DNA of 64,000 nucleotides from an uncultured Bacteroidales bacterium (GTDB lineage Bacteria > Bacteroidota > Bacteroidia > Bacteroidales > UBA932). The stretch spans positions 24,850 to 88,849 of the forward strand of contig CALVBH010000033.1 in NCBI GenBank assembly GCA_944325765.1, written 5' to 3'. Positions within the stretch are counted from its first letter, which is position 1; every line of letters starts with the position of its first letter. The notes under the pieces were generated by a model. It saw only the letters and a list, made by a program, of their open reading frames with translations, had not been told where the DNA came from and made no database searches. Below are positions 1 through 64,000 of this stretch, in pieces. The position numbers and the translations under genes were made by a program.

Positions 1-855
1 TTAGTGCCTGCACTTGCTTCCTGCCTGTCATCCGTCAAACAGGACGGTGACAGGAAAGTCATCGTGTTCGAACCGGTGGTCGGGACGGAGGTACGCTCTG
101 AAAATACCGTTTCATTCCCGGAAAACACGGAAATCGGAGTCTGGGCAGTCACGCCGGACGGCAAAACGTTTTTCGAACGGGAAAAAGTCGTTTTCGACGG
201 AGAAAAGTGGACTACGGAGGTCCCGCATTACTGGCCCCGCGACACTAAACTGAGATTTTTCGGATATGCTCCATACGGATGCGATGTCAGCTCCGATGAA
301 AACGGCAGCCTGGCCATAGACAGCTATGACCTGTCAGACGATTCCGACGGCCTGTACATTTCGGAAGTGACACCGGACTGCGGCATCGATGCGGGTGCAG
401 TCCACATGACTTTCCGTTCCGCCACGTCGAAAATAGATTTCCGCGTGGACAACGGACTGAATCAGGTCACCTCCGTCAAGGTGGAGAAAATCATACTCTG
501 CGGGGTTTACGTGCATGGAAGCTTCGATGAAGATGCAGACCCGCAGTGGATACTCTCCGGAGAACCTGCGGATATCGTGGCCTACGACTGCACGACAGAC
601 GGAGGAGACAACAGCATAGGACGCGACCCGAAGTTTCTCGGGAAAACACTGGAAGTGCTCCCCCAGCAGTCCTTCCCTACCGTAAAGGTAATATACTCGT
701 TCGTCAACGCCGACAGCGAGTGGCTTCCGGGGCAGGAAAACAGTACGGAAGAACTTCAGGCGAAGTGGGAAGCGGGCCGGCATTACACCTATACCCTGAT
801 TCTGACGGAAACCATAGTCAAACATTCGACCGGCATCGCTTCGGAGGCGGAATGA
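1..855 (+). CDS. Fimbrillin-like lipoprotein, 5' end outside window
   Basis: The reading frame is open to the first base of the window, so the start codon and first signal-peptide residues are missing. The visible N-terminus ends in a lipobox-like LASC, consistent with an exported lipoprotein. About 280 residues follow with the style of Bacteroidales fimbrillin-like (Mfa-like) proteins: a segment that converts to WPRDTKLRFFGYAP, then VHMTFRSATSKIDFRV, then a beta-rich C-terminal half ending in an aromatic YTYTLIL strand. It is the first of five same-strand lipoprotein genes and probably encodes a minor or accessory subunit of a surface appendage. Family assignment rests on sequence style, not on a search. 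Confidence 0.7.
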   Translation, partial: LVPALASCLSSVKQDGDRKVIVFEPVVGTEVRSENTVSFPENTEIGVWAVTPDGKTFFEREKVVFDGEKWTTEVPHYWPRDTKLRFFGYAPYGCDVSSDENGSLAIDSYDLSDDSDGLYISEVTPDCGIDAGAVHMTFRSATSKIDFRVDNGLNQVTSVKVEKIILCGVYVHGSFDEDADPQWILSGEPADIVAYDCTTDGGDNSIGRDPKFLGKTLEVLPQQSFPTVKVIYSFVNADSEWLPGQENSTEELQAKWEAGRHYTYTLILTETIVKHSTGIASEAE

Positions 856-906
856 GACTGCGCCGGAGAGGTCCGGAGGAATATTATTACATAAGAAATA
901 TTTACA

Positions 907-2025
907 ATGAAACTATTGTCAGCAAATACCGGGAAAATATTGCGGCGGATGAGGATTCATCCGGCGTCAGTCCTTTCCATACTCGCGGCACTGGCAATAG
1001 CCTGTACGGAGACGGCGGTCCCTGAAACTCTACCGGACGGCCCGGGCTTGATTTCCTTCAATGCTTTCACCGAGGATCTGCATGAAACCAAAGCCATCCT
1101 CGACGGGGACAATTTCTCCACCGACGGGAACTGCATAACGGTATACGACAAACTGACCGTCAGCGGGAATCCCGACCACGACATGTACATCGACGGCCGG
1201 ACTGCGGAATACCATCCTCTGATAGAGGACGGGGCCGTAACCCAGTGGAATTTTCCGGACGGCAACGGAGGCTACAGGAAATACTGGTGGACAAAACACG
1301 GCACGCATTCCTTCACCGTTTTCACCAGCCTCTACACCGACGGAGACACTGTCCATAACCTGGACGGGCATCTCGACAGTGCGACATACGACGAAGACAC
1401 TGAGGAACTTACCGTCAGCGGGACACTGGACCTCGACAGACAGTTCGACTTCTGCTACGCCCATCATTCGAGGAACCTCGATGACGTGAACGACCTGAAT
1501 CCGAAGCGTCCCGTAGCCTTGGACATGAAGCATCTCTTCGCGGCAGTACAGTTCAACATCATGAACCTGGTTCCGGACAGGCAGCCAGCCGTGACGGAAC
1601 TCACCATATCGGACATCTACAGGAAAGGGACGGCTGCGATAAGCAAGCCTGCCGGCACGACAGGAAGCACTGCCGCCGTCAGCTATGACCTTTCCTCCAA
1701 CGGAAACATCAGGGCGGACATAACCTCGGACAACATCCTGACACCGAGCGTACTGAAAAACCTGCTCGCCGGCATCGGAACCATAGGAAGCGACGGATGC
1801 CTGCTCGTCTGGCCGCATACGAACGACCAGCTGAACGGAGCGACCGCCACAGTGGAAATCTCCAGTCCCGCCGACAGTTATAACTTCAGCCTCGTCACCG
1901 CGAACGTCACGCGCTGGGACGCGGGCAACAAATACATCTACAACATCTATATTCAGGACAACTATATTTCCTTCTCGGTCAAGGTTGTGGACTGGAAGAC
2001 CGATGAAATAATTCTGGAAGAATAA
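907..2025 (+). CDS. Fimbrillin-like lipoprotein
   Basis: 372 residues with a lipobox LAIAC. The signal peptide is more typical if translation starts at the internal ATG at 949 (MRIHPASVLS), leaving 18 residues before the Cys, so the annotated ATG at 907 may be 14 codons too long. The body shows fimbrillin-like features: an early segment beginning LISFNAFTEDLHETKAIL, a mid-protein KHLFAAVQFNIMNL strand, and an AGNKYIYNIYI motif near the end followed by VKVVDWKTDE. That last signature is common in Bacteroidales fimbrillin-like proteins. Its stop overlaps the start of the next gene (TAATG), implying translational coupling inside the operon. Confidence 0.7.
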   Translation: MKLLSANTGKILRRMRIHPASVLSILAALAIACTETAVPETLPDGPGLISFNAFTEDLHETKAILDGDNFSTDGNCITVYDKLTVSGNPDHDMYIDGRTAEYHPLIEDGAVTQWNFPDGNGGYRKYWWTKHGTHSFTVFTSLYTDGDTVHNLDGHLDSATYDEDTEELTVSGTLDLDRQFDFCYAHHSRNLDDVNDLNPKRPVALDMKHLFAAVQFNIMNLVPDRQPAVTELTISDIYRKGTAAISKPAGTTGSTAAVSYDLSSNGNIRADITSDNILTPSVLKNLLAGIGTIGSDGCLLVWPHTNDQLNGATATVEISSPADSYNFSLVTANVTRWDAGNKYIYNIYIQDNYISFSVKVVDWKTDEIILEE

Positions 2026-3104
2026 TGCGACACGAAACAGTCAACATATTGCGCCGGATGGCGGATCAGGCGATAAGAGCGGTACTGGCGGCAGCATCGC
2101 TCTTCGCCGCATCCTGCACCAAGGACGGAAGCGGATACGGTCCGGAAGACGAGGGGAACTTCATAAATTTCTACCTGAAAGGCACTGCCACGAAAGCCCT
2201 TATCGACAATACCGATGACCTGATAGCCCTGAAACAGGACATCGTCGTCACTGACGAATCCGCAAATCCCGCCTTCAGCAACACTGCAGTGCATCATTTC
2301 CAGAACAATATATGGAGATCCGACAAGACCTGGACTGCCGGAAAGACCTATTCGCTGTTCGCCTACATAGCTTCGGACAAACCTGTTGAAGGAGGAAGCG
2401 TCGTCCATGTCGAAGACTCCGGAAGGAAGGTAACGGTAATCCAGCCGACGGGTTTTCTCGACGGCCCGGACTTTTGGGCTGACTATCTCCTGTCATACAG
2501 GGTCTCGGCCAACGGAAGCGACAAACCGCTCGTACAGATGGAATTCGAGCGCGTGACAGCGGCCGTGGAACTTTATATGACCAAGGGACCGAACATGTAC
2601 GACGTCATAGTAGACGAAGCGACATTCAGCAACATAGCGACATTTGCGAGAATGACCCTTTACGAACATGGCGTACTGAACGCGAACGATGCAGACCCCG
2701 TAACAGGGATGAAGAACAAGTGGACAGTGGATATCGACGGGACAAATCGCTACCCATACAGTTACAAACTGTCCCAGGACCTGCATCTCTCCCCATACGA
2801 CGGCACTAAGGACAGGTTCGACGAAAGCTACAGGATAATGAGGTTCCTGACAGTGCCTCAGACCGTAATGTCCGGAAGCAGTCCGATGCAACTTACCGTG
2901 AAATACCGGATAAAGGAAAGGGAAGAAGACCAGTACAGAGAAGGTACAAGCGTTTTCGACCTTGCACAATACAGTCCGGACGAGTGGATGATAGGGCACA
3001 AGATAAAATATTATGTGAACATCGATTCGAGCACGGAGCTTACCGGTGTCATCGATGAATGGAAACAGGTGGATTTCATAGAAGGCGTATTGCTGCCTAA
3101 ATAA
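2025..3104 (+). CDS. Fimbrillin-like lipoprotein
   Basis: 359 residues; the ATG overlaps the upstream stop codon. The signal peptide ends in lipobox FAASC. A start at the internal MADQAIRAVL would give a more usual signal length. The body has the fimbrillin pattern: TKALIDNTDDL near the N-terminus, a WTAGKTYSLFAYIASD segment, MEFERVTAAVELYM in the middle, and GHKIKYYVNIDSS then IDEWKQVDF at the end. It is the third lipoprotein of the cluster and probably an appendage subunit or surface adhesin. No enzyme motif is seen. Confidence 0.7.
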   Translation: MRHETVNILRRMADQAIRAVLAAASLFAASCTKDGSGYGPEDEGNFINFYLKGTATKALIDNTDDLIALKQDIVVTDESANPAFSNTAVHHFQNNIWRSDKTWTAGKTYSLFAYIASDKPVEGGSVVHVEDSGRKVTVIQPTGFLDGPDFWADYLLSYRVSANGSDKPLVQMEFERVTAAVELYMTKGPNMYDVIVDEATFSNIATFARMTLYEHGVLNANDADPVTGMKNKWTVDIDGTNRYPYSYKLSQDLHLSPYDGTKDRFDESYRIMRFLTVPQTVMSGSSPMQLTVKYRIKEREEDQYREGTSVFDLAQYSPDEWMIGHKIKYYVNIDSSTELTGVIDEWKQVDFIEGVLLPK

Positions 3105-3111
3105 CGTCAGG

Positions 3112-6100
3112 ATGATGGATATGAAGAAAACAGGATATTTGTCATTGGCCGGTGCGGTGATGTTGGTCGCGCTGGTCGGCTGCGTAAAGAACCTTCAGGA
3201 GGAATTTCCTTCGGATATGCGCATAGACCTGAATGCGAAAGTGGCGGCTTCGGTACTCTCGAAAGCCTCAGTGGAAGGCAGTATCGACTACGATACCGAT
3301 GCCGTTTTAGACATAACCCTCATACGCTGGGATCAAAGTACCGGAGGAGACGCCACTTCGGGCAGGGAGGAACTGGCAGCCACCATGGAAACATACCTTC
3401 AGGACGGCAGCTGGCAGCGGCCGATAAATTTCGAAAAGCCGCAGTACTACGTCAGCAAGACCGATACGGTAGGCTTTGCCGGATGGTATCCGGATTCCGG
3501 TGATGACGGATGGGTAAAGACTGCGGAAGGTGCCGTCATCGCTGACGACAACACCATGACATACAATATCGACGGAAGCACGGACGTGATGGTAAGTTCT
3601 TTCGCTACCGGAACCTACGAAACCGGGGTGGAACCTCTTCAGTTCCACCATGCCCTGTGTATGTACAACATCTACATTTACGCCGTGGACAAGGACGCAT
3701 CCGCCGAATGGGGAAAACTGACGGAACTGCAAATCAGCAATCTCCCTCAGCAGGTCATCATCAGCCTGCCGGAAGACATCACAAGCGGAAGACTGCCGTC
3801 CTACAGCTTCAGGTACGGACAGAATCCGCAGCCGTACGATTTCCCCGAACTGGAAACCGCTCCGCGTGATATCCCGTACGGAACACCGAATACGGCCTCA
3901 GCCCAGTCGTACATCGGCACGGTACTGAGCGGAGCACCCGGGAACGGGCTCATAGGCATAAGCGCCAGGACAGAAAACTACTCCTCCGGCAATTCAGTAT
4001 CCATCGCCAGGGACTTCACCCCGGGCTATACATACAACATCTTCATAAGATTTTCATCCAAGGGTATCATAAACGCTGAAGTATCCGTAGCCGACTGGGA
4101 ATACGACAAGGGCGACTATGTCATCGACGAGAATTTCCACCTGCTTTCGGACCTCTCGAGATACGGCACCTCGAATTCGTACATCGTTTCATCGGCCAAC
4201 AGAGGCTACAGTTTCGACTGTACGGTAAAAGGCAACGGAGTCAACGTGCTCACGCGGCGCGACGGCAGCACCATAGTCCTTCCGGACAGGGACAACACGC
4301 TGAATCCGGCCAGACTCGAAATCCTCAGGAGCGATGCTATGACCAGGCTGAACACCGCTACAGGAGAGATGGAGGTCATAACCGATCTGGACAAAAGGAA
4401 AAACGCGAAAATCATAGAACTGGTCTTCAACGAGCCGTCCAGCGGCAAGGCCGTCTTCAACGTGATAGGCAACAGCGACGATCCCGACGACTCACGCCTC
4501 ATATACGAAGGAAACGTGAAAATCGGTGCTTTGGACGCTGCCGGAAATATTATCTGGTCATGGCATATCTGGGTGACCGACAAGCCTATAAACCAGGGAT
4601 ATTCGAACGGATATGTGGCTCTCGACAGGAACCTCGGCGCCGTAATCCCGGATGAGGAAGGGTTCAGGAAGGGTTACTCCCAGTGGGCCGGACTGTACTA
4701 CCAGTGGGGCAGGAAAGACCCCATATTCCGCGCGACCGTAGCGACGGACGAGGAAGACCCCGAGTTCGCAGGGACCTGGGAACGTGAAGTGGTGGACCAC
4801 CCTGTCACGGTAGCCGAGGCCCATCGCAACCCCGTGACCTACTACTATGACCCTGCCGGGAACAACTGGACGACAGACACCGAAAACAACGAGCATTTCT
4901 GGGGCTACATTTCTATCCGGGATGATGTCCGGAAGACCCTGTACGACCCTTGCCCTCCCGGATACCGTGTCCCGGACAATCCATTGTGGCAGACATCGAC
5001 CCCTCAGTACGGCAGCGAGGACATCCATACGCCAGACGGTACATTCGCAGGCTACAAGTTCAGGCTTTCGAACAATATCGAAGTATTCTACCCTACGGCG
5101 GAATGCATCGCCGACGGTCGGATGAGAAACAACGACAAGAGAAGCACGGATGACCGGTACTATGTCTTCCAGAACACGGCGAATCCATACGATTCCGACC
5201 TGTACGGACACGGGGATGATCCTGCATACGAAGGCCTGTCCTATCATTTCAGGTACAATGAACGCGACCTCGGCGAAAATTATTCGGAAGTCCTGACGGC
5301 CGACAACGACAGGTACTATGCGGGACGTTCTGCAGCCTACCCTGTCAGATGCGTACTGGAAAGTTCGGCACCCGTAGTCACTGACCTGAGCGCCGTCCAG
5401 ACAGCCAACTCCTATATCATAGAAAGGTCCGGATTCTACAGGTTCCGCGTCAACGTCAGGGGGAACGGAGTCACCGGACTGAACATCGAGGATGCCACGG
5501 AGCCGGGAAAAACCTTCTACCGGCCTTTCGATGCCAACATGGGTTCAGGCATAAACATAGATGAAATAGCGAAGGTGGACATACTCTGGTGGCAGGGAGA
5601 CCTGCGTGCCGGAAGCGCCTGGCGGAGTTTCGCCGCATCGGATCACTCGGCAGCGGAAATCGAAGATGAATGCCCTGTAGCCATTCTCGACGGCGGCGAT
5701 GTCAGCGACGGTTTCGTCGTAATGTACGTGACCGTAAACGAGAATACCAGGGGAAATGTCGGACTGGCGGCATACGACACCAACGGCGGAATCCTCTGGA
5801 GCTGGCATCTGTGGATCCAGCCGGATATCTCTCTGGTACGGTTCGGAGACTATACCCTGATGGACAGGAACCTCGGTGCCACATACGCTCCGTCAGGCGC
5901 CCTGACTACCACGGACGAAACAGACCATGACCTGACGGCCACTACCGGCTTCTTCTACCAGTGGGGCAGGAAAGACCCGTTCGCCGGGCCTCTGAAACTG
6001 ATAGATTCGGGAAACAATACCCAGCCGTGGTTCCGGCAGGATGCCCGCGGAAACTGGTACAGGGAAACGACTTACCTCACCGCGACCAAAGGTACCATAC

Positions 6101-6702
6101 CAGACTCCGTAAAGGATCCCCTGCATTTCTTTACCTCCGGAGACAACTTCTGGCAGACCAACTATACCAAGCCCGACGATGCCTCCAACGACCTTTGGGG
6201 CTACGTCGGCAGAAGCGGTTTCGAGGGCGACTCTTTCGCCAAGACGATGTACGATCCCTGTCCTCCTGGCTACAGGGTCATGCAGCACAATGTTTTCCAT
6301 ACCGCCAATATCTGCAGCGACAACGCGAACGACAAATACACCCTTTACCGGAGCGACGGCAGCGAGTATGACTGCAGGTTCGGCATATTCTTCTCCTCCG
6401 ACCTTAGAGCGATGGGAAATCTGCAGACCGGCCGTACCTGGTTCCCGAACTCCGGAGTCATCGCCGCCGACGGAGTCAATACAAGCGACGGCAATATCGG
6501 GAGGGTATCCACCGCCACTCCTATGGGTGCAGGCAATCCTCCGTCAGCCGTTTACTGCCGTGAAATGAGGTGGGAAAGGCTCGAGCATGGGTGGCTCTTC
6601 AAGTCTTATGACTATGAGATCCAGCAGAACAACGGGACCGGAGGCAACAGTTCCCAGTCATGGATGTCTGAGGGCCGTGTAGTAAGATGCCAAATGGAAT
6701 AA
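3112..6702 (+). CDS. Large fimbrillin-type lipoprotein with duplicated C-terminal surface domain
   Basis: 1196 residues. Three in-frame ATGs (3112, 3115, 3121) are possible; MKKTGYLSL at 3121 gives the best signal peptide, with lipobox LVGC. The first third is fimbrillin-like, ending in YTYNIFIRFSSKG and VADWEYDKGDY. The rest holds two copies of one module: SNSYIVS, then WSWHIWVTD (or WSWHLWIQ), then DRNLGA, then YYQWGRKDP (or FYQWGRKDP), then YDPCPPGYRV, ending in the PVRCVLE (or VVRCQME) strand. The copies lie at roughly residues 340-760 and 765-1196. This module is frequent in large Bacteroidales cell-surface lipoproteins; its ligand is unknown to me. The size suggests a tip or adhesin component. 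Confidence 0.75.
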   Translation: MMDMKKTGYLSLAGAVMLVALVGCVKNLQEEFPSDMRIDLNAKVAASVLSKASVEGSIDYDTDAVLDITLIRWDQSTGGDATSGREELAATMETYLQDGSWQRPINFEKPQYYVSKTDTVGFAGWYPDSGDDGWVKTAEGAVIADDNTMTYNIDGSTDVMVSSFATGTYETGVEPLQFHHALCMYNIYIYAVDKDASAEWGKLTELQISNLPQQVIISLPEDITSGRLPSYSFRYGQNPQPYDFPELETAPRDIPYGTPNTASAQSYIGTVLSGAPGNGLIGISARTENYSSGNSVSIARDFTPGYTYNIFIRFSSKGIINAEVSVADWEYDKGDYVIDENFHLLSDLSRYGTSNSYIVSSANRGYSFDCTVKGNGVNVLTRRDGSTIVLPDRDNTLNPARLEILRSDAMTRLNTATGEMEVITDLDKRKNAKIIELVFNEPSSGKAVFNVIGNSDDPDDSRLIYEGNVKIGALDAAGNIIWSWHIWVTDKPINQGYSNGYVALDRNLGAVIPDEEGFRKGYSQWAGLYYQWGRKDPIFRATVATDEEDPEFAGTWEREVVDHPVTVAEAHRNPVTYYYDPAGNNWTTDTENNEHFWGYISIRDDVRKTLYDPCPPGYRVPDNPLWQTSTPQYGSEDIHTPDGTFAGYKFRLSNNIEVFYPTAECIADGRMRNNDKRSTDDRYYVFQNTANPYDSDLYGHGDDPAYEGLSYHFRYNERDLGENYSEVLTADNDRYYAGRSAAYPVRCVLESSAPVVTDLSAVQTANSYIIERSGFYRFRVNVRGNGVTGLNIEDATEPGKTFYRPFDANMGSGINIDEIAKVDILWWQGDLRAGSAWRSFAASDHSAAEIEDECPVAILDGGDVSDGFVVMYVTVNENTRGNVGLAAYDTNGGILWSWHLWIQPDISLVRFGDYTLMDRNLGATYAPSGALTTTDETDHDLTATTGFFYQWGRKDPFAGPLKLIDSGNNTQPWFRQDARGNWYRETTYLTATKGTIPDSVKDPLHFFTSGDNFWQTNYTKPDDASNDLWGYVGRSGFEGDSFAKTMYDPCPPGYRVMQHNVFHTANICSDNANDKYTLYRSDGSEYDCRFGIFFSSDLRAMGNLQTGRTWFPNSGVIAADGVNTSDGNIGRVSTATPMGAGNPPSAVYCREMRWERLEHGWLFKSYDYEIQQNNGTGGNSSQSWMSEGRVVRCQME

Positions 6703-6708
6703 CCGGAT

Positions 6709-9474
6709 ATGAAAAAGACAGTCATCATACTATTGTCAATACTGCCTGCGCTCTGGTCCTGCGAGACAGGCAGGCTCGACCCTGCCCTGCCGTCCGGTCC
6801 CGATGACGGCAGGGACCCGTACACGCTGAAAGTATCGTGTTCCGTGGAACAGATAGACGGCACGGGCCCGGGTATCGCCACCAGAGGCATAATCGGACAG
6901 ACCACGATTACGTCACTCAATTCGAATTTCGTCAAGCTGGACGAGGCCGTACGGGAAGGAGAGACCAGGGCATCCTATTCTCCAGCCGCCTTTACCGGCT
7001 GGGATGACACCCAGGCGAAAATCACCGATGCCACCATCCTTTCCGCCCCGAACAACTACGAGGGAATCAACTTCCGCTCCGTGGTCTTCCGCCCGGCACA
7101 AACCTACCAGTTCACCGCCGATGAAAGCACCGAAGATGAAAACGATGTGGTAGGCTACATAAGCAGGATGGTCGGCTGGTATCCGAAAACGGAGAGGATA
7201 CCGGCTACAGTGGACGAGAACAACGATTCAGTCTATTCCGACGTGGTTTTCAGGGATACCAGAAGCTTCATAGAGCACAACGGTGTCCCGTGCATAAGAT
7301 TCGACCACAGATTAGACGGACAGACTGACGTGATGGTCAGCGACATGAGGGAAGGCAGGTTCGACATGGGCGAGACAGGCTTCCGGAACAACGCCATTTA
7401 CGACAGGGATATCCAGCCCTACGGTCACATGTACACCGACTATATGGATCCGTCGAAAGGTTTCGACTACTGCAACTATTTTACTTTCAACCATTATCTG
7501 ACCGGAATACGGCTGTATATCAAGGTCGACCAAAGCGATCTCAGCCTTATTTCCTGGAAGAGGATAACCAATGTGGTGTTCACGGACCAGCCGCAAAGCG
7601 TCACCATTGCCCTGCCTGTGGAACAGGCCAGGGCTGAAGGGGAAAACGGCATTGTCCCCGGAACTACGGCGACTCTCGGGATAGAAGGGGTGAAGCCGGT
7701 GTTCGGAGAAGTACAGGAATGGTCGGATTTCACGTCGATGGATATCATCAGGACTCCGATGGCGGAAAACGATCCGGATTATCCGGAATTCGCCGAGACC
7801 CCCGATTACCCGATCGAGATGGGGCACACGGTAAATTACGACAAGGCTTACCTCGGCTATATTCTGGCCAAGCCGTGCGATGAAAACGAGGAACTGGCTG
7901 TCGACATCCATACCGATGCCGGCGTGGTTACGCTCGGTATCCCGTCCGTTTATGAGGCGAAAGATGCGGAAGGGAATGTGACGAAGACCAAAATCCTGGA
8001 GCCGGGGCATATCTACAATATCGTGATAGACCTGAAGACGGACGGAAGTCTCGATGTCGTGCTCGGCACGGAAGACGACAAGTCGTTCAGGAATCTGGCT
8101 CCGTACAATACGGAAATCCAGGATTTCGAATATTCGAACTGCTATGTCATCTCGCGGGATATGATGAAGATGACAGACGAAAGCGGGAATCCTGTGACAG
8201 ATCCGGCAACGGGGGCGCAGAAATACTACGACGGCTTCTATTTCCAGGCGGACGTGGTCGGCTGCGGGCAGAGAGGCATGAAATTCAGCTCCTCCTCCGG
8301 TCTCTATCCTGACGATGTGTACATCGACCCGCATTCGGTCAAGATTCTCTGGCAGGACAAACAGAATCTGATATCGCACGTGGAACTTCTGCACGGATAC
8401 GTGCGGTTCATGCTGAATTCCGAATGCCGGAACTCTTTAGAGGGGAATGCCGTTCTCGCCGTCTACGACGGCAACGACGAGATTCTGTGGTCCTGGCATA
8501 TCTGGGTAGAGAGCGACATTCGGGACATATCGTACAATACTCTCGAATATCGGGACTACGAGGATGCTGCTGCAGGCTCGAACTACTACAAGGACCAGTA
8601 TCTGAGCTACCGGCTGAAAACCTATACGGGAGGGACCGGAGTTTCCATGATGAACATGAATCTGGGGGCCTCGTCCGGAACATATACCGGCTCCGGTGAC
8701 GTACTGGACACTTACGGACTGTACTACCAGTGGGGCAGGAAGGACCCGTCGCCTGGACCGGCTTCCTACGACTACTCCCGCGTGGACCTGAGCACGGCTC
8801 CGTACTATTATATGGATGAAGGGGTCCGCTCGAAAATATACGAATACCTTTCGAGCGCACCTTCTGTCCGGACAGCCGTGGAATATCCTCTGGAAATCAT
8901 CGGCACTTCCTACACTGGAGGTACATATCCGTACGACTGGCTGTACTCCCAGAAAGACGACCTGTGGGGATACAATCCGGATTCGAAGAAAGTGGAGAAC
9001 AAGACCATATACGACCCCTGCCCGTACGGCTACAGGGTGGCCGATGACGAGATAGCGGCCCTGTTCGACCATTATTCCAGATCCGGCAGTGCCTGGAGAA
9101 TCGACAACTACGGTGTCACTTTCCTGGGCAGCTGGAACAACAACGGTTCCTCCGACAACTTTTTCCCTTTCGCCGGATGGAAAGGCAACGACAGGGGCAG
9201 GACGGACAGGTCCCACGGCTGGCATGAAGTCGGGAATCTCGGCGACTACCAGGATGCCAGAATCTGCAAGAACGCGGTCTACTATGAGAACCACCGCGGC
9301 AGGAGTATGGCCATCAGGCAGTCGATGTTCACAAACGGGTCGTACCACCCTATCGGAGTGGAACCTGCCTATACCGATAACCTGACACTCGACTTCGCGA
9401 ACCGTACCTCCGCTTCCTCCGTCCGCTGCGTCCGCTACGACAGGACCAACAACGAAGAACCTTCAGCCAATTAA
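6709..9474 (+). CDS. Large fimbrillin-type lipoprotein with one copy of the WSWHIW/DPCP surface domain
   Basis: 921 residues starting MKKTVIILLSILPALWSC, a clear lipoprotein signal. The N-terminal half is fimbrillin-like, with a FRPAQTYQF segment, VSDMREG, HYLTGIRLYIKV and GHIYNIVIDLKTDGSLDV. The C-terminal half carries one copy of the module found twice in the preceding gene: SNCYVIS, LWSWHIWVES, MNLGA, YYQWGRKDPSPGP, YDPCPYGYRVADDE, and a final SSVRCVRYD. A short intergenic gap (6 bp) places it in the same operon. It is the last gene of the surface cluster; a different transcription unit (mraZ) begins about 125 bp downstream. Confidence 0.75.
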   Translation: MKKTVIILLSILPALWSCETGRLDPALPSGPDDGRDPYTLKVSCSVEQIDGTGPGIATRGIIGQTTITSLNSNFVKLDEAVREGETRASYSPAAFTGWDDTQAKITDATILSAPNNYEGINFRSVVFRPAQTYQFTADESTEDENDVVGYISRMVGWYPKTERIPATVDENNDSVYSDVVFRDTRSFIEHNGVPCIRFDHRLDGQTDVMVSDMREGRFDMGETGFRNNAIYDRDIQPYGHMYTDYMDPSKGFDYCNYFTFNHYLTGIRLYIKVDQSDLSLISWKRITNVVFTDQPQSVTIALPVEQARAEGENGIVPGTTATLGIEGVKPVFGEVQEWSDFTSMDIIRTPMAENDPDYPEFAETPDYPIEMGHTVNYDKAYLGYILAKPCDENEELAVDIHTDAGVVTLGIPSVYEAKDAEGNVTKTKILEPGHIYNIVIDLKTDGSLDVVLGTEDDKSFRNLAPYNTEIQDFEYSNCYVISRDMMKMTDESGNPVTDPATGAQKYYDGFYFQADVVGCGQRGMKFSSSSGLYPDDVYIDPHSVKILWQDKQNLISHVELLHGYVRFMLNSECRNSLEGNAVLAVYDGNDEILWSWHIWVESDIRDISYNTLEYRDYEDAAAGSNYYKDQYLSYRLKTYTGGTGVSMMNMNLGASSGTYTGSGDVLDTYGLYYQWGRKDPSPGPASYDYSRVDLSTAPYYYMDEGVRSKIYEYLSSAPSVRTAVEYPLEIIGTSYTGGTYPYDWLYSQKDDLWGYNPDSKKVENKTIYDPCPYGYRVADDEIAALFDHYSRSGSAWRIDNYGVTFLGSWNNNGSSDNFFPFAGWKGNDRGRTDRSHGWHEVGNLGDYQDARICKNAVYYENHRGRSMAIRQSMFTNGSYHPIGVEPAYTDNLTLDFANRTSASSVRCVRYDRTNNEEPSAN

Positions 9475-9482
9475 TCCCGCAT

Positions 9483-9498
9483 CCACCATTCCGGGTGG
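9483..9498. terminator. Small hairpin after the fimbrillin operon
   Basis: CCACC-ATTCCG-GGTGG forms a 5-bp stem just after the stop codon at 9474. There is no T-run, so it is at best a weak termination or mRNA-end structure. Confidence 0.3.
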
Positions 9499-9524
9499 TT
9501 CACGGGAAGCCCTGAGGAAAGAAG

Positions 9525-9559
9525 TGGAAAATTTTGGAAAATAGTGGAATAAAGTGGAA
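9525..9559 (+). promoter_or_regulatory. Four TGGAA direct repeats, 10-bp period: probable MraZ operator
   Basis: TGGAA occurs at 9525, 9535, 9545 and 9555, each separated by exactly five bases, all on the + strand and ending 10 bp before the -7-like box of mraZ. In E. coli MraZ binds TGGGN repeats with 5-nt spacers in its own promoter. The spacing here is the same and the core differs by one base. The direct-repeat array is seen directly; its use by MraZ is inferred. Confidence 0.7.
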
Positions 9560-9568
9560 AATAATTCT

Positions 9569-9576
9569 TACTTTTG
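9569..9576 (+). promoter_or_regulatory. -7-type promoter element for mraZ (dcw cluster)
   Basis: TACTTTTG matches the Bacteroidota -7 consensus TAnnTTTG. No good TTTG -33 box lies 19-21 bp upstream; that zone is occupied by the TGGAA repeats. The last bases overlap an 8-bp stem, TTTGCGTC (9573-9580) with GACGCAAA (9588-9595), that ends 3 bases before the mraZ start, so the expected leader is very short and structured. Confidence 0.5.
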
Positions 9577-9598
9577 CGTCTGATAGCGACGCAAAGGT

Positions 9599-10051
9599 AT
9601 GGTCAGATTCATAGGAGAATATACAGGGAAGGTAGACGACAAGGGCAGACTGGTCCTTCCGTCTGCTTTCAAGTGTGCCGTAGCCGAAGAAAAAGACCTT
9701 AAATTCGTCATCAGAAAGGACATTTTCGAGAACTGCCTCGAAATGTTCACCTATCGTGAATGGGAAAGGCAGTCGGAGGAAATCAAGGCCAGACTGGACT
9801 TTCTGAACCGTCAGCACTCGCTTTTCTGGCGTGAATACATGCGCGACTGCGCAGTAGTGGAGCCGGACCCGAAAGTCGGCAGGATCTCCGTACCCCGGAA
9901 ACTCCTCGAATCCATCGGAGTGGAAAAGGAGGTAGTATTCGCCGGGAACGACTTCAAGATAGAAATCTGGGCCGCGGAAAAGTTCGGAAATTCCGCCTTG
10001 GGAGAAGAAGAGTTCACTGCACTCGCGGCCTCCATCCCGGACAGCAAATAA
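9599..10051 (+). CDS. mraZ: MraZ, transcriptional regulator / dcw cluster head
   Basis: 150 residues, the usual length. It has the two AbrB-like swapped-hairpin domains of MraZ: the first with GEYTGKVDDKGRLVLP (about residues 7-22), the second with PKVGRISVPRKLLE (about 101-114). MraZ forms ring oligomers that bind repeated boxes upstream of their own gene and regulate the division/cell-wall cluster. Here four TGGAA repeats lie directly upstream. It is followed 8 bp later by rsmH, the conserved pairing. The ATG at 9599 is chosen because the protein then begins directly with the conserved domain. Confidence 0.95.
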   Translation: MVRFIGEYTGKVDDKGRLVLPSAFKCAVAEEKDLKFVIRKDIFENCLEMFTYREWERQSEEIKARLDFLNRQHSLFWREYMRDCAVVEPDPKVGRISVPRKLLESIGVEKEVVFAGNDFKIEIWAAEKFGNSALGEEEFTALAASIPDSK

Positions 10052-10059
10052 TTCGAGCC

Positions 10060-10968
10060 ATGTCCGAGTACCATACACCAGTCCTGCTGAAAGAAAGCGT
10101 AGAAGCACTCATAGTGAATCCGTCCGGCACCTATGCGGATGCCACATTCGGCGGAGGGGGGCATTCCGCAGCCATCCTTTCCAGGCTCGACGGCAGCGGC
10201 AGGCTCCTCGCATTCGACAGGGATGAAGACGCCATAAGGAACAATCCGATAAGCGATTCGAGGCTCACACTTATCCGGAACAACTTCAGGTTCATCCGCA
10301 ACTTCGTCCTTTACGAGGGCTTCACTGACGGCATTGACGGAGTCATCGCTGATCTCGGAGTGTCTTCGCACCAGTTCGATACGGCGGCACGCGGATTTTC
10401 TTTCCGCTTCGATGCGGATCTGGATATGAGGATGAGCAGCGCAAGCGAGACCAGAGCCGCCGACATCCTGAACAGATACGGACAAGAGCAGATAGAAAAT
10501 ATACTGAAGCTCTACGGCGAGGTGGAAAACAGCAGGAAGATAGCTTCCCTTATATGCAGATACAGGCTCGGGAAAGAGATAAGGACGACCGGAGACCTGT
10601 ATGAAGCCATCGCCACCGCACTTCCAAGGCAGGCGGAACACAAGTTCCTGGCGAAAATCTACCAGGCTCTCCGCATGGAAGTGAATCAGGAAATGAAATC
10701 GCTGGAGAAGTTTCTGGAAGGGGCGGCGGCAGTGCTGAAGCCAGGCGGACGGTTAGTCGTGATTACCTACCATTCGTTGGAAGACAGGATGGTGAAGAAT
10801 TTCATAAAGGCCGGAAATATCGGAGGCGAGGCGGAAAAGGACATATACGGACGTACCGACGTGCCTCTGAAGGCCGTGAACAGGAAGCCGGTGCTTCCGT
10901 CGGAGGAGGAAATCGCCTCCAACACGAGGGCGAGAAGCGCAAAACTGAGAATAGCGGAAAAAATATGA
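10060..10968 (+). CDS. rsmH: 16S rRNA (cytosine(1402)-N(4))-methyltransferase RsmH
   Basis: 302 residues. It begins EYHTPVLLKESVEAL, followed by the SAM-binding glycine-rich GGGGHSAAIL (about residues 30-39), FDRDEDAI, and the family signature DGVIADLGVSSHQFD then FSFR with DLDMRM. It methylates N4 of C1402 in 16S rRNA (cytoplasm, SAM-dependent). The C-terminal HSLEDRMVKNF and RARSAKLR motifs are intact, so the enzyme should be active. The 3' end overlaps the ftsL-like start by 4 bp (ATGA). Confidence 0.95.
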   Translation: MSEYHTPVLLKESVEALIVNPSGTYADATFGGGGHSAAILSRLDGSGRLLAFDRDEDAIRNNPISDSRLTLIRNNFRFIRNFVLYEGFTDGIDGVIADLGVSSHQFDTAARGFSFRFDADLDMRMSSASETRAADILNRYGQEQIENILKLYGEVENSRKIASLICRYRLGKEIRTTGDLYEAIATALPRQAEHKFLAKIYQALRMEVNQEMKSLEKFLEGAAAVLKPGGRLVVITYHSLEDRMVKNFIKAGNIGGEAEKDIYGRTDVPLKAVNRKPVLPSEEEIASNTRARSAKLRIAEKI

Positions 10969-11348
10969 TGACGGAGAACGGACAGCAGACAGAAGCACCG
11001 GAAAGCATCGGTGCAGGACAGCAGGACAGACCGCTGCGCCGGAAAATCCTGCGTTCGATAGGACGCGGGGAAATGTTGTTCGCGCTGATAAAGTTCGACA
11101 AGTATTTCCCTCATATCCTGTACGGCTTTTTCCTGATTTTCCTGGCTATTGCTGTCAATCTGATGATAGAAAGGACTTTGGTGGAAGTGGAGGAAAACAA
11201 GGCCGTCCTGTATGACCTGAAAATTTCGCTGACACAGAAAAATACGGAACTCATAGGATTGGAAAAGCTGAGTTCCGTCCAGGAAATGCTGGAAAAGGCC
11301 GGATCGTCCCTCACGATTCCGGATGAACCGGCGGTTTACATAAAATGA
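10965..11348 (+). CDS. ftsL: FtsL-like division protein
   Basis: 127 residues: a short cytoplasmic N-terminus, one transmembrane helix (about residues 47-66, ILYGFFLIFLAIAVNLMI) and a periplasmic segment that continues as a heptad-like helix. The position between rsmH and ftsI, the length and the topology fit FtsL, which joins FtsQ/DivIC and FtsW-FtsI. FtsL sequences diverge strongly, so identification rests mainly on synteny and topology. It overlaps rsmH by 4 bp. Confidence 0.8.
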   Translation: MMTENGQQTEAPESIGAGQQDRPLRRKILRSIGRGEMLFALIKFDKYFPHILYGFFLIFLAIAVNLMIERTLVEVEENKAVLYDLKISLTQKNTELIGLEKLSSVQEMLEKAGSSLTIPDEPAVYIK

Positions 11349-11373
11349 CACTTCAGACAAAACGGGACTCCGT

Positions 11374-13518
11374 ATGGAAGAGGAACGCAGTGACATAGAG
11401 AACACCGGGATGCGGACGGAAACCGGGGACACCGGAGGGCAGCCGGACAGGATCGGGATGATACTGTTCGTGATGTATCTCCTTTTCTTTCTCTTAGGGC
11501 TCGTCATCATCGGACGCATCATCTACATCCAGCTCATCTACAGGCCCGAAACAGTCTATATCGAGAAATTCACCCCGGGCAGCATCAGATCCGTCATAGA
11601 ACCGGAGCGCGGCGCCATCCTCTCGCACGACGGAAGAGTCCTGGCGGCCTCTATGCCCAAATACCAGATAGCTATGGACTGTACGGTCAGAAAGGCCGAA
11701 TTTCTCGAAATGACCGACCGGAAAGAGGGTGAGAAAAGGGAAAAGGAGTGGATGGACAAGGCCAGGAAACTCTCCGAAGGGCTTGCCCGCCTCTATCCTG
11801 GGAAATCCGCGGCCGAATACTACAGGATGATAGCCGAAGCCCGGAGAGCGAACAGGCAGTACATACGGATCGGAGGGCTTGTCGACCATGGTACTCTGAA
11901 GGAAGTGAAGGCATTGCCCCTTTTCGAGGAAGGGGCGAACAGAGGAGGCCTCATCGTCGAGAAATTCGACAAGAGGATATACCCGTACGGGTCGTTGGCT
12001 CGGCGGGTGCTCGGGCATCTGGATGACAACAATCCCAACAACGACAATGTCGGCATCGAGGGCAGGTACGATTACGCCCTGCACGGGAAAGAGGGGGTGG
12101 AATGGCTGAGAAAGACTGACAACAGGGAATATATCAGGGACTATGACAGCACGTACGTGGCCGTGGAAAACGGAGACGATGTCCGCACTACACTCGATAT
12201 CGATATCCAGGACATTGCCGAAAAGGCCTTGAAAAAAGGCATAGAAGGTAAAGAGAATATCGAGGGCGGCTGTGCGATAGTGATGGACGTGAAGACAGGC
12301 GCCGTCAGGGCCATGGTAAACCTGACCGTAGAAGATGACGGAAAGGCATACGAACGGTTCAACTACGCGATAGGACGCGCCGAGGCTCCCGGGTCGGTCT
12401 TCAAGACGGCCTCGCTGATGACCCTGCTCGAAGACGGGAAAACCGAACTCTCCGCGAAGGTCCCTACTTTCGGCGGCAGATGGTCCTACAAGGGTCGCAG
12501 GCTTCCGGATGACCCGTATCTGAAAGAGTGGAAATCCCCGGAAATATCGGTCAGGGAAGGTCTGGAGATTTCTTCGAACCAGGTATTCCGCTATTTAGTC
12601 TGCACGCAGTACGGGGACGAGCCGGAACGTTTCGTGAACAAGCTGTACGAATACGGGCTCGGCACCGCTTTCGATTTCGACCTGCTCGGGCTTGCGACTC
12701 CTGAAATACCGATGCCGGGAAAGCCGAACTGGAGCGGGACGACTCTGCCGACCATTTCCTACGGCTACAGCATAAAGGAAACCCCTCTTCACATACTGAT
12801 GTTCTACAATGCCATAGCGAACAGGGGAAAACTGATGAAACCGTATCTGGTGGAATCGATAGAAAAGGACGGGAAAGTGAAGAAGCGGATAAGGCCGGAG
12901 ATTATGAACGGTTCCATCTGTTCGAAGAGTACGGCAGACAGTCTGGTGAGCGCCCTCAGATCGGTGGTTACGGACGGTACGGGAAGCAACCTGAAGAGGG
13001 CCAAATGCGCTGTCGCAGGGAAGACGGGAACAGCCAGGATGCTGGTGAATTACACTGTCAACGGCAAGGCCATGGCAGGATACACGGATGAGAAGGGGCG
13101 CAAACAGCATCAGGGGACATTCGTGGGCTTTTTCCCTGCGGATGATCCGGAATACACGGCCATAGTAGTCGTATATTCGAAACTTTCGAGGATGAATTTC
13201 TACGGAGGGAACATCCCGGCCACTGTCCTGAATGAAATAGTGAACAGCATCTACTGTCTTTCTCCGGGCTGGAACGGAGAAATCAGGGAAACCGGGAAGA
13301 TTCCGGATATGAACGCTTCCGCAGGACTCGAAACCGGAGCCGACATGCTCGACAGGGTGCCGGACATCATGGGGCTCGGGCTGAAAGACGCCCTTTACTC
13401 CATAGAAAACTGCGGTTACCGGTCCGAATATTCCGGTTACGGGCATGTGGTCAGCCAGAGCCCGAAAGCCGGGACGAAGGCAGCCCGGGGTACTGTCATA
13501 AAATTCAGAATGAAGTGA
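11374..13518 (+). CDS. ftsI: FtsI / penicillin-binding protein 3, peptidoglycan DD-transpeptidase with PASTA domain
   Basis: 714 residues. After an acidic N-terminus there is one membrane anchor (about residues 28-52), the PBP dimerisation domain (RSVIEPERGAILSHDGRVLA), and the transpeptidase domain with the three active-site motifs: SxxK as SVFK near residue 339, SxN as SSN near 399, and KTG near 549. A single C-terminal PASTA domain (about 655-714, VPDIMGLGLKDALYSIENCG) follows. It cross-links septal peptidoglycan together with FtsW, encoded further down the cluster. Family length and motif spacing are normal. Confidence 0.95.
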   Translation: MEEERSDIENTGMRTETGDTGGQPDRIGMILFVMYLLFFLLGLVIIGRIIYIQLIYRPETVYIEKFTPGSIRSVIEPERGAILSHDGRVLAASMPKYQIAMDCTVRKAEFLEMTDRKEGEKREKEWMDKARKLSEGLARLYPGKSAAEYYRMIAEARRANRQYIRIGGLVDHGTLKEVKALPLFEEGANRGGLIVEKFDKRIYPYGSLARRVLGHLDDNNPNNDNVGIEGRYDYALHGKEGVEWLRKTDNREYIRDYDSTYVAVENGDDVRTTLDIDIQDIAEKALKKGIEGKENIEGGCAIVMDVKTGAVRAMVNLTVEDDGKAYERFNYAIGRAEAPGSVFKTASLMTLLEDGKTELSAKVPTFGGRWSYKGRRLPDDPYLKEWKSPEISVREGLEISSNQVFRYLVCTQYGDEPERFVNKLYEYGLGTAFDFDLLGLATPEIPMPGKPNWSGTTLPTISYGYSIKETPLHILMFYNAIANRGKLMKPYLVESIEKDGKVKKRIRPEIMNGSICSKSTADSLVSALRSVVTDGTGSNLKRAKCAVAGKTGTARMLVNYTVNGKAMAGYTDEKGRKQHQGTFVGFFPADDPEYTAIVVVYSKLSRMNFYGGNIPATVLNEIVNSIYCLSPGWNGEIRETGKIPDMNASAGLETGADMLDRVPDIMGLGLKDALYSIENCGYRSEYSGYGHVVSQSPKAGTKAARGTVIKFRMK

Positions 13519-13528
13519 AACGGAGGGT

Positions 13529-13544
13529 GACTCAAATTTGAGTC
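13529..13544. promoter_or_regulatory. 16-bp perfect palindrome between ftsI and murE
   Basis: GACTCAAATTTGAGTC is a perfect palindrome in the 47-bp ftsI-murE gap. Flanking GAGG/CCTC bases allow it to extend with single bulges. It could be an operator, or part of an mRNA hairpin that tunes the downstream genes. No protein can be assigned. Confidence 0.4.
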
Positions 13545-13565
13545 GACCTCGCCAAGGATAAGACT

Positions 13566-15038
13566 ATGAAGATAAGGGAAATAATCGCAGGATGCGGGAC
13601 GGTTTCCGTAGAAGGCTGTACGGATGCGGAAATAGTTTCCGTCACGGCCGATTCGAGGAAGGCCGGGAACGGCTCCATGTTCATTGCCGTGAAGGGATTC
13701 GCCTCGGACGGACACGGATATATTCCGGCAGCCGTTGCGGGCGGAGCCGCCGCCATTGTCTATGAAGACGAGAAGGCATTGGAAGCCGAAGGCGCCCGGA
13801 AAGAAGGGGTGACATACGTCAGGGTGGAGTCGTCGAGGCATGCGGTAGCGATAATTGCATCGAACTTTTACGGCCGGCCGTCCGAAAAACTGAATCTGGT
13901 GGGTATTACGGGGACCAACGGGAAAACGACTACCGTCACCCTGCTCTATCATCTGTTCAGAGGCCTCGGCTATGAGTGCGGACTGCTTTCCACGATAGCC
14001 AATTATGTCGGGAACAGATGCAGCGAGGCGGTGAATACGACTTCCGATCCGATCACGATAAACTCGATGCTCGCCGAAATGGTGGAATGCGGGTGCTCCT
14101 ACTGTTTTATGGAGGTAAGTTCCATCGGGGTGGAGCAGGAACGGGTCAGCGGGCTGAAATTCAAGGCCGGAATCTTTTCGAACCTCACCCACGACCATTT
14201 GGACTACCACAAGACTTTCGCCGAGTATCTCAGATGCAAGAAACTGTTCTTCGACAGGCTGCCGGCCGATGCCTTCGCCATCACCAATGCCGATGACAGG
14301 AACGGGCTCGTAATGGTGCAGAATACGAAGGCCAGGACAGTGACATACTCCTGCAGGACTATGGCTGACCATACCTGCCGCATCCTGGAGGAAAGTTTCG
14401 ACGGGATGCAGATGAAAATCGACGGGCGGGAATGCTGGACCGGCCTGATAGGGCAGCACAACGCCTACAACATTCTGGCTGTCTACACGACTGCGGTATG
14501 CCTGGGTGCGGATCCTGAGGAGGCCCTGATAGGAATCAGCCGGCTGAAATCGGCTTCAGGAAGACTGGAGACATTCCGCGGACCGAGAGACATCTCGGCC
14601 GTGATAGACTATGCGCACACGCCGGACGCTCTGGAAAACGTGCTCAAGACCCTGAGAGAAATCGCTCCGGAGAGGCAGCTCGTCTGCCTTTTCGGCTGCG
14701 GCGGCGACCGGGACAAGACCAAACGCCCCGAAATGGCTGCGGTAGCCCAGAAAATGGCGGACCGTATCATAGTGACCTCGGACAACAGCCGTACTGAAAG
14801 GACTGAGGATATTATGGAGGACATAAAGGCGGGAATGGATGCCCGCGGAAAGGCGAAATCCCTGTTCATCGCCGACAGGAAGGAGGCCATCAGGACTGCG
14901 ATAATGACGGCGCCAGACGGGGCTACGGTCCTGCTGGCAGGCAAAGGTCACGAGACATACCAGATTATCGGCAGGGAGAAGCGGCATTTCGACGAGAAGG
15001 AAATCGTCGCCGAAGTCTTCTCGGAGATGACTGCGTAA
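13566..15038 (+). CDS. murE: MurE, UDP-MurNAc-L-Ala-D-Glu:diamino acid ligase
   Basis: 490 residues. The ATP-binding loop GITGTNGKTTT lies near residues 112-122, and the central and C-terminal Mur ligase domains follow (IDYAHTPDALENVL; FGCGGDRDKTKRP). The amino-acid specificity loop reads SDNSRTE near residue 404. The meso-diaminopimelate-specific motif is DNPR; here Pro is Ser while the Asn and the Arg that contacts the side-chain carboxylate remain. Meso-DAP is still the likely substrate. It acts in the cytoplasm, adding the third residue of the stem peptide. Confidence 0.93.
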   Translation: MKIREIIAGCGTVSVEGCTDAEIVSVTADSRKAGNGSMFIAVKGFASDGHGYIPAAVAGGAAAIVYEDEKALEAEGARKEGVTYVRVESSRHAVAIIASNFYGRPSEKLNLVGITGTNGKTTTVTLLYHLFRGLGYECGLLSTIANYVGNRCSEAVNTTSDPITINSMLAEMVECGCSYCFMEVSSIGVEQERVSGLKFKAGIFSNLTHDHLDYHKTFAEYLRCKKLFFDRLPADAFAITNADDRNGLVMVQNTKARTVTYSCRTMADHTCRILEESFDGMQMKIDGRECWTGLIGQHNAYNILAVYTTAVCLGADPEEALIGISRLKSASGRLETFRGPRDISAVIDYAHTPDALENVLKTLREIAPERQLVCLFGCGGDRDKTKRPEMAAVAQKMADRIIVTSDNSRTERTEDIMEDIKAGMDARGKAKSLFIADRKEAIRTAIMTAPDGATVLLAGKGHETYQIIGREKRHFDEKEIVAEVFSEMTA

Positions 15039-15093
15039 CTGTCATCCCCGGCATAGTCGGGAAATCTGCCTGTATAATTGAAATTTTAAAACC

Positions 15094-16413
15094 ATGCTAT
15101 ACCACCTATTCGAAGCATTAAAGGATTTCGACATCCCGGGACAGGGGCTTATGAGCTACCTGTCATTCCGTGCTATGATGGCAAGCGTGACAGCGATGCT
15201 GATTTCTCTGATAGTCGGAAAGAAAATCATCCGATGGCTCCAGAAAAGGCAGATCGGGGAGGAAATCCGGGATCTCGGCCTCGAAGGCCAGATGCAGAAG
15301 AAAGGTACGCCGACTATGGGTGGCATCATCATCTTTCTCGCCGTCACGGTGTCGGTCCTGCTCTTCGCCGACCTGACGAACATTTACACTGTCATCCTGC
15401 TGGTTACCACGGTCTGGTTTGCCGGATTGGGCTTTACGGATGACTACATAAAGGTTTTCAGGCACAACAAGGAAGGCCTGAGCGAGAGAGGGAAACTCGC
15501 CAGCCAGATTCTTTTCGGACTGGGGCTTGGGCTGACGGTATGTTTCAGCCCTGACATCGTGGTAAGGGAAAATGTACCGGTAGCACCGGCTGCACCGGCC
15601 GTTGCGAACACACTGGAAGCGAAGTCCGTCTCACAGCCCCTCGATACGGACACGGAACTCAGGATAAATTCCGGAGAATGGAAAGCCGAAGACGTGGTCA
15701 AAAGCACCAAGACCACCCTGCCGTTCATAAAGAACCACGAATTCGACTACAAATGGCTGTCACCGTTCAAGGGGACGTTCGGATGGTACTGCAAATGGGC
15801 TATTTACGTACTGATGATAGTCCTCGTGATAACCGCGTGCTCGAACGGGACGAATCTTACGGACGGAATGGACGGGCTTACGACAGGGACCTCGACCATA
15901 GTGGTGGCGGTTCTCGGTATTTTCGCCTACCTGTCCGGCAACATCATCAACGCTGAATACCTGAATATCATGTACATACCGGGAACCGGAGAAATCGGGG
16001 TCTTCATGGCCGCCTTCGCCGGTGCGCTGATAGGTTTCCTGTGGCACAATTCCTATCCTGCCCAGGTGTTCATGGGCGACACGGGAAGCCTGATGATAGG
16101 AGGGGTGATAGGAGTATGCGCGATACTTATACGCAAGGAACTGCTGCTGCCGGTACTGTGCGGGGTGTTCTTCGTGGAGACATTGTCGGTGATAATCCAG
16201 CGGACGTATTTCAAATATACGAAACGCAGGTACGGCGCAGGGCGCAGGGTGTTCAAGATGACGCCGCTGCACCATCATTTCCAGAAGGAGGGAATCGATG
16301 CAGTGATTATGAAGCCGGAGAGGGCGTTGCCGGAGGCGAAAATCGTTGTGAGGTTCTGGATTGTCGGAATCATTCTGGCGGTTCTTACGGTCGCGCTGCT
16401 GAAAGTGAGGTAG
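15094..16413 (+). CDS. mraY: MraY, phospho-MurNAc-pentapeptide translocase
   Basis: 439 residues with multiple transmembrane helices. Signature segments are present: KKGTPTMGGI, GFTDDYIKV, TNLTDGMDGL, FMGDTGSLMIGG, and the MTPLHHHFQKEG motif near the end. MraY makes lipid I from UDP-MurNAc-pentapeptide and undecaprenyl phosphate at the inner membrane. It is longer than the E. coli enzyme because of an Ala/Pro-rich loop around residues 155-210, an insertion also seen in other Bacteroidota. There is no good Shine-Dalgarno before the ATG, usual for this phylum. Confidence 0.95.
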   Translation: MLYHLFEALKDFDIPGQGLMSYLSFRAMMASVTAMLISLIVGKKIIRWLQKRQIGEEIRDLGLEGQMQKKGTPTMGGIIIFLAVTVSVLLFADLTNIYTVILLVTTVWFAGLGFTDDYIKVFRHNKEGLSERGKLASQILFGLGLGLTVCFSPDIVVRENVPVAPAAPAVANTLEAKSVSQPLDTDTELRINSGEWKAEDVVKSTKTTLPFIKNHEFDYKWLSPFKGTFGWYCKWAIYVLMIVLVITACSNGTNLTDGMDGLTTGTSTIVVAVLGIFAYLSGNIINAEYLNIMYIPGTGEIGVFMAAFAGALIGFLWHNSYPAQVFMGDTGSLMIGGVIGVCAILIRKELLLPVLCGVFFVETLSVIIQRTYFKYTKRRYGAGRRVFKMTPLHHHFQKEGIDAVIMKPERALPEAKIVVRFWIVGIILAVLTVALLKVR

Positions 16414-16415
16414 AG

Positions 16416-16509
16416 GGCGCGAAGGGGACGCCTCCGGAGGTCCTCCCCACTGACGTGGGTCCCCTCCCTTTTCGGGAGCCAATGCCTCCGGAGGCGTCCC
16501 TTTCGCGCC
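16416..16509. repeat. Nested palindromic element between mraY and murD
   Basis: Two 25-base arms at 16416-16440 and 16485-16509 are inverted copies with one mismatch. Between them are two further small hairpins: CCCAC-TGAC-GTGGG (16446-16459) and CTCCC-TTTTC-GGGAG. The element starts 3 bp after the mraY stop and is the largest gap in the dcw cluster. It has the look of a REP/MITE-like intergenic palindrome. No reading frame of interest lies in it. Confidence 0.75.
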
Positions 16510-16609
16510 AGACCATCCTGCAGGGTGGGCCTAAGATGTCAGGAGGTGATTCCGAAACCGGCAGAAAAAAGGAAGTGAAGTAAAAAAGAAAATTATTGTA
16601 TTATATATT

Positions 16610-17944
16610 ATGAAAAGGATTGTGGTTTTGGGGGGAGGAGAAAGCGGAACGGGAGCGGCCGTACTGGCCAAGGTGAAAGGTTTCGACGTATTCCTCTCCG
16701 ACATGGGAAAAATCGATGACGCCCACAGGGAACTTCTCGAAAAATGGGACATCCCCTATGAAAGCGGACATCACACCGAAGAACTGATTCTCAACGCAGA
16801 CGAGGTCATCAAAAGCCCCGGCATACCTGCCACAGCCCCGATGATCGAGAAAATCGCAGCCAAAGGCATCGGCATCATCTCCGAAATCGAATTCGCGGGA
16901 AGATACGACAGGGCCAGGAAAATATGCATTACCGGAAGCAACGGCAAGACCACCACTACTTCCCTGATATACTACCTGCTGAAAAACGCCGGACTCAACG
17001 TGGGTCTCGGAGGCAACATCGGCAAGAGCTACGCCCTTCAGGTCGCTACCGAAAACTTCGACATCTATGTCCTGGAACTGAGCAGTTTCCAGCTCGACAA
17101 CATGTACGACTTCAAGGCCGACATCGCCATCATCACGAACATAACCCCAGACCACCTCGACAGATACGACCACAAACTCGAAAACTACGTCAAGGCGAAA
17201 TTCCGCATCACCAGGAATATGAAAAGCGACGACTGCTTCATCTTCTGTTCCGATGACGAAATCACCATCAACCACCTGAACAGGATAGTGGTCCGTGCCA
17301 GGATGCTGCCGTTCACCCAGAAGACCGAAGTCAGGGAAGGGGCTTTCATACGCGACGACAAGATGGTCGTCCGCTACAATGACGGCGAGTGCGACATGTT
17401 CCTCCGGGATCTGGCTCTCGGCGGCCGCCACAACGTCTACAACTCCATGGCTGCCGCCATCGCAGGAAAGGTGATGAACATAGACAACGATACCATCCGC
17501 GAAGCCCTGTCCTCTTTCCAGGCCGTGGAACACCGTCTGGAAAAAGTCCTGAGCATAGGGGACGTGCTCTACATAAACGATTCCAAGGCCACCAACGTGG
17601 ATGCGGCCTGGTACGCCCTCGAATGCCAGACCAGGCCTGTGGTATGGATTGTCGGAGGTACGGACAAGGGCAACGACTACTCCCCTCTCGTGCCTCTCGC
17701 CCGGGAAAAGGTAAAGGCCATAATATGCCTGGGGTTAGACAATGCCAAGATACATAAAGCGTTTTCCGACGCGGTTCCCGAGATGCACGACGTGACTTCA
17801 GCCGAAGATGCCGTGAAACTGGCCCACAGGATAGCCGTGGCCGGGGATGTGGTCCTGCTCTCCCCATGCTGCGCCAGCTTCGACCTGTTCAAAAATTACG
17901 AGGACAGGGGGCGGCAGTTCAAGGAAGCCGTAAGAAACCTGTAG
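16610..17944 (+). CDS. murD: MurD, UDP-MurNAc-L-alanine:D-glutamate ligase
   Basis: 444 residues. It starts with the N-terminal Rossmann-like VVLGGGESGTGAA, then ATP loop ITGSNGKTTTT near residue 108, then NITPDHLDRY and the C-terminal domain with NDSKATNVDAAWYAL and GGTDKGNDY. It adds D-Glu to UDP-MurNAc-L-Ala in the cytoplasm. It follows the palindromic element and has an AT-rich leader (TTATATATTATG) without a clear ribosome site. FtsW starts 1 base after its stop. Confidence 0.95.
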   Translation: MKRIVVLGGGESGTGAAVLAKVKGFDVFLSDMGKIDDAHRELLEKWDIPYESGHHTEELILNADEVIKSPGIPATAPMIEKIAAKGIGIISEIEFAGRYDRARKICITGSNGKTTTTSLIYYLLKNAGLNVGLGGNIGKSYALQVATENFDIYVLELSSFQLDNMYDFKADIAIITNITPDHLDRYDHKLENYVKAKFRITRNMKSDDCFIFCSDDEITINHLNRIVVRARMLPFTQKTEVREGAFIRDDKMVVRYNDGECDMFLRDLALGGRHNVYNSMAAAIAGKVMNIDNDTIREALSSFQAVEHRLEKVLSIGDVLYINDSKATNVDAAWYALECQTRPVVWIVGGTDKGNDYSPLVPLAREKVKAIICLGLDNAKIHKAFSDAVPEMHDVTSAEDAVKLAHRIAVAGDVVLLSPCCASFDLFKNYEDRGRQFKEAVRNL

Positions 17945-17945
17945 T

Positions 17946-19355
17946 ATGGAAGAAAACACGACACAGAAACGGGACTTCTGGAACTTTGTCGCCAACTTCA
18001 AGGGTGACAAGGTGATATGGATGATAGTGTTGCTGCTGATCCTTACCTCGCTCGTGACCGTCTTCGCCTCGTCTTCCGGATTGGCCAAAGGGGACACCAC
18101 GAGACTGGACATATTCTTCTCCCAGTTCAAGCTCGCCTGCGCAGGCCTGGCCATAATAGTCCTGTGCTACAACATTCCGAGCATCGGCTTCATCCGGCTG
18201 TTCTCCTCGCTCGGATTCTTCGTGTCTTTCATGCTGCTGCTGTGCCTCATTGCCGGAATCGGCACCATAAACGTGAACGGGGCCGAACGGTCGCTGGAAA
18301 TCGGAGGTATGCAGATTTACATTTTCGAAGTCATCAAGGTGGCGATGGTCATGTACCTCGCCTGGGCCATAGACGCATACCGGAAAGACTCTTTCCGGCT
18401 GCCGAAAGCCCTCTCCGTACTTTCGCCGCGTCTCGGATTCCTCGACAGTCCGGCAGCCAAACGTATCATCTACATCTATCTGCCGACGATAATGGTGCTC
18501 GGAGGAATGTTCAAGGGAGGAATCTCCAGCACCCTGCTCACCGGGGCCGTCCTTTTCCTGGTAATTCTCATAGGCGGGATGCCGAAGAAGGAGATTTTCG
18601 GAGCCTTGGCGGCCGGCTGCTGTATGATAGGGCTTTTCGTGGGGCTTCATGCCGCTTCCGAAGGGAAAATGTTCCCGCGGCTTGCGGTGGCGGCCGACCG
18701 TCTGACCATGCACAGGGAATACAGAATCATAGAAACTGAAAACAGGCTGCAGGAAATCGAAGCCGCCCGCGGGGAAACGCACGTCTGGAGCAAGGAATAC
18801 CGTGACGCCATCGACCGCATACGACAGCCGGAAAGCGCCAAACTGGCCATCAAGGAAGGAGGGCTTTTCGGCAAGGGGCCCGGCAACAGCACTCAGAAGT
18901 ATTCGGTATACGCCATTTTCAGCGACTACATATATTCCTTCATCATAGAAGAAGCGGGACTGATAGGGGGTATCGTCATACTCATACTGTACGTCAGTCT
19001 TCTGGCGAGAGGCGCGAGGATAGTGCGTCTGTGCGACAGCTGGTTCGCTAAAGTGGCAGTTGCAGGGCTTGTCCTACTGATTACGGGCCAGGCCTTTATG
19101 CACATGATGGTCAACGTGAACATCGGGCCGCTTACGGGGCAGACCCTGCCTATGGTCAGCCATGGCAGCAGTTCGTTCCTGAGTTTCAGCGTGGCATTCG
19201 GCGTTCTGCTTTCCATCAGCCGGCTGGCTAAGAAGAATACGGATGCAGCGGCTGTCATTCCGGGCGACAGCGATGAATCCGGCATAGAAGAAGAGGCAGA
19301 CCCATCGGCTGCGCCCGGAATGGCAGAAGAAACATTACAGATACACCATGGATAG
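17946..19355 (+). CDS. ftsW: FtsW, septal peptidoglycan glycosyltransferase (SEDS)
   Basis: 469 residues with many transmembrane helices of the SEDS family. Family landmarks include GVNGAERSL-like NVNGAERSLEIGG, the GPGNSTQKY motif after a long periplasmic loop, DYIYSFIIEEAGLIGG, and the C-terminal PLTGQTLPMVSHGSSSFL. It polymerises septal glycan from lipid II together with FtsI. The hydrophilic C-terminal tail (about 45 residues) is acidic. It overlaps murG by 8 bp. Confidence 0.95.
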   Translation: MEENTTQKRDFWNFVANFKGDKVIWMIVLLLILTSLVTVFASSSGLAKGDTTRLDIFFSQFKLACAGLAIIVLCYNIPSIGFIRLFSSLGFFVSFMLLLCLIAGIGTINVNGAERSLEIGGMQIYIFEVIKVAMVMYLAWAIDAYRKDSFRLPKALSVLSPRLGFLDSPAAKRIIYIYLPTIMVLGGMFKGGISSTLLTGAVLFLVILIGGMPKKEIFGALAAGCCMIGLFVGLHAASEGKMFPRLAVAADRLTMHREYRIIETENRLQEIEAARGETHVWSKEYRDAIDRIRQPESAKLAIKEGGLFGKGPGNSTQKYSVYAIFSDYIYSFIIEEAGLIGGIVILILYVSLLARGARIVRLCDSWFAKVAVAGLVLLITGQAFMHMMVNVNIGPLTGQTLPMVSHGSSSFLSFSVAFGVLLSISRLAKKNTDAAAVIPGDSDESGIEEEADPSAAPGMAEETLQIHHG

Positions 19356-20472
19356 AAAAGCATTACGGGTAATAATAAGCGGCGGAGGCACGGGAGGGCA
19401 TATCTTCCCTGCCCTTTCGATAGCGGACAAGCTGAAAGAGGCAAATCCGGACACGGAAATCCTGTTCGTGGGAGCCGAGGGAAGGATGGAAATGGAGAAA
19501 GTCCCCGCAGCCGGCTACAGAATCATCGGACTGCCTGTGTCCGGACTGCAGAGAAGCCTGTCGCTTTCGAACCTGAAACTTCCGTTCAAGGTCCTGAAAA
19601 GCATCAGGATGGCAGACGGCATCATCCGCGATTTCCGGCCCGATGCGGCTGTCGGGGTGGGAGGCTATGCGAGCGCTCCCCTGCTCTGGGCGGCATCCCG
19701 CAGGAAAATCCCGGTTCTGATACAGGAACAGAACGGATTCGCCGGATTGGCCAACAAGATTCTCGGGAAAAGGGCGGAAAGAATCTGTGTGGCCTACGAA
19801 GGGATGGAACGTTTCTTCCCGGCAGACAAAATCGTGCTTACAGGAAATCCTATACGGAAGGAAATCGTCCCTGCCACAGCGGAAATGAAGGAAGAGGCTC
19901 TCCGTCACTATGGCCTGGACCCGTCCAGAAAACATATTTTCATAGTCGGAGGCAGCCTCGGCAGCAGGACCCTGAACGAATCGGTGATGGGATGGATTTC
20001 GTCAGGTTGCCCCGGAGGACAGGATATCGATGTGCTGTGGCAGTGCGGGAAATACTACAAGAGCAGCGTCGACTCCTTTATGGAAGCCCATCCTGCCCCT
20101 ATGGTACGCCACTTCGACTTCATCGGCAGGATGGATCTGGCATACGCGGCAGCGGACGTGGTCATCTCCCGCTCCGGTGCAAGTTCGGTGTCGGAGTTGT
20201 GCGCTGCCGGAAAAGCAGTTATCTTTGTACCTTCGCCGAATGTCACGGAAGACCATCAGACGCACAATGCCATGGCATTGGTCCGCAAGGACGCGGCCAT
20301 GCTGATAAGGGACGGCGAGGCCCGGCAGAGGCTGATGCAGGAAGCCTGCCTGCTGGCAGGTGACGAAAGCCGGCGGAAGAAGATGGAAGAAAATATCCTC
20401 GGATTAGCCAGAAGGGATGCTGCAGAGAGGATAGTGGAAGAAATATACGGCTGCGTAAAAGACGAAAAATGA
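19348..20472 (+). CDS. murG: MurG, UDP-GlcNAc:lipid I GlcNAc transferase
   Basis: 374 residues. The N-terminal GT-B signature ISGGGTGGHIFPALSIA is intact, followed by GVGGYASAPLL, QEQNGFAGLANKIL, the GGSLGSRTLNE loop, and the C-terminal donor-site SRSGASSVSELCAAGKAVIFVPSP. It converts lipid I to lipid II on the cytoplasmic face of the membrane. It overlaps ftsW by 8 bp and murC by 4 bp, showing tight translational coupling. Confidence 0.95.
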   Translation: MDRKALRVIISGGGTGGHIFPALSIADKLKEANPDTEILFVGAEGRMEMEKVPAAGYRIIGLPVSGLQRSLSLSNLKLPFKVLKSIRMADGIIRDFRPDAAVGVGGYASAPLLWAASRRKIPVLIQEQNGFAGLANKILGKRAERICVAYEGMERFFPADKIVLTGNPIRKEIVPATAEMKEEALRHYGLDPSRKHIFIVGGSLGSRTLNESVMGWISSGCPGGQDIDVLWQCGKYYKSSVDSFMEAHPAPMVRHFDFIGRMDLAYAAADVVISRSGASSVSELCAAGKAVIFVPSPNVTEDHQTHNAMALVRKDAAMLIRDGEARQRLMQEACLLAGDESRRKKMEENILGLARRDAAERIVEEIYGCVKDEK

Positions 20473-21833
20473 AAAAATACGAAAACATATACTTCATCGG
20501 TATCGGCGGCATCGGGATGAGCGCCATAGCCAGATACTGCAGATTCAAGGGATACAATGTCTCCGGCTACGACAGGACGCCGTCAGAACTGACGGAAGAA
20601 CTGGAAAAGGAAGGCATTGCCGTCCATTACGAGGACAATACGGCCTTCGTTCCGGGAAATCCCGACAACACGCTCGTCATCTACACCCCTGCCATCCCGC
20701 AAGACATGGGAGAGCTGGTCTACGTCCGGGAGCATGGCTACAAGGTCCTGAAAAGATCGCGCATTCTCGGTGAAATCACGGACGGCGAAAGATGCCTTGC
20801 TGTGGCTGGAACCCACGGAAAAACGACCACGAGCACACTTCTGGCCCATATTTTCGAGCACAGCGGCTGCGGCTGCTCCGCCTTCCTCGGCGGCATCTCT
20901 AAAAACTACGGCACGAATCTGCTGACAGCACCGAACGACATAGTCGTGGTAGAAGCCGACGAATTCGACCGGTCTTTCCTCCAGCTTCATCCTGAAACGG
21001 CCGTCATCACGGCCATGGACGCCGACCATCTGGACATTTACTCGGACCTGGCGCACGTAACGGAAGCATTCAAGGCTTTCGCATCACAGGTCAGCGGAAC
21101 CGTCATCGCCAAATACGGGCTCGACATAACCGCACGGGATACTTCGGCCAGAGTTCTCAGCTATGCATACGACGATGTCAGGGCGGACTTCCATGCCGAA
21201 AACATCTGTAAGGACGAATGCGGCTACTTCACGTTCGGCCTGAAACATCCTCAGGGAACGGTGAAAGGCTGCAGGGTCGGGATTCCGGGCTGGGTGAACG
21301 TGGAGAACGGCATCGCGGCAGCGGCTGTTGCACTGGTTTCCGGGATTGCCCCTGAAAAGATAAGGGCGGCGCTGGCGGACTTTTCCGGAGTTAAACGAAG
21401 ATTCGATATCCATTTCAATATTCCGGGACACGCCTATGTGGACGACTACGCCCACCATCCGGCAGAAATCGCGGCTGCCATAAGCTCTATCCGGGACATT
21501 TTTCCGGGAAGAAAGCTGACTGCCGTGTTCCAGCCGCACCTTTATACCAGGACGCGGGACTTTGCGGCCGGATTCGCGGCAGCACTGGACCAGGCAGACA
21601 GGCTGATATTGCTCGACATCTATCCGGCACGGGAAGAGCCGATCCCGGGAGTGACTTCGGAAATCATTTACGACAAAATGACGCTGGCCGACAAGATCCT
21701 CATAAAAAAAGAGGAACTTTTGGAGACTCTCGAAGCAGAAGATATCGATACTTTGGTTACTTTTGGAGCCGGAAACATAGACCGGTACATCCAGAACATA
21801 ACCGATATGATGAAAAGACGTTACGGTAAATGA
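20469..21833 (+). CDS. murC: MurC, UDP-N-acetylmuramate:L-alanine ligase
   Basis: 454 residues. The N-terminal nucleotide-binding FIGIGGIGMSAIARY, ATP loop VAGTHGKTTTSTLL near residue 112, EADEFDRSFLQL, DDYAHHPAEIAAAI and FQPHLYTRTRDF are all canonical. It attaches L-Ala to UDP-MurNAc in the cytoplasm. It overlaps murG upstream and ftsQ downstream by 4 bp each (ATGA). Confidence 0.96.
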   Translation: MKKYENIYFIGIGGIGMSAIARYCRFKGYNVSGYDRTPSELTEELEKEGIAVHYEDNTAFVPGNPDNTLVIYTPAIPQDMGELVYVREHGYKVLKRSRILGEITDGERCLAVAGTHGKTTTSTLLAHIFEHSGCGCSAFLGGISKNYGTNLLTAPNDIVVVEADEFDRSFLQLHPETAVITAMDADHLDIYSDLAHVTEAFKAFASQVSGTVIAKYGLDITARDTSARVLSYAYDDVRADFHAENICKDECGYFTFGLKHPQGTVKGCRVGIPGWVNVENGIAAAAVALVSGIAPEKIRAALADFSGVKRRFDIHFNIPGHAYVDDYAHHPAEIAAAISSIRDIFPGRKLTAVFQPHLYTRTRDFAAGFAAALDQADRLILLDIYPAREEPIPGVTSEIIYDKMTLADKILIKKEELLETLEAEDIDTLVTFGAGNIDRYIQNITDMMKRRYGK

Positions 21834-22618
21834 AACTGTCTGGGAACATACTCGTGTCCGTATTCGAATGGGCGGCAGTATGCGTCATCCTGATATGCCT
21901 GACGGCAGCTATGAATGCAAGCGCCGGCAGCAGGAAGGCGCAGCTCTGCACCGGTATGGACATCTGTATCAGGGACAGTACGGAAAACCGGTTCGTTTCC
22001 CCCGGAGACATAGCCGGATATGTGTCGGCCGACTACGGACAGGTCACCGGCATCCCGGTCATGGAGCTGGACCTGAAAAGGATGGAAACCGTGCTCGACT
22101 CGCGGAGCGCCATCCTGAAAAGCGAGGCATACTGCACGAAAGACGGGATCCTGCACATAGACGTGACCCAAAGGGAACCGGTGATGAGGTTCCAGAAAGG
22201 CGGGCAGGGCTTCTATGCCGATGAGCGCGGCTATGTTTTCCCCCTCAAGCCGGGGAAAGCGAGCTATGTGATAGTGATAGACGGAAACATTCCCATAGAA
22301 ACCGGGGACGCAGGGAAAGGCAAAGCCGTTTCCGGGAAAGAAAAGGAGTGGCTGGACCGTATGGGCGCAATGGTTTCCTATATGAACCGCCACAAGGTCT
22401 GGAACCGCAGCATAGTGCAGATACACGTCTCGGATAACGGAGACCTGATTCTCATCCCGCGGGAGGGCAGGGAAAAGTTCATTTTCGGGAAACCGGAAAA
22501 GATAGAGGAGAAATTCGAACTGATGGAGCTGTATTACTCGGCCGTCGTCCCGTCCGGTGAAAAGGACCGCTACGGTACAGTCGATGTAAGATACGACAAA
22601 CAGATAATTTGCAAATAA
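21830..22618 (+). CDS. ftsQ: FtsQ-like division protein
   Basis: 262 residues: one N-terminal membrane helix (about residues 10-28) and a periplasmic domain with a POTRA-like start (ENRFVSPGDIAGYVS, then MELDLKRMETVLDSRSAILKSEAYCTKDGILHIDVTQREPVMRF) and a C-terminal beta domain. The run from DLKRMET to TQREPVMR is the recognisable FtsQ core. It links FtsL/DivIC to the septal synthase. Identification is by this motif plus its position between murC and ftsA. Confidence 0.88.
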   Translation: MKLSGNILVSVFEWAAVCVILICLTAAMNASAGSRKAQLCTGMDICIRDSTENRFVSPGDIAGYVSADYGQVTGIPVMELDLKRMETVLDSRSAILKSEAYCTKDGILHIDVTQREPVMRFQKGGQGFYADERGYVFPLKPGKASYVIVIDGNIPIETGDAGKGKAVSGKEKEWLDRMGAMVSYMNRHKVWNRSIVQIHVSDNGDLILIPREGREKFIFGKPEKIEEKFELMELYYSAVVPSGEKDRYGTVDVRYDKQIICK

Positions 22619-22629
22619 CGTAAAAGCCC

Positions 22630-24060
22630 ATGGAAGACAAACATATAGTAGCTGTCGATCTGGGATCCAGCAAGATAGCGCTGACAGTAGCCAGAATAAA
22701 CGAAAACGACATTCAGGTGATTTACTACAGGGAGGAACCGTCGGAAGGTATCCGGAACAGTTATGTGTTCAATTCCATGAAGGTGACCAAACCTCTGTCC
22801 AGGCTGATAGAAGATGCTGAAAAAGAACTCAACATCAGAATCACGCAGGCTGTGGTCGGGATGCCGAAATACAGGGTGAAACAGCAGACCGGCCAGGCCA
22901 AGATGAAGATGAATCCGGAGGAATGCATAACCGAAGAAGACGTAAACATACTGAAAACAAGTGCTTTGGAATCATATCCCCTCGACGATGAAAGGAGTGA
23001 CGAGCTGTTCGGGGCTGTCGCCCAGTCTTTTTCCAACGGGGAAGATTTCCAGCTCGTGGAAAGCGATATCATCGGGATGCCGAGCGAAGTCCTCGAAGGG
23101 AACTTCAAGATTTTCGTCGGAAAGAAAAGCGCCCTGCACTCCATAGACGTGACGTTCAACCACCTGAACATCGGCATAGCGAAAAAATACTTCACTCCCG
23201 ATGTTCTGGCGAAGGCCGTACTGACACCTTCGGAAATGGAAAACGGAGTGGCGCTGATAGACTTCGGAGGCGGGGTTACCTCCGTATCGGTATACTACGG
23301 CAGCATCATGAGGCATTACGCCTCCATCCCGTTCGGCGGAGCGTCCATAACTTCGGACATCAGGACGGAGTGCATGATTTCGGACACGCTGGCAGAGAAC
23401 ATAAAGCTCGCTTTCGGGGCCTGCATGCCTGACAAGCTGCAGAATCTGAGCGAGAAAATCATCCAGATAAACAGCGGCAACGCCTCTCCGAACAAGCAGC
23501 TTCCGGTAAAATATCTGTCTGAAATCATTTCGTGCAGGGTAAAGGAAATCATAGATGCGATATTGTATGAAATAGAAAGGAGCGGCTTCGCCGACAATCT
23601 CCGCAACGGCATTGTCCTGACGGGAGGAGGGGCCAACCTGACGAACTGCGCGAACTACATAAAGGAAATTTCAGGATACAGCGTCAGATCCGGATATCCG
23701 CGGCATCTGTTCTCCGCTACGGGCTGCGACGGGGTATTCGAGACGGACGCGGCAGTCAGCATCGGACTTGTCCTGGCCGCCAAGGCCGACAGGATTCCCG
23801 ACTGCATTCAGGGCGAAAGCACTGTCAGAATCGGCGGCACCGTAACTTTCGACGACAATACTGCGGAAGAGCACTCCGGAGAGACGCCGGAACTTTTCCC
23901 TGAAGGCGAAATCGAGGAAGAGCCGAAAAAACAGGAAGACGAAGTAAAAAGACACAGGGAGAAGTCCCGGAAACCGGACACGGAAACGAAAAAGACTCCG
24001 TCCAAACCGGTTACATGGTTCAAGACCCTGTTCGAAGACATAATGAAGGAAAACGCTTAA
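22630..24060 (+). CDS. ftsA: FtsA, actin-like cell-division protein
   Basis: 476 residues. ATPase-fold landmarks are HIVAVDLGSSKIALTVA at the N-terminus, GVALIDFGGGVTSVSVY mid-protein, and NGIVLTGGGANLTN. After a charged, disordered linker (about residues 395-455) the protein ends in WFKTLFEDIMKENA, an amphipathic helix that fits the membrane-targeting sequence of FtsA. It tethers FtsZ filaments to the inner membrane. It sits 11 bp after ftsQ and 13 bp before ftsZ. Confidence 0.95.
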   Translation: MEDKHIVAVDLGSSKIALTVARINENDIQVIYYREEPSEGIRNSYVFNSMKVTKPLSRLIEDAEKELNIRITQAVVGMPKYRVKQQTGQAKMKMNPEECITEEDVNILKTSALESYPLDDERSDELFGAVAQSFSNGEDFQLVESDIIGMPSEVLEGNFKIFVGKKSALHSIDVTFNHLNIGIAKKYFTPDVLAKAVLTPSEMENGVALIDFGGGVTSVSVYYGSIMRHYASIPFGGASITSDIRTECMISDTLAENIKLAFGACMPDKLQNLSEKIIQINSGNASPNKQLPVKYLSEIISCRVKEIIDAILYEIERSGFADNLRNGIVLTGGGANLTNCANYIKEISGYSVRSGYPRHLFSATGCDGVFETDAAVSIGLVLAAKADRIPDCIQGESTVRIGGTVTFDDNTAEEHSGETPELFPEGEIEEEPKKQEDEVKRHREKSRKPDTETKKTPSKPVTWFKTLFEDIMKENA

Positions 24061-24062
24061 AC

Positions 24063-24069
24063 AGGAGGT
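24063..24069 (+). promoter_or_regulatory. Strong Shine-Dalgarno (AGGAGGT) before ftsZ
   Basis: AGGAGGT ends four bases before the ftsZ ATG at 24074. Most genes in this window show no such motif upstream, in line with the known weak use of Shine-Dalgarno sequences in Bacteroidota. This site also fixes the ftsZ start. Confidence 0.6.
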
Positions 24070-24073
24070 CGTT

Positions 24074-25315
24074 ATGGGCGATATATTACCGAATGACTGG
24101 CAGCCGGGAAATTCCATCATAAAGGTTCTGGGCGTAGGGGGAGGCGGCTGCAACGCCGTGAACTACATGTACAGCCAGAAAATGGAAGGCTGCGACTTCA
24201 TAGTGTGCAACACCGACTCGCAGGCTCTCCGCAAAAGCGATGTGCCGGTGAAACTCCAGCTCGGCAAAGGGCTCGGTGCGGGAACAGACCCGGTAAAGGG
24301 ACGCAACGCCGCTCTGGAAGCCGCCGACAGCATAGCTGCCACGGTACTCGACTGCGGCACGAAAATGCTTTTCATCACTGCAGGAATGGGTGGCGGCACA
24401 GGTACCGGAGCCGCTCCGGTCATCGCCGACATGGCCAAGAAAAAGGGCATCCTGACAGTGGCGGTAGTGACCCTGCCGTTCCACAACGAAGGGAACGAAT
24501 CCCTCTCGAAAGCGATAGACGGCATCCACGAATTGGAGAAATGCGTGGACAGCATGCTGATAATCAACAACGAAAAGCTCTACGAATGCTACGGCGACCT
24601 GCTGATACAGGACGCCTTCCCGAAAGCCGATGAAATACTGGCCACGGCAGTGCGCGGAGTCATAGAAATCATCACCAAGGCCGGGCACATAAACGTGGAT
24701 TTCGAAGATGTCAGCAAGATGATGAGGGACAGCGGGATGGCCCTTATGGGCTGCGGACACGGCAGCGGGGAAAACAGGATACAGGACGCCATAAAGGAGG
24801 CGCTGGAGTCTCCCCTGCTGAACGATTTCGACCTCAAGACGGCGAAGAACGTCCTTATAAACATCACTGTCGGGAAAAACGACAAGGGTCTGCTGATGCG
24901 GGAGCTGGATTCGATAAACGACAAGATAAACGAATATACGGGCAACGCGAACAATTTCAAGCGCGGCATCATCTACGATGAAAACCCGGAGACCGGAGAC
25001 AAGATAAGCATCACGGTGATAGCCACCGGCTTCAGGATGAATATGCTCAGTAGCATTACGGACGTGAATCTCGGAAATCTGATAATGATAGACAACGATT
25101 TCGTCTACGACAGCTCCTCTCCCCTGTTCGGAGGAGAGAAGGAACTTCCGGAATGCCAGGCGAATATCAAGATAGGATACAACGACAGCAGCAACATCCG
25201 CAAATTCCATTTCGCCGACGGCGAAGTCCCTGCCCTGATAGTGGCGGAGGGACAGAGTATCAGCGCACTGGAATCCGTGGCTGCCATCAGGAGAACATTG
25301 AAAAAGGAAAACTGA
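24074..25315 (+). CDS. ftsZ: FtsZ, tubulin-like GTPase of the division ring
   Basis: 413 residues. GTPase landmarks: KVLGVGGGGCNAVNYM, CNTDSQAL, the tubulin signature GMGGGTGTGAAP near residues 102-113, and the synergy-loop region with NVDFEDVSKMMRDSG. The C-terminal 80 residues are short and end in ESVAAIRRTLKKEN; I do not see the usual D-I/V-P-x-F-L-R peptide that binds FtsA and ZipA, although this end may be its divergent equivalent. A strong ribosome site precedes it. FtsZ assembles the Z ring that recruits the other proteins of this cluster. Confidence 0.96.
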   Translation: MGDILPNDWQPGNSIIKVLGVGGGGCNAVNYMYSQKMEGCDFIVCNTDSQALRKSDVPVKLQLGKGLGAGTDPVKGRNAALEAADSIAATVLDCGTKMLFITAGMGGGTGTGAAPVIADMAKKKGILTVAVVTLPFHNEGNESLSKAIDGIHELEKCVDSMLIINNEKLYECYGDLLIQDAFPKADEILATAVRGVIEIITKAGHINVDFEDVSKMMRDSGMALMGCGHGSGENRIQDAIKEALESPLLNDFDLKTAKNVLINITVGKNDKGLLMRELDSINDKINEYTGNANNFKRGIIYDENPETGDKISITVIATGFRMNMLSSITDVNLGNLIMIDNDFVYDSSSPLFGGEKELPECQANIKIGYNDSSNIRKFHFADGEVPALIVAEGQSISALESVAAIRRTLKKEN

Positions 25316-25316
25316 T

Positions 25317-26954
25317 ATGGAAAGGAAAACAAGAGTGAGGTTCGCGCCTTCTCCGACAGGACCGCTGCATATGGGCGGTGTCAGGACTGCGCTTTACAAC
25401 TACCTCTATGCGAAACAGCATGGAGGCGATTTCATCATAAGAATCGAGGATACGGACTCCCACAGGTTCGTGCCGGGGGCTGAAAAATACATCATAGAAG
25501 CCCTGAACTGGTGCGGAATCATACCTGACGAAGGCGTGGATGCTGACGGCAATATAGTGGAAACGGCGTCTGAAAGACATCCGCACGCCCCTTACAGGCA
25601 GTCCCAGAGACGCGGCATCTACAGGAAATACGCCGAGGAACTGGTGGAAAAGGGCTACGCCTACTATGCTTTCGATACGGCAGAGGAACTCGCTGCCAAA
25701 AGGGAGGAGATGGAAGCCCGCAAGGAAACTTTCATCTACAACCATATCACCCGCAAATCCCTGCGGAATTCGCTCTCTATGCCGGAAAGCGAATGGAGGC
25801 CACTGATTGAGACGCATACCGACTGGACCATCCGGTTCAAGATGCCTGAAAACCGGGTCGTGAAAATGGATGACCTGATCCGCGGCCACATAGAGGTGAA
25901 TACCGACACCCTGGATGACAAGGTGCTCTGGAAAAGGGCCGATGAGCTGCCTACTTACCACCTGGCGAATATCGTGGATGACCATCTGATGGAAATCACG
26001 GAGGTCATACGCGGGGAGGAATGGCTGCCGTCGCTGCCTCTGCACTACCTGCTTTACGAGGCATTCGGCTGGCAGGACTCCCAGCCGAGGTTTGCGCATC
26101 TGTCCCTTCTGCTCAAACCCGACGGCAAGGGCAAGCTCAGCAAACGGGACGGGGACAGGCTCGGTTTTCCGGTCTTCCCGCTGAAATGGACCAATGCAGA
26201 AGGAGAAGTTTCCAGAGGCTACCGTGAAGACGGATATTTTCCGGAAGCCTTCGTAAATATGCTGGCGATGCTCGGCTGGAATCCGGGAGATGACCGGGAA
26301 CTGTTCACCATACAGGAGCTGACGGAAGCCTTCTCTCTGGACAGAGTCATCAAGTCAGGGGCGAGATTCAACCCCGACAAGGCGAAATGGTACAACAAGG
26401 AATACCTCCGGATGAAATCCGACGACGAGCTTACAGACCTGTTCATCCCCGTGCTCGAAAGTCACGGGATGCAGATTGTGGCCTGCCCGAAATGCGCTCT
26501 TACGGCGGGTGCAGAAGTGACGGTGCAGGGCGCGGATTTCAGGAACCGCATCTTTACACGGGATTACGTCCGCCGCATAGTGTCTCTGATAAAGGAAAGG
26601 GCCACTTTCGTTGCAGATTTCTGGGACATAGCCTCATACCTGTTCGTGGCTCCATCCGATTATGCGGAAAAGGATGTGGCCAAGTTCTGGAAAGAGGAAA
26701 ACTATACGCTGGCTTACCGTGTGGCGGACTTCATTACCGGATTCCAGGGCGAATTCACCAAGGAATCACTGGAAGGTCCTCTGGAGGAATTCATCAGGGG
26801 CAACGGCTTCCCTATGGGGAAAGTGATGAACTGCCTCCGTCTGGCTCTGGTCGGTGCTTCCAGCGGCCTGGGCATAGCGGACATCGTCACCATCATAGGA
26901 AAGGAAGAATTTTCGGAGCGGATGAAGAAAATAGCTGCGACCCAAAAGTCCTAA
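25317..26954 (+). CDS. gltX: Glutamyl-tRNA synthetase
   Basis: 545 residues, class I synthetase. The HIGH-type motif lies in RFAPSPTGPLHMGG (about residues 7-20) and the KMSKS-type motif is KLSKRDG near residue 271. DDHLMEITEVIRGEEWLPSLPLHYLLYEAFGW is the family core. It charges tRNA-Glu with glutamate. It starts 1 base after the ftsZ stop, so it is probably co-transcribed with the dcw cluster. The linkage to ftsZ may be lineage specific. The 3' end is followed by a hairpin array. Confidence 0.95.
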   Translation: MERKTRVRFAPSPTGPLHMGGVRTALYNYLYAKQHGGDFIIRIEDTDSHRFVPGAEKYIIEALNWCGIIPDEGVDADGNIVETASERHPHAPYRQSQRRGIYRKYAEELVEKGYAYYAFDTAEELAAKREEMEARKETFIYNHITRKSLRNSLSMPESEWRPLIETHTDWTIRFKMPENRVVKMDDLIRGHIEVNTDTLDDKVLWKRADELPTYHLANIVDDHLMEITEVIRGEEWLPSLPLHYLLYEAFGWQDSQPRFAHLSLLLKPDGKGKLSKRDGDRLGFPVFPLKWTNAEGEVSRGYREDGYFPEAFVNMLAMLGWNPGDDRELFTIQELTEAFSLDRVIKSGARFNPDKAKWYNKEYLRMKSDDELTDLFIPVLESHGMQIVACPKCALTAGAEVTVQGADFRNRIFTRDYVRRIVSLIKERATFVADFWDIASYLFVAPSDYAEKDVAKFWKEENYTLAYRVADFITGFQGEFTKESLEGPLEEFIRGNGFPMGKVMNCLRLALVGASSGLGIADIVTIIGKEEFSERMKKIAATQKS

Positions 26955-26957
26955 AAA

Positions 26958-27047
26958 GTCCCGTAGGGACCGCACCCGTAGTGGTGCGTAAGCCCCCCTA
27001 ATAGGGGGTGCAGGGGGTTAGAATGGGTCAGTCTTTCGAAGAAAGAC
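26958..27047. repeat. Array of four consecutive hairpins downstream of gltX
   Basis: Four short inverted repeats follow one another: GTCCC-GTA-GGGAC (26958-26970), CGCACC-CGTAGT-GGTGCG (26971-26988), CCCCC-TAATA-GGGGG (26994-27008), and GTCTTTC-GAA-GAAAGAC (27031-27047). A second GGGGG at 27013-27017 offers an alternative pairing for the third stem. The block is non-coding and looks like a mosaic of intergenic palindromic repeats. Confidence 0.7.
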
Positions 27048-27051
27048 GTTT

Positions 27052-27085
27052 GAGGGTGACACAAAAGAGATTTTGTGTCACCCTC
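27052..27085. terminator. Bidirectional terminator between gltX and the GntR gene
   Basis: A perfect 15-bp stem, GAGGGTGACACAAAA (27052-27066) with its complement (27071-27085), closed by a GAGA loop. The A/T-rich inner part and the position between two convergent genes support termination of gltX (+) and of the GntR gene (-), whose stop codon is 1 base away. Confidence 0.7.
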
Positions 27086-27086
27086 G

Positions 27087-27788
27087 TCAGCCTTTTGTAT
27101 TGTTCTCGATGGAGAACTCTATAATCCCCTTAAGATGCGTGCGCAGAATAGCTTCTGCTGCATCCTCGTCCTGGTCGATGATGCAGCGAAGCATTTCGTG
27201 ATGCTCCCCGGAAACGATTTCCTTCGGGGTCACGCATACGTTATACTTTCTGTAATACGTCAGTACGTCAGGGGTAATCACTAAAAGCAATGAGGCAGTC
27301 ACAGGATTATGGGCACCCCTGGCTATAGCCTGATGATAGGCGAAATCCTTGGCATTCTGCTGGTCCGTACCGAAATACCTGTCGCACTCATCCAACGCAT
27401 ACCGCATCGCGGCGATGTCTTTTTCCGTCCTGTGCCGGGCACTCATCCGGATGGAATCCACTTCGAGCATCACCCTCACGTGCACCAGAGACTCGAAATC
27501 GTAGCTTTCTATCTGCAGGACATCGGAAATCAGCCCCTCCAAAGCCTGCACAGTCTGCTCGGCCACTACAGTTCCGCTCTGCGGATAAGTCTTCACGATG
27601 CCATAGAATTCAAGTTTCTGAAATGCTGTCCTTACGTGGGCGCGGCTCACTCCCAGCTGCTCAGCCATACGTCTTTCCGCCGGAAGTCTGTCGCCAGGGA
27701 GCAGACGTCCGGAATCAAGGAGCGCACGAATATGTCTTATCACAGTTTCTACCTGCGGTGAATGAGTCGAATTTGGCATTAATCTCAT
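27087..27788 (-). CDS. GntR-family (FadR/FCD) regulator of alginate/uronate use
   Basis: About 233 residues if started at MRLMPNSTH (27788); an upstream ATG at 27842 would overlap the stop of the preceding lyase and is less likely. The N-terminal winged helix contains LLPGDRLPAERRMAEQLGVSRAHVRTAFQKLEFYGIV, typical of GntR. The C-terminal helical FCD domain has VRVMLEVDSIRMSARHRTEKDI, DFAYHQAIARGAHNPV and GEHHEMLRCIIDQDEDAAEAILRTHL, where the His residues bind metal and ligand. Uronate regulators UxuR/ExuR belong to this group. It is the last gene of the PL6 / jelly-roll lyase / GntR operon and probably controls both PUL promoters through the ATTGGTnnACCAAT palindromes. Confidence 0.85.
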   Translation of the reverse strand: MRLMPNSTHSPQVETVIRHIRALLDSGRLLPGDRLPAERRMAEQLGVSRAHVRTAFQKLEFYGIVKTYPQSGTVVAEQTVQALEGLISDVLQIESYDFESLVHVRVMLEVDSIRMSARHRTEKDIAAMRYALDECDRYFGTDQQNAKDFAYHQAIARGAHNPVTASLLLVITPDVLTYYRKYNVCVTPKEIVSGEHHEMLRCIIDQDEDAAEAILRTHLKGIIEFSIENNTKG

Positions 27789-27825
27789 AATCGAAACCGG
27801 CGCAAAAATATAAAATAAAAACCAA

Positions 27826-28746
27826 TTAATCCAATTTTTCAATCATAAAGTCAGCGAATTTGAGGGTTTCATCCCGTAATTGGTTCTTATTGATTCCCTC
27901 CTTGCCGATACTTCTATACAGTCCCCACTTTGGTCTGATGCCGGTGGTTCCCTCTCTCCAGAGATGCAGTCCAGGTTTCGAAATCCTGACCAGTTCCTTC
28001 CTGTCGCTCACTCTCCTGATCACCAGGTCATATGTGCCGTCTGTCAAGGAACAGCATACAGTCTCGGTGACTTCCACCCATTCGCCGAGAAAGTCCGACA
28101 GGTCCGTCTTGGCGAGATAGACATTCCCGGTATCCTCACTTGACGGACCCACATAGATGACCTGGAACTGCTGGCCTCCGCCAGTCAGAGACCTGACAGT
28201 GAACGTGATCAGAGGCATTGAAACATCGGCATCCTCAGAAGCGTTGTCTATTCCTTTCAGCTGGTGAATGTGTGAAAAACCTGTAGTCGTCTGCATCCCC
28301 TCGGGAAGACGGAATTTCCAGGTGTTGCGGATGGTTTCATTCTCCTTGGCTACCATAGAGTCCGGGGATTTGGCGTCAGTCTTGATTTCATTTCTCTGAC
28401 GGTCCGTCACATCCGGTTTTCCCCTGTCGTCATCGTTGTCGATGTGGAGGATGAAATCGAAGACATATTTGTCCAGTTCCGCATCGAAACTCTGCCGTAT
28501 GTGGCGGAAGGGTGCGGAGGCGTGTGCCCCGGACCTGTCAGGAGTCTCGTAATTGTATCCACTGGAAACTATCAGGTCATAGGTGCCTTCATCGTTCCCG
28601 TCGGCAACCAATGCACCTGGAATCTTCTCTTGGGATCCGTTCCCGTTGTCGTTTTCTCCGTTTTCCGGACCATCTGCAGCCGGTGAGCTGGCGCAAGACA
28701 ATGCCATCATCAAAAAGGAGAATACTAGAAATCTGAATGCTTTCAT
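27826..28746 (-). CDS. Jelly-roll polysaccharide-lyase-like lipoprotein
   Basis: About 306 residues from the start MKAFRFLVFSFLMMALSC (28746), a clear lipoprotein signal; a longer start overlaps the upstream PL6 gene. The body is a beta-jelly-roll protein. DRQRNEIK, GFSHIHQLKG, MPLITFTVRS, LGEWVEVTE and PKWGLYRSI followed by LRDETLKFADFMI match the order of blocks in heparinase-I-like/PL20 and PL7 lyases (R-x-E, Q-x-H, and K-x-G-x-Y strands). In this locus an alginate or uronate-polymer lyase is the natural reading. The exact PL family is uncertain. Confidence 0.65.
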   Translation of the reverse strand: MKAFRFLVFSFLMMALSCASSPAADGPENGENDNGNGSQEKIPGALVADGNDEGTYDLIVSSGYNYETPDRSGAHASAPFRHIRQSFDAELDKYVFDFILHIDNDDDRGKPDVTDRQRNEIKTDAKSPDSMVAKENETIRNTWKFRLPEGMQTTTGFSHIHQLKGIDNASEDADVSMPLITFTVRSLTGGGQQFQVIYVGPSSEDTGNVYLAKTDLSDFLGEWVEVTETVCCSLTDGTYDLVIRRVSDRKELVRISKPGLHLWREGTTGIRPKWGLYRSIGKEGINKNQLRDETLKFADFMIEKLD

Positions 28747-28754
28747 ATCCTTGT

Positions 28755-30251
28755 TTACCGATAAAGTGTTTTGCCATCCTCGGAGTGCTGCCACTGCGGG
28801 CCGGCAGCGGCTGCTACAGCCTCGATTTCGTCAAGACAGCTGTCCACGGAAGGCCGCTCCCTGACAGATGTCAGCGAGAAGAAGTTATTCCTGAACCTGC
28901 CATAGAAAGTATTGCCGCTGAACGTTATATCCGCATCCCCGTCCGTATCGTCGTTTTCATACCGGACCACATATCCTCCGCCGTCCGGTGTCACGGCGAT
29001 ATTGTTCTCTATGACCGTACTTTCCACCGGGACCGTCATCGATGAAGAACCATAGTTCAGATGCATAGCCAGATTGCAGTCAATGAAGACATTGCTCCTG
29101 ACAGTCGCGTTTTTGACTGGCGCATAGCCTGAAAGCGAACTATGCTCCTGTCCGGCACAGATGCACAGGGCGGAAAGGTAGCCTACAGAATTGAGCTTTT
29201 CGAAGACGTTGTTCTCCACAAGGTGGCCTTCGCCTATGATACGTACTCCTCCGGTAGATTCTATGTCATTGCCATAGAAGAAGTTTCCTGAAACCGTACA
29301 GTCATTACCCTGACGGAGAGTCAGGGTACCGCAGCTCTCGAAAAAGGCGTTTCCGCGATAGATGTTGCCGCAGCTCTTGTTGGAGACGATTTCCTGTTTC
29401 TCCCCGTTGCTGCGGTAGAAATAATTATGCTCTATGATGCATCCGGACTGCTGCATAGAGTGTTCGCTGTCACCTACCCTGATGGTTTCCTGCTCGTTGG
29501 CAGGCTCGCCAGTGGAGTCGTATATGGTCTCGGTACGTGTAAAACGGTTATATGATATGGTATGACGCGGAGTGATACCGTCTTCGAGCCAGACCACCAT
29601 AGTGGCGCCCATATCCTTCTTTTCATTGAAGCTGCACGCAGTCACGGTATGCCCTGTACCGTAGAGTGAAACCCATTTGAAAGTGCTGCCCTCTCCCCGC
29701 ATCTCTGCCGTTGAAGCATCGACTTCGCAGTTTTCGAGCGTGCAGGACGATGAGCCTGTGTAGAATCTTATGAGGTGCTCTCCTGAAGGCTCGGGATTTT
29801 CCCATCTGAATCCGTCCACAATGATGTGGCTGCCGTCGATTCTCAGGGACGAGGCTCCGGTAAAGGTCACGCCTCCAGGTGTTTCAGCCCTGAATGTCAC
29901 GGGAGCTTCCTCTGTCCCCGCATAGTCGAGCGTCAGGGCGACACCATCGTATTCACCGTCTTTCCATACGACAGTGCTTCCCGGCGTTACGTCAGCCAAA
30001 GCTTCGAGTTCGGAGGCAGAAGACACCGTAAAGGTATTAACGTTAGGGTCTTCCTCATCCACGGGATCTTCGCCCTCTCCCCCATCATCATCCCCATCCC
30101 CGTCAGAAGGACCGTCGGTAATTTCAGTATCATCCCGGCCGTCATCCGCAATGCCGTCTTCACAGGATGAAGCCAGCGCCAGAGCCGGAAATAGAATAAG
30201 AATGAAAAGGAAATTCCTCGTCATTTCAGGAAATAATCTGTCTGTTATCAT
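28755..30251 (-). CDS. PL6-family alginate lyase, lipoprotein
   Basis: 498 residues (or from the internal ATG at 30224, MTRNFLFIL, which gives a tidier lipoprotein signal ending LASSC). An acidic Asp/Gly-rich spacer follows, then a parallel beta-helix of the chondroitinase-B/PL6 type: EIVSNKSCGN with the catalytic Lys, and TLTLRQGN with the catalytic Arg about 20 residues later. The usual His after that Arg is Gln here. GGVRIIGEGHLVENNVF is the following conserved rung. It probably cleaves alginate at the cell surface. Its nearest relative in the window is the PL6 gene at 41120-42508. Confidence 0.85.
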   Translation of the reverse strand: MITDRLFPEMTRNFLFILILFPALALASSCEDGIADDGRDDTEITDGPSDGDGDDDGGEGEDPVDEEDPNVNTFTVSSASELEALADVTPGSTVVWKDGEYDGVALTLDYAGTEEAPVTFRAETPGGVTFTGASSLRIDGSHIIVDGFRWENPEPSGEHLIRFYTGSSSCTLENCEVDASTAEMRGEGSTFKWVSLYGTGHTVTACSFNEKKDMGATMVVWLEDGITPRHTISYNRFTRTETIYDSTGEPANEQETIRVGDSEHSMQQSGCIIEHNYFYRSNGEKQEIVSNKSCGNIYRGNAFFESCGTLTLRQGNDCTVSGNFFYGNDIESTGGVRIIGEGHLVENNVFEKLNSVGYLSALCICAGQEHSSLSGYAPVKNATVRSNVFIDCNLAMHLNYGSSSMTVPVESTVIENNIAVTPDGGGYVVRYENDDTDGDADITFSGNTFYGRFRNNFFSLTSVRERPSVDSCLDEIEAVAAAAGPQWQHSEDGKTLYR

Positions 30252-30300
30252 TTTTAAATCTTAATGTGGTCAGAAAGCATCCTGTTTTCCGAAAAGTTTC

Positions 30301-30349
30301 TAACTTTGTCAGGTATATATTGGTTAACCAATTTCCGTAGACAAAATTA
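30301..30349. promoter_or_regulatory. Face-to-face promoters sharing one UxuR-like palindrome
   Basis: The palindrome ATTGGTTAACCAAT lies at 30319-30332. To its left TAACTTTG (30301-30308) is a -7 box reading right to the esterase; to its right, on the - strand, TAATTTTG (30342-30349) is a -7 box reading left to PL6, the jelly-roll lyase and GntR. The gaps to the palindrome are 10 and 9 bp. -33 boxes are poor on both sides. A protein bound here would block both promoters. Confidence 0.65.
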
Positions 30350-30421
30350 ACAAATAAAATCAGAAATCATCAGGCAAAACTGAATTTTCAGATGTTTTAC
30401 ATTAACTAATCAACCAGTCAA

Positions 30422-31438
30422 ATGAAAAGAAAAGCTTTATTCACCATCGCATCTGCCGTAATGTCGGCAGCACTCCTTCTCCCGGGCACGGCCACCGTAT
30501 CGGCCCAGACTTCCGAAAGACCTGCCACAAACAAGTACTCGATGAAACTTCAGAAAAAGGCTGACGGCTCATACGAGCTCATCAACGCCGAACGCTACGC
30601 GAGAATCGTGGATCTCGACCAGATCGAGGACCTGCTCGTGCCTTTCACCCTCGAAAGGAAAAGGCTCAGCAGCAAAGACTACAAAGGCGTGGAAACCCGC
30701 GATTTCATCTACAAGAGTGAAAACGGCTATGACCTCAAAATCACTGTAGACTTCGCCGAAAGCGAGACACCGGTGCCTGTAGTCTTCTTCGTGCACGGCG
30801 GCGGATGGGCCAGGGGCACCAACAGGAGCTTCTACGTCCAGTCGCAGTATCTTGCCAAGCAGAAAGGTATCACCGGAGTCCGGATCCAGTACACTCTTGC
30901 GCCTCAGCCAGATGCCAACGTCAACGTATCCATCCAGGATATCCTCGATGCCGTGGAATATGTACGTTCACACGCGGAGGAACTCAACATCGACCCTGAA
31001 AGGATGGCCTTTGCAGGTAATTCCGCAGGAGCACATCTCGCTGCGGCGGCAGCTATGAAATGTCCTGAAGCAAAAGTCCTCGTGGGATACTCGGGGATTT
31101 ACAATCTTGCCACCGCAGCCATCACGACACGTGCGAAAGATCCGGAAAGGATAGCGTATTTTCTCGATCTTGACCATAAGGTGCTGGCAAACGCATCTCC
31201 GGTCAATATGATTTCGAAAAAGCACAAGATCGCCGCACTTCTGTTCTGCGGGACTGCCGACATCACTGTCGAGTATTCGCAGAGCGTGGAATTCGCAGAA
31301 AAGCTGGAGGCGGTCAAGGGCAATACCGTGGATCTGGAAATCTACGAGAATTACGACCACAACCTGAACTCCAACTCTTCCGACAAGATGGAGGAGATAT
31401 TCTTCAAGACTATTGACTTCATCACGGAGAATATCTGA
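30422..31438 (+). CDS. Secreted alpha/beta-hydrolase, probable carbohydrate esterase
   Basis: 338 residues with a cleavable signal peptide (about 28 residues, ending ATVSAQT). The hormone-sensitive-lipase/BD-FAE type fold is shown by the oxyanion motif VHGGGWARG, the nucleophile elbow GNSAGAHLA (Ser), the acidic residue in CGTADITVEYSQS, and the His in NYDHNLN. All triad residues are present. Such periplasmic enzymes remove acyl groups from polysaccharides. It is transcribed away from the PL6 gene from a shared regulatory region, so it is likely part of the same alginate regulon. Confidence 0.8.
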   Translation: MKRKALFTIASAVMSAALLLPGTATVSAQTSERPATNKYSMKLQKKADGSYELINAERYARIVDLDQIEDLLVPFTLERKRLSSKDYKGVETRDFIYKSENGYDLKITVDFAESETPVPVVFFVHGGGWARGTNRSFYVQSQYLAKQKGITGVRIQYTLAPQPDANVNVSIQDILDAVEYVRSHAEELNIDPERMAFAGNSAGAHLAAAAAMKCPEAKVLVGYSGIYNLATAAITTRAKDPERIAYFLDLDHKVLANASPVNMISKKHKIAALLFCGTADITVEYSQSVEFAEKLEAVKGNTVDLEIYENYDHNLNSNSSDKMEEIFFKTIDFITENI

Positions 31439-31449
31439 AAATGAGCTGC

Positions 31450-33924
31450 CTACTGCAGGCTGAGCGGATTGGACCAGTAGAGGTCGAACTCCACGTAGCC
31501 TGCAGTAGGATACAGAGGCCATCCGGTAGCCAGGTCAGCACAGGTTATGTCCCTGACATAAATATAGCCTTGTCTTTCCACATCCGACAGGGAGGAAGCC
31601 CCGCTACCGGCAGTGGCACGCTCATAATCCAAATACTGGATCAGGATCACACTGCCCTTCACCCAGGTCGAACTGCTTTCCCCTTCCGCCTCAGGGCTCA
31701 AGGCCGGAGCATTCGAATTGCCCATATTCCTGGCATAGGAAATATCTCCCAAAGTCCCGTCTTTCACGGCTTCTTTCGTGTCTTCATCGTTGTAGATGAC
31801 CCTGAACTTGACTACAGGTGTACCGTAAGTCGAGTTCTTTCCACCGTTTTCATCAGTACCTATGACCGGATCACCGTCAGGATAGCGGTGATTCCTCAGC
31901 TGGGTATTCGAGTTGGACGGATTCTGGAAAGCGAGTTTAGGCTGTTTGGACTCATCCGCAGAATCGGGATCTCCGGAAGATGTCAGCATCATATAAGGCT
32001 GCACGCTGTAATAGTCTTCTTCGGAGCCCGTCACTTTCGAACTGGAGGTTGTCACCGTATTCGTACCAGAGGCAGCGAACGGATCGATGCCGCTTTCCAC
32101 CCACTCCTGGGCAGAGATCACACGGCCTTCATTTAAAAGCAGGAAAGACATATTTCTTCCGTCATCAGTATAGTCCGCTTCGGAATTAGCTCCGACGCCT
32201 ATTCTCAATCCTTTGGTACAGTAGAACGGATAGACTGTGACAGCGCCCAAATCTATGGTTTCTCCCCCTGTGACAGCTGAAAGCCTGACCTGCCTTGCGG
32301 AAGTTCCGGTGATGGTTGCAGGCATAACGAATTTGGCCTGAGTGGCTGACGGGGTTTCCGACAGCTCAGCTTCCACTCCGTCCACCACGAATTTCTCGAC
32401 CTTGTCCAGGTTTGTTCCCGTCACTGTCACCTCGCGTCCGAGATACAGGTTTCCGTATCCGGCATCTGAAGGTTCTGCAGAAACAAGCTGCGGGGCATCG
32501 GGATCCGTAGAGGAATCCTCGAAAACATAGGTAATGGCCGTAATGTATGCGGATGTATTGTCTGCACAGGACAGGCTCAGAGCCGACTCTGCATATTCCT
32601 CCGGAATCTCGATTTCGCATACACCGCCTGTCTTGGTCAGGGCATAGTAGTCGAAATCGGCGGAAGCCACTGTATTTTCACCTGCCGACACGGTCAGGGT
32701 GACAGGTTTGCGGTTTTCTCCTGAACCGCTCGCATTGGCGCTCGCCCTGTGGGTGAAGACCCTGAGCCTTACAAGCTTTTTCGCGATGAACTGCGGCAGG
32801 TCCATAGACGAATTGTAGAGCCTTACGCCTGCTATGCCGTCATCCGTGGTAAGACGGCAGCCGTTGAAATTGTAGGCATAATCTTTTCCGTCACTGGCGG
32901 TAAGTACGTTCTGCGATATGGAAGTGAGTGATGTGAACGTCTGGGTGACGGATTCTTCCTCAGGCAGGACTCCGCTTCCGGAAATATCGAAAGACAGGCT
33001 GTTGAACTTTCCGCTCATTACGGTGACAGGTGCAGCCAGGGATGCAGTCCTGGTCACTGTCCTGGTGTCGGTGGAAACTGTCAGAGTAGCCGTGCCGCCT
33101 GAAATCTCCACCGGGTTCAGCATAAACCAGACAGGATAGCCGTCACCGGAGATTTCGCATCCGTCATCGAATACCGCAGACACTGCGTTTCCCGGAGCTG
33201 TAGACAGGAAACTCTGGATTCCGGTATTTTCGTAATCGTCGCTGAATGAGACATAGAACACACCTACGATAGAGTTGCTCTTGTTTACAGCCTCCTGACT
33301 GAAACTCAGGGTCGCGGTCCTGATTTTCTCACCTTCAAGGAGATTGCCGGTATCGGTGACAGTCAGTCTGAACGGAGCGAAAATCCTCTTGAATTCGGTG
33401 ACAGTGAGTTCGTCGGACTTGGAGACATTTGTCTGCATCCTGCCGACAAGCCAGTCATTGGTCGGGTCGATATCGTTTGCACCGGGGTACTGTACTGGAG
33501 AGAGTCTGGCGGAAAGTCCGTTTTGGGCAGAATTCTCATTTGATCTGATTGAATAGGGCATCAGGAAATAGTAGTTGTACGCCTCGGCACCGGATATTTC
33601 CGTATGTGAAAAAGTGTATTTGCCGTTTCCAGCAGGAATTGCTTCCACATCATCCTGCAAGTTCTCTATGGTTTCCCCGTTCCCTTCAATATATGGGGCA
33701 TAAAATACTGAAATATGCTCTTCTCCTGTCAGTCTCAGCCCGTCGTTTTCAATATAAGTGCTTCTGGTCCCGTCCGGAGTCCAGAGATTTTCACTGACCG
33801 CAAAGGTTTTGGTTATGGACGCACCCGGCTGGCGTCCTTCTTCGTATTCATTGATTTTCTGGCAAGATACGGAAAATACAATCCCGGCCATAAATGCCAG
33901 ACCTGTAACATATGTGGTTGTCAT
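31450..33924 (-). CDS. Hybrid lipoprotein: fimbrillin-like N-terminus plus PUL glycan-binding C-terminus
   Basis: 824 residues with lipobox SVSC. Residues about 35-300 resemble fimbrillin-like proteins (TKTFAVSENLWTPDGTRSTYIENDGL, FKRIFAPFRLTV). A beta domain follows (about 300-470), then an IPT/TIG domain (about 480-570, GNLYLGREVTVTGTNL) and a C-terminal domain with DDGRNMSFLLLNEGRVISAQEW and a final VEFDLYWSNPL. The last two domains are clearly paralogous to the SGBP at 42521-44521. It probably binds alginate at the cell surface. It ends 11 bp from the convergent esterase gene. Confidence 0.8.
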   Translation of the reverse strand: MTTTYVTGLAFMAGIVFSVSCQKINEYEEGRQPGASITKTFAVSENLWTPDGTRSTYIENDGLRLTGEEHISVFYAPYIEGNGETIENLQDDVEAIPAGNGKYTFSHTEISGAEAYNYYFLMPYSIRSNENSAQNGLSARLSPVQYPGANDIDPTNDWLVGRMQTNVSKSDELTVTEFKRIFAPFRLTVTDTGNLLEGEKIRTATLSFSQEAVNKSNSIVGVFYVSFSDDYENTGIQSFLSTAPGNAVSAVFDDGCEISGDGYPVWFMLNPVEISGGTATLTVSTDTRTVTRTASLAAPVTVMSGKFNSLSFDISGSGVLPEEESVTQTFTSLTSISQNVLTASDGKDYAYNFNGCRLTTDDGIAGVRLYNSSMDLPQFIAKKLVRLRVFTHRASANASGSGENRKPVTLTVSAGENTVASADFDYYALTKTGGVCEIEIPEEYAESALSLSCADNTSAYITAITYVFEDSSTDPDAPQLVSAEPSDAGYGNLYLGREVTVTGTNLDKVEKFVVDGVEAELSETPSATQAKFVMPATITGTSARQVRLSAVTGGETIDLGAVTVYPFYCTKGLRIGVGANSEADYTDDGRNMSFLLLNEGRVISAQEWVESGIDPFAASGTNTVTTSSSKVTGSEEDYYSVQPYMMLTSSGDPDSADESKQPKLAFQNPSNSNTQLRNHRYPDGDPVIGTDENGGKNSTYGTPVVKFRVIYNDEDTKEAVKDGTLGDISYARNMGNSNAPALSPEAEGESSSTWVKGSVILIQYLDYERATAGSGASSLSDVERQGYIYVRDITCADLATGWPLYPTAGYVEFDLYWSNPLSLQ

Positions 33925-33935
33925 ATTGTCAGAGA

Positions 33936-34079
33936 TTAAATGGTTCCGTTATCGTTCCAATATCCGTCTTCATCAGGAAGATAAGGGTCACGCCAAGTAT
34001 TGCCCCCTGTCTGTGCGAAACCGGATTCCACTGCCATTTCCCATACTTCCAGAAATGGCTTTTCATAGTTCTTGTCCAT
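33936..34079 (-). CDS. 47-residue small protein upstream of the hybrid lipoprotein
   Basis: An ATG at 34079 opens a 47-codon frame, MDKNYEKPFLEVWEMAVESG onward, through GFAQTGG and ending in an acidic, aromatic tail with WNDNGTI. It ends 11 bp before the next gene on the same strand. No signal peptide is seen. Its form, a short Y-E-K-P-x-L-E-V start followed by a Gly/Asp/Trp-rich tail, resembles small open frames I associate with fimbrillin-type surface loci in Bacteroidales. Function unknown. Confidence 0.5.
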   Translation of the reverse strand: MDKNYEKPFLEVWEMAVESGFAQTGGNTWRDPYLPDEDGYWNDNGTI

Positions 34080-34104
34080 ATCCGTTGATTTGAAAAAACT
34101 TCAC

Positions 34105-34169
34105 CCCGGGCGGACAGATCCTCCACTGCGCTCGGAGACAATATGAGCGCCAGGCTTGCTCTGCCCGGG
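34105..34169. repeat. REP-like imperfect palindrome
   Basis: CCCGGGC (34105-34111) and GCCCGGG (34163-34169) bracket a segment containing CACTGCGCTCGG and end in GGGATGACA, a style typical of short intergenic repeats in this phylum. It lies in the gap between the SDR gene and the small protein, which otherwise holds no gene. Confidence 0.4.
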
Positions 34170-34192
34170 ATGACAAAGAAAAATACAAGGAA

Positions 34193-34228
34193 GGGGTCCA
34201 AAAGCCCTGAAAAGTTCTTTTGGGCCCC
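34193..34228 (-). terminator. Terminator of the main PUL operon
   Basis: A 12-bp stem with one wobble position, GGGGTCCAAAAG (34193-34204) against CTTTTGGGCCCC (34217-34228), with a 12-nt loop, starts 5 bp after the stop codon of the SDR gene. On the - strand it is followed by a T-rich stretch, so it fits an intrinsic terminator. Confidence 0.65.
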
Positions 34229-34233
34229 TAACA

Positions 34234-34989
34234 TTATGAGAACAGGCAACCGCCGTTAATGTCGATGTTGGTTCCCGTGATGTAGGACGACTCGTCGCTT
34301 GCCAGGAAGCATACGAGGTCGGCTACTTCATAAGCCTCACCCTCCCTGCGGAGCGGAGCTGTATGATGCAGGTTTTCCCTGGCTTCAGGCTTGGTGAAAC
34401 GGTCGTGGAATGAAGTGTTGATCATACCTGGCGCCAAAGCGTTGACGCGGATACCCTGAGGACCGAGTTCCTTGGCCATAGCGCGGGTATGGCAGGCGAC
34501 TGCAGCCTTTGCCGTAGCATACACCGATGCGCCAGGACCGCCGCCGTCACGTGCAGCCTGTGAAGAGAAGTTGATGATGGAACCGCCTTTTGGCATCATT
34601 GACACCACTTCACGTGTACAGAGGAATACGCTTCTCATATTCACGTCCATAAGGAAATCATACCAGGCCTCGTCCTGCTCGGTGATGAGCTTGCGGCCTA
34701 CCAGTCCGCCGACTACGTTTACGAGTATATCCACCTTTCCGCCGAAAGCCTCGCCTGCCTTTGCGAACAGATTCTTGACGTCGGCAGCCTTGGTCATATC
34801 ACCCTGTACTGCGATAGCTGTACCGTTGTCTTTCTTTATCATTTCCAGGGTTACCTTGGCATCCTCCTCATTGTCGAAATAGTTGAGGCATACCTTTGCT
34901 CCTTCGAGAGCGAGTTTGACTGAAATTGCGCGACCGAGGTCACGAGCGCCGCCAGTCACTACGGCTACTTTTCCTTCTAATCTTCCCAT
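34234..34989 (-). CDS. SDR-family oxidoreductase, probable DEH reductase
   Basis: 251 residues from MGRLEGKVAV (34989). The NAD(P)-binding TGGARDLGRA lies near residues 12-21, the catalytic Ser is in INFSSQAARDG, and the YxxxK motif is YATAKAAV. The C-terminal ITGTNIDINGGCLFS is typical of classical SDRs. In alginate loci an SDR of this kind reduces 4-deoxy-L-erythro-5-hexoseulose uronate (DEH) to 2-keto-3-deoxygluconate. It is the last gene of the operon, 79 bp after the transporter. That gap could hold a secondary promoter: it contains TTTTGGTATAATAA, a half-match to the UxuR-like palindrome. Confidence 0.85.
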   Translation of the reverse strand: MGRLEGKVAVVTGGARDLGRAISVKLALEGAKVCLNYFDNEEDAKVTLEMIKKDNGTAIAVQGDMTKAADVKNLFAKAGEAFGGKVDILVNVVGGLVGRKLITEQDEAWYDFLMDVNMRSVFLCTREVVSMMPKGGSIINFSSQAARDGGGPGASVYATAKAAVACHTRAMAKELGPQGIRVNALAPGMINTSFHDRFTKPEARENLHHTAPLRREGEAYEVADLVCFLASDESSYITGTNIDINGGCLFS

Positions 34990-35068
34990 AATTCTGAAAA
35001 TTTTGGTTTTGGTATAATAATTTGATTGACTGTACAATATGTTTGCAGCATCGCTCCTGGATACAGGC

Positions 35069-36370
35069 TTATTTCACCTGCTGTTCGATGCGTCCGCCGA
35101 AAGCGAAGATGCAGATCAGGCACAGAGGGACGAGCAGAGCTCCCATAATGAAGAACGGGAGCCAGTTGCCTCCCTGTGTCAGATAAGGCACCAGGAATAT
35201 CGAAATGATGGTTCCGATGGTAGCTGCAGCTCCTCCGAGTCCGGCCAGAGAGCCGACGCTTTTGCCGGTGTAAAGGTCGCTGGCGAGAGTCTGGATATTG
35301 TTTATAGAGAACTGGTAACCGCAGAGAATCACGGCCATACAGACCACTGCCACGATTGGGTCGGAAACGAAAGCCACCACGATCAATGCCGGGAGAGTCA
35401 CCGCAGCGCCCAGGACGATGGCAAGTTTTCTGGAGAAATTCACGGTATGACCTCGCCCTACCAGCCAGCCGGAGAACCAGCCTCCTGTCAGGGAACCTAC
35501 CGCCGCACCGACATACGGAACCCAGGCCGTCATACCGATATCCTTGATATCAAAACCGTAGACATCGAACAGGTAGATAGGCAGCCAGGTCACGAACATC
35601 CACCATATAGGGTCGAGGAAGAAACGGCCGAGAATCACGGCATAGCTCTTTCTGTTCGAAAGCAGCTGTCCCCAGCTCAGTCCCTTGTCGTCCGAAACCT
35701 TGCACTCAGGCTGTCCGCTCAGGATGTAGTTTCTCTCCTCATCCGTAATCCAAGGATGCTCCTTGGGACCTTTCTTGTTTATGATAAGCCACGGAATCAG
35801 CCAGAGGATACCTAAAGAACCGATAATCACGAAAGTCAGCTTCCATCCGCAGATAGAATACAGAAGTGCGATAATGACAGGGGAAAGTATGGCGCCCACT
35901 GAAGCACCGGCGTTGAAAAGTCCCTGAGCCATAGCACGTTCTTTCTGAGGGAACCATTCCGCGTTGCTCTTGGTAGCTCCAGGCCAAGGTCCAGCCTCAC
36001 CAAGACCGAGGGCGGCCCTGAATCCGCAGAGAGACTTCACTCCCGTAGCTATGGATGTGCAGGCGTCAGAAATGCCCCAGAGCAGGACTGAAACAGAGAA
36101 GCCCTTCCTCGTACCGATCTTGTCGTAAAGTTTCCCGGAGAGCATCTGGGATATGCCGTAGGCCACCATAAAGAACATATTTATGTAGGCATACAATTCC
36201 TTGCTCTGCGTCTTGTATTCGTCTTCAGTAAGTCCCTCCGGATCTATGAGTCCCAAGGTTTCGACAATACCCTGCCACATAATGGAAAGGGTATTCCTGT
36301 CCAGATAATTTATGATGGTGATGGCCACAATCAGTGATATCACCCACCATCTCAGACCACGCAGTTTCAT
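35069..36370 (-). CDS. MFS transporter, hexuronate (ExuT-like) family
   Basis: 433 residues with about 12 transmembrane helices. It has the landmarks of the anion:cation symporter branch that includes ExuT and GarP: INYLDRNTLSIMWQ near the N-terminus, GLGEAGPWPGATKSNAEWFPQKERAMAQGLFNAGASVGAI, and a central loop with WITDEERNYIL. It probably imports unsaturated uronate monomers or DEH across the inner membrane. It lies 8 bp downstream of the KdgF-like gene. Confidence 0.88.
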   Translation of the reverse strand: MKLRGLRWWVISLIVAITIINYLDRNTLSIMWQGIVETLGLIDPEGLTEDEYKTQSKELYAYINMFFMVAYGISQMLSGKLYDKIGTRKGFSVSVLLWGISDACTSIATGVKSLCGFRAALGLGEAGPWPGATKSNAEWFPQKERAMAQGLFNAGASVGAILSPVIIALLYSICGWKLTFVIIGSLGILWLIPWLIINKKGPKEHPWITDEERNYILSGQPECKVSDDKGLSWGQLLSNRKSYAVILGRFFLDPIWWMFVTWLPIYLFDVYGFDIKDIGMTAWVPYVGAAVGSLTGGWFSGWLVGRGHTVNFSRKLAIVLGAAVTLPALIVVAFVSDPIVAVVCMAVILCGYQFSINNIQTLASDLYTGKSVGSLAGLGGAAATIGTIISIFLVPYLTQGGNWLPFFIMGALLVPLCLICIFAFGGRIEQQVK

Positions 36371-36378
36371 ATTCCGGT

Positions 36379-36723
36379 CTACTTTTTCAGGAAATCTTCC
36401 CTGTGTGGAGAAAATACGTCGATCAGGACGCCTTCTTCAAGGCAGATGCAGCCGTGAAGCTCGTCCGGAGCCACATAATAGCCGTCACCTGGGCCGATGA
36501 TGGCCGACTTGTCACCTATGATGGATTTGAATTTCCCGCTCACCACATAGGTGGTCTGACTGTGGAAATGTTCGTGCATCTGCCCCTCGGCGCCCTTGTC
36601 GAAATGCACCTTTACGAGCATAATCTGACCGTCATAGCCCATAATCTGTCTTCTGACACCAGGACCTGTGGTCTCCCATTCCATTTCCTTTTCCAACTGA
36701 TAAGTTTCGCTTCTAGTTTTCAT
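36379..36723 (-). CDS. kdgF: KdgF-like cupin, uronate linearisation
   Basis: 114 residues, a single cupin domain. The metal-binding motif is GQMHEHFHSQTTYVVSG (His, His, Gln) with a second His in PDELHGCICLEEG, followed by LIDVFSPHREDFL. KdgF converts unsaturated galacturonate or alginate-derived monomers to the linear ketouronates, which here would be DEH. Its position between the exolyase and the transporter supports this. No signal peptide, so it acts in the cytoplasm. Confidence 0.88.
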   Translation of the reverse strand: MKTRSETYQLEKEMEWETTGPGVRRQIMGYDGQIMLVKVHFDKGAEGQMHEHFHSQTTYVVSGKFKSIIGDKSAIIGPGDGYYVAPDELHGCICLEEGVLIDVFSPHREDFLKK

Positions 36724-36744
36724 AATTCTATCATTTTAATGAAC

Positions 36745-38952
36745 TTACTCATATTCCACATATACCGGTCCCGTCCAGGACAACGTCCGTCCTTTACCGG
36801 CAGACACAGTGTGAACCGCTTCCCTGGAAGCATCTGATAATGCGATGCAGAGGGTAACCCGGTGTCCTCCGGCAAAGCCGTACTCTACCACAGTATATTC
36901 GCCGCTGTCCTCAAGCACATCCACCGACTCGCAGGAGTGTACCAGATTCGCGGACTGCTCCACCTGCAGGTCGTATCTTCCGTGCGTTTCCAGGCAGGAA
37001 GCGAACGTGCAGGTTTCCATATCTTTCTCCCTGACCATATAGACTGGTTCCGGACGGAGATTGAAATCGGGGTCATTGGCACCGATGCGAGCCAGGACGA
37101 TTTCCGTGGACGGGGTCGTATTCACGCTCAGGCTGTACATCCTGTCTCCTGTCATCCAGGTATAGGTAGTTTTGCCTTCACCGCCTGCAGCATTGGCTTC
37201 CACCCAAAGATGCTGGTAGCCGTTTGCACTGCCAAGAGGTTTCATCTCATCCAACGCCCGTTCATACGGTACGGTCAGGCTGATCATCTGGCCGTTGTAG
37301 TGCACCGGATAGTCCCATTTGTGCTCGATATCGCTTTCCGACCTGTATACATCCATAATCAAAGGATATTCAAGGAATGGGATATCTGTGTAGACCAACG
37401 TCCTGTGCATTTTCACCCCGTCCCAGGCGTGAGTGTCTACTGCAGAGAAGTATTTTACGGCACCGTCAAGGTCGTAAGCATAGATGTCTGGATGATATTC
37501 CGATGACTTGTCGAAATCCTGGCCGAACTGGCAGCCTTCATCCACCACCACTGTGTTGTGTGCCACAGTAGTCATAGCATAAGACTTGTTCTGGTGCGTA
37601 TAATGCCCGTTATACTTGGCTTCTATGTTCAGGAAACGGGATGCCCCGTAGTCCGTGACTATCTCATATCCGTTGTCGTAATACGCCACGGTCAGCTTGT
37701 CGTAATGTCCGTGGCTCAGCCCGTGTGAAGTGGCCTTGAATGTCAGGAGGCTGTTCAGCCCCGGCCTTTCGGAGCGTATCAGAGCCAGGCCGCCCTCATC
37801 CCCGCTTCCTCCGTCACGATAGAGGACGCTTCCGTAGGTCATCGGCTCGGCCAGACCGTCCTGTATGCCCTTTGCCACGGCATAACCGGCATCGGAAACC
37901 AGGACTTTCTTCTGGTAGTCACGGGCCACCGAAAGCAGCTGCCTGTCAGACTTGTCTGCGTTATAGGCGATATCCACGGCATATATCAGTTCCTGGGCAT
38001 CGTATCCTTTCTCCAAGGCATCGTTGAAACGCAGGAAAACCCCATCATATGTCATTTGGAGCAGGGCATCCACGGACTTAAGGATGATGGAATCCCGGTA
38101 TGAGAAAATATCCATTTCCGGCTTCACGTGGTCTATGCACTGTGCGAAAGTCACGAAAGGCCAGATGGCATATCTCAGATAATAGGCACCCTCGGTAAAA
38201 TAGCCGTCCGGAGAGAAAAGCCGGTCGAGCTGCAGGATGAAACCTCCGTTTTTTCCTGTCTTGTCGGAGCCGTACAGAGCCTGGTCCACGAGATTGTCGT
38301 CACCCATCACCATCCCTATCATTCCCACGGCAGCTGTAGCCCAGGTGCCGTGGTTGTGCATCTTGTTGAACACCTTGTTGTTGGCACGGTTATCCGGAGT
38401 CCCGTTCATTATGAAGTCCGCGACCTGGTAAAACAGGTTCTTTTCTATGTATCTGCGATCCTTTTCGGAAAGGAAGTCGTAGACGCAGTCGTATGCCACC
38501 GAAGTATGCACGAGCCATACGCTCTCATTCAGAGTCTGCCAGAAAATTTTGCCAGGAGTGGATGAAAGTCCGAGAGGGTGGTAGCCGAGCGTGGGATACA
38601 TCTTTGCGTATGCCAGAAGTATGTCCCGGACCTTGCGGGCATAAACCTCATCGCCGGTAAGTTGCCAGGCTATGCCACAGTTGTACATATCATAGTAATT
38701 CTGCTTGTGCGCCTCGTGGCTGTAGCCTCCGCCGCCATCTTTCGGCTGCGGTACGCAGAGAGTCCTTTTCACTGCAGCATCGGCATCGCACATCAGGTCC
38801 TGTACGGACGCATCGAACTGCGGGACGGTCCCTGAAGTAGCCTTGATCTGCCGGACGCCTTCACGGGTCAGAAGCAGAGTCGGATGTGTCACCTCCGCCG
38901 ATGCTGACAGCGAAACACACAAGACAAAAACGGTTAAAACATATCTTATCAT
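36745..38952 (-). CDS. PL17-family oligoalginate exolyase
   Basis: 735 residues with a cleavable signal peptide (about 18 residues). The N-terminal alpha-barrel alginate-lyase domain contains the conserved HNHGTWATAAVGM (Asn-His pair) and TEGAYYLRYAIWPF (catalytic Tyr). The C-terminal heparinase II/III beta-domain has SHGLSHGHYDKLTVAYYDNG. PL17 enzymes release unsaturated monomer from oligoalginate in the periplasm. The ATG overlaps the stop of the preceding PL6 gene. All family landmarks are in place. Confidence 0.92.
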   Translation of the reverse strand: MIRYVLTVFVLCVSLSASAEVTHPTLLLTREGVRQIKATSGTVPQFDASVQDLMCDADAAVKRTLCVPQPKDGGGGYSHEAHKQNYYDMYNCGIAWQLTGDEVYARKVRDILLAYAKMYPTLGYHPLGLSSTPGKIFWQTLNESVWLVHTSVAYDCVYDFLSEKDRRYIEKNLFYQVADFIMNGTPDNRANNKVFNKMHNHGTWATAAVGMIGMVMGDDNLVDQALYGSDKTGKNGGFILQLDRLFSPDGYFTEGAYYLRYAIWPFVTFAQCIDHVKPEMDIFSYRDSIILKSVDALLQMTYDGVFLRFNDALEKGYDAQELIYAVDIAYNADKSDRQLLSVARDYQKKVLVSDAGYAVAKGIQDGLAEPMTYGSVLYRDGGSGDEGGLALIRSERPGLNSLLTFKATSHGLSHGHYDKLTVAYYDNGYEIVTDYGASRFLNIEAKYNGHYTHQNKSYAMTTVAHNTVVVDEGCQFGQDFDKSSEYHPDIYAYDLDGAVKYFSAVDTHAWDGVKMHRTLVYTDIPFLEYPLIMDVYRSESDIEHKWDYPVHYNGQMISLTVPYERALDEMKPLGSANGYQHLWVEANAAGGEGKTTYTWMTGDRMYSLSVNTTPSTEIVLARIGANDPDFNLRPEPVYMVREKDMETCTFASCLETHGRYDLQVEQSANLVHSCESVDVLEDSGEYTVVEYGFAGGHRVTLCIALSDASREAVHTVSAGKGRTLSWTGPVYVEYE

Positions 38953-41114
38953 TATAATTCGATTTTTCTGTTTGACAGGATAGTGCCTGAGTTCTCGAAG
39001 CTAAGGTCCGAAACAGTGATCTTCTCCCACGGGGCATCATCAAGCCTGACGGCATAGCCGCCACGTCCGCTGTCTATGAAGTCACAGCCTGTGATTTCGA
39101 GAATCTGGGCACCGATGATGCGGATGACTGAGCCGCGGACCTTGTTGCAGCAGTCATAGAAACGGCAGTTCCTGACATAGACATATGGTCCTGCCGTGCT
39201 TTCATCGCTGCCTCCCCTGTAAATATTTATCGGAAGCCCGAGAATCCTGGTGAAAGTACAGTCCTCGATGACCACGTCATCCGCACTGTAGCGTCCCTTG
39301 TCTTCGAGTTCGCCGGCATAATTCACTGCATCACCGGACAATGCTTCGAAATGGCAGTTGCGCACAGTCACGCTTTCCGCAAAAGTGCCCTTGGTACCCT
39401 TTACAGGGATGAAACCGCTTTCACCGAAATTTATGAAAGTACAGCCCTCGACTGTAAGCCTGTAGACATCAAGCATATCCGCCGCCGTGGATATACCGCC
39501 TTTCGCCAGGCTTCGCCCGGGAGAGAGGACTCCGTTGAATGTGATGCCGGATACAGTCAGGTCAGCGCCGTCTGCTATGGTTATCATATTTTCAGAACGC
39601 CTGCCCACATAGCAGAACTCCGGAGAGACACCGTCTTCAGCCCTGATGGTCAGTTTGGAAGATACCGTCAGACCCTGCTCCAGAAGATACAGGGAATCGG
39701 TCAGTACCACTTCAGAGCCATCAGGAGCGGCAGCCACCGTACCGGCGAGATCATCATCCGCGCCTACCTTGAATATCCGAGGCTGGGCCGCGACAGGAGA
39801 GCTATACACACCGTCTTCATACCAGGAAGCACCGGTATCCGCAGTGAATTCATCCAAAGCCGGGACTGCAGGGGCATTCTTTCCGGAAGCCTTGGAAAAA
39901 CCTTCCGGCAGGGCGGCTCCATCGGCAAGCACGGCCTTGTTCGATCTGAATTCCAGCCCTGAAGCGTCAGCGAATGTCTCGTAAGGAGTGTCCGAAGACT
40001 TGTTCCACACCGTATTGGATCTGAACAGAACATTCACCGGAGCGAGAGTCCGCTCATAGTCATAACCAGTACCGAACTCGATGGAACGGCAGTCATAGAA
40101 AAGGTTGTCCTCGACAAGGATATCCTGTACCTGCATATACCTGTTCGGCAGCGAATTAGGCACCGCGCTCATAAGCGCCAGCGCCGAAAAGAACCTGTCT
40201 CCGGCCAGTGAGTAGAACCTGTTTCCCCTTACAGTCTGATCAGCTCCGACTATCCTGACTCCGCCGGTATTCCTTACACCGTTTCCTATAAAGGTATTGC
40301 CTTCGGCTATGTTCCTGTCTCCGTGACGGAATGCCAGCACGCCTTCGCACTCATAGAGAAGGTTGCCGGTAATGACATTCTCGCAGGACTTGATGGATAT
40401 GACCTCCACTTCGCCGTTGCAGCGGTAGAAGACATTGTCTGAAATATGTGTGCGTGAGGCTTCCATACACTGCTGGGATGTCCCCACCCTGATGGTTTCC
40501 GCTCCGTTCGAGCCGTAGACCGGACGGTAGCCGAACCAGTTGTGGTCGATGCTGTGGCGGTTGTCTATGCAGTCTTCGTAGTTCAGCCAGACTATCAGTG
40601 TCACGCCGAGGCTTTTCTTGCCTGTAAAAGAGCAATGGTCCACCCTGTTCTCCTTCCCGTAGAGAAAGACGTAGCTGGACGCATAGTCGCGCCTCGGGGC
40701 ATTGTAGGAGTCTATGACGCAGTCTGTCAGACGGCAGTTATGCGCCAGGTCATCGCCTCTGCGGAATTCGACCAGGGAACCTTTGTTCCGGACAGGAGTC
40801 CCGTCACGGAACATCAGCGAAGACACGGTAAGATAACTTCCGTATATGCTCAGGGTAGAAGTGCCGGTGATGACCGTCTGTCCCGGTTTTTCAGCCACGA
40901 CCACGACAGGCGCCTCAGCCGTGCCTCTCCCTTCCCATACCAGTTTCAGATCCGCATATTCTCCCGGAGCCACTGTAAGGGTATCACCAGGCGAGGCTGT
41001 CCTGAGCGCCTCTTCCACCTCCGGCAGGGTGACATTTTTCTGCGCGGCCCCGCATATGCCGGATGCTGCCATTGCGGCAAAGGCCGTCAATATGATTTTT
41101 CCGTATACTGTCAT
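38952..41114 (-). CDS. PL6-family alginate lyase with second beta-helix domain
   Basis: About 720 residues from ATG 41114; a GTG at 41123 overlaps the upstream stop and is less likely. Signal peptide about 22 residues. The N-terminal beta-helix (to about residue 380) has the PL6 active site, EVISIKSCEN (Lys) and LAFRHGDR (Arg). A second right-handed beta-helix (about 450-720) follows, with repeated rungs such as TVSGITFNGVL and TVRNCHFEAL. Two-domain PL6 enzymes such as AlyGC are exolytic on guluronate-rich alginate; a similar role is inferred. Confidence 0.88.
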   Translation of the reverse strand: MTVYGKIILTAFAAMAASGICGAAQKNVTLPEVEEALRTASPGDTLTVAPGEYADLKLVWEGRGTAEAPVVVVAEKPGQTVITGTSTLSIYGSYLTVSSLMFRDGTPVRNKGSLVEFRRGDDLAHNCRLTDCVIDSYNAPRRDYASSYVFLYGKENRVDHCSFTGKKSLGVTLIVWLNYEDCIDNRHSIDHNWFGYRPVYGSNGAETIRVGTSQQCMEASRTHISDNVFYRCNGEVEVISIKSCENVITGNLLYECEGVLAFRHGDRNIAEGNTFIGNGVRNTGGVRIVGADQTVRGNRFYSLAGDRFFSALALMSAVPNSLPNRYMQVQDILVEDNLFYDCRSIEFGTGYDYERTLAPVNVLFRSNTVWNKSSDTPYETFADASGLEFRSNKAVLADGAALPEGFSKASGKNAPAVPALDEFTADTGASWYEDGVYSSPVAAQPRIFKVGADDDLAGTVAAAPDGSEVVLTDSLYLLEQGLTVSSKLTIRAEDGVSPEFCYVGRRSENMITIADGADLTVSGITFNGVLSPGRSLAKGGISTAADMLDVYRLTVEGCTFINFGESGFIPVKGTKGTFAESVTVRNCHFEALSGDAVNYAGELEDKGRYSADDVVIEDCTFTRILGLPINIYRGGSDESTAGPYVYVRNCRFYDCCNKVRGSVIRIIGAQILEITGCDFIDSGRGGYAVRLDDAPWEKITVSDLSFENSGTILSNRKIEL

Positions 41115-41119
41115 AATTG

Positions 41120-42508
41120 TCACCAGTTTTTGCCTGCATTGTCCCGGATTTCCTGCATCCGGGCGGTATAATCCTCAAGCTGAGGTTCGTTCTCCGACAC
41201 GGGGAGCTCTATGCCGCGGCATTTGCCTCCGTATATTACGTTTCGCAGCCAGTGCATCTCGCTCTCAGGAGTATCTATCACATATACAGGAGTATAGCTT
41301 GACTTGTTCTTCGAATAGAGGATATTGTCCTGGAAAACTATGTTTTCGGGTGCGGAGTCCTGACTGTCGCGGCCGCCATAATTCACGACGATTCCGTAAC
41401 GGCAGTTCTCGAAGACATTGCCTTTCACGAGGGCGTTCTTCACTGTCCAGTAGCCGCTGAGTTCGGCATCTGATTCGCCCCGGACTATACAGAGAGCCGA
41501 CTTGTAGCCGGAGCCTGTCATATTCAGGAAGACATTGTCCTCGACCGTGTGGCCCTCGCCGATGATACGGACTCCGCCCACCTCAGCCTTGCCTCCGGAA
41601 AAGAAATAGTTTCCCTTTACAGTGCAGCGGTTTCCGTGACGGAGTGTCAGGGCACCCTCGCTTTCCTCGAACAGGTTTCCGGTGTAGACATTTCCGCAGG
41701 ACTTGTTCGAAACGATTTCAGCCCTCTCGCCGTGGCACTGGAAGAAATGATTCCCGCTCACGGTACATTCTGCTTCAGACATCGAAAAACCGCTGGTGCC
41801 TATGCGGATGGTTTCCTGCCCGTTTTTGGCCGAACCGCTGTCTTCATAGTGTGTGTACGGACGGGTGAAATAGTTTCCGCTGATGGTATGGTGCGGGATT
41901 ATGCCGTCTTCCATCCACACGACCAGGAGACATCCCATATTCCGTTTGTTCAGGAAGGTGCAGTGGGAGACTTCGTTGTATGTCCCGTATATGGAGACCC
42001 ATTTGGAGTCCGTTTCCGAAACCTTGCTTCCGTTTCCGTCTATGAGGCAGTTCCTGAATGCGCAGTGTGTGCTGCCCTTTGAAAGTGTCATAATGGAAGA
42101 CTTGGACGAAGTGTCCAGATCTGTCCAGCTGAAACCTTCGGCTATAATCCAGCTGCCGGAAAGGGATATGGAGGATATGCCCGTGAATATGACTTTCCCT
42201 GGCGTCTCGGCGCGGAAAGTCACAGGTGCGGCTTCAGTGCCGTCAGCCTTGAACTTTATGACCGCAGCGTCGTATGTCCCGTCTTTCCAGATGACAGCAT
42301 CGCCGGGCTGGAGTTTCAGCGTTTTCAGTTCGTCCGTGGAGGAAATGACGTATTCTTCTCCGGCGGCTTCCTCTCCGTCAGGCTGATGGCCGTCCGGAGC
42401 TTCAGTATCCTGATCCTGTCCGGGAGCAGGGTATGATTTGGCTTCGTGACAGCCCGAAAAGAGGAGGGCTGCCACAAAGCATACAGATACAAACGTTTTC
42501 CCGTACAT
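41120..42508 (-). CDS. PL6-family alginate lyase, lipoprotein
   Basis: 462 residues, lipobox FSGC and an acidic spacer rich in D, E and G (about residues 25-50) that would hold the enzyme away from the membrane. One PL6 beta-helix: EIVSNKSCGN with catalytic Lys, ALTLRHGNRC with catalytic Arg and His, then GGVRIIGEGHTVEDNVF. It is a probable cell-surface endolyase producing oligomers for SusC/D. It overlaps none of its neighbours but lies 5 bp from the next gene. Confidence 0.9.
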   Translation of the reverse strand: MYGKTFVSVCFVAALLFSGCHEAKSYPAPGQDQDTEAPDGHQPDGEEAAGEEYVISSTDELKTLKLQPGDAVIWKDGTYDAAVIKFKADGTEAAPVTFRAETPGKVIFTGISSISLSGSWIIAEGFSWTDLDTSSKSSIMTLSKGSTHCAFRNCLIDGNGSKVSETDSKWVSIYGTYNEVSHCTFLNKRNMGCLLVVWMEDGIIPHHTISGNYFTRPYTHYEDSGSAKNGQETIRIGTSGFSMSEAECTVSGNHFFQCHGERAEIVSNKSCGNVYTGNLFEESEGALTLRHGNRCTVKGNYFFSGGKAEVGGVRIIGEGHTVEDNVFLNMTGSGYKSALCIVRGESDAELSGYWTVKNALVKGNVFENCRYGIVVNYGGRDSQDSAPENIVFQDNILYSKNKSSYTPVYVIDTPESEMHWLRNVIYGGKCRGIELPVSENEPQLEDYTARMQEIRDNAGKNW

Positions 42509-42520
42509 AATCCGGCTGTT

Positions 42521-44521
42521 TTATTCGTTCAGAGGGTTGGACCAGTAAAGGTCGAATTCGATGAGGGAAGTCCTGCCGTTTGCGGCGTCTTCGACGGCTT
42601 TAAAGTCCGAGTCTATGTCGGTGACGTTCCTGATATAGATATAGCCCTGTCTCAACACCCCGGACGCATCTGCAGGGTAATCCCCTGTCTGTCCCTGTTC
42701 AAAAGTCAGATACTGGACCAGAATCACATTGCCTATCGTCCACTTCGAGCTCGTACCTTCGGATGCCAAAGATACCTGATGGGCGCTCCCGAATCTATCC
42801 GATACGAGAATGTCATCGATTGTGCCTTCCTTGGCTGCCGTTTCTATGTCCGTATCGGAACTGAGGGTCCTCATAGCGATGACAGGGGTTCCATATGTCT
42901 TTGGCAATGCTGTGTTGCCAGGATAGAAATGGTAGGCTATCCTGTTGTTCGTGCCGGCCGGACTGTGCAGATAGATGTTCAGATTGCTGGCCGTTGACGT
43001 AAACAGATACGGCTCGACAGCATAATAATCATCTGCAACGGCTCCGGAAGCAATCGTATTCGCTCCGGAAATGACTGCATTTGAAGTGAGAGGTTCTCCG
43101 GCGGCATCGTACATATTCTTGTCCACCTTAGACTCTGCCCACTCCTGAGCTGAAATCACTCGGCCTTCATTAAGCATAAGGAACGAGTAGTTTCTTCCGT
43201 TGTCCGAATAAACCTTGTTCGAATTGCAGCCGAGTCCCAGTTTCAGTCCTTTCGTATAATAGAACGGATAAACCATTATCGTCAGTTCGTCTTCGTTGCC
43301 GTCAGTATCGGTTACTTTCAGTGTGACATCCCTGGCTGCCGTCCCGGTAATTCCTGCCGGCATCACGAACTTGAATTCCGTGGCAGTCGCCGAGCCATCG
43401 ACGATTTCAGTCTCTACACCATCTACGGTCACACCGGCCAGGGAGAAAAGGTTCTGGCCAGTCACTGTCACTTCCCTGCCGAGGTACAGATTGGCGTATT
43501 CCGGATCTGAAGAAACGGCAGACTCAAGTACAGGCGGCGGAAGCGGAATAGGAGAGGTGTCTATGGACACTTGCTGTGCGACCGTAACCGTAGTGGTCAC
43601 ATCTCCGAATTCAGCTATCAGATCATAGGCTGCTACAGCCGGGTCCTGTTCAGGAATAGTCGCGCTTATGTTGACGGTCAGGGATGTCTCTGTCTGTTCC
43701 TTAATGCCAAGTCCGAATTCACCCCATCTGACAGCCTTTATCAAATCCAGATTCTGCCCTGTCAATACGATATCCTGGTCAAGAGCCAGTGTACCTCCCG
43801 GTTCATAAGCATTGAAGACAGGTATGCTGAGAAGGAACTTGCTGTCCTGCGACGTGACGGCGAGATTGCCGCCGGACCAAACGGCGGTGATGTCTATCTC
43901 GGTATCGGCATCTGTCACCGTGATGCCTTCAGGCACGGCTACGCGGACTTCCCCCTCGTCGGTATCGGCAGCAGGCTGATAGAGGAATGCAGTGCTCGGC
44001 ACCTCCACATCGGCAAAGACGACTTTGGTAAGCTGGTACAAGTTGCGCCCGGTGATAGTCACCTCGGTACCTGTCGTGCCTTCCTTAGGAGAGAAGTCCT
44101 CGACTATCGCATCCGTCACGGGGACTGTCACATAGTACGGATAATTGAAGATCACTGTCTCGCAATCCGAATCATAGACTTTCAGGGTCACTGCATAAGG
44201 GGCGTCCTGCTGCGGATATGTCTCGGCAGGCAAGGCCGGAATCTCGAATACAAGGGTCTGAAGCGATGCCTCGATTATAGGAGCCTCGATGTCGTCTATG
44301 GTCACAAGACCCACCCTGTCAAGATTGAAGCCTTTTGCAGTCACATAGGTAGTGGCATATGCCCTCACCGTACCGCTCTCATCGGCATTCGGGTCGAGTT
44401 TGTTGTGCGTCACGTCTATGGCCGGCGTGTTCTTCACCTCTATGCCTTGTTCTTTCTGGCAACCGGCTATGGCTGCCAAAGCAGCCAGTACCGGCAATAT
44501 CGTCTTATATAATCGTTTCAT
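42521..44521 (-). CDS. IPT/TIG-repeat surface glycan-binding lipoprotein
   Basis: 666 residues, lipobox AIAGC. Four IPT/TIG-like beta domains follow one another (EVTITGRNLYQLTKVVF; DIVLTGQNLDLIKAVRW; EVTVTGQNLFSLAGVTV), separated from a C-terminal domain with SDNGRNYSFLMLNEGRVISAQEWAES and ending IEFDLYWSNPL. This is the architecture of a SusE/F-position surface glycan-binding protein. Its start overlaps the stop of the preceding gene (TAATG), so the two are translated together. Confidence 0.85.
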   Translation of the reverse strand: MKRLYKTILPVLAALAAIAGCQKEQGIEVKNTPAIDVTHNKLDPNADESGTVRAYATTYVTAKGFNLDRVGLVTIDDIEAPIIEASLQTLVFEIPALPAETYPQQDAPYAVTLKVYDSDCETVIFNYPYYVTVPVTDAIVEDFSPKEGTTGTEVTITGRNLYQLTKVVFADVEVPSTAFLYQPAADTDEGEVRVAVPEGITVTDADTEIDITAVWSGGNLAVTSQDSKFLLSIPVFNAYEPGGTLALDQDIVLTGQNLDLIKAVRWGEFGLGIKEQTETSLTVNISATIPEQDPAVAAYDLIAEFGDVTTTVTVAQQVSIDTSPIPLPPPVLESAVSSDPEYANLYLGREVTVTGQNLFSLAGVTVDGVETEIVDGSATATEFKFVMPAGITGTAARDVTLKVTDTDGNEDELTIMVYPFYYTKGLKLGLGCNSNKVYSDNGRNYSFLMLNEGRVISAQEWAESKVDKNMYDAAGEPLTSNAVISGANTIASGAVADDYYAVEPYLFTSTASNLNIYLHSPAGTNNRIAYHFYPGNTALPKTYGTPVIAMRTLSSDTDIETAAKEGTIDDILVSDRFGSAHQVSLASEGTSSKWTIGNVILVQYLTFEQGQTGDYPADASGVLRQGYIYIRNVTDIDSDFKAVEDAANGRTSLIEFDLYWSNPLNE

Positions 44522-46257
44522 TACTGTACCTTTGTATAATCGTAATCATATTTCTGCCAATAGCAGTCGAATGTGATCTGGGTGCCGCGCCAGTCATTGT
44601 TGGACTGTATCCAGCTGATCTGTTTCAGATGGAGGATACCTATCCTGAGGATGTTCTCGACTTTGTTGTCGGCATTGTATCCGTTATAGGTGTAGTATGC
44701 CATCAGGATCACGCAGTCGGAATCGGAAAGGTCCTGGACCGTATTCTCGGTACCTGTCGGAGTGCTGACTCCCGGCCAGGCCGGATTGGAATTCTGCTTC
44801 AGCCCACCTGCAGCGGATGAATATCCTATGCCTCCTATGGTCTTGGCCTCCAGATCTATCGGGAACAGAGTCTCATCGATATTCTCGATTTCCCCGTTCA
44901 CGACCTGGCGGATAAGCTCTGCCTCCGCGGCATTGTCCGGGTTCATAGTCCTGAACGTGAGGATAGGTGTTCCGGAGGTTTTCGAATCCTTGTTCCCGGT
45001 GATATAGTTGCCGTCAGCGTCGCGGAAATTCTTGATTTGTCCGTTTGAATTTGCCGGGCTGTTAAGCTGGAGGTTCTTGCCGCTGTTGGAGTATGAGAAG
45101 AAGAAGTACGGAAGCACTGAATAATACTCCTCTTCAGTGACAGTACCTTCCTTGAATACATTTCCGGACTCATACATCGCCCCGTTGTATTTCATAGCAA
45201 TCGGGTCGAGGGCGGTCGCCCAGTCGACATTCGCATATGCCTTTCCGTCCTGAGGAGAGAAGAATGACTTGTACAATGCATCATCGTTCACAGACTGGCA
45301 TTCAATGGTCACATTCTGCCAGAAGTAGACAAGCGGCACATAGACTGCAAGCGTATGGGTGAAGTCCGTATATTCATAACCGTCGAATCTGTACATCCTG
45401 ACCACGGTCTGCGTATCTCCGTCAGGGAAGTCTGCCGCAGGGACAGAGAATGACAGGGATTCGGACGTAGCTGTAAACACGGCATCGAATTCCTCGGCAG
45501 ACCCGTCCCCCTGGGAATCAGCCCTGCGGAGAGTCACACGGCTGATATTGTCAAGGTTCTGCCCTGTGACGGTAATACTGCTTCCCACGGCAGTCCTTTC
45601 GAACTCAAAGCCTTCATAATCAAGCTCAGGATAGTGCTTGACAACCTTTATGACAGGAGCCGTCTCAGATGACGTGTAAACAAGTCCGGTCTCATCATAG
45701 TAAGACATAGTGATCTTCGCGTCTTCTCCGGCCACATACGGTACACGGAGTACGATTTCGACATCGGACTGGGTGATGATTTCCGCCTCATACCCATCTT
45801 CGTCCTCATCGGATTTGAAAAAGACTCCCGCTACGGAATTCATATTGGTGCCTGTCACCAGGATGTTTTCACCGAAGTCGGCACTTTCAGCCAGCAAGCC
45901 TTCGGTAATTTCAGGTACAGCGAATGTACAGGTAAAATCTTCTTCAGAACTGCCGGAACCGTCAGGATTCTCCAGACGGATCTTTCCGCCCTTTACAGTA
46001 TTGCCTACTTCTATGGAAAGGCGCTCGTCCGAAACCTTTTCCACGATTTCGACTTCCACATCACCGATCCAGGCAGCCGTGACATTGTTCAGATATTTTC
46101 CGGTCACGACGATCTCGGCACCTGCCGGAGCGGATTTCGGAGAGAAAGAGCTGATGACAGGGGCGCTTTCAGACGACTCGTTCACGCTCAGGGTCTCGCA
46201 GGAAGGCATCACCAGTATGGATGCCGCCGTCAATATGGGTATAATAAACTTTTTCAT
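44521..46257 (-). CDS. IPT/TIG-repeat surface glycan-binding lipoprotein
   Basis: 578 residues, lipobox VMPSC. About three IPT-like domains (SFSPKSAPAGAEIVVTGKYL; ENILVTGTNMNSVAGVFF; SSITVTGQNLDNISRVTL), then a C-terminal domain with YYSVLPYFFFSYSNSGKNLQLNSPANSN and ending ITFDCYWQKY. The end is a distant paralogue of the other two SGBPs of the locus. It sits directly after SusD, the usual place for a surface glycan-binding protein. Confidence 0.85.
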   Translation of the reverse strand: MKKFIIPILTAASILVMPSCETLSVNESSESAPVISSFSPKSAPAGAEIVVTGKYLNNVTAAWIGDVEVEIVEKVSDERLSIEVGNTVKGGKIRLENPDGSGSSEEDFTCTFAVPEITEGLLAESADFGENILVTGTNMNSVAGVFFKSDEDEDGYEAEIITQSDVEIVLRVPYVAGEDAKITMSYYDETGLVYTSSETAPVIKVVKHYPELDYEGFEFERTAVGSSITVTGQNLDNISRVTLRRADSQGDGSAEEFDAVFTATSESLSFSVPAADFPDGDTQTVVRMYRFDGYEYTDFTHTLAVYVPLVYFWQNVTIECQSVNDDALYKSFFSPQDGKAYANVDWATALDPIAMKYNGAMYESGNVFKEGTVTEEEYYSVLPYFFFSYSNSGKNLQLNSPANSNGQIKNFRDADGNYITGNKDSKTSGTPILTFRTMNPDNAAEAELIRQVVNGEIENIDETLFPIDLEAKTIGGIGYSSAAGGLKQNSNPAWPGVSTPTGTENTVQDLSDSDCVILMAYYTYNGYNADNKVENILRIGILHLKQISWIQSNNDWRGTQITFDCYWQKYDYDYTKVQ

Positions 46258-46269
46258 ACGTACTGTCTG

Positions 46270-47766
46270 TTAATATCCGGGATTCTGGGCTATGTCAGGA
46301 TTGATATTGATCACTGAAACAGGTATCGGAAGAAGGACCTGCCAGTCAGCTATGGGGTTCACGACATAGTCGTAATCGGAATAGAATGTCTCGCTCGCGA
46401 GAAAATCGTTTACCGTCACGGTGGCGATTCCCCATCTCATCAGGTCGAACCATCTCTGGTTTTCCATAGCCAGTTCGACCCTGCGCTCATTTCTCACAGC
46501 TTCACGGAAAGTATATTTCGAATCCACCGAGGAAAGGTCATAGGCAGGGATACCCGCACGCTCCCGGATCATATTCAGGTAGTCGAGAGCTGTCTGTGTC
46601 GGTCCTTCGAGTTCGTTCAGGATTTCGGCATAGAGGAGAATCACATCTGCAAGACGGATTACAGGCCAGTCGTTCTCGGCATCGTACTCGTTTGCCATAT
46701 CGTTCTGTATAAATTTGTTGCACCAGCGAGCTTCGGTATAAGCGCCTGTAACTATATTCGTATAGCCCTCCTGGAGGACAACATCCTTTCTCTTGTCTCC
46801 CGGATTCTCGTTATAGGCAGCTATAAGGTCATCCGTCGGGAAATTGAAATGCTTCGGTGATCCGATGCAGACGCTTCCCTGGTTGTTGGTAGGGCCGAAA
46901 AGCGTGGTAAAAGGCGAACCGAGGCCGAGGTTCCCGGACTTGTAGCGTACAGCGAAGATGATTTCGGAGTTCATCTCGTTGTCGGGAGAAAATATCTGGT
47001 CATAAGGGACCAGGGCGGCTGCGCTTTTCGGATTCCCGCAGGCCGAGAGGACATCTTCAAGCAGTGTCCTGGCATAGGCATACTTTTCATCGCCCGGGCT
47101 GTAGACCGTCGTATAGAATTTTGCCAGAAGCGCCTTCGCTGCCTTCATATCGGCACGTCCGAGGTCTGCGTCCGCATAAGTCTCAGGGAGAAGATTCCCG
47201 TCCACTATGGCGGTAAGGTCTTCTTCTATCAGAGAATAGATATCCTCCTTGGGGGATCTCTGCATATTCCTGGCTTCGTCAGGGCTTATCGCACCCTTGA
47301 CGAGGAATACCGGTCCCCAGAGACGGACGAGGTTGAAGTAAATGTGGGCCCTGAGGAATCTCGCCTCGCCTTCGAACTGCGCCCTTTTCTGCTGGTCTTG
47401 CACCACGTCGAGATGTGAGAGCACCTTGTTGGCCCGATAAATTACCACATAGGATTTGTCCCAATAGTCCTGCACGTAAGCGTTGGCAGTCGTAATGGTC
47501 CCCTGGTCGAGCTGCTCCACCAGCTTGGTTTCTCCTGTGGAGGAGTTGTTGGACCTCATCCTCGCATTGTCACTGCGGAGCTCAGTCACGGACCATTCAT
47601 AGTACATAGCGCCGTGGAGAGCATTGTAGACACCTATCACGAGGTTGTTCAGGGAGGCTTCGTCCTTTACATAATCGTCTTCGGACACTTCCGAATACGG
47701 ATATTGGTCGAGGTTGCAGGAAAGGACCAGAAGGCCTGCAGCCAGTATGTATAATATCTTTTTCAT
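46270..47766 (-). CDS. susD: SusD-family nutrient-binding lipoprotein
   Basis: 498 residues, lipobox VLSC, and the SusD helical framework with tetratricopeptide-like N-terminal helices (EGEARFLRAHIYFNLVRLWGPVFLV), the RNERRVELAMENQRWFDLMRWGIA segment, and a C-terminus ending in LLPIPVSVININPDIAQNPGY. It caps the SusC channel and binds oligosaccharide. It pairs with the SusC gene 12 bp upstream; alginate oligomers are the inferred ligand. Confidence 0.93.
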   Translation of the reverse strand: MKKILYILAAGLLVLSCNLDQYPYSEVSEDDYVKDEASLNNLVIGVYNALHGAMYYEWSVTELRSDNARMRSNNSSTGETKLVEQLDQGTITTANAYVQDYWDKSYVVIYRANKVLSHLDVVQDQQKRAQFEGEARFLRAHIYFNLVRLWGPVFLVKGAISPDEARNMQRSPKEDIYSLIEEDLTAIVDGNLLPETYADADLGRADMKAAKALLAKFYTTVYSPGDEKYAYARTLLEDVLSACGNPKSAAALVPYDQIFSPDNEMNSEIIFAVRYKSGNLGLGSPFTTLFGPTNNQGSVCIGSPKHFNFPTDDLIAAYNENPGDKRKDVVLQEGYTNIVTGAYTEARWCNKFIQNDMANEYDAENDWPVIRLADVILLYAEILNELEGPTQTALDYLNMIRERAGIPAYDLSSVDSKYTFREAVRNERRVELAMENQRWFDLMRWGIATVTVNDFLASETFYSDYDYVVNPIADWQVLLPIPVSVININPDIAQNPGY

Positions 47767-47778
47767 CCCGTCTTACGT

Positions 47779-50700
47779 TTAAAATTTAAGATCGATGCCG
47801 AAGGTAATGGTAGATGTCAGAGGGAAGCCGCCTCTCTGATAGCCGTCTATCATCGGAGTGTCATAGGCTCCGCTGGTCATACGGGCCTCGGGGTTGATTC
47901 CTCTGTAATCCTTGCTCCAGATATACAGGAGATTGTTCCCTGAGAGATAGAGTCTGAGACCGTTGAGCTTGTTGTTCAGGTCTTTCTTCGAGAAAGTATA
48001 TCCGATAGTGGCATTCCTGAGACAGACGTAGGAACCGTTTTCGAGAGCATAGTCCGTAAGCATAATATCATATCCCTGGCTCTTGACATATATGGTCTTA
48101 CCGTCGCCAGGATGCGATGCGCTGACCCAGCGGTCTTCCAGATAAGCCTTGTTATAACGGTAGGATTCGTTATAGTAGCAGTCTCCGTTGAAGACTGTCA
48201 CGCCCTGGACTCCCTGGATGAGGAAAGATATGTCGAGCTTGCCTATCTGGAAGGTATTGGTCATACCGTATGTGAAGTCAGGATACGGATCTCCGAGAGG
48301 AATCCTGTCCTCATCATTCAGGACACCGTCCTCGTTGTAGTCCAGGATTCTGACACCGCCCGGCACGTCTGCCGAAAAGTGAGGATTGGCCTGGATCTCT
48401 TCCAGAGAATTCCAGACTCCGATAGTCTTGAACCCGTAGTACTGGATAAACGGATCTCCGACACGCGCGATGTAGTTCTCGTTCCTCTCTCCGGGAGTAA
48501 TGACTTCGCGCTCGCCGCCGATTTCCAGAAGACGGTTCCGGTTGAGTGAGAAGTTTATGTTCGTGTTCCAGCTGAAATTCTTCCGGTTGAACTGATAGGT
48601 GTCGAGCTGTATTTCGAGACCGGCGTTACGGACACGTCCGATATTGTTCCAGTAATTCGTAAAGCCTGTAAACGAGGATGTCGGCTGTTCGAAAAGAAGG
48701 GCTCGGGTTATGGAATAATATCCGTCCACTCCGAGGGTGATCTTGCCGTCGAGTACGCCGAAATCGAAGCCGACGTTGAACTCATCCGTCTGTTCCCAGG
48801 TGATCTCCTTGTTTGCCAGTGTAGTGGAGGTGTTTGCGGAGCCTGGTACAAGTGACCCGGTACCGGAACCTGTCACATAATTCGCTCCGTTCAGGACTTC
48901 CTGAGATGCCAGATAGTCGACATTGTTGTTTCCGGTCACACCGTATGAGGCCCTGAGCTTGAGGGCGCTTATCCAGTTGACGTTCTGCATAAACGGTTCT
49001 TCAGAGATTCTCCATCCGAGTGAGACGGACGGGAACCAGGCGTTCCTGTGTCCTCTGGAAAAGAGTGAAGAGCGGTCGAGACGGATGGATGCTGAAAGCA
49101 GGTATTTGTCTGCATAGCTGTAGGATACACGGGCGAGAGCCGATTCGAGGACGATGTCCGCATCGCGGTGTGTGCCTGTGCCTGCTCCGTTGCCGTTGTT
49201 TTCGGACGCGAGTTCGAAAATAGTGGCGGCGTTCAGGGTTTCGATATCATCGGTAGGAAAACCTGTAGCAGTAAGCGCTACCTGCTGGACCATAGTACGT
49301 TCGAGGGTGTATCCGAGAAGGCCGTCGATTTTGTGGCGGCCGAACTTGCCGCTATAGTTCAGGGTATTCTCCGAAAGGAGGTTTATATATCGGCTGTCAT
49401 AGTATGATGCCTCGCTTGGCATTCCGTCTTTGGTGGCATTCTCCTTAGAATAGTTATACGACGGGGAATAGCGTACATTTACACCGTCGGAACTCTTGAA
49501 TGTCAATCCCTTCGCTATCTGAATCTGGATATAGGCATTGGCGACGGCCGACAGCTTCTCGCTCCAGCGGTGGGTATTCGCCATAACGCTCTTCGGGTTG
49601 TTGTTGGCCGAATTGAACGGGCTTACACCATTAGTCCACGTAGGATTGCCGTACTCATCCGGGTCTCCCACCGGAGCCACGATATTGTTGAAGTGCGAGC
49701 CTCGGGCGAAACCGGTATTGCCGCCGGTAAGGGCGGTAGTCCAGTCATTGTGATAGACCGGGAGGAACGATGGTGTACGGTAGAAGTCGATGAAATTGTT
49801 CCTCGGGCGGCTGGACTTGGTGTAGTTCATAGATACGTTGTATCCGAACTTGATTATCCTGGAAAGGTCGATATCGGCACGGGTCCTGAAGTTGAACTTG
49901 TCTACCGCATTCTGCCACATAATACCTTCATCGTGGGTATAGGCGCCGGAAGTATAGTAGCGGAATCCCTTCTTGCCGCCCGATACGGAGAACTGTACAT
50001 TCGTAATGTCGGTAAAGTCTCTCAGGGCTTCCCGCTGCCAGTCCGTAGAACCGATATTCTCCTCGATCCAGCCTGCCACCTTGTCCTGGGTACGTACCGC
50101 AGGACCTCCCCAGGCGGCTTCTTTCTCAGCCCACTCAAGCCACTCTGTCGCTGTCAGGATATTGTGGAGCTTGTAGGCATACTTCATTCCCTGATATACT
50201 TTCACCGTATAGGAAGGCTTGTCTATTTCACCGCTTTTGGTGGTAATCATAATGACTCCGTTCGCTGCGCGAGATCCGTAGATGGCTGCTGAAGCCGCAT
50301 CCTTCAGGATTTCGATGGACTTGATATCCGCTGTGTTCACGGTGGAGAGTCCGTCCGGGACTGGATAGCCGTCGATAATCACGAGCGGAGAACTGTCTGC
50401 AGAGATGGATCCCGAACCGCGGACCCTGATACTCGGGGACACGCCGACCTCGGATGTGGTGTTGTTTATGGACAGTCCTGCCACCTGACCCTGGAGAGCT
50501 GTCGTCAGATCGGAAACCGGACGGTCGATAAGGGATTCTCCCCCGATCTTGGAGATGGAACCGGTCAGATGCGATTTCTGGACAGTACCGTAGCCTATGA
50601 CCACCACGTCATCGAGGAGTGTGGCATCTGCAGACATAGTTACATCCAGGACATCGGAAGCACCCACCTTTATTTCCTCTGTCCTGAAGCCCACATAGGA

Positions 50701-50931
50701 AAATACGAGGACAGGATTTTCCTCACTTACGGTCAGCGAGAATTTTCCGTCCAGGTCGGTAGCAGTGCCTGTAGCTGAGCCTTTTTGCACGACAGAAACG
50801 CCGATTAGCGGACCATTTGCGTCAGAAACGGTACCTTTTATGGTCCGCTGCTGGGCAAATGTATATGAGACTGATACCATCATCATAAGGATGAAAACAG
50901 TCAGGTTTCGTGACATCACCTTTTGTAGCAT
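47779..50931 (-). CDS. susC: SusC-family TonB-dependent oligosaccharide transporter
   Basis: 1050 residues. Signal peptide, then an N-terminal carboxypeptidase-like domain (IKGTVSDANGPLIGVSVVQKGS), the plug (VVIGYGTVQKSHLTGSISKIGG; RVRGSGSISADSSPLVIIDG), and a 22-strand barrel ending in the outer-membrane signature FGIDLKF. The internal ATG at 50916 (MSRNLTVF) is an alternative start. It imports oligomers across the outer membrane with TonB energy. It follows the esterase gene in the operon. Confidence 0.95.
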   Translation of the reverse strand: MLQKVMSRNLTVFILMMMVSVSYTFAQQRTIKGTVSDANGPLIGVSVVQKGSATGTATDLDGKFSLTVSEENPVLVFSYVGFRTEEIKVGASDVLDVTMSADATLLDDVVVIGYGTVQKSHLTGSISKIGGESLIDRPVSDLTTALQGQVAGLSINNTTSEVGVSPSIRVRGSGSISADSSPLVIIDGYPVPDGLSTVNTADIKSIEILKDAASAAIYGSRAANGVIMITTKSGEIDKPSYTVKVYQGMKYAYKLHNILTATEWLEWAEKEAAWGGPAVRTQDKVAGWIEENIGSTDWQREALRDFTDITNVQFSVSGGKKGFRYYTSGAYTHDEGIMWQNAVDKFNFRTRADIDLSRIIKFGYNVSMNYTKSSRPRNNFIDFYRTPSFLPVYHNDWTTALTGGNTGFARGSHFNNIVAPVGDPDEYGNPTWTNGVSPFNSANNNPKSVMANTHRWSEKLSAVANAYIQIQIAKGLTFKSSDGVNVRYSPSYNYSKENATKDGMPSEASYYDSRYINLLSENTLNYSGKFGRHKIDGLLGYTLERTMVQQVALTATGFPTDDIETLNAATIFELASENNGNGAGTGTHRDADIVLESALARVSYSYADKYLLSASIRLDRSSLFSRGHRNAWFPSVSLGWRISEEPFMQNVNWISALKLRASYGVTGNNNVDYLASQEVLNGANYVTGSGTGSLVPGSANTSTTLANKEITWEQTDEFNVGFDFGVLDGKITLGVDGYYSITRALLFEQPTSSFTGFTNYWNNIGRVRNAGLEIQLDTYQFNRKNFSWNTNINFSLNRNRLLEIGGEREVITPGERNENYIARVGDPFIQYYGFKTIGVWNSLEEIQANPHFSADVPGGVRILDYNEDGVLNDEDRIPLGDPYPDFTYGMTNTFQIGKLDISFLIQGVQGVTVFNGDCYYNESYRYNKAYLEDRWVSASHPGDGKTIYVKSQGYDIMLTDYALENGSYVCLRNATIGYTFSKKDLNNKLNGLRLYLSGNNLLYIWSKDYRGINPEARMTSGAYDTPMIDGYQRGGFPLTSTITFGIDLKF

Positions 50932-50954
50932 ATAATAGTGTTTTAATTATAGGT

Positions 50955-52471
50955 TTATCTTTCCCAGTCATCTGTCCTGAACGGAGGCACCGGATTTCCT
51001 GCAGTATCCTTGAGATTGGATTCCATATAATTCCGGAACGAGTAACGGACGGCCACAGGAGTGCTGACTTCCGGAGAACTGACTTCGACCCTGCACGGAT
51101 CACGTTTTACGACAGCATCGGCTTCATAGAACTTACGGTCCTTGCCGGCTATCATAAAGCCGCGGACGGGCTCTCCGTATGAGGGGCACAGGCCGTATTT
51201 CGCATTTTCGAAGTAAACTATGATCTTACCGTCACCGATTTCAGTCCCGGTAGGCCGCTGATATCCGGACGGAAGTCCCGAGAAGCCGTATTCGGATACT
51301 AGGATATTCCAGGCCAGCCGGTCAGCGACCTCCGACTTGCGGGACGGGTGTATGCACTCTTCCTCGCCGCAGTCTTCCGTGACCACCGCGAGGCTGTGAG
51401 GTATGGTTTCGAGTGATTCGAGCTGGTTTTCAACGAAAAAGGCGCGGGTATCATCCATTGAATCCCCATAAGAATGCGGGGCTATGGTCACGAATGCGAA
51501 AAGCATACTGTCATCTTCATCGTGCCAGGCCTCGCGCCAGGATGCGACCATAGCCGTCTGCATCTCTGCATAGTGGGTATAGTCCCTCCTGTTCGAGCAG
51601 CCCTGATACCAGAGAAAGCCTTTCGCGGCATATGGGGCGAGAGGATGGATCATAGCATTGAACAGAGTCCCCGCCTGATCAGGCTTTTTCCTGCCGGTAT
51701 TTCTGACCGCGAGCTTTTTTTCTATCGCCGAGTCAGCAATGACGCCTTCAAGAGATGATTTCAAGGCGTCTGCCGGAGTCCAGGCTTCGATTTTGGTACC
51801 TCCGAATGCACTGACAATGATTCCTACCGGTACTCCAAGGGCATCGGTCAGACGCGTGGCGAAACCGTAAGCTATGGCAGAAGTATATGAAACGCTTTTG
51901 GATGAGGCATCCTGCCATTTCCCTTTCACATCGTCCCTGTAAACATAGCAGGAGTCCCGCTCTACATTGAATATATGGATCTTTCCGGAGTATTCAGGAG
52001 CTTCGAGCACTGTCTGCATAGCACCTTCGACAGGCTGGAAAGTGTAGCCTCTGACCGGCATAGCCATATTCGACTGCCCTGAGCATATCCAGACCTCTCC
52101 GAGAAGGACGTCAGTTACTGTCAGAGTATCGCTTTCTGATGCTATGGTGATTTCATACGGGCCTCCTGCATCGGCAGTAGGCAATGTCACTGTCCATAGA
52201 GAGTCACACCCCCCCCGTCTGCAAACCGGGCATCATACTCTCGCCCGTCCCAGGATGCTGTCACAGTGACTTTCCCATCAGGATTCCCCCAGCCCCAGAT
52301 TGACGCCATCGTGTTCTGCTGCAGGACCATACCGTTCGAGAACAGGGACGGCAGCCTGAGAGAGCGGACGTCCGATATGTGTGCAGAGGCGGAAGCAGCA
52401 AAGAAAAACGTCGCTGCGAATATGGTGAATATGCCTGGAATCAGACAGGCCGATGATTTTTTGTGTTTCAT
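50955..52471 (-). pseudogene. Sialate O-acetylesterase-like (SGNH) protein, frameshifted at a G8 tract
   Basis: Two frames make one protein of about 505 residues. The first (52471-52187) holds the signal peptide and LPSLFSNGMVLQQ; the second (to 50955) continues TLPTADAGGPYEITI, the SGNH nucleophile block ICSGQSNMAMP, WYQGCSNRRDY, and IHPSRK near the end. The break is at a run of eight C on the + strand (52209-52216). One extra G, or two fewer, on the coding strand would restore the frame through LWTVTLPT. It may be phase variable, a sequencing error or a recent pseudogene. It is the first gene of the PUL operon. Confidence 0.8.
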
Positions 52472-52501
52472 AATATGCGGTTATACTTGCAGTTCAATAT
52501 G

Positions 52502-52567
52502 TGGTCAACCAGATTGGTTTACCAATTACTCTTCTGCAAATATGAAAATCTTTTTCCAATAAACAAA
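52502..52567 (-). promoter_or_regulatory. Promoter and operator of the main alginate operon
   Basis: On the - strand TTTG (52567-52564) is followed after exactly 19 bp by CATATTTG (52544-52537), a one-mismatch TAnnTTTG. Ten bases further down is ATTGGTAAACCAAT (52526-52513), a UxuR-like palindrome, and next to it a second near-palindrome TGGTTGACCA (52511-52502). The arrangement fits repression by the GntR regulator. Confidence 0.75.
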
Positions 52568-52611
52568 GAAGCTGTTTAAAATTTGTCGATATAAATTTTA
52601 AACAGCTTCTT
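52566..52611 (-). terminator. 19-bp-stem terminator after the M3 peptidase gene
   Basis: Perfect 19-bp arms (52566-52584 and 52593-52611) with an 8-nt loop. On the - strand the stem is followed by a T-rich tail, CTTTGTTTATTGG, so it can end transcription of the peptidase gene that stops at 52645. The tail includes the TTTG -33 box of the PUL promoter. Confidence 0.75.
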
Positions 52612-52644
52612 GAATTTTTATGTCACCAATCTTATGAAGAGGCA

Positions 52645-54924
52645 TCACAGGCCGCGGGCGCGGAGCAGTGCCCCGGTATCGGGTTCCGCACCTCGGAAAC
52701 GCCTGTAGAGCAGCATCGGATCATCACTTCCGCCTTTTTCCAGAATATTATGGCGGTATGACATAGCAGTCTTTTTGTCGAAGATACCCCTGCGCTGGAA
52801 AAGTTCGAACGCATCCTTGTCCAGAACCTCCGCCCACAGATAACTGTAATATCCGGCATTGTAGCCGTTCTTGAAAATATGGTTGAAGTACGTTGACCTG
52901 TAACGAGGGATGATTTCATCCGGCAGTCCTGCCTGCGCCATCACGTACTGTTCGAATTTCAGAGGATCAAGCACCCTCAGTTCCGGAGATGACCCTGTCG
53001 GGATTTTCTTGCCGCCTACTTTCAGGAAAGCCGGTACGGCACCTTCTGGTGCCGGAGTATCCGAAGCGAACGGAGAATCCGCCGGCACATATATGGAAGT
53101 CAGTTCGTGCCAGCGCATATCCAGGATTGCGGCTGCAGCCAGTTCCGTGGTCATAAAGCCCTGATTGAACTTGCCGGACCGGCGGATCTTGACCACAAGG
53201 GAATCCGGGATAGACTGTCCTGTCCGATAATGTTTTGCATACATAGCCAGCACCTCAGGCTGGAATGCCCAGTTTTCGTTCAGCTGCGACGGAAGCTCGA
53301 CAAAATCGCGTGCCACGTTCGTGCCGCTTACATCTTTATATGTGCACCTGCTCAGCAGCCCGTGCAAGGCGTGCCCGAACTCGTGAAACATTGTGGCGGT
53401 CTCATCCAGCGTCAGCAGCGAAGGTTCACCTGCTGCAGGTTTGGTGAAATTCCCGACATTCACAATGACAGGACGGATATCTTCACCGTCTCGTCCGATT
53501 TCCTGGTTCCGGAAGTTACTCATCCAGGCACCGCCCCTCTTGGTGCTGCGCGGCCAGTAATCAGTCATAAGAATCCCCACGAAAGAACTGTCCGCATCCG
53601 TTACCTTGAAGACTTCTACGTCAGGATGATATACCGGGATGCTGTCCAGCTTCTCGAAGTCCAGTCCGTAAAGCCGGTGCGCAGTCCGGAAAACCCCTTC
53701 ACGCACATTCTCCATCTTGAAATACGGCTTGACAGTCGCCTCGTCTATGGCGTATCTTGCAGTCCGGACACGTTCTGCATAATATGCCCAGTCCCACGGT
53801 CTGATGACAGAAGTGCTGTCATCCGGCAAAAGTCCCGCTTCGATATCCGCAGCCATAATTTCCTGCATATCGGCAGTTTCCTCCTCCGCTTTCGCCACGC
53901 CGGCACTGAATATCCGGTCGAGGAAGGAATCCACTGCAGCAGGAGTGGCGGCCATCTTGTCGGAAAGTATGAAGTCTGCGGGAGTATCATAGCCGAGCAT
54001 CTGCGCCTTTTCCATCCTCAAGGCCATAATCTTCAGGATAATGGTCTTGTTGTCCCTGGCATTGCCGTGATTTCCGCGTGAAGAATAGGCTGTGAACATC
54101 TTTTGGCGAAGTTCACGGTTGGTGCTGTAGGTCATAAACGGCACATAGCTGGCGTTCTGCAGGGTGAAAAGCCACGGACCTCCAGGAGCTATATCGCTTT
54201 CCTCCACACCTTTGAGCCTTGCCGCGTCACGGGCGGAAATACCTGCCGCCTCAGCCTCGGCCGCCGCACTGTGCAGAACCTGGCCTGGCAGCCCGGCTAT
54301 CTCGGTCGAATCGGTAAGCAGCATCGTAAAAGCGTTCGTTTCCGCCAGAAGATTATTCCCGAAAGTCTGTTCCAGAGCGGCCAGTTCGGCATTTATCTCA
54401 CGCATTCTCTCCTGGGACGCGTCATCCAGAGCAACGCCGTTGGCCATAAACTGACGGTACAGCTTCTCCGTGAGCCTTATCTGCTCGGTCGTCAGCCCGG
54501 AAGATTCCCGTGCATCGTATACTGTCCTGACCCTCTCGAAGAAATAAGGGTTCATAAAAATATTGTCGTTATGAGCCGTCAGCAAGGCTATGGCCTTGTC
54601 CATAATCTTCTGCAGGGAAGGAGTGGCATCGCTCTCAGCCAGATTGAACAGGACGCCGCAGACCCTGTCGAGGACTTTTCCGGACTGTTCGTATGGGGCG
54701 ATGGTGTTTTCGAACGTAGGTTCGGCATCGCGGGCTATGATGGCATCTATCTCACTGGACTGCTGATGTATTCCATATTTGATTGCCACCAGATAGTCTT
54801 TTTCGGAAATTTCATCGAAAGGAGGCAGGCCGTAAGGAGTGTCCCACTCTCCGAAAAAAGGATTCAGATTGCTACAGGATATCATAGTCAGAAGTATTCC
54901 GGCAAAAACTGTTTTTCTTATCAT
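52645..54924 (-). CDS. dcp: M3-family dipeptidyl carboxypeptidase (Dcp-like), lipoprotein
   Basis: 759 residues, lipobox MISC. The zinc site HEFGH is in TATMFHEFGHALHGLLS near residue 510, with the downstream Glu in DFVELPSQLNENW. YWPRSTKRGGAWMSNFRNQ and RYRSTYFNHIF-GYNAGYYSYLWAEVLD are family blocks. It removes C-terminal dipeptides from short peptides, probably in the periplasm. It has its own upstream -7 box (TAATTTTG on the - strand, 54962-54955) and is not part of the PUL by orientation signals. Confidence 0.92.
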   Translation of the reverse strand: MIRKTVFAGILLTMISCSNLNPFFGEWDTPYGLPPFDEISEKDYLVAIKYGIHQQSSEIDAIIARDAEPTFENTIAPYEQSGKVLDRVCGVLFNLAESDATPSLQKIMDKAIALLTAHNDNIFMNPYFFERVRTVYDARESSGLTTEQIRLTEKLYRQFMANGVALDDASQERMREINAELAALEQTFGNNLLAETNAFTMLLTDSTEIAGLPGQVLHSAAAEAEAAGISARDAARLKGVEESDIAPGGPWLFTLQNASYVPFMTYSTNRELRQKMFTAYSSRGNHGNARDNKTIILKIMALRMEKAQMLGYDTPADFILSDKMAATPAAVDSFLDRIFSAGVAKAEEETADMQEIMAADIEAGLLPDDSTSVIRPWDWAYYAERVRTARYAIDEATVKPYFKMENVREGVFRTAHRLYGLDFEKLDSIPVYHPDVEVFKVTDADSSFVGILMTDYWPRSTKRGGAWMSNFRNQEIGRDGEDIRPVIVNVGNFTKPAAGEPSLLTLDETATMFHEFGHALHGLLSRCTYKDVSGTNVARDFVELPSQLNENWAFQPEVLAMYAKHYRTGQSIPDSLVVKIRRSGKFNQGFMTTELAAAAILDMRWHELTSIYVPADSPFASDTPAPEGAVPAFLKVGGKKIPTGSSPELRVLDPLKFEQYVMAQAGLPDEIIPRYRSTYFNHIFKNGYNAGYYSYLWAEVLDKDAFELFQRRGIFDKKTAMSYRHNILEKGGSDDPMLLYRRFRGAEPDTGALLRARGL

Positions 54925-55017
54925 AACGGCAGGTTTTATACACGACAGAATTTACAAAATTAATAAATTTCAGAAAAATATCTCCGAAAAGGGGGAATAA
55001 CGTTAAATAAAAGAATT

Positions 55018-55048
55018 TTTGGAAAAATTCAAACAGTTCCTAAATTTG
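55018..55048 (+). promoter_or_regulatory. Consensus Bacteroidota promoter for the ferredoxin operon
   Basis: TTTG (55018-55021), 19 bp, TAAATTTG (55041-55048): a full match to TTTG-N19-TAnnTTTG. It lies inside the longest possible reading frame of the next gene, which argues that translation starts downstream of it, at 55127. Confidence 0.75.
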
Positions 55049-55126
55049 CCGTTCGGGAAACCGTCCCGAATTTCAGTAATATGGACTTCAACACTGTTTC
55101 CAAGTAAAATATCCAATCCGGAAACT

Positions 55127-56659
55127 ATGCTCAGAAAAATCAGAATTTCCGTCGCCGCTGTCGTATGGGTACTTGTAACGGCGTTGTTCCTCGACTTCAC
55201 CGGCACCCTCCACACCTGGTTCGGATGGCTGGCCAGGATCCAGTTCCTGCCGGCAGTCCTTGCCGTCAATTTCGGGGTCGTGGTAGTCCTTGTCATACTC
55301 ACGCTCGTATTCGGGAGGGTATACTGTTCCGTAATCTGTCCTTTAGGGATAATGCAGGACATCATATCCTGGATACACGGCAGGACAAAAAGGAAGAACA
55401 GGTTCAGGTTTTCCTGGTCTCCGGCCCGGAACCTGCTCAGATATGCCGTACTGGCAGTTTTCATCATCGCGCTTGCTGCAGGGCTCACATCGTTGGCAGC
55501 ACTGCTTGCCCCATACAGCTCTTACGGCAGAATCGTAAGCAACCTTGCCGCGCCTTTCTACTACTGGGGGAACAACTTCTTCGCCTGGCTTGCCGAAAGG
55601 GCGGACAGCTATGCTTTCTACGGCACTGAAGTATGGCTTAAAAGCCTGCCTGTCTTCATTATTGCAGCTGTCACCTTTGCTGTCATCTTCATACTGGCCT
55701 GGAAAAACGGAAGGACATACTGCAACACAGTCTGCCCTGTCGGCACAGTCCTCGGCTTCATCTCGAAGTTCTCCCTGTTCAGACCTGTCATCGACACGGA
55801 AAAATGTCGCAACTGCGGATTGTGCGGAAGGCAATGCAAGGCTGCCTGCATAAATATGAAAGAGCACAGCATCGACTACAGCAGGTGCGTCTCCTGCTTC
55901 GACTGCCTGGAAACCTGCAATGAAGGTGCGATAAAATACCGCCCGGTATGGGGAAGAAAGGCCACGGACGGTTCGGCCTCTCCGATCCTGAGCGGGAACG
56001 GTACAGGCAACGGGAACGGCACAGGCAACGGCTCCTCCCGCCGCACATTCATCGCCTCTTCGGTGGCTGTCCTGTCTGCCGCCACCCTCAAGGCCCAGGA
56101 AATGAAAGTAGACGGAGGACTTGCCGCCATACAGGACAAGAAAGTCCCTGCACGCAAGACTCCGCTGAAACCAGCCGGCTCTCTGAGCCTGCGCAGCTTC
56201 TCACAGCACTGCACTGCCTGCCAGCTCTGCGTATCAGTCTGCCCGAATCAGGTACTGCGTCCGTCAGGTGACCTGATGACACTGATGCAGCCGGAAATGT
56301 CATACGAAAAGGGATGGTGCAGGCCCGAGTGCGTAAAATGCTCAGAAGTCTGCCCGGCCGGTGCCATACACCCGGTAAGCGTTGAAGAAAAGACTTCCGT
56401 ACAGATCGGTCGTGCTGTCATAATATACGACAACTGCATAGCCTACTCCGATGCGGTATCCTGCGGGAACTGCGCCGACAAATGTCCTTCCGGAGCCATC
56501 CGGATGGTTCAGTCCAATACTGATGACAGCACATCCGCGCTGATCCCGAGCGTGATGGAAGAGATGTGCATAGGCTGCGGCGCCTGCGAATATCTCTGCC
56601 CTGCCAGGCCGTTCAGTGCCATTTACGTGGAAGGCCACGAGGTTCACAAGCATATATGA
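55127..56659 (+). CDS. NapH-like membrane polyferredoxin fused to a second ferredoxin domain
   Basis: 510 residues from ATG 55127 (MLRKIRISVAAVV); an upstream start is excluded by the promoter. About four to five membrane helices carry two CxxxCP motifs (YCSVICP near residue 67, YCNTVCP near 199), typical of NapH/CcoG-type proteins. A cytoplasmic-type ferredoxin pair follows (CRNCGLCGRQC; CVSCFDCLETC). After a Gly/Asn linker comes SRRTFIASSVAVLSAATLKAQ, a twin-arginine-like internal segment, then a four-cluster ferredoxin domain (CTACQLCVSVCP; CVKCSEVCP; CGNCADKCP; CIGCGACEYLCP) resembling NapG. It probably moves electrons from the membrane to a periplasmic enzyme. Confidence 0.8.
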   Translation: MLRKIRISVAAVVWVLVTALFLDFTGTLHTWFGWLARIQFLPAVLAVNFGVVVVLVILTLVFGRVYCSVICPLGIMQDIISWIHGRTKRKNRFRFSWSPARNLLRYAVLAVFIIALAAGLTSLAALLAPYSSYGRIVSNLAAPFYYWGNNFFAWLAERADSYAFYGTEVWLKSLPVFIIAAVTFAVIFILAWKNGRTYCNTVCPVGTVLGFISKFSLFRPVIDTEKCRNCGLCGRQCKAACINMKEHSIDYSRCVSCFDCLETCNEGAIKYRPVWGRKATDGSASPILSGNGTGNGNGTGNGSSRRTFIASSVAVLSAATLKAQEMKVDGGLAAIQDKKVPARKTPLKPAGSLSLRSFSQHCTACQLCVSVCPNQVLRPSGDLMTLMQPEMSYEKGWCRPECVKCSEVCPAGAIHPVSVEEKTSVQIGRAVIIYDNCIAYSDAVSCGNCADKCPSGAIRMVQSNTDDSTSALIPSVMEEMCIGCGACEYLCPARPFSAIYVEGHEVHKHI

Positions 56660-56684
56660 TTCACTATCCAATCGGAAAGATATT

Positions 56685-58067
56685 ATGAAACGCAACGATA
56701 TATCGAACGGGAACAGGATAAGCCGGCGGGAGTTTTTCAGGACGGCAGGAGCAGGAGCAGCAGCGGCTGCCGGAAGCATTGCCGCAGCAGGCTGCGGCCG
56801 GATATCGGAAAGGACAGGCGACAGCGGCTTCGGCAAAGGCGCTATGACTTTCAGGACAAATCCCGGAACGGGGGACAAGGTATCGCTGCTCGGATTCGGG
56901 TGTATGAGGTTTCCTGAAACCGAAGCCGCGGAAGACGGGAACATAATAGATCAGGAAGCGGTCAACAGACTGATAGACAGAGCCATCGAAGGCGGAGTGA
57001 ATTATTTCGACACATCGCCGGTATATTGTCAGGGATATTCTGAAAAAGCCACAGGCATTGCGTTGAGCAGATATCCGAGGGAATCTTATTTCCTGGCGAC
57101 GAAACTGTCGAATTTCAGCAACTGGTCGAAGGAGAATTCCATCCTGATGTACAGGAAGTCCATGGAAAATCTGCAGACCGACTACATAGACTATTATCTT
57201 CTTCACAATATCGGGAACGGCGGGAAAGAGCATTTCATGGCAAGATATGTCGACAACGGGATTCTGGATTTCCTGATTCAGGAACGCGAGGCCGGACGTA
57301 TCAGAAACCTGGGCTTTTCCTTCCACGGGACGCGGGAAAGTTTCGACTTCGTGCTCGGCATGCATGAAAAGGTCCGCTGGGATTTCGTACAGATTCAGAT
57401 GAATTACGCAGACTGGAGACATGCCGGAGAACGGAACGTGGATGCCGAATACCTTTATGGGGAGCTTGTAAAACGCGGTATCCCGGCGGTGATTATGGAG
57501 CCTCTGCTCGGAGGGCGGCTCAGCAAGGTCCCGGAGCACATAGCCGGACGGCTGAAAGAAAGGGAACCCGGCAAAAGCGTGGCTTCCTGGGCATTCAGGT
57601 TCGCCGGGACCTATCCTGACGTGCTGACGGTTCTGAGCGGGATGGTCTATATGGAGCATTTGGAGGAAAACCTGCAGACCTACTCCCCTCTCGCGCCTCT
57701 GACAGACGAGGAGCTGGATTTCCTGGAGGAGACTGCCGTGCTGATGATGCAGTACCCGACCATTCCGTGCAACGACTGCAAATACTGCATGCCTTGTCCC
57801 TACGGCATAGACATCCCTGCGATTCTCGTTCACTACAACAAGTGCGTAAACGAGGGCAGTATCTCGGAGGATACCGGCTCGGCGGGATACAGAAAGGCGC
57901 GCAGGGCATATTTGGTGAGCTACGACCGGGCTGTGGAGAAAGTACGGCAGGCCGATCACTGCATCGGCTGCGGAACCTGTGTGCCGCATTGTCCGCAGGG
58001 CATCATGATTCCGGACGAGCTGCACAGGATAGCGGACTATGTGGAAAAGCTGAGGCTGTCATTCTGA
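56685..58067 (+). CDS. Tat-exported aldo/keto reductase with C-terminal ferredoxin domain
   Basis: About 460 residues from MKRNDISNG (56685). A Tat signal, SRREFFRTAGAGAAAAAG, is at residues 10-30 and ends at a possible lipobox AAGC. The aldo/keto reductase barrel follows: LLGFGCMRFP, VNYFDTSPVYCQGYSE (Asp and Tyr), LATKLS (Lys), LLHNIG (His). The C-terminus has an iron-sulfur part, CNDCKYCMPCPYGIDIP and CIGCGTCVPHCPQGIMIP. It lies 25 bp after the polyferredoxin gene and is likely its electron-accepting partner. Substrate unknown. Confidence 0.85.
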   Translation: MKRNDISNGNRISRREFFRTAGAGAAAAAGSIAAAGCGRISERTGDSGFGKGAMTFRTNPGTGDKVSLLGFGCMRFPETEAAEDGNIIDQEAVNRLIDRAIEGGVNYFDTSPVYCQGYSEKATGIALSRYPRESYFLATKLSNFSNWSKENSILMYRKSMENLQTDYIDYYLLHNIGNGGKEHFMARYVDNGILDFLIQEREAGRIRNLGFSFHGTRESFDFVLGMHEKVRWDFVQIQMNYADWRHAGERNVDAEYLYGELVKRGIPAVIMEPLLGGRLSKVPEHIAGRLKEREPGKSVASWAFRFAGTYPDVLTVLSGMVYMEHLEENLQTYSPLAPLTDEELDFLEETAVLMMQYPTIPCNDCKYCMPCPYGIDIPAILVHYNKCVNEGSISEDTGSAGYRKARRAYLVSYDRAVEKVRQADHCIGCGTCVPHCPQGIMIPDELHRIADYVEKLRLSF

Positions 58068-58079
58068 GCGGAGGGCGTA

Positions 58080-58784
58080 TTATATTCTGTTGGCCAGGAG
58101 GCTTTTGCCTACGCGGTATTTCGTGGCCCGGACGAAAAAGCACCACTCCGCCGCGAAATACGGTATCATAATCAGGAAAGTCTCATACGGTACCGGCTCC
58201 ACGAACTTGTTCCAGGCGAGTACGAAATCCGAAATGACGAAAAGCACGGCCGCCAGGGCATACAGTATGCTTCTCTGCAGCAAGGCCGAAAACAGCATCA
58301 GCGATATGACCACGGCATAAAATGCCACGCCGGCCCGGACGACACCCTTAGGGGTTTCGGGAACCAGTGTCACTATCGCCATAACCAGAATCACCGCGAC
58401 ACAGATACCGTTCAACACTATGTAGGCCATCCTTTTCTGGGTCAATATCGATGAGAAATTCTTAGTCGACGCCCTGCCGGTCCTGAACAGGCGCTGTATG
58501 AAAAACAGCGTAAGGAAAAGATGCGCTACGGCAAAGCACTCCATCTGTCCCATAAAACTCCCGGTCGCAGCCATAAGGTCGCCGGCAGCCGACAGCATCA
58601 GGGCAATGCTTACGGGCAGCGGATCGAGCCACAGGGAAAAGACGGCGAGTGACGCCACGGGGAAAACGTTCTTGAACGGAATGTCTGCCGGAACGAAATA
58701 CAGCACTGCCAGTATCACGAAAAGTGCCGTCGAAATCCATATCGAGGATTTGAGCTTCTGCTGGGAAATGTCTTTGCCGAACAT
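58080..58784 (-). CDS. YhhN-family membrane protein (lysoplasmalogenase-like)
   Basis: 234 residues with about eight transmembrane helices. The family style is seen in ADIPFKNVFPVASLAVFSLWL near the N-terminus, LSAAGDLMAATGSFMGQMECFAVAHLFLTLFF (the GD and H motifs) and FVISDFVLAWNKFVEP near the end. YhhN/TMEM86 proteins include lysoplasmalogenases; activity here is not shown. It is convergent with the aldo/keto reductase, 12 bp from its stop. Confidence 0.75.
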   Translation of the reverse strand: MFGKDISQQKLKSSIWISTALFVILAVLYFVPADIPFKNVFPVASLAVFSLWLDPLPVSIALMLSAAGDLMAATGSFMGQMECFAVAHLFLTLFFIQRLFRTGRASTKNFSSILTQKRMAYIVLNGICVAVILVMAIVTLVPETPKGVVRAGVAFYAVVISLMLFSALLQRSILYALAAVLFVISDFVLAWNKFVEPVPYETFLIMIPYFAAEWCFFVRATKYRVGKSLLANRI

Positions 58785-58805
58785 ATTGTCTCAGATTAAA
58801 AAAAC

Positions 58806-58846
58806 GCAAGCGGAATCTTGCACAATATAGTGAAAATTCCGCTTGC
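58806..58846 (-). terminator. Intrinsic terminator after the second SusD locus
   Basis: An 11-bp perfect stem, GCAAGCGGAAT (58806-58816) with ATTCCGCTTGC (58836-58846). On the - strand it is followed by a run of seven T (58804-58798). It ends the transcript of the lipoprotein gene at 58907 and separates it from the YhhN gene. Confidence 0.8.
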
Positions 58847-58906
58847 CTGAAAAAAACATGTTGATTCCTGACATCACGTCGGGATTGCAAGGGTGGTACC
58901 CTCTTA

Positions 58907-59731
58907 TTACAGCATATTTTCTATGACAAAGGTATCATCCGCCCAGTCGGCGAGATAACCCGCAGACACGATGAACTGATAGTTGAAACAGAACATGGAT
59001 TCTCCCGTATCATAATATGTGTAATTAGGGTCTATATACAGATAGGTCATACCGTATGAGCCGTAGAGATATCCGGTCGGTATGCTCACGCACCCGTAAA
59101 TGTCGGCCGGTTCTGAAAATGCGATATATTCGGACGAACCGTCCCAGGAGAACTTGAGGTCATAGCCTTCCTCCACGGAAGGGTCGGCATCCATATACCA
59201 GTTTTCGAAACGGAACTGCGTCGGATCCTCTTCCGCTCGATAAAGGGTCAGTGTCCAGTCTGCCTCCATGGATGCAGAGGTATAGGTGCCGGTGGCATAC
59301 GCCGACCATGTGTAGTCCATCATGATGGACACAGAGCAGGTTGTGCTGTACGGCAGGTCGGTATCGGCCAACGATACTGTCGCCACCACGGATTCGCCCG
59401 GGGCCAGACCGGTAGCATCGTAGGAGAAAGTGTAGTCTGCATACAGTTCACCGTCCGCAAATTCTACGGTTGAGGGGGCATCGAACGCTGATGCGAGACT
59501 CTCGTTGTCGACCGAAAAGTTCACCGGCACGGAAACTTGCCCTCCGGCATTGCCTCTGGCGACGGAAACGGTACAGGTATGTTCTCCTCCTGTCTCAAGA
59601 AATTCCGAATAGGAGTCCGTCTCGAAAAACGCCTCGCCGCTGCGGGCTTCGTAAGTCACCATCTCGGTGGAGTCGCATCCTGCCAGAGCGGCGAATGCCA
59701 CGCTAAAAGCCAATATCTTAACTGTTTTCAT
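58907..59731 (-). CDS. Beta-rich lipoprotein of a SusE/DUF1735-like kind
   Basis: About 274 residues from MKTVKILAFSVAFAALAGC (59731); ATG 59737 is an alternative, and longer starts run into the SusD gene. It has a clear lipobox. The first domain (TVSVARGNAGGQVSVPVNFSVDNE, VEFADGELYADYTFSYD) resembles the beta-sandwich domains of SusE-like and DUF1735-type proteins next to SusD. The second half is Tyr/Trp/Asp-rich and may bind a ligand. It appears intact although the upstream SusC/SusD genes are broken. Confidence 0.65.
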   Translation of the reverse strand: MKTVKILAFSVAFAALAGCDSTEMVTYEARSGEAFFETDSYSEFLETGGEHTCTVSVARGNAGGQVSVPVNFSVDNESLASAFDAPSTVEFADGELYADYTFSYDATGLAPGESVVATVSLADTDLPYSTTCSVSIMMDYTWSAYATGTYTSASMEADWTLTLYRAEEDPTQFRFENWYMDADPSVEEGYDLKFSWDGSSEYIAFSEPADIYGCVSIPTGYLYGSYGMTYLYIDPNYTYYDTGESMFCFNYQFIVSAGYLADWADDTFVIENML

Positions 59732-59753
59732 ATTCATCAATATTACAGGTTGC

Positions 59754-61108
59754 TTATGAAGGATTCTGATCGGTAGCGAGATCGAGCGCTTCATTGGAAT
59801 CGAATTCCGACATAGGGATGAGGTAGAAGAATTCCGGAGAATTGGCTGGCTGCGATACCGGCGCAGGCTGCCTCTCATCCCGCATATATCCCAGGTTCAG
59901 TCTTCTCAGGTCAGGCACCCTTCCCATTCCCTGGCACCGGTATAGTCACTGTCTTCTCTTACCAGACATTCCGCCAGTGTCAGCAGGAGTTCTTCCGCAC
60001 GGAGGTTTATGATATCCGCCACTCCGGTCGTAGGGTCCTGGTAAGTGAATTTGGTCTGCCAGTAGAAATAAGAGTCGCCCGACTCGGTTTCCTGAGCCCA
60101 GGACTTCCTGAGGTCGTTGTCCGCCATTCCTTCTTCATAAAGCCAGTAGTCGATGCACTGCGGCGCACTGGAACCGTAAGTGCCGTCCATCGCCATATGG
60201 GAAATGAAACTGCCGTATGTGGCTACCTGGTCTGTCGTCAGCTGAAAAGCCCAGAGGACGTCGGAAACATTGCGGTTGTTGAAGCCTCCCAGAGCCGACA
60301 ATGACGCCACCCTGTCAAGTCCCGGCTTTTTCAGCGCTTCTTCCGCACAGGTCTTGGCATTGCCATAGTCCTGCTGCGCAAGGGCGGCACGGGCCCACAG
60401 TCCGTAAGCGGTATAAATGTCTATGTGCGACAGATGGCTCTGCACCCCTGTCCCTGCCTTGAAGAAGTCCACGGATTTCTGGAAGTCGGTATTTATCTGA
60501 GTGAAAAGCCCTTCCACTGTACCTCTGCCGACGCCCCCGGTATTCTTGTCGGTACCCTTCGTATAAATCGGCACGCCCGGAGCCGTCTTGTTTTCAGTAT
60601 AGTTTCCCTGACAGAAACTTTCGTACAGGCAATAGTAGGAAAACGCCCTGATGGCGTATGCCTGGCCGAGGACATCATTTCCAGTCGCATCGGCAGAAAG
60701 CATGGCTTCATGGTCGATTACATAGTTCGCCAGAGAGATAAAGGTGTAGAACATATTCCAGGTCCCGTGCTGGCGTCCGTAAGTAGCAGTCCAGTCCTGT
60801 GATATCAGGAAGGCATAATCGTAATAGAACCAGCCGCTGCTCTGGGCGTACTGCAGATGGTCTTCCCCCATCAGCGAATGAGCCATCGTGAAACCGGCAA
60901 GTCCGGGATGCTCCGAATCGAAACCGCACCATCCGTTGGTGTACATCAGACGATAGATTCCATCCACTGCGCTCTGTGCGGCTTCCGAATTCTCGAAGAC
61001 CTGCCCAGGCGTCAAAGAGCCGGACGGAGAAGTGTTCAAAGCCTCTTTCGAACAGGATATTGCAGACAAAGCACTGCAAACCAATACTATATATAAAATT
61101 TTTCTCAT
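59754..61108 (-). pseudogene. SusD-family lipoprotein, frameshifted and internally deleted
   Basis: A SusD-type protein with lipobox AISC runs for 400 residues and then stops at 59906 after GAREWEG. In another frame the SusD C-terminus resumes at once: RVPDLRRLNLGYMRDERQ, then SPEFFYLIPMSEFDSNEALDLATDQNPS, ending at 59754. The segment that should hold the long conserved helix before DLRR is shortened, so a deletion plus frameshift near 59930 has broken the gene. The SusC partner next to it is only a remnant. Confidence 0.85.
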
Positions 61109-61120
61109 TTCCGCCGAAAA

Positions 61121-61369
61121 TTAGAATTTAAGATCGATATTGAATGAAACAGTCCTCGTGGCTGCATAGTCGAAACCGGTGCCGCCGGTAAGGGAGTACT
61201 GCGGATCCAAACCTTTCATGCTGGAGAATATCCATACATTGTCTGCCGAAACGGACAGTCTCGCCCCTTTGAAGCCGATTTTCGAGGTCCACCTGTACGG
61301 CAGGGTATATCCGAGAGTGATATTCTTGATGGAGAAATAGGACGTTTTTATGTGCAGATTTGCCGACAT
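61121..61369 (-). pseudogene. SusC C-terminal remnant (82 residues)
   Basis: The frame encodes only the last barrel strands of a SusC transporter: YFSIKNITLGYTLPYRWTSKI, LSVSADNVWIFSSMKGLDPQY, and the outer-membrane end FNIDLKF. A complete SusC would extend some 900 residues further upstream, where instead a recombinase gene of opposite strand begins within 35 bp. The 5' part has been deleted or moved. Confidence 0.88.
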
Positions 61370-61401
61370 AGAGGTTATTGTTTTATTTATCAGGAACCGT
61401 T

Positions 61402-62508
61402 ATGATTTACGCCTATATCAGGGTCAGTACGGAAATGCAGACTTACGACAGCCAGAAATTCGAGATAGACAGATATTGCAGTGAACACGGTTTGAAGGTG
61501 GACAAATGGGTGCTGGAGTCGGTCTCGGGAATGAAAGCCGTGGAAAAGCGGACGCTCGGCAGGGTTTTCCGCAGGATGAAGCGCGGCGACCTGCTGGTAT
61601 GTACCGAAATTTCCCGGCTCGGCCGCAACATGCTGATGATTATGTCCATACTCGATTTCTGCTCCGCCAGAGGAATCCGGATACAGACCATAAAGGACGG
61701 ATTTGTCCTGTCGGACAATATCAACTCCAAGATAATCGCCTTTGCCTTCGCTCTCGCTGCGGAAATAGAAAGAAACCTGATTTCACAACGCACCCGTGAA
61801 GCCCTGGCCCTGAAACGTGCCACCGGCATCAGGCTCGGCAGGCCTGCGGGAAGTTCTTCCAAGAGGAATGCCGTCAGCGAGCGGTGGGAAGAAGTGAGGA
61901 CTATGCGCGAAAACGGAGTTCCGCTGACACGTATAGCTGAAATCCTCGGTATACATCGCAACACGCTCAAAAATATATTCTGGAAGATTCCTCACGCGAG
62001 CATCCCGATGGAGACGTCTTCTGAAAATTCCGAAAATTTACCGGGCATTCTTCTTTTTATGAAAAATTTGTATCTTTGCCCCGGATTGAAAATTTTCATG
62101 ATTATGAAACGTATTCTGATCGGTTCGGCGCTTGCCGCCTTTGCCTTGACTCTGGCTTCCTGCTGCGGACAGCCTGATATCAACGGAAAATGGAATATAC
62201 TGAAGGTTAATGGTGAAGAAATCACCGTGATCGGAGACGAGAAGCCTTTCATCGAATTCAACACTGAAGAATCCAAAGTTCATGGCTTCACCGGGTGCAA
62301 TATTATGAACGGTGCCTATACAATCGATGGCAGGGAACTCACCTTCGGCAATATGGCTACTACTATGATGGCCGGTCCCGAAGAGAATATGAAAGCCGAA
62401 AGCGCTGTTCTGGGAGCTATGGGCAAGGTCGCATCGGTAAAGGCAGACGGGGAAAACCTCATTCTCCTCGATGCAGAGAAAAACGAAATAATGGAACTCG
62501 GGAAATAA
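61402..62508 (+). CDS. Serine site-specific recombinase, reading into a META lipoprotein
   Basis: Started at MIYAYIRVST (61402). The first 200 residues are a resolvase/invertase: catalytic Ser in YIRVSTEMQ, EISRLGRNMLMIM, AEIERNLISQRTREAL, and a C-terminal HTH (VPLTRIAEILGIHRNTLKNIF), like the small Mpi-type DNA invertases of Bacteroides. No stop codon follows; the frame continues through about 35 non-conserved residues into the complete META-domain lipoprotein. That second part has its own promoter and start (62104), so the fusion is probably incidental. The recombinase adjoins the truncated SusC gene. Confidence 0.8.
   Translation: MIYAYIRVSTEMQTYDSQKFEIDRYCSEHGLKVDKWVLESVSGMKAVEKRTLGRVFRRMKRGDLLVCTEISRLGRNMLMIMSILDFCSARGIRIQTIKDGFVLSDNINSKIIAFAFALAAEIERNLISQRTREALALKRATGIRLGRPAGSSSKRNAVSERWEEVRTMRENGVPLTRIAEILGIHRNTLKNIFWKIPHASIPMETSSENSENLPGILLFMKNLYLCPGLKIFMIMKRILIGSALAAFALTLASCCGQPDINGKWNILKVNGEEITVIGDEKPFIEFNTEESKVHGFTGCNIMNGAYTIDGRELTFGNMATTMMAGPEENMKAESAVLGAMGKVASVKADGENLILLDAEKNEIMELGK
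62071..62078 (+). promoter_or_regulatory. -7 promoter element of the META lipoprotein gene
   Basis: TATCTTTG matches TAnnTTTG, 25 bases before the start at 62104. A T-rich TTCTTCTTTTT lies where a -33 box would be. The promoter is inside the recombinase reading frame. Confidence 0.6.
62104..62508 (+). CDS. META/HslJ-domain lipoprotein
   Basis: 134 residues from MKRILIGSALAAFALTLASC, a complete lipoprotein signal. The META fold is shown by INGKWNILKVNGEEI, PFIEFNTEESKVHGFTGCNIMNGAY, LTFGNMATTMMAGP and the final ENLILLDAEKNEIM. META-domain proteins such as HslJ are envelope proteins of unknown molecular role linked to stress and motility. It has its own promoter and ends shortly before the tRNA gene. 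It is annotated separately from the longer in-frame reading. Confidence 0.88.
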   Translation: MKRILIGSALAAFALTLASCCGQPDINGKWNILKVNGEEITVIGDEKPFIEFNTEESKVHGFTGCNIMNGAYTIDGRELTFGNMATTMMAGPEENMKAESAVLGAMGKVASVKADGENLILLDAEKNEIMELGK

Positions 62509-62530
62509 TCTGAACCGGGTTTTCATATAG

Positions 62531-62621
62531 GGAGAGATGCTCGAGTGGCTTAAGAGGCACGCCTGGAAAGCGTGTTGACTCCTAAAGGGTCACAGGGGTT
62601 CGAATCCCCTTCTCTCCGCCA
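62531..62621 (+). tRNA. tRNA-Ser (anticodon GGA), CCA encoded
   Basis: The acceptor stem is GGAGAGA (62531-62537) with TCTCTCC (62611-62617), discriminator G and encoded CCA. The anticodon arm CACGC-CTGGAAA-GCGTG (62558-62574) carries GGA at 62565-62567. A long variable arm, as expected for serine tRNA, and GGTTCGAATCC in the T arm complete the cloverleaf. It reads UCC and UCU. Confidence 0.95.
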
Positions 62622-62682
62622 AAACAGGGAAAAACAGGAAAGCAGAGTTCACTCATGCTTTCCTGTTTTTCCCTGTTTTGGC
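62618..62682. repeat. 27-bp perfect inverted repeat at the tRNA-Ser 3' end
   Basis: Arms at 62618-62644 and 62656-62682 are perfect inverted copies with an 11-nt loop. The first arm begins with the discriminator base and CCA of the tRNA. It lacks a T-run after the stem. It could end tRNA transcription, or mark an integration or transposon-like site. Confidence 0.7.
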
Positions 62683-62704
62683 AACGCCCCGCCGCAGGCG
62701 GGCG

Positions 62705-62777
62705 GGGATATCGGAGCACAGCGACGAAATCCCTAGGAGAGAAAATATGCCGTTGCAGGGATATCGGAGCGCAGCGA
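62705..62777. repeat. Two REP-like direct repeats
   Basis: A 20-base unit starting GGGATATCGGAGC occurs at 62705-62724 and 62758-62777 with one mismatch; both end in CAGCGA. A GC-rich hairpin (CCCCGCC / GGCGGGG type, about 62687-62707) is next to the first. The block is non-coding intergenic debris. Confidence 0.55.
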
Positions 62778-62795
62778 GTTCAATTTTACATTTTC

Positions 62796-62811
62796 TTGCC
62801 GATATCGGCAA
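62796..62811. promoter_or_regulatory. 16-bp palindrome upstream of fic, possible operator
   Basis: TTGCCGATATCGGCAA is a perfect palindrome, and half of it, TTGCCGAT, recurs at 62848-62855 just before the fic start. A TATATTTA -7-like box lies between them. The protein has an N-terminal HTH and may regulate itself here. Confidence 0.5.
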
Positions 62812-62859
62812 AAAAATACTTATATTTACCTCAGATATTAATGCTTTTTGCCGATAGAT

Positions 62860-63747
62860 ATGGATTTCATCTCAGTGAAAGAATATGCCGCATTACATGG
62901 CATTGCAGAAAGGACTGTCCGGCATTATTGCTCCCAAGGCAAAATTTCAGGGGCATATTTGGTGGGAAAGACTTGGAACATTCCCGCAGAAGCGCCGTTG
63001 CCGTCGAGGAAAAATGCAAAAAAACATATTTCACCGCTTCTGAAAACTTTGCGAGAGCAGAAAGAAAGAAAAATCAAAGGAGGCATCTATCATCGGACTC
63101 AGATAGATTTGACGTACAATTCCAACCATATCGAAGGCAGTCGTCTTACGGAAGAACAAACTCGCTACATATTCGAGACAAACACTATCGGCATTACAGA
63201 TGAGGCTATCAGAGTGGATGACATAATCGAGACGACCAATCACTTTCGCTGCATAGATTTCATAATTGACAATGCCCGGGAACCTCTTTCCGAGAGTATG
63301 ATCAAACAACTGCACAGGTTGCTTAAAACAGGGACTTCCGATGCCTCGAAGTCCTGGTTTGCAGTCGGAGAATACAAGCGCCTGCCGAATGAAGTAGGTG
63401 GTATGGAGACTGTACATCCCCAACAGGTCGGGACGGCAGTACGTTCTCTGTTAAAGGAGTATAAAGCAAAACATGTCATAGAGTTGGAAGATATTCTGGA
63501 CTTTCACCAACGCTTCGAGTCAATACACCCGTTCCAGGACGGCAACGGACGCATCGGCCGACTTGTCATGTTTAAAGAATGCCTTAATCATGGAATAGTA
63601 CCGTTCATTATCACAGATGAACTGAAGATGTTTTACTACCGCGGCCTGCGAGAATGGTCACATACCCCAGGATATCTGACAGATACATGTCTTACCGCAC
63701 AGGACAACTATAAAGCGGTGCTGGATTATTTCAGAATCGGATATTGA
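62860..63747 (+). CDS. Fic-domain protein with N-terminal HTH
   Basis: 295 residues from ATG 62860; an in-frame TTG at 62848 overlaps the operator half-site and is less likely. Residues 1-50 form an excisionase/MerR-like HTH (ISVKEYAALHGIAERTVRHYCSQGKI). The inhibitory motif S-x-x-x-E-G is SNHIEG near residue 88, in an N-terminal (class II) position. The active site HPFQDGNGRIGR lies near residues 223-234 and is canonical. It probably transfers AMP to a protein target and is held inactive by its own motif. The gene seems more AT-rich than the core genes, fitting acquisition. Confidence 0.9.
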   Translation: MDFISVKEYAALHGIAERTVRHYCSQGKISGAYLVGKTWNIPAEAPLPSRKNAKKHISPLLKTLREQKERKIKGGIYHRTQIDLTYNSNHIEGSRLTEEQTRYIFETNTIGITDEAIRVDDIIETTNHFRCIDFIIDNAREPLSESMIKQLHRLLKTGTSDASKSWFAVGEYKRLPNEVGGMETVHPQQVGTAVRSLLKEYKAKHVIELEDILDFHQRFESIHPFQDGNGRIGRLVMFKECLNHGIVPFIITDELKMFYYRGLREWSHTPGYLTDTCLTAQDNYKAVLDYFRIGY

Positions 63748-63846
63748 TTTTTATTGTCCGGCACTTCGGTGGTGTATAGCCTGTTGACTTTTGAACAAAT
63801 ACTCGACCGTTGTCGGACTGGATAAGTTCCGCAAACTTTTCAATCC

Positions 63847-64000
63847 TCAGACGGCTTTTGGCATACCTCCAACCAGCATATACAAGCGGAAATCGCGCAT
63901 CATTCTCCGATGAACGGCATCGCCTAACGGTATGCGTTTTTCAAATGCCGTGCGCAGCAACGGTATTGTTGCGGTGTCGCCCAACGCCCAGCGAAACTCC
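63847..64000 (-). pseudogene. AAA-family ATPase (DUF4143-like) fragment with early stop
   Basis: The - strand frame, open to the window edge, reads EFRWALGDTATIPLLRTAFE, then RMMRDFRLYMLVGGMPKAV, the core of a common Bacteroidales ATPase. It stops at 63847, where family members continue for well over 100 residues. The following 99 bases, up to the fic stop, hold no convincing coding sequence. It is likely a truncated gene; its 5' part is outside the window. Confidence 0.7.

Follow-up and report, generated by a model that had tools for sequence, protein, structure and literature searches.

The window, by which we mean the whole 64 kb stretch of DNA that was analyzed, belongs to a 2.27 Mb, 88%-complete draft genome of the Bacteroidales near Rikenellaceae and carries an alginate PUL (Table 1). 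The main operon is read from the minus strand, beginning with a CE20-like carbohydrate esterase and ending with an 824-aa protein for which Pfam, NCBIfam and PDB sequence searches gave no match and which has homologues at L003, L004 and L026. Within this operon, the two IPT/TIG proteins are probably surface glycan-binding proteins, and the short-chain dehydrogenase (SDR) is a probable DEH reductase, its 106 PDB matches including the DEH reductases 4tkl and 4w7i, neither of them top-ranked. The reading frame of the CE20-like esterase breaks at an eight-base C run (52209-52216, minus strand), for which sequencing error, decay and phase variation are candidate causes; in one relative (L189), a single open frame spans the entire examined stretch of this gene.

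Beyond the main operon lie a divergent esterase gene and, again on the minus strand, a PL6 lyase gene followed by an unassigned gene and a GntR/FCD regulator gene. The product of the unassigned gene matched no family in Pfam or NCBIfam, and homologues with 49-68% identity to it occur in 19 of 27 loci that encode a relative of the regulator. An earlier note on this DNA had described the locus as encoding a GntR/FCD regulator and no HTCS or SusR. The regulator is indeed there (27087-27788, with PF00392 and PF07729), and neither an HTCS nor a SusR turned up among 30 ORFs scanned between 22.6 and 63.7 kb, a subset of the ORFs in that interval.

Two further open frames fall outside the PUL. One, at 61378-62508, combines serine-resolvase, HTH_7 and META domains. 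The other lies on the 6.9 kb contig C38 of the same genome, where no operator with zero or one mismatch was found: it is a 1886-aa open frame (L118:464-6124) with PL6, PL6 and PL17 domains that are 40-43% identical to the PUL enzymes, possibly a fusion of three enzymes that belongs to a second cluster of alginate genes.

Table 1. Genes and putative regulatory features of the alginate PUL, in window coordinates.
Feature	Position	Strand	Basis
GntR/FCD (FadR-subfamily) regulator, proposed operator binder	27087..27788	minus	PF00392, PF07729
Protein without family, between PL6 and regulator	27826..28746	minus	homologues only
PL6-type alginate lyase	28755..30251	minus	PF14592
-7 box TAACTTTG, esterase promoter	30301..30308	plus	10 nt from ATTGGT
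Putative second-promoter operator ATTGGTTAACCAAT, between divergent genes	30319..30332		sequence search
-7-like box TAATTTTG, PL6 promoter	30342..30349	minus	9 nt from dyad
Alpha/beta-hydrolase esterase, divergent from PL6	30422..31438	plus	family match
824-aa protein, last gene of main operon	31450..33924	minus	no family
Short-chain dehydrogenase (SDR)	34234..35037	minus	family match
MFS transporter	35069..36370	minus	family match
KdgF-like cupin	36379..36723	minus	PF07883; KdgF name from position and literature
PL17 oligoalginate lyase	36745..38952	minus	family match
PL6 alginate lyase	38952..41123	minus	family match
PL6-type lyase	41120..42508	minus	PF14592
Two IPT/TIG-domain proteins	42521..46257	minus	family match
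SusD homologue	46270..47766	minus	family match
SusC-like TonB-dependent receptor	47779..50931	minus	family match
CE20-like carbohydrate esterase (SASA), first operon gene, frame broken	50955..52471	minus	family match
Putative second operator dyad TGGTCAACCA, centre 13 bp from first	52502..52511		dyad search
Putative primary operator of main PUL operon, ATTGGTAAACCAAT on gene strand	52513..52526		sequence search
-7 box CATATTTG, main PUL promoter	52537..52544	minus	one base off TAnnTTTG
-33 box TTTG, 19 nt above -7 box	52564..52567	minus	spacing and letters
Perfect 19-bp inverted repeat, 8-nt loop	52566..52611		inverted-repeat search

Dyads below the -7 boxes of two PUL promoters

The earlier note's starting observation, that the same palindrome stands at the main PUL operon and at 30319 and keeps the same distance from a -7 box, was confirmed: the two places read ATTGGTAAACCAAT (52513-52526) and ATTGGTTAACCAAT (30319-30332), and at both of them ATTGGT begins after a gap of 10 nt from the TTTG of the -7 box. 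The common dyad, ATTGGTNNACCAAT, has only two exact copies in the whole 2.27 Mb draft genome, both at promoters of this one PUL, and no one-mismatch copy in the same sequence. Given the base composition of the window, the expectation is 0.003 exact dyads for 64 kb and 0.11 for the whole genome, so that two copies are more than chance would supply. When up to two mismatches were allowed, the number of places genome-wide was at background level (21, versus 34 for the reversed control pattern).

The promoter on the minus strand at 52.5 kb is organized as TTTG-N19-CATATTTG-N10-ATTGGTAAACCAAT. The corresponding pattern TTTG-N17..20-NANNTTTG-N6..16-TTGGTNNACCAA, which was composed post hoc once the site had been seen, occurs a single time in the window (52514-52567) and in none of 100 shuffles. 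The dyad at 30.3 kb is flanked by opposed boxes, TAACTTTG-N10 on the plus strand and TAATTTTG-N9 on the minus strand, and may thus serve two divergent promoters; a -33 TTTG at the usual spacing was found at neither of them. The perfect inverted repeat at the upper end of the 52.5 kb promoter is a probable terminator of the upstream M3 peptidase gene.

A second dyad, TGGTCAACCA, which is absent from the earlier note, follows the main operator immediately on its downstream side. The same place reads CTGGCTGACCAA, CTGGTAGACCAG and CTGGCAGACCAA in three relatives (L003, L005 and L006, respectively), the dyad being exact in one and changed at one half-site base in two. By these letters, the second copy is conserved, mostly in a weaker form. 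Tandem arrangements recur in the stretches around 61 exact sites, with second exact dyads at 13 bp (20 counts), 15 bp (7) and 17 bp (4), and nine counts together at all other distances up to 45 bp; pairs of exact sites enter these counts twice. At 35 of the 61 sites, a [TC]AnnTTTG box stands at a distance of 8-15 nt from the dyad, on one or both sides, compared with 118 of 12200 random positions from the same stretches, a contrast that appears stronger because the random positions include coding DNA. This spacing would place the operator within the first transcribed bases, counted from a start predicted by the box, and such a placement would suit a repressor.

A palindrome that is self-complementary and sits at the presumed transcript start might act in the RNA, as a 5' hairpin that stabilizes or attenuates the mRNA, instead of as a DNA operator. 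We regard this as scarcely credible. The half-site TTGGT/ACCAA is constant across families while its flanks diverge (judged by eye), one copy has a -7 box on either side, the two facing opposite ways, tandem copies are spaced at 13, 15 or 17 bp, and the presence of the motif tracks a clade of regulators, as described below.

Co-occurrence of the motif with one clade of GntR/FCD regulators

In relatives we sought the exact motif TTGGTNNACCAA, with the reversed pattern as control. A search anchored on the regulator yielded 27 loci with a GntR relative from 84,980 species genomes, and 16 of them carry exact TTGGTNNACCAA on the examined stretch. A homologue of the divergent esterase is present in 16 of the 27 loci, and the site lies beside that esterase in 15 of these 16; at L026, which has both regulator and esterase, no site was found. 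At L012, L017 and L019 the site immediately precedes the GntR gene. The first stretches of L005 and L006 contain alginate genes and no site; in both genomes the sites stand on that contig at a distance of about 20 kb, some preceding the esterase and others separating CE20 from SusC. The L003 genome has two sites only, 22 kb apart as in the window's own genome, one before CE20 and the other between the esterase and PL6. Together, the L003, L005 and L006 genomes hold seven sites (2, 3 and 2), versus none for the reversed control. For G687, the one of these genomes with three sites, two of the three were examined for context.

Anchoring on the window's PL17 lyase instead gave 29 other loci in 296 genomes of the phylum. 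All eight loci with a GntR of at least 35% identity carry the exact motif and none of the 21 others does (p 2e-7, a value that is too small, as all such p values here, because related species are not independent samples); 19 of these 21 negatives were searched on the fetched stretch, and G150 and G253 genome-wide. Sorted by kinship, the same loci have the motif in 8 of 10 cases within the class and in 0 of 19 outside it. A further 393 genomes of the order added ten PL17 loci, five of which carry the exact motif (G598, G297, G411, G672 and G605); G314 and G390 have, beside the GntR gene, sites with one mismatch only, G591 and G655 have neither regulator nor motif, and no site was found on the 4.4 kb PL17 contig of G622, which like that of G411 (5.6 kb) is short. 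Over all PL17 loci, exact TTGGTNNACCAA occurs in 13 of 16 with a GntR/FCD orthologue and in 0 of 23 in which none was seen, where G297, G622 and G411 are counted as regulator-present with a GntR outside the fetched stretch and absence of the regulator was judged on the fetched stretch only for 19 of the 23. The earlier note had held that absence of the motif from the alginate PUL promoters of relatives would speak against it; the motif is present there. Judged by this conservation, the dyad is a real site and a functional one.

Genome-wide counts of the single dyad were a mostly uninformative test, and we relied on the PL17-anchored comparison and on a tandem pattern. Most PL17 genomes of the class show no clear enrichment of the single dyad (site/reversed control: 10/8, 13/6, 11/15, 12/13, 9/13, 23/7, 8/2 and 27/11); the values for two genomes without a close orthologue of the regulator are 29/18 (G150) and 5/8 (G253). 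The excess of TTGGTNNACCAA in G150, in G162 (23 vs 7) and in G182 (27 vs 11) falls only partly within alginate loci. The tandem pattern TGGTNNACCANNNTGGTNNACCA, sought in 395 genomes of the class, was found at 13 places in eight genomes, versus three places in three genomes for its reversed control. Ten of the 13 places are at alginate genes: one in the window's own genome, where the window site is the single match, three in G107, two of which overlap to form a triple copy, one in G103, two in G088 and three in G130. As G130 gave no PL17 match, its locus was found from the DNA pattern alone. The other places lie beside GntR and SDR genes (G784) or inside reading frames (G118 and G1037).

The regulator itself matches PF00392 with 58.9 bits and PF07729 with 73.4 bits, both above cut-off, and so joins the GntR winged HTH to the FCD domain of the FadR subfamily. 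A search with it in its own genome (E 0.001) returned only itself. In a tree of 61 rows, from which L028 (a faulty short extract) and L029 (partial) were omitted, the window regulator falls in a 42-row clade with support 99/99 that comprises all 29 motif rows and 13 others. The GntRs of five motif-bearing alginate loci of the f6 genome family fall in it. E. coli UxuR and ExuR pair elsewhere (100/100), on long branches that make the exact placement of the E. coli rows approximate. The eleven GntRs from motif-free PL17 loci form a separate clade. PL17 loci outside the class with a different GntR clade and without this motif are G051, G062, G066, G188, G003, G008, G030, G207, G228, G258 and G278.

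The FCD residues Asp148, His152 and His196 are present in 42 of 42 clade rows and His218 in 41 of 41; we take these four to match the FCD metal site. This site usually senses small carboxylates. Arg39 and a PQSG wing are likewise found in all 42 clade rows, and the ten rows examined from the other PL17-linked group have N, L, F or M in place of Arg39. In our reading of the alignment, Arg39 would be the HTH contact position at which, according to the available text of PMC4494728, arginine favors a G/C pair.

We also considered that the site belongs to another DNA-binding protein and that the neighboring GntR is a bystander, as the many sites in G150, which has no orthologue, could suggest. This appears very unlikely, given that the regulator finds no second copy of its kind in its own genome, that motif and GntR clade occur together, and that the motif matches the FadR-subfamily consensus.

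Comparison with E. coli UxuR and ExuR

The earlier note had read the palindromes as the regulon of a UxuR/ExuR-type hexuronate repressor whose DNA code was inherited across phyla. The evidence does not support this reading. The regulator shares 26% identity with E. coli UxuR and 20% with ExuR and lies in a separate clade, and orthology was rejected on these grounds; among NCBIfam models, NanR (103.5 bits), LldR (83.5), GlcC (71.9) and PdhR (67.1) all outscore UxuR (58.9), every one of these scores being far below its cut-off. TKGT/ACMA, as given in the available text of PMC4494728, is the general consensus of the FadR subfamily, which makes the shared "code" a trait of that subfamily. With GT and AC two nucleotides apart, TTGGTNNACCAA has the form of a FadR-type operator (GT-AC 2-3 nt apart), on the premise that it is the operator of this regulator.

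The operator letters that had been cited for E. coli fared unevenly: ATTGGTATACCAAT was not found in 13 kb around uxu or 10 kb around exu, and two-spaced near-matches exist at uxu only. In E. coli K-12 these have one or two mismatches, namely ATTGGTCAACCATT and TGTGGTTAACCAAT between gntP and uxuA and TTTGGTTGACCAGT before uxuR, and exu has just a weak three-spaced one, in agreement with the GT-AC spacings of 2 nt for UxuR and 3 nt for ExuR in the text available from PMC4494728. Two-spaced ATTGGT/ACCAAT is thus approximated at uxu, not at exu, and exact in the window's genome. By its letters, then, the dyad resembles UxuR sites, but within the subfamily consensus. The E. coli PdhR and LldR operators share the ATTGGT/ACCAAT half-sites (LldR with one mismatch) and differ in having three bases between GT and AC; the site at pdhR is exact but three-spaced.

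UxuR and the window regulator have the GntR/FCD family and two-spaced TGGT/ACCA operator-like sites in common. UxuR, however, controls hexuronate genes, whereas in the window's genome the site is carried by the alginate PUL only. No site was found there at uxaC or at the kinase/aldolase pair, in a genome that is 88% complete. Specifically, the KDG kinase and KDPG aldolase genes, which the earlier note had named as places to look for the motif and which we considered as targets, lack it: no site with up to two mismatches accompanies the PfkB/KDPG aldolase pair on contig C43, nor do contigs C13 and C63, which hold other PfkB genes, contain any site with 0-2 mismatches. The two-nucleotide spacing, the near-matches at uxuA/gntP and uxuR and the sites at Alistipes uxaC genes described below would fit inheritance of a UxuR-type regulon, and we nonetheless consider it very improbable in view of the low identity, the separate clade, the model scores, the site-free uxaC and the subfamily-wide consensus.

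A repressor model and its possible extension

The site, its promoter geometry, the tandem dyad, their conservation and their co-occurrence with the regulator clade are direct observations. Our preferred reading, to which we give a probability of about 0.87, is that the GntR/FCD regulator whose gene lies in this PUL is an AusR-type transcriptional repressor and that the palindrome is its operator; regulator binding, repression and the identity of the ligand are what we infer. Without alginate, a dimer would occupy TTGGTNNACCAA just downstream of the -7 box, at about +8 to +20. A second dimer would probably bind, in the case of the main operon, to the weaker dyad centred 13 bp beyond. The bound dimers would block transcription of the CE20-SusC-SusD-PL6-PL17-KdgF-MFS-SDR operon. 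The 30.3 kb operator would control the esterase and the genes for PL6, the unassigned protein and GntR; the regulator gene follows the other two on the minus strand and may therefore be co-transcribed with them from this operator, which would probably amount to autoregulation. Basal lyase activity would release unsaturated uronate, to be converted to DEH and KDG, and one of these, most likely KDG, would bind the FCD domain and release the repressor. Among the observations that count against the model are the lack of a -33 box at 30.3 kb, the promoter of the regulator gene itself, where an ATTGGT half-site and no full dyad was found, the loci that have the regulator but no exact site (G314, G390, G622 and L026), and the weak genome-wide enrichment of the single dyad in most PL17 genomes of the class.

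The primary description of AusR, from Zobellia galactanivorans, is reportedly that of Dudek et al. 2020 (NAR 48:7786). AusR belongs to the GntR family and represses the alginate utilization system; its operators come in one, two or three copies and its effectors are metabolic intermediates, as far as the available texts describe it (PMC7874173, PMC8286568, PMC8073546), and a repressor mechanism of this kind is thus already published. The described features agree with the present locus: a GntR-family gene inside the alginate PUL; one to three operator copies (here single at 30319, double at 52502-52526 and triple in G107); and proposed release by catabolic intermediates, a release that is likewise only proposed here. 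The comparison is one of described features, with the AusR sequence and operator letters outside it, and Zobellia is a marine flavobacterium whereas our genome is from the Bacteroidales. We conclude that the operator is very probably a further case of a switch type already known.

The alginate PULs of B. eggerthii and B. ovatus CP926 also contain GntR genes and, like the present locus, combine a GntR/FadR gene with KdgF, MFS, oxidoreductase, PL6, PL17 and SusC/D genes, joined in B. eggerthii by CE20; the available text (PMC11381880) describes no operator for them. A Vibrio alginate locus has GntR genes as well (PMC13390454, from the text accessible). Our search of the open-licence literature turned up no mention of this operator for gut Bacteroidales, and a search for the motif letters gave matches that were unrelated by title and abstract. 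If the model holds, TTGGTNNACCAA directly below a -7 box, often doubled at 13 bp, would mark AusR-type alginate PULs of Bacteroidia from DNA alone. It also suggests that this seaweed-polysaccharide PUL is under the control of a one-component repressor and not of an HTCS, and it makes the question of the ligand, KDG or DEH, testable.

Sites near another uronate gene hint at a wider regulon. The uxaC gene (PF02614) is present in 28 of 30 genomes. Among 20 Alistipes genomes that have it, TTGGTNNACCAA precedes uxaC exactly in five and with one mismatch in five more (the upstream DNA of one of the 20 genes was cut off); neither form was found before uxaC in the window's genome or the L003-L006 genomes. 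Alistipes stretches with TTGGTNNACCAA upstream of uxaC include L182, L184, L187 and L191, and in A. montrealensis a second site (L183:1501-1512) lies between GH76/GH88-like and chondroitin-lyase-like genes. The neighbor of uxaC is DUF4861 in the three Alistipes genomes scanned, and the dyad overlaps the apparent -33 box of this neighbor gene, an overlap that may explain part of its conservation. Some Alistipes sites lie inside genes (L185, L192).

It is conceivable, if doubtful, that the regulator clade is a Bacteroidia-wide sensor of uronate (KDG) whose regulon shrank to the alginate PUL in the lineage of the window. The Alistipes regulator and operator would then control the glucuronate isomerase gene with its DUF4861 neighbor and, in A. 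montrealensis, the pair of chondroitin (GAG) lyase-like and GH76/GH88-like genes as well, with KDG, the intermediate common to both routes, as the ligand. We rate this reading lower because the dyad is not enriched in seven whole Alistipes genomes (11 sites vs 12 for the reversed control). Should the same regulator read the Alistipes uxaC sites, KDG rather than DEH would be the expected signal. For uronates in B. thetaiotaomicron, LacI-family regulators are described in the available text of PMC3878776. On contig C43 of the window's genome (L174), the PfkB kinase and KDPG aldolase genes adjoin, and the DNA upstream of them resembles, in our reading, the start of a LacI-type regulator gene on the other strand.
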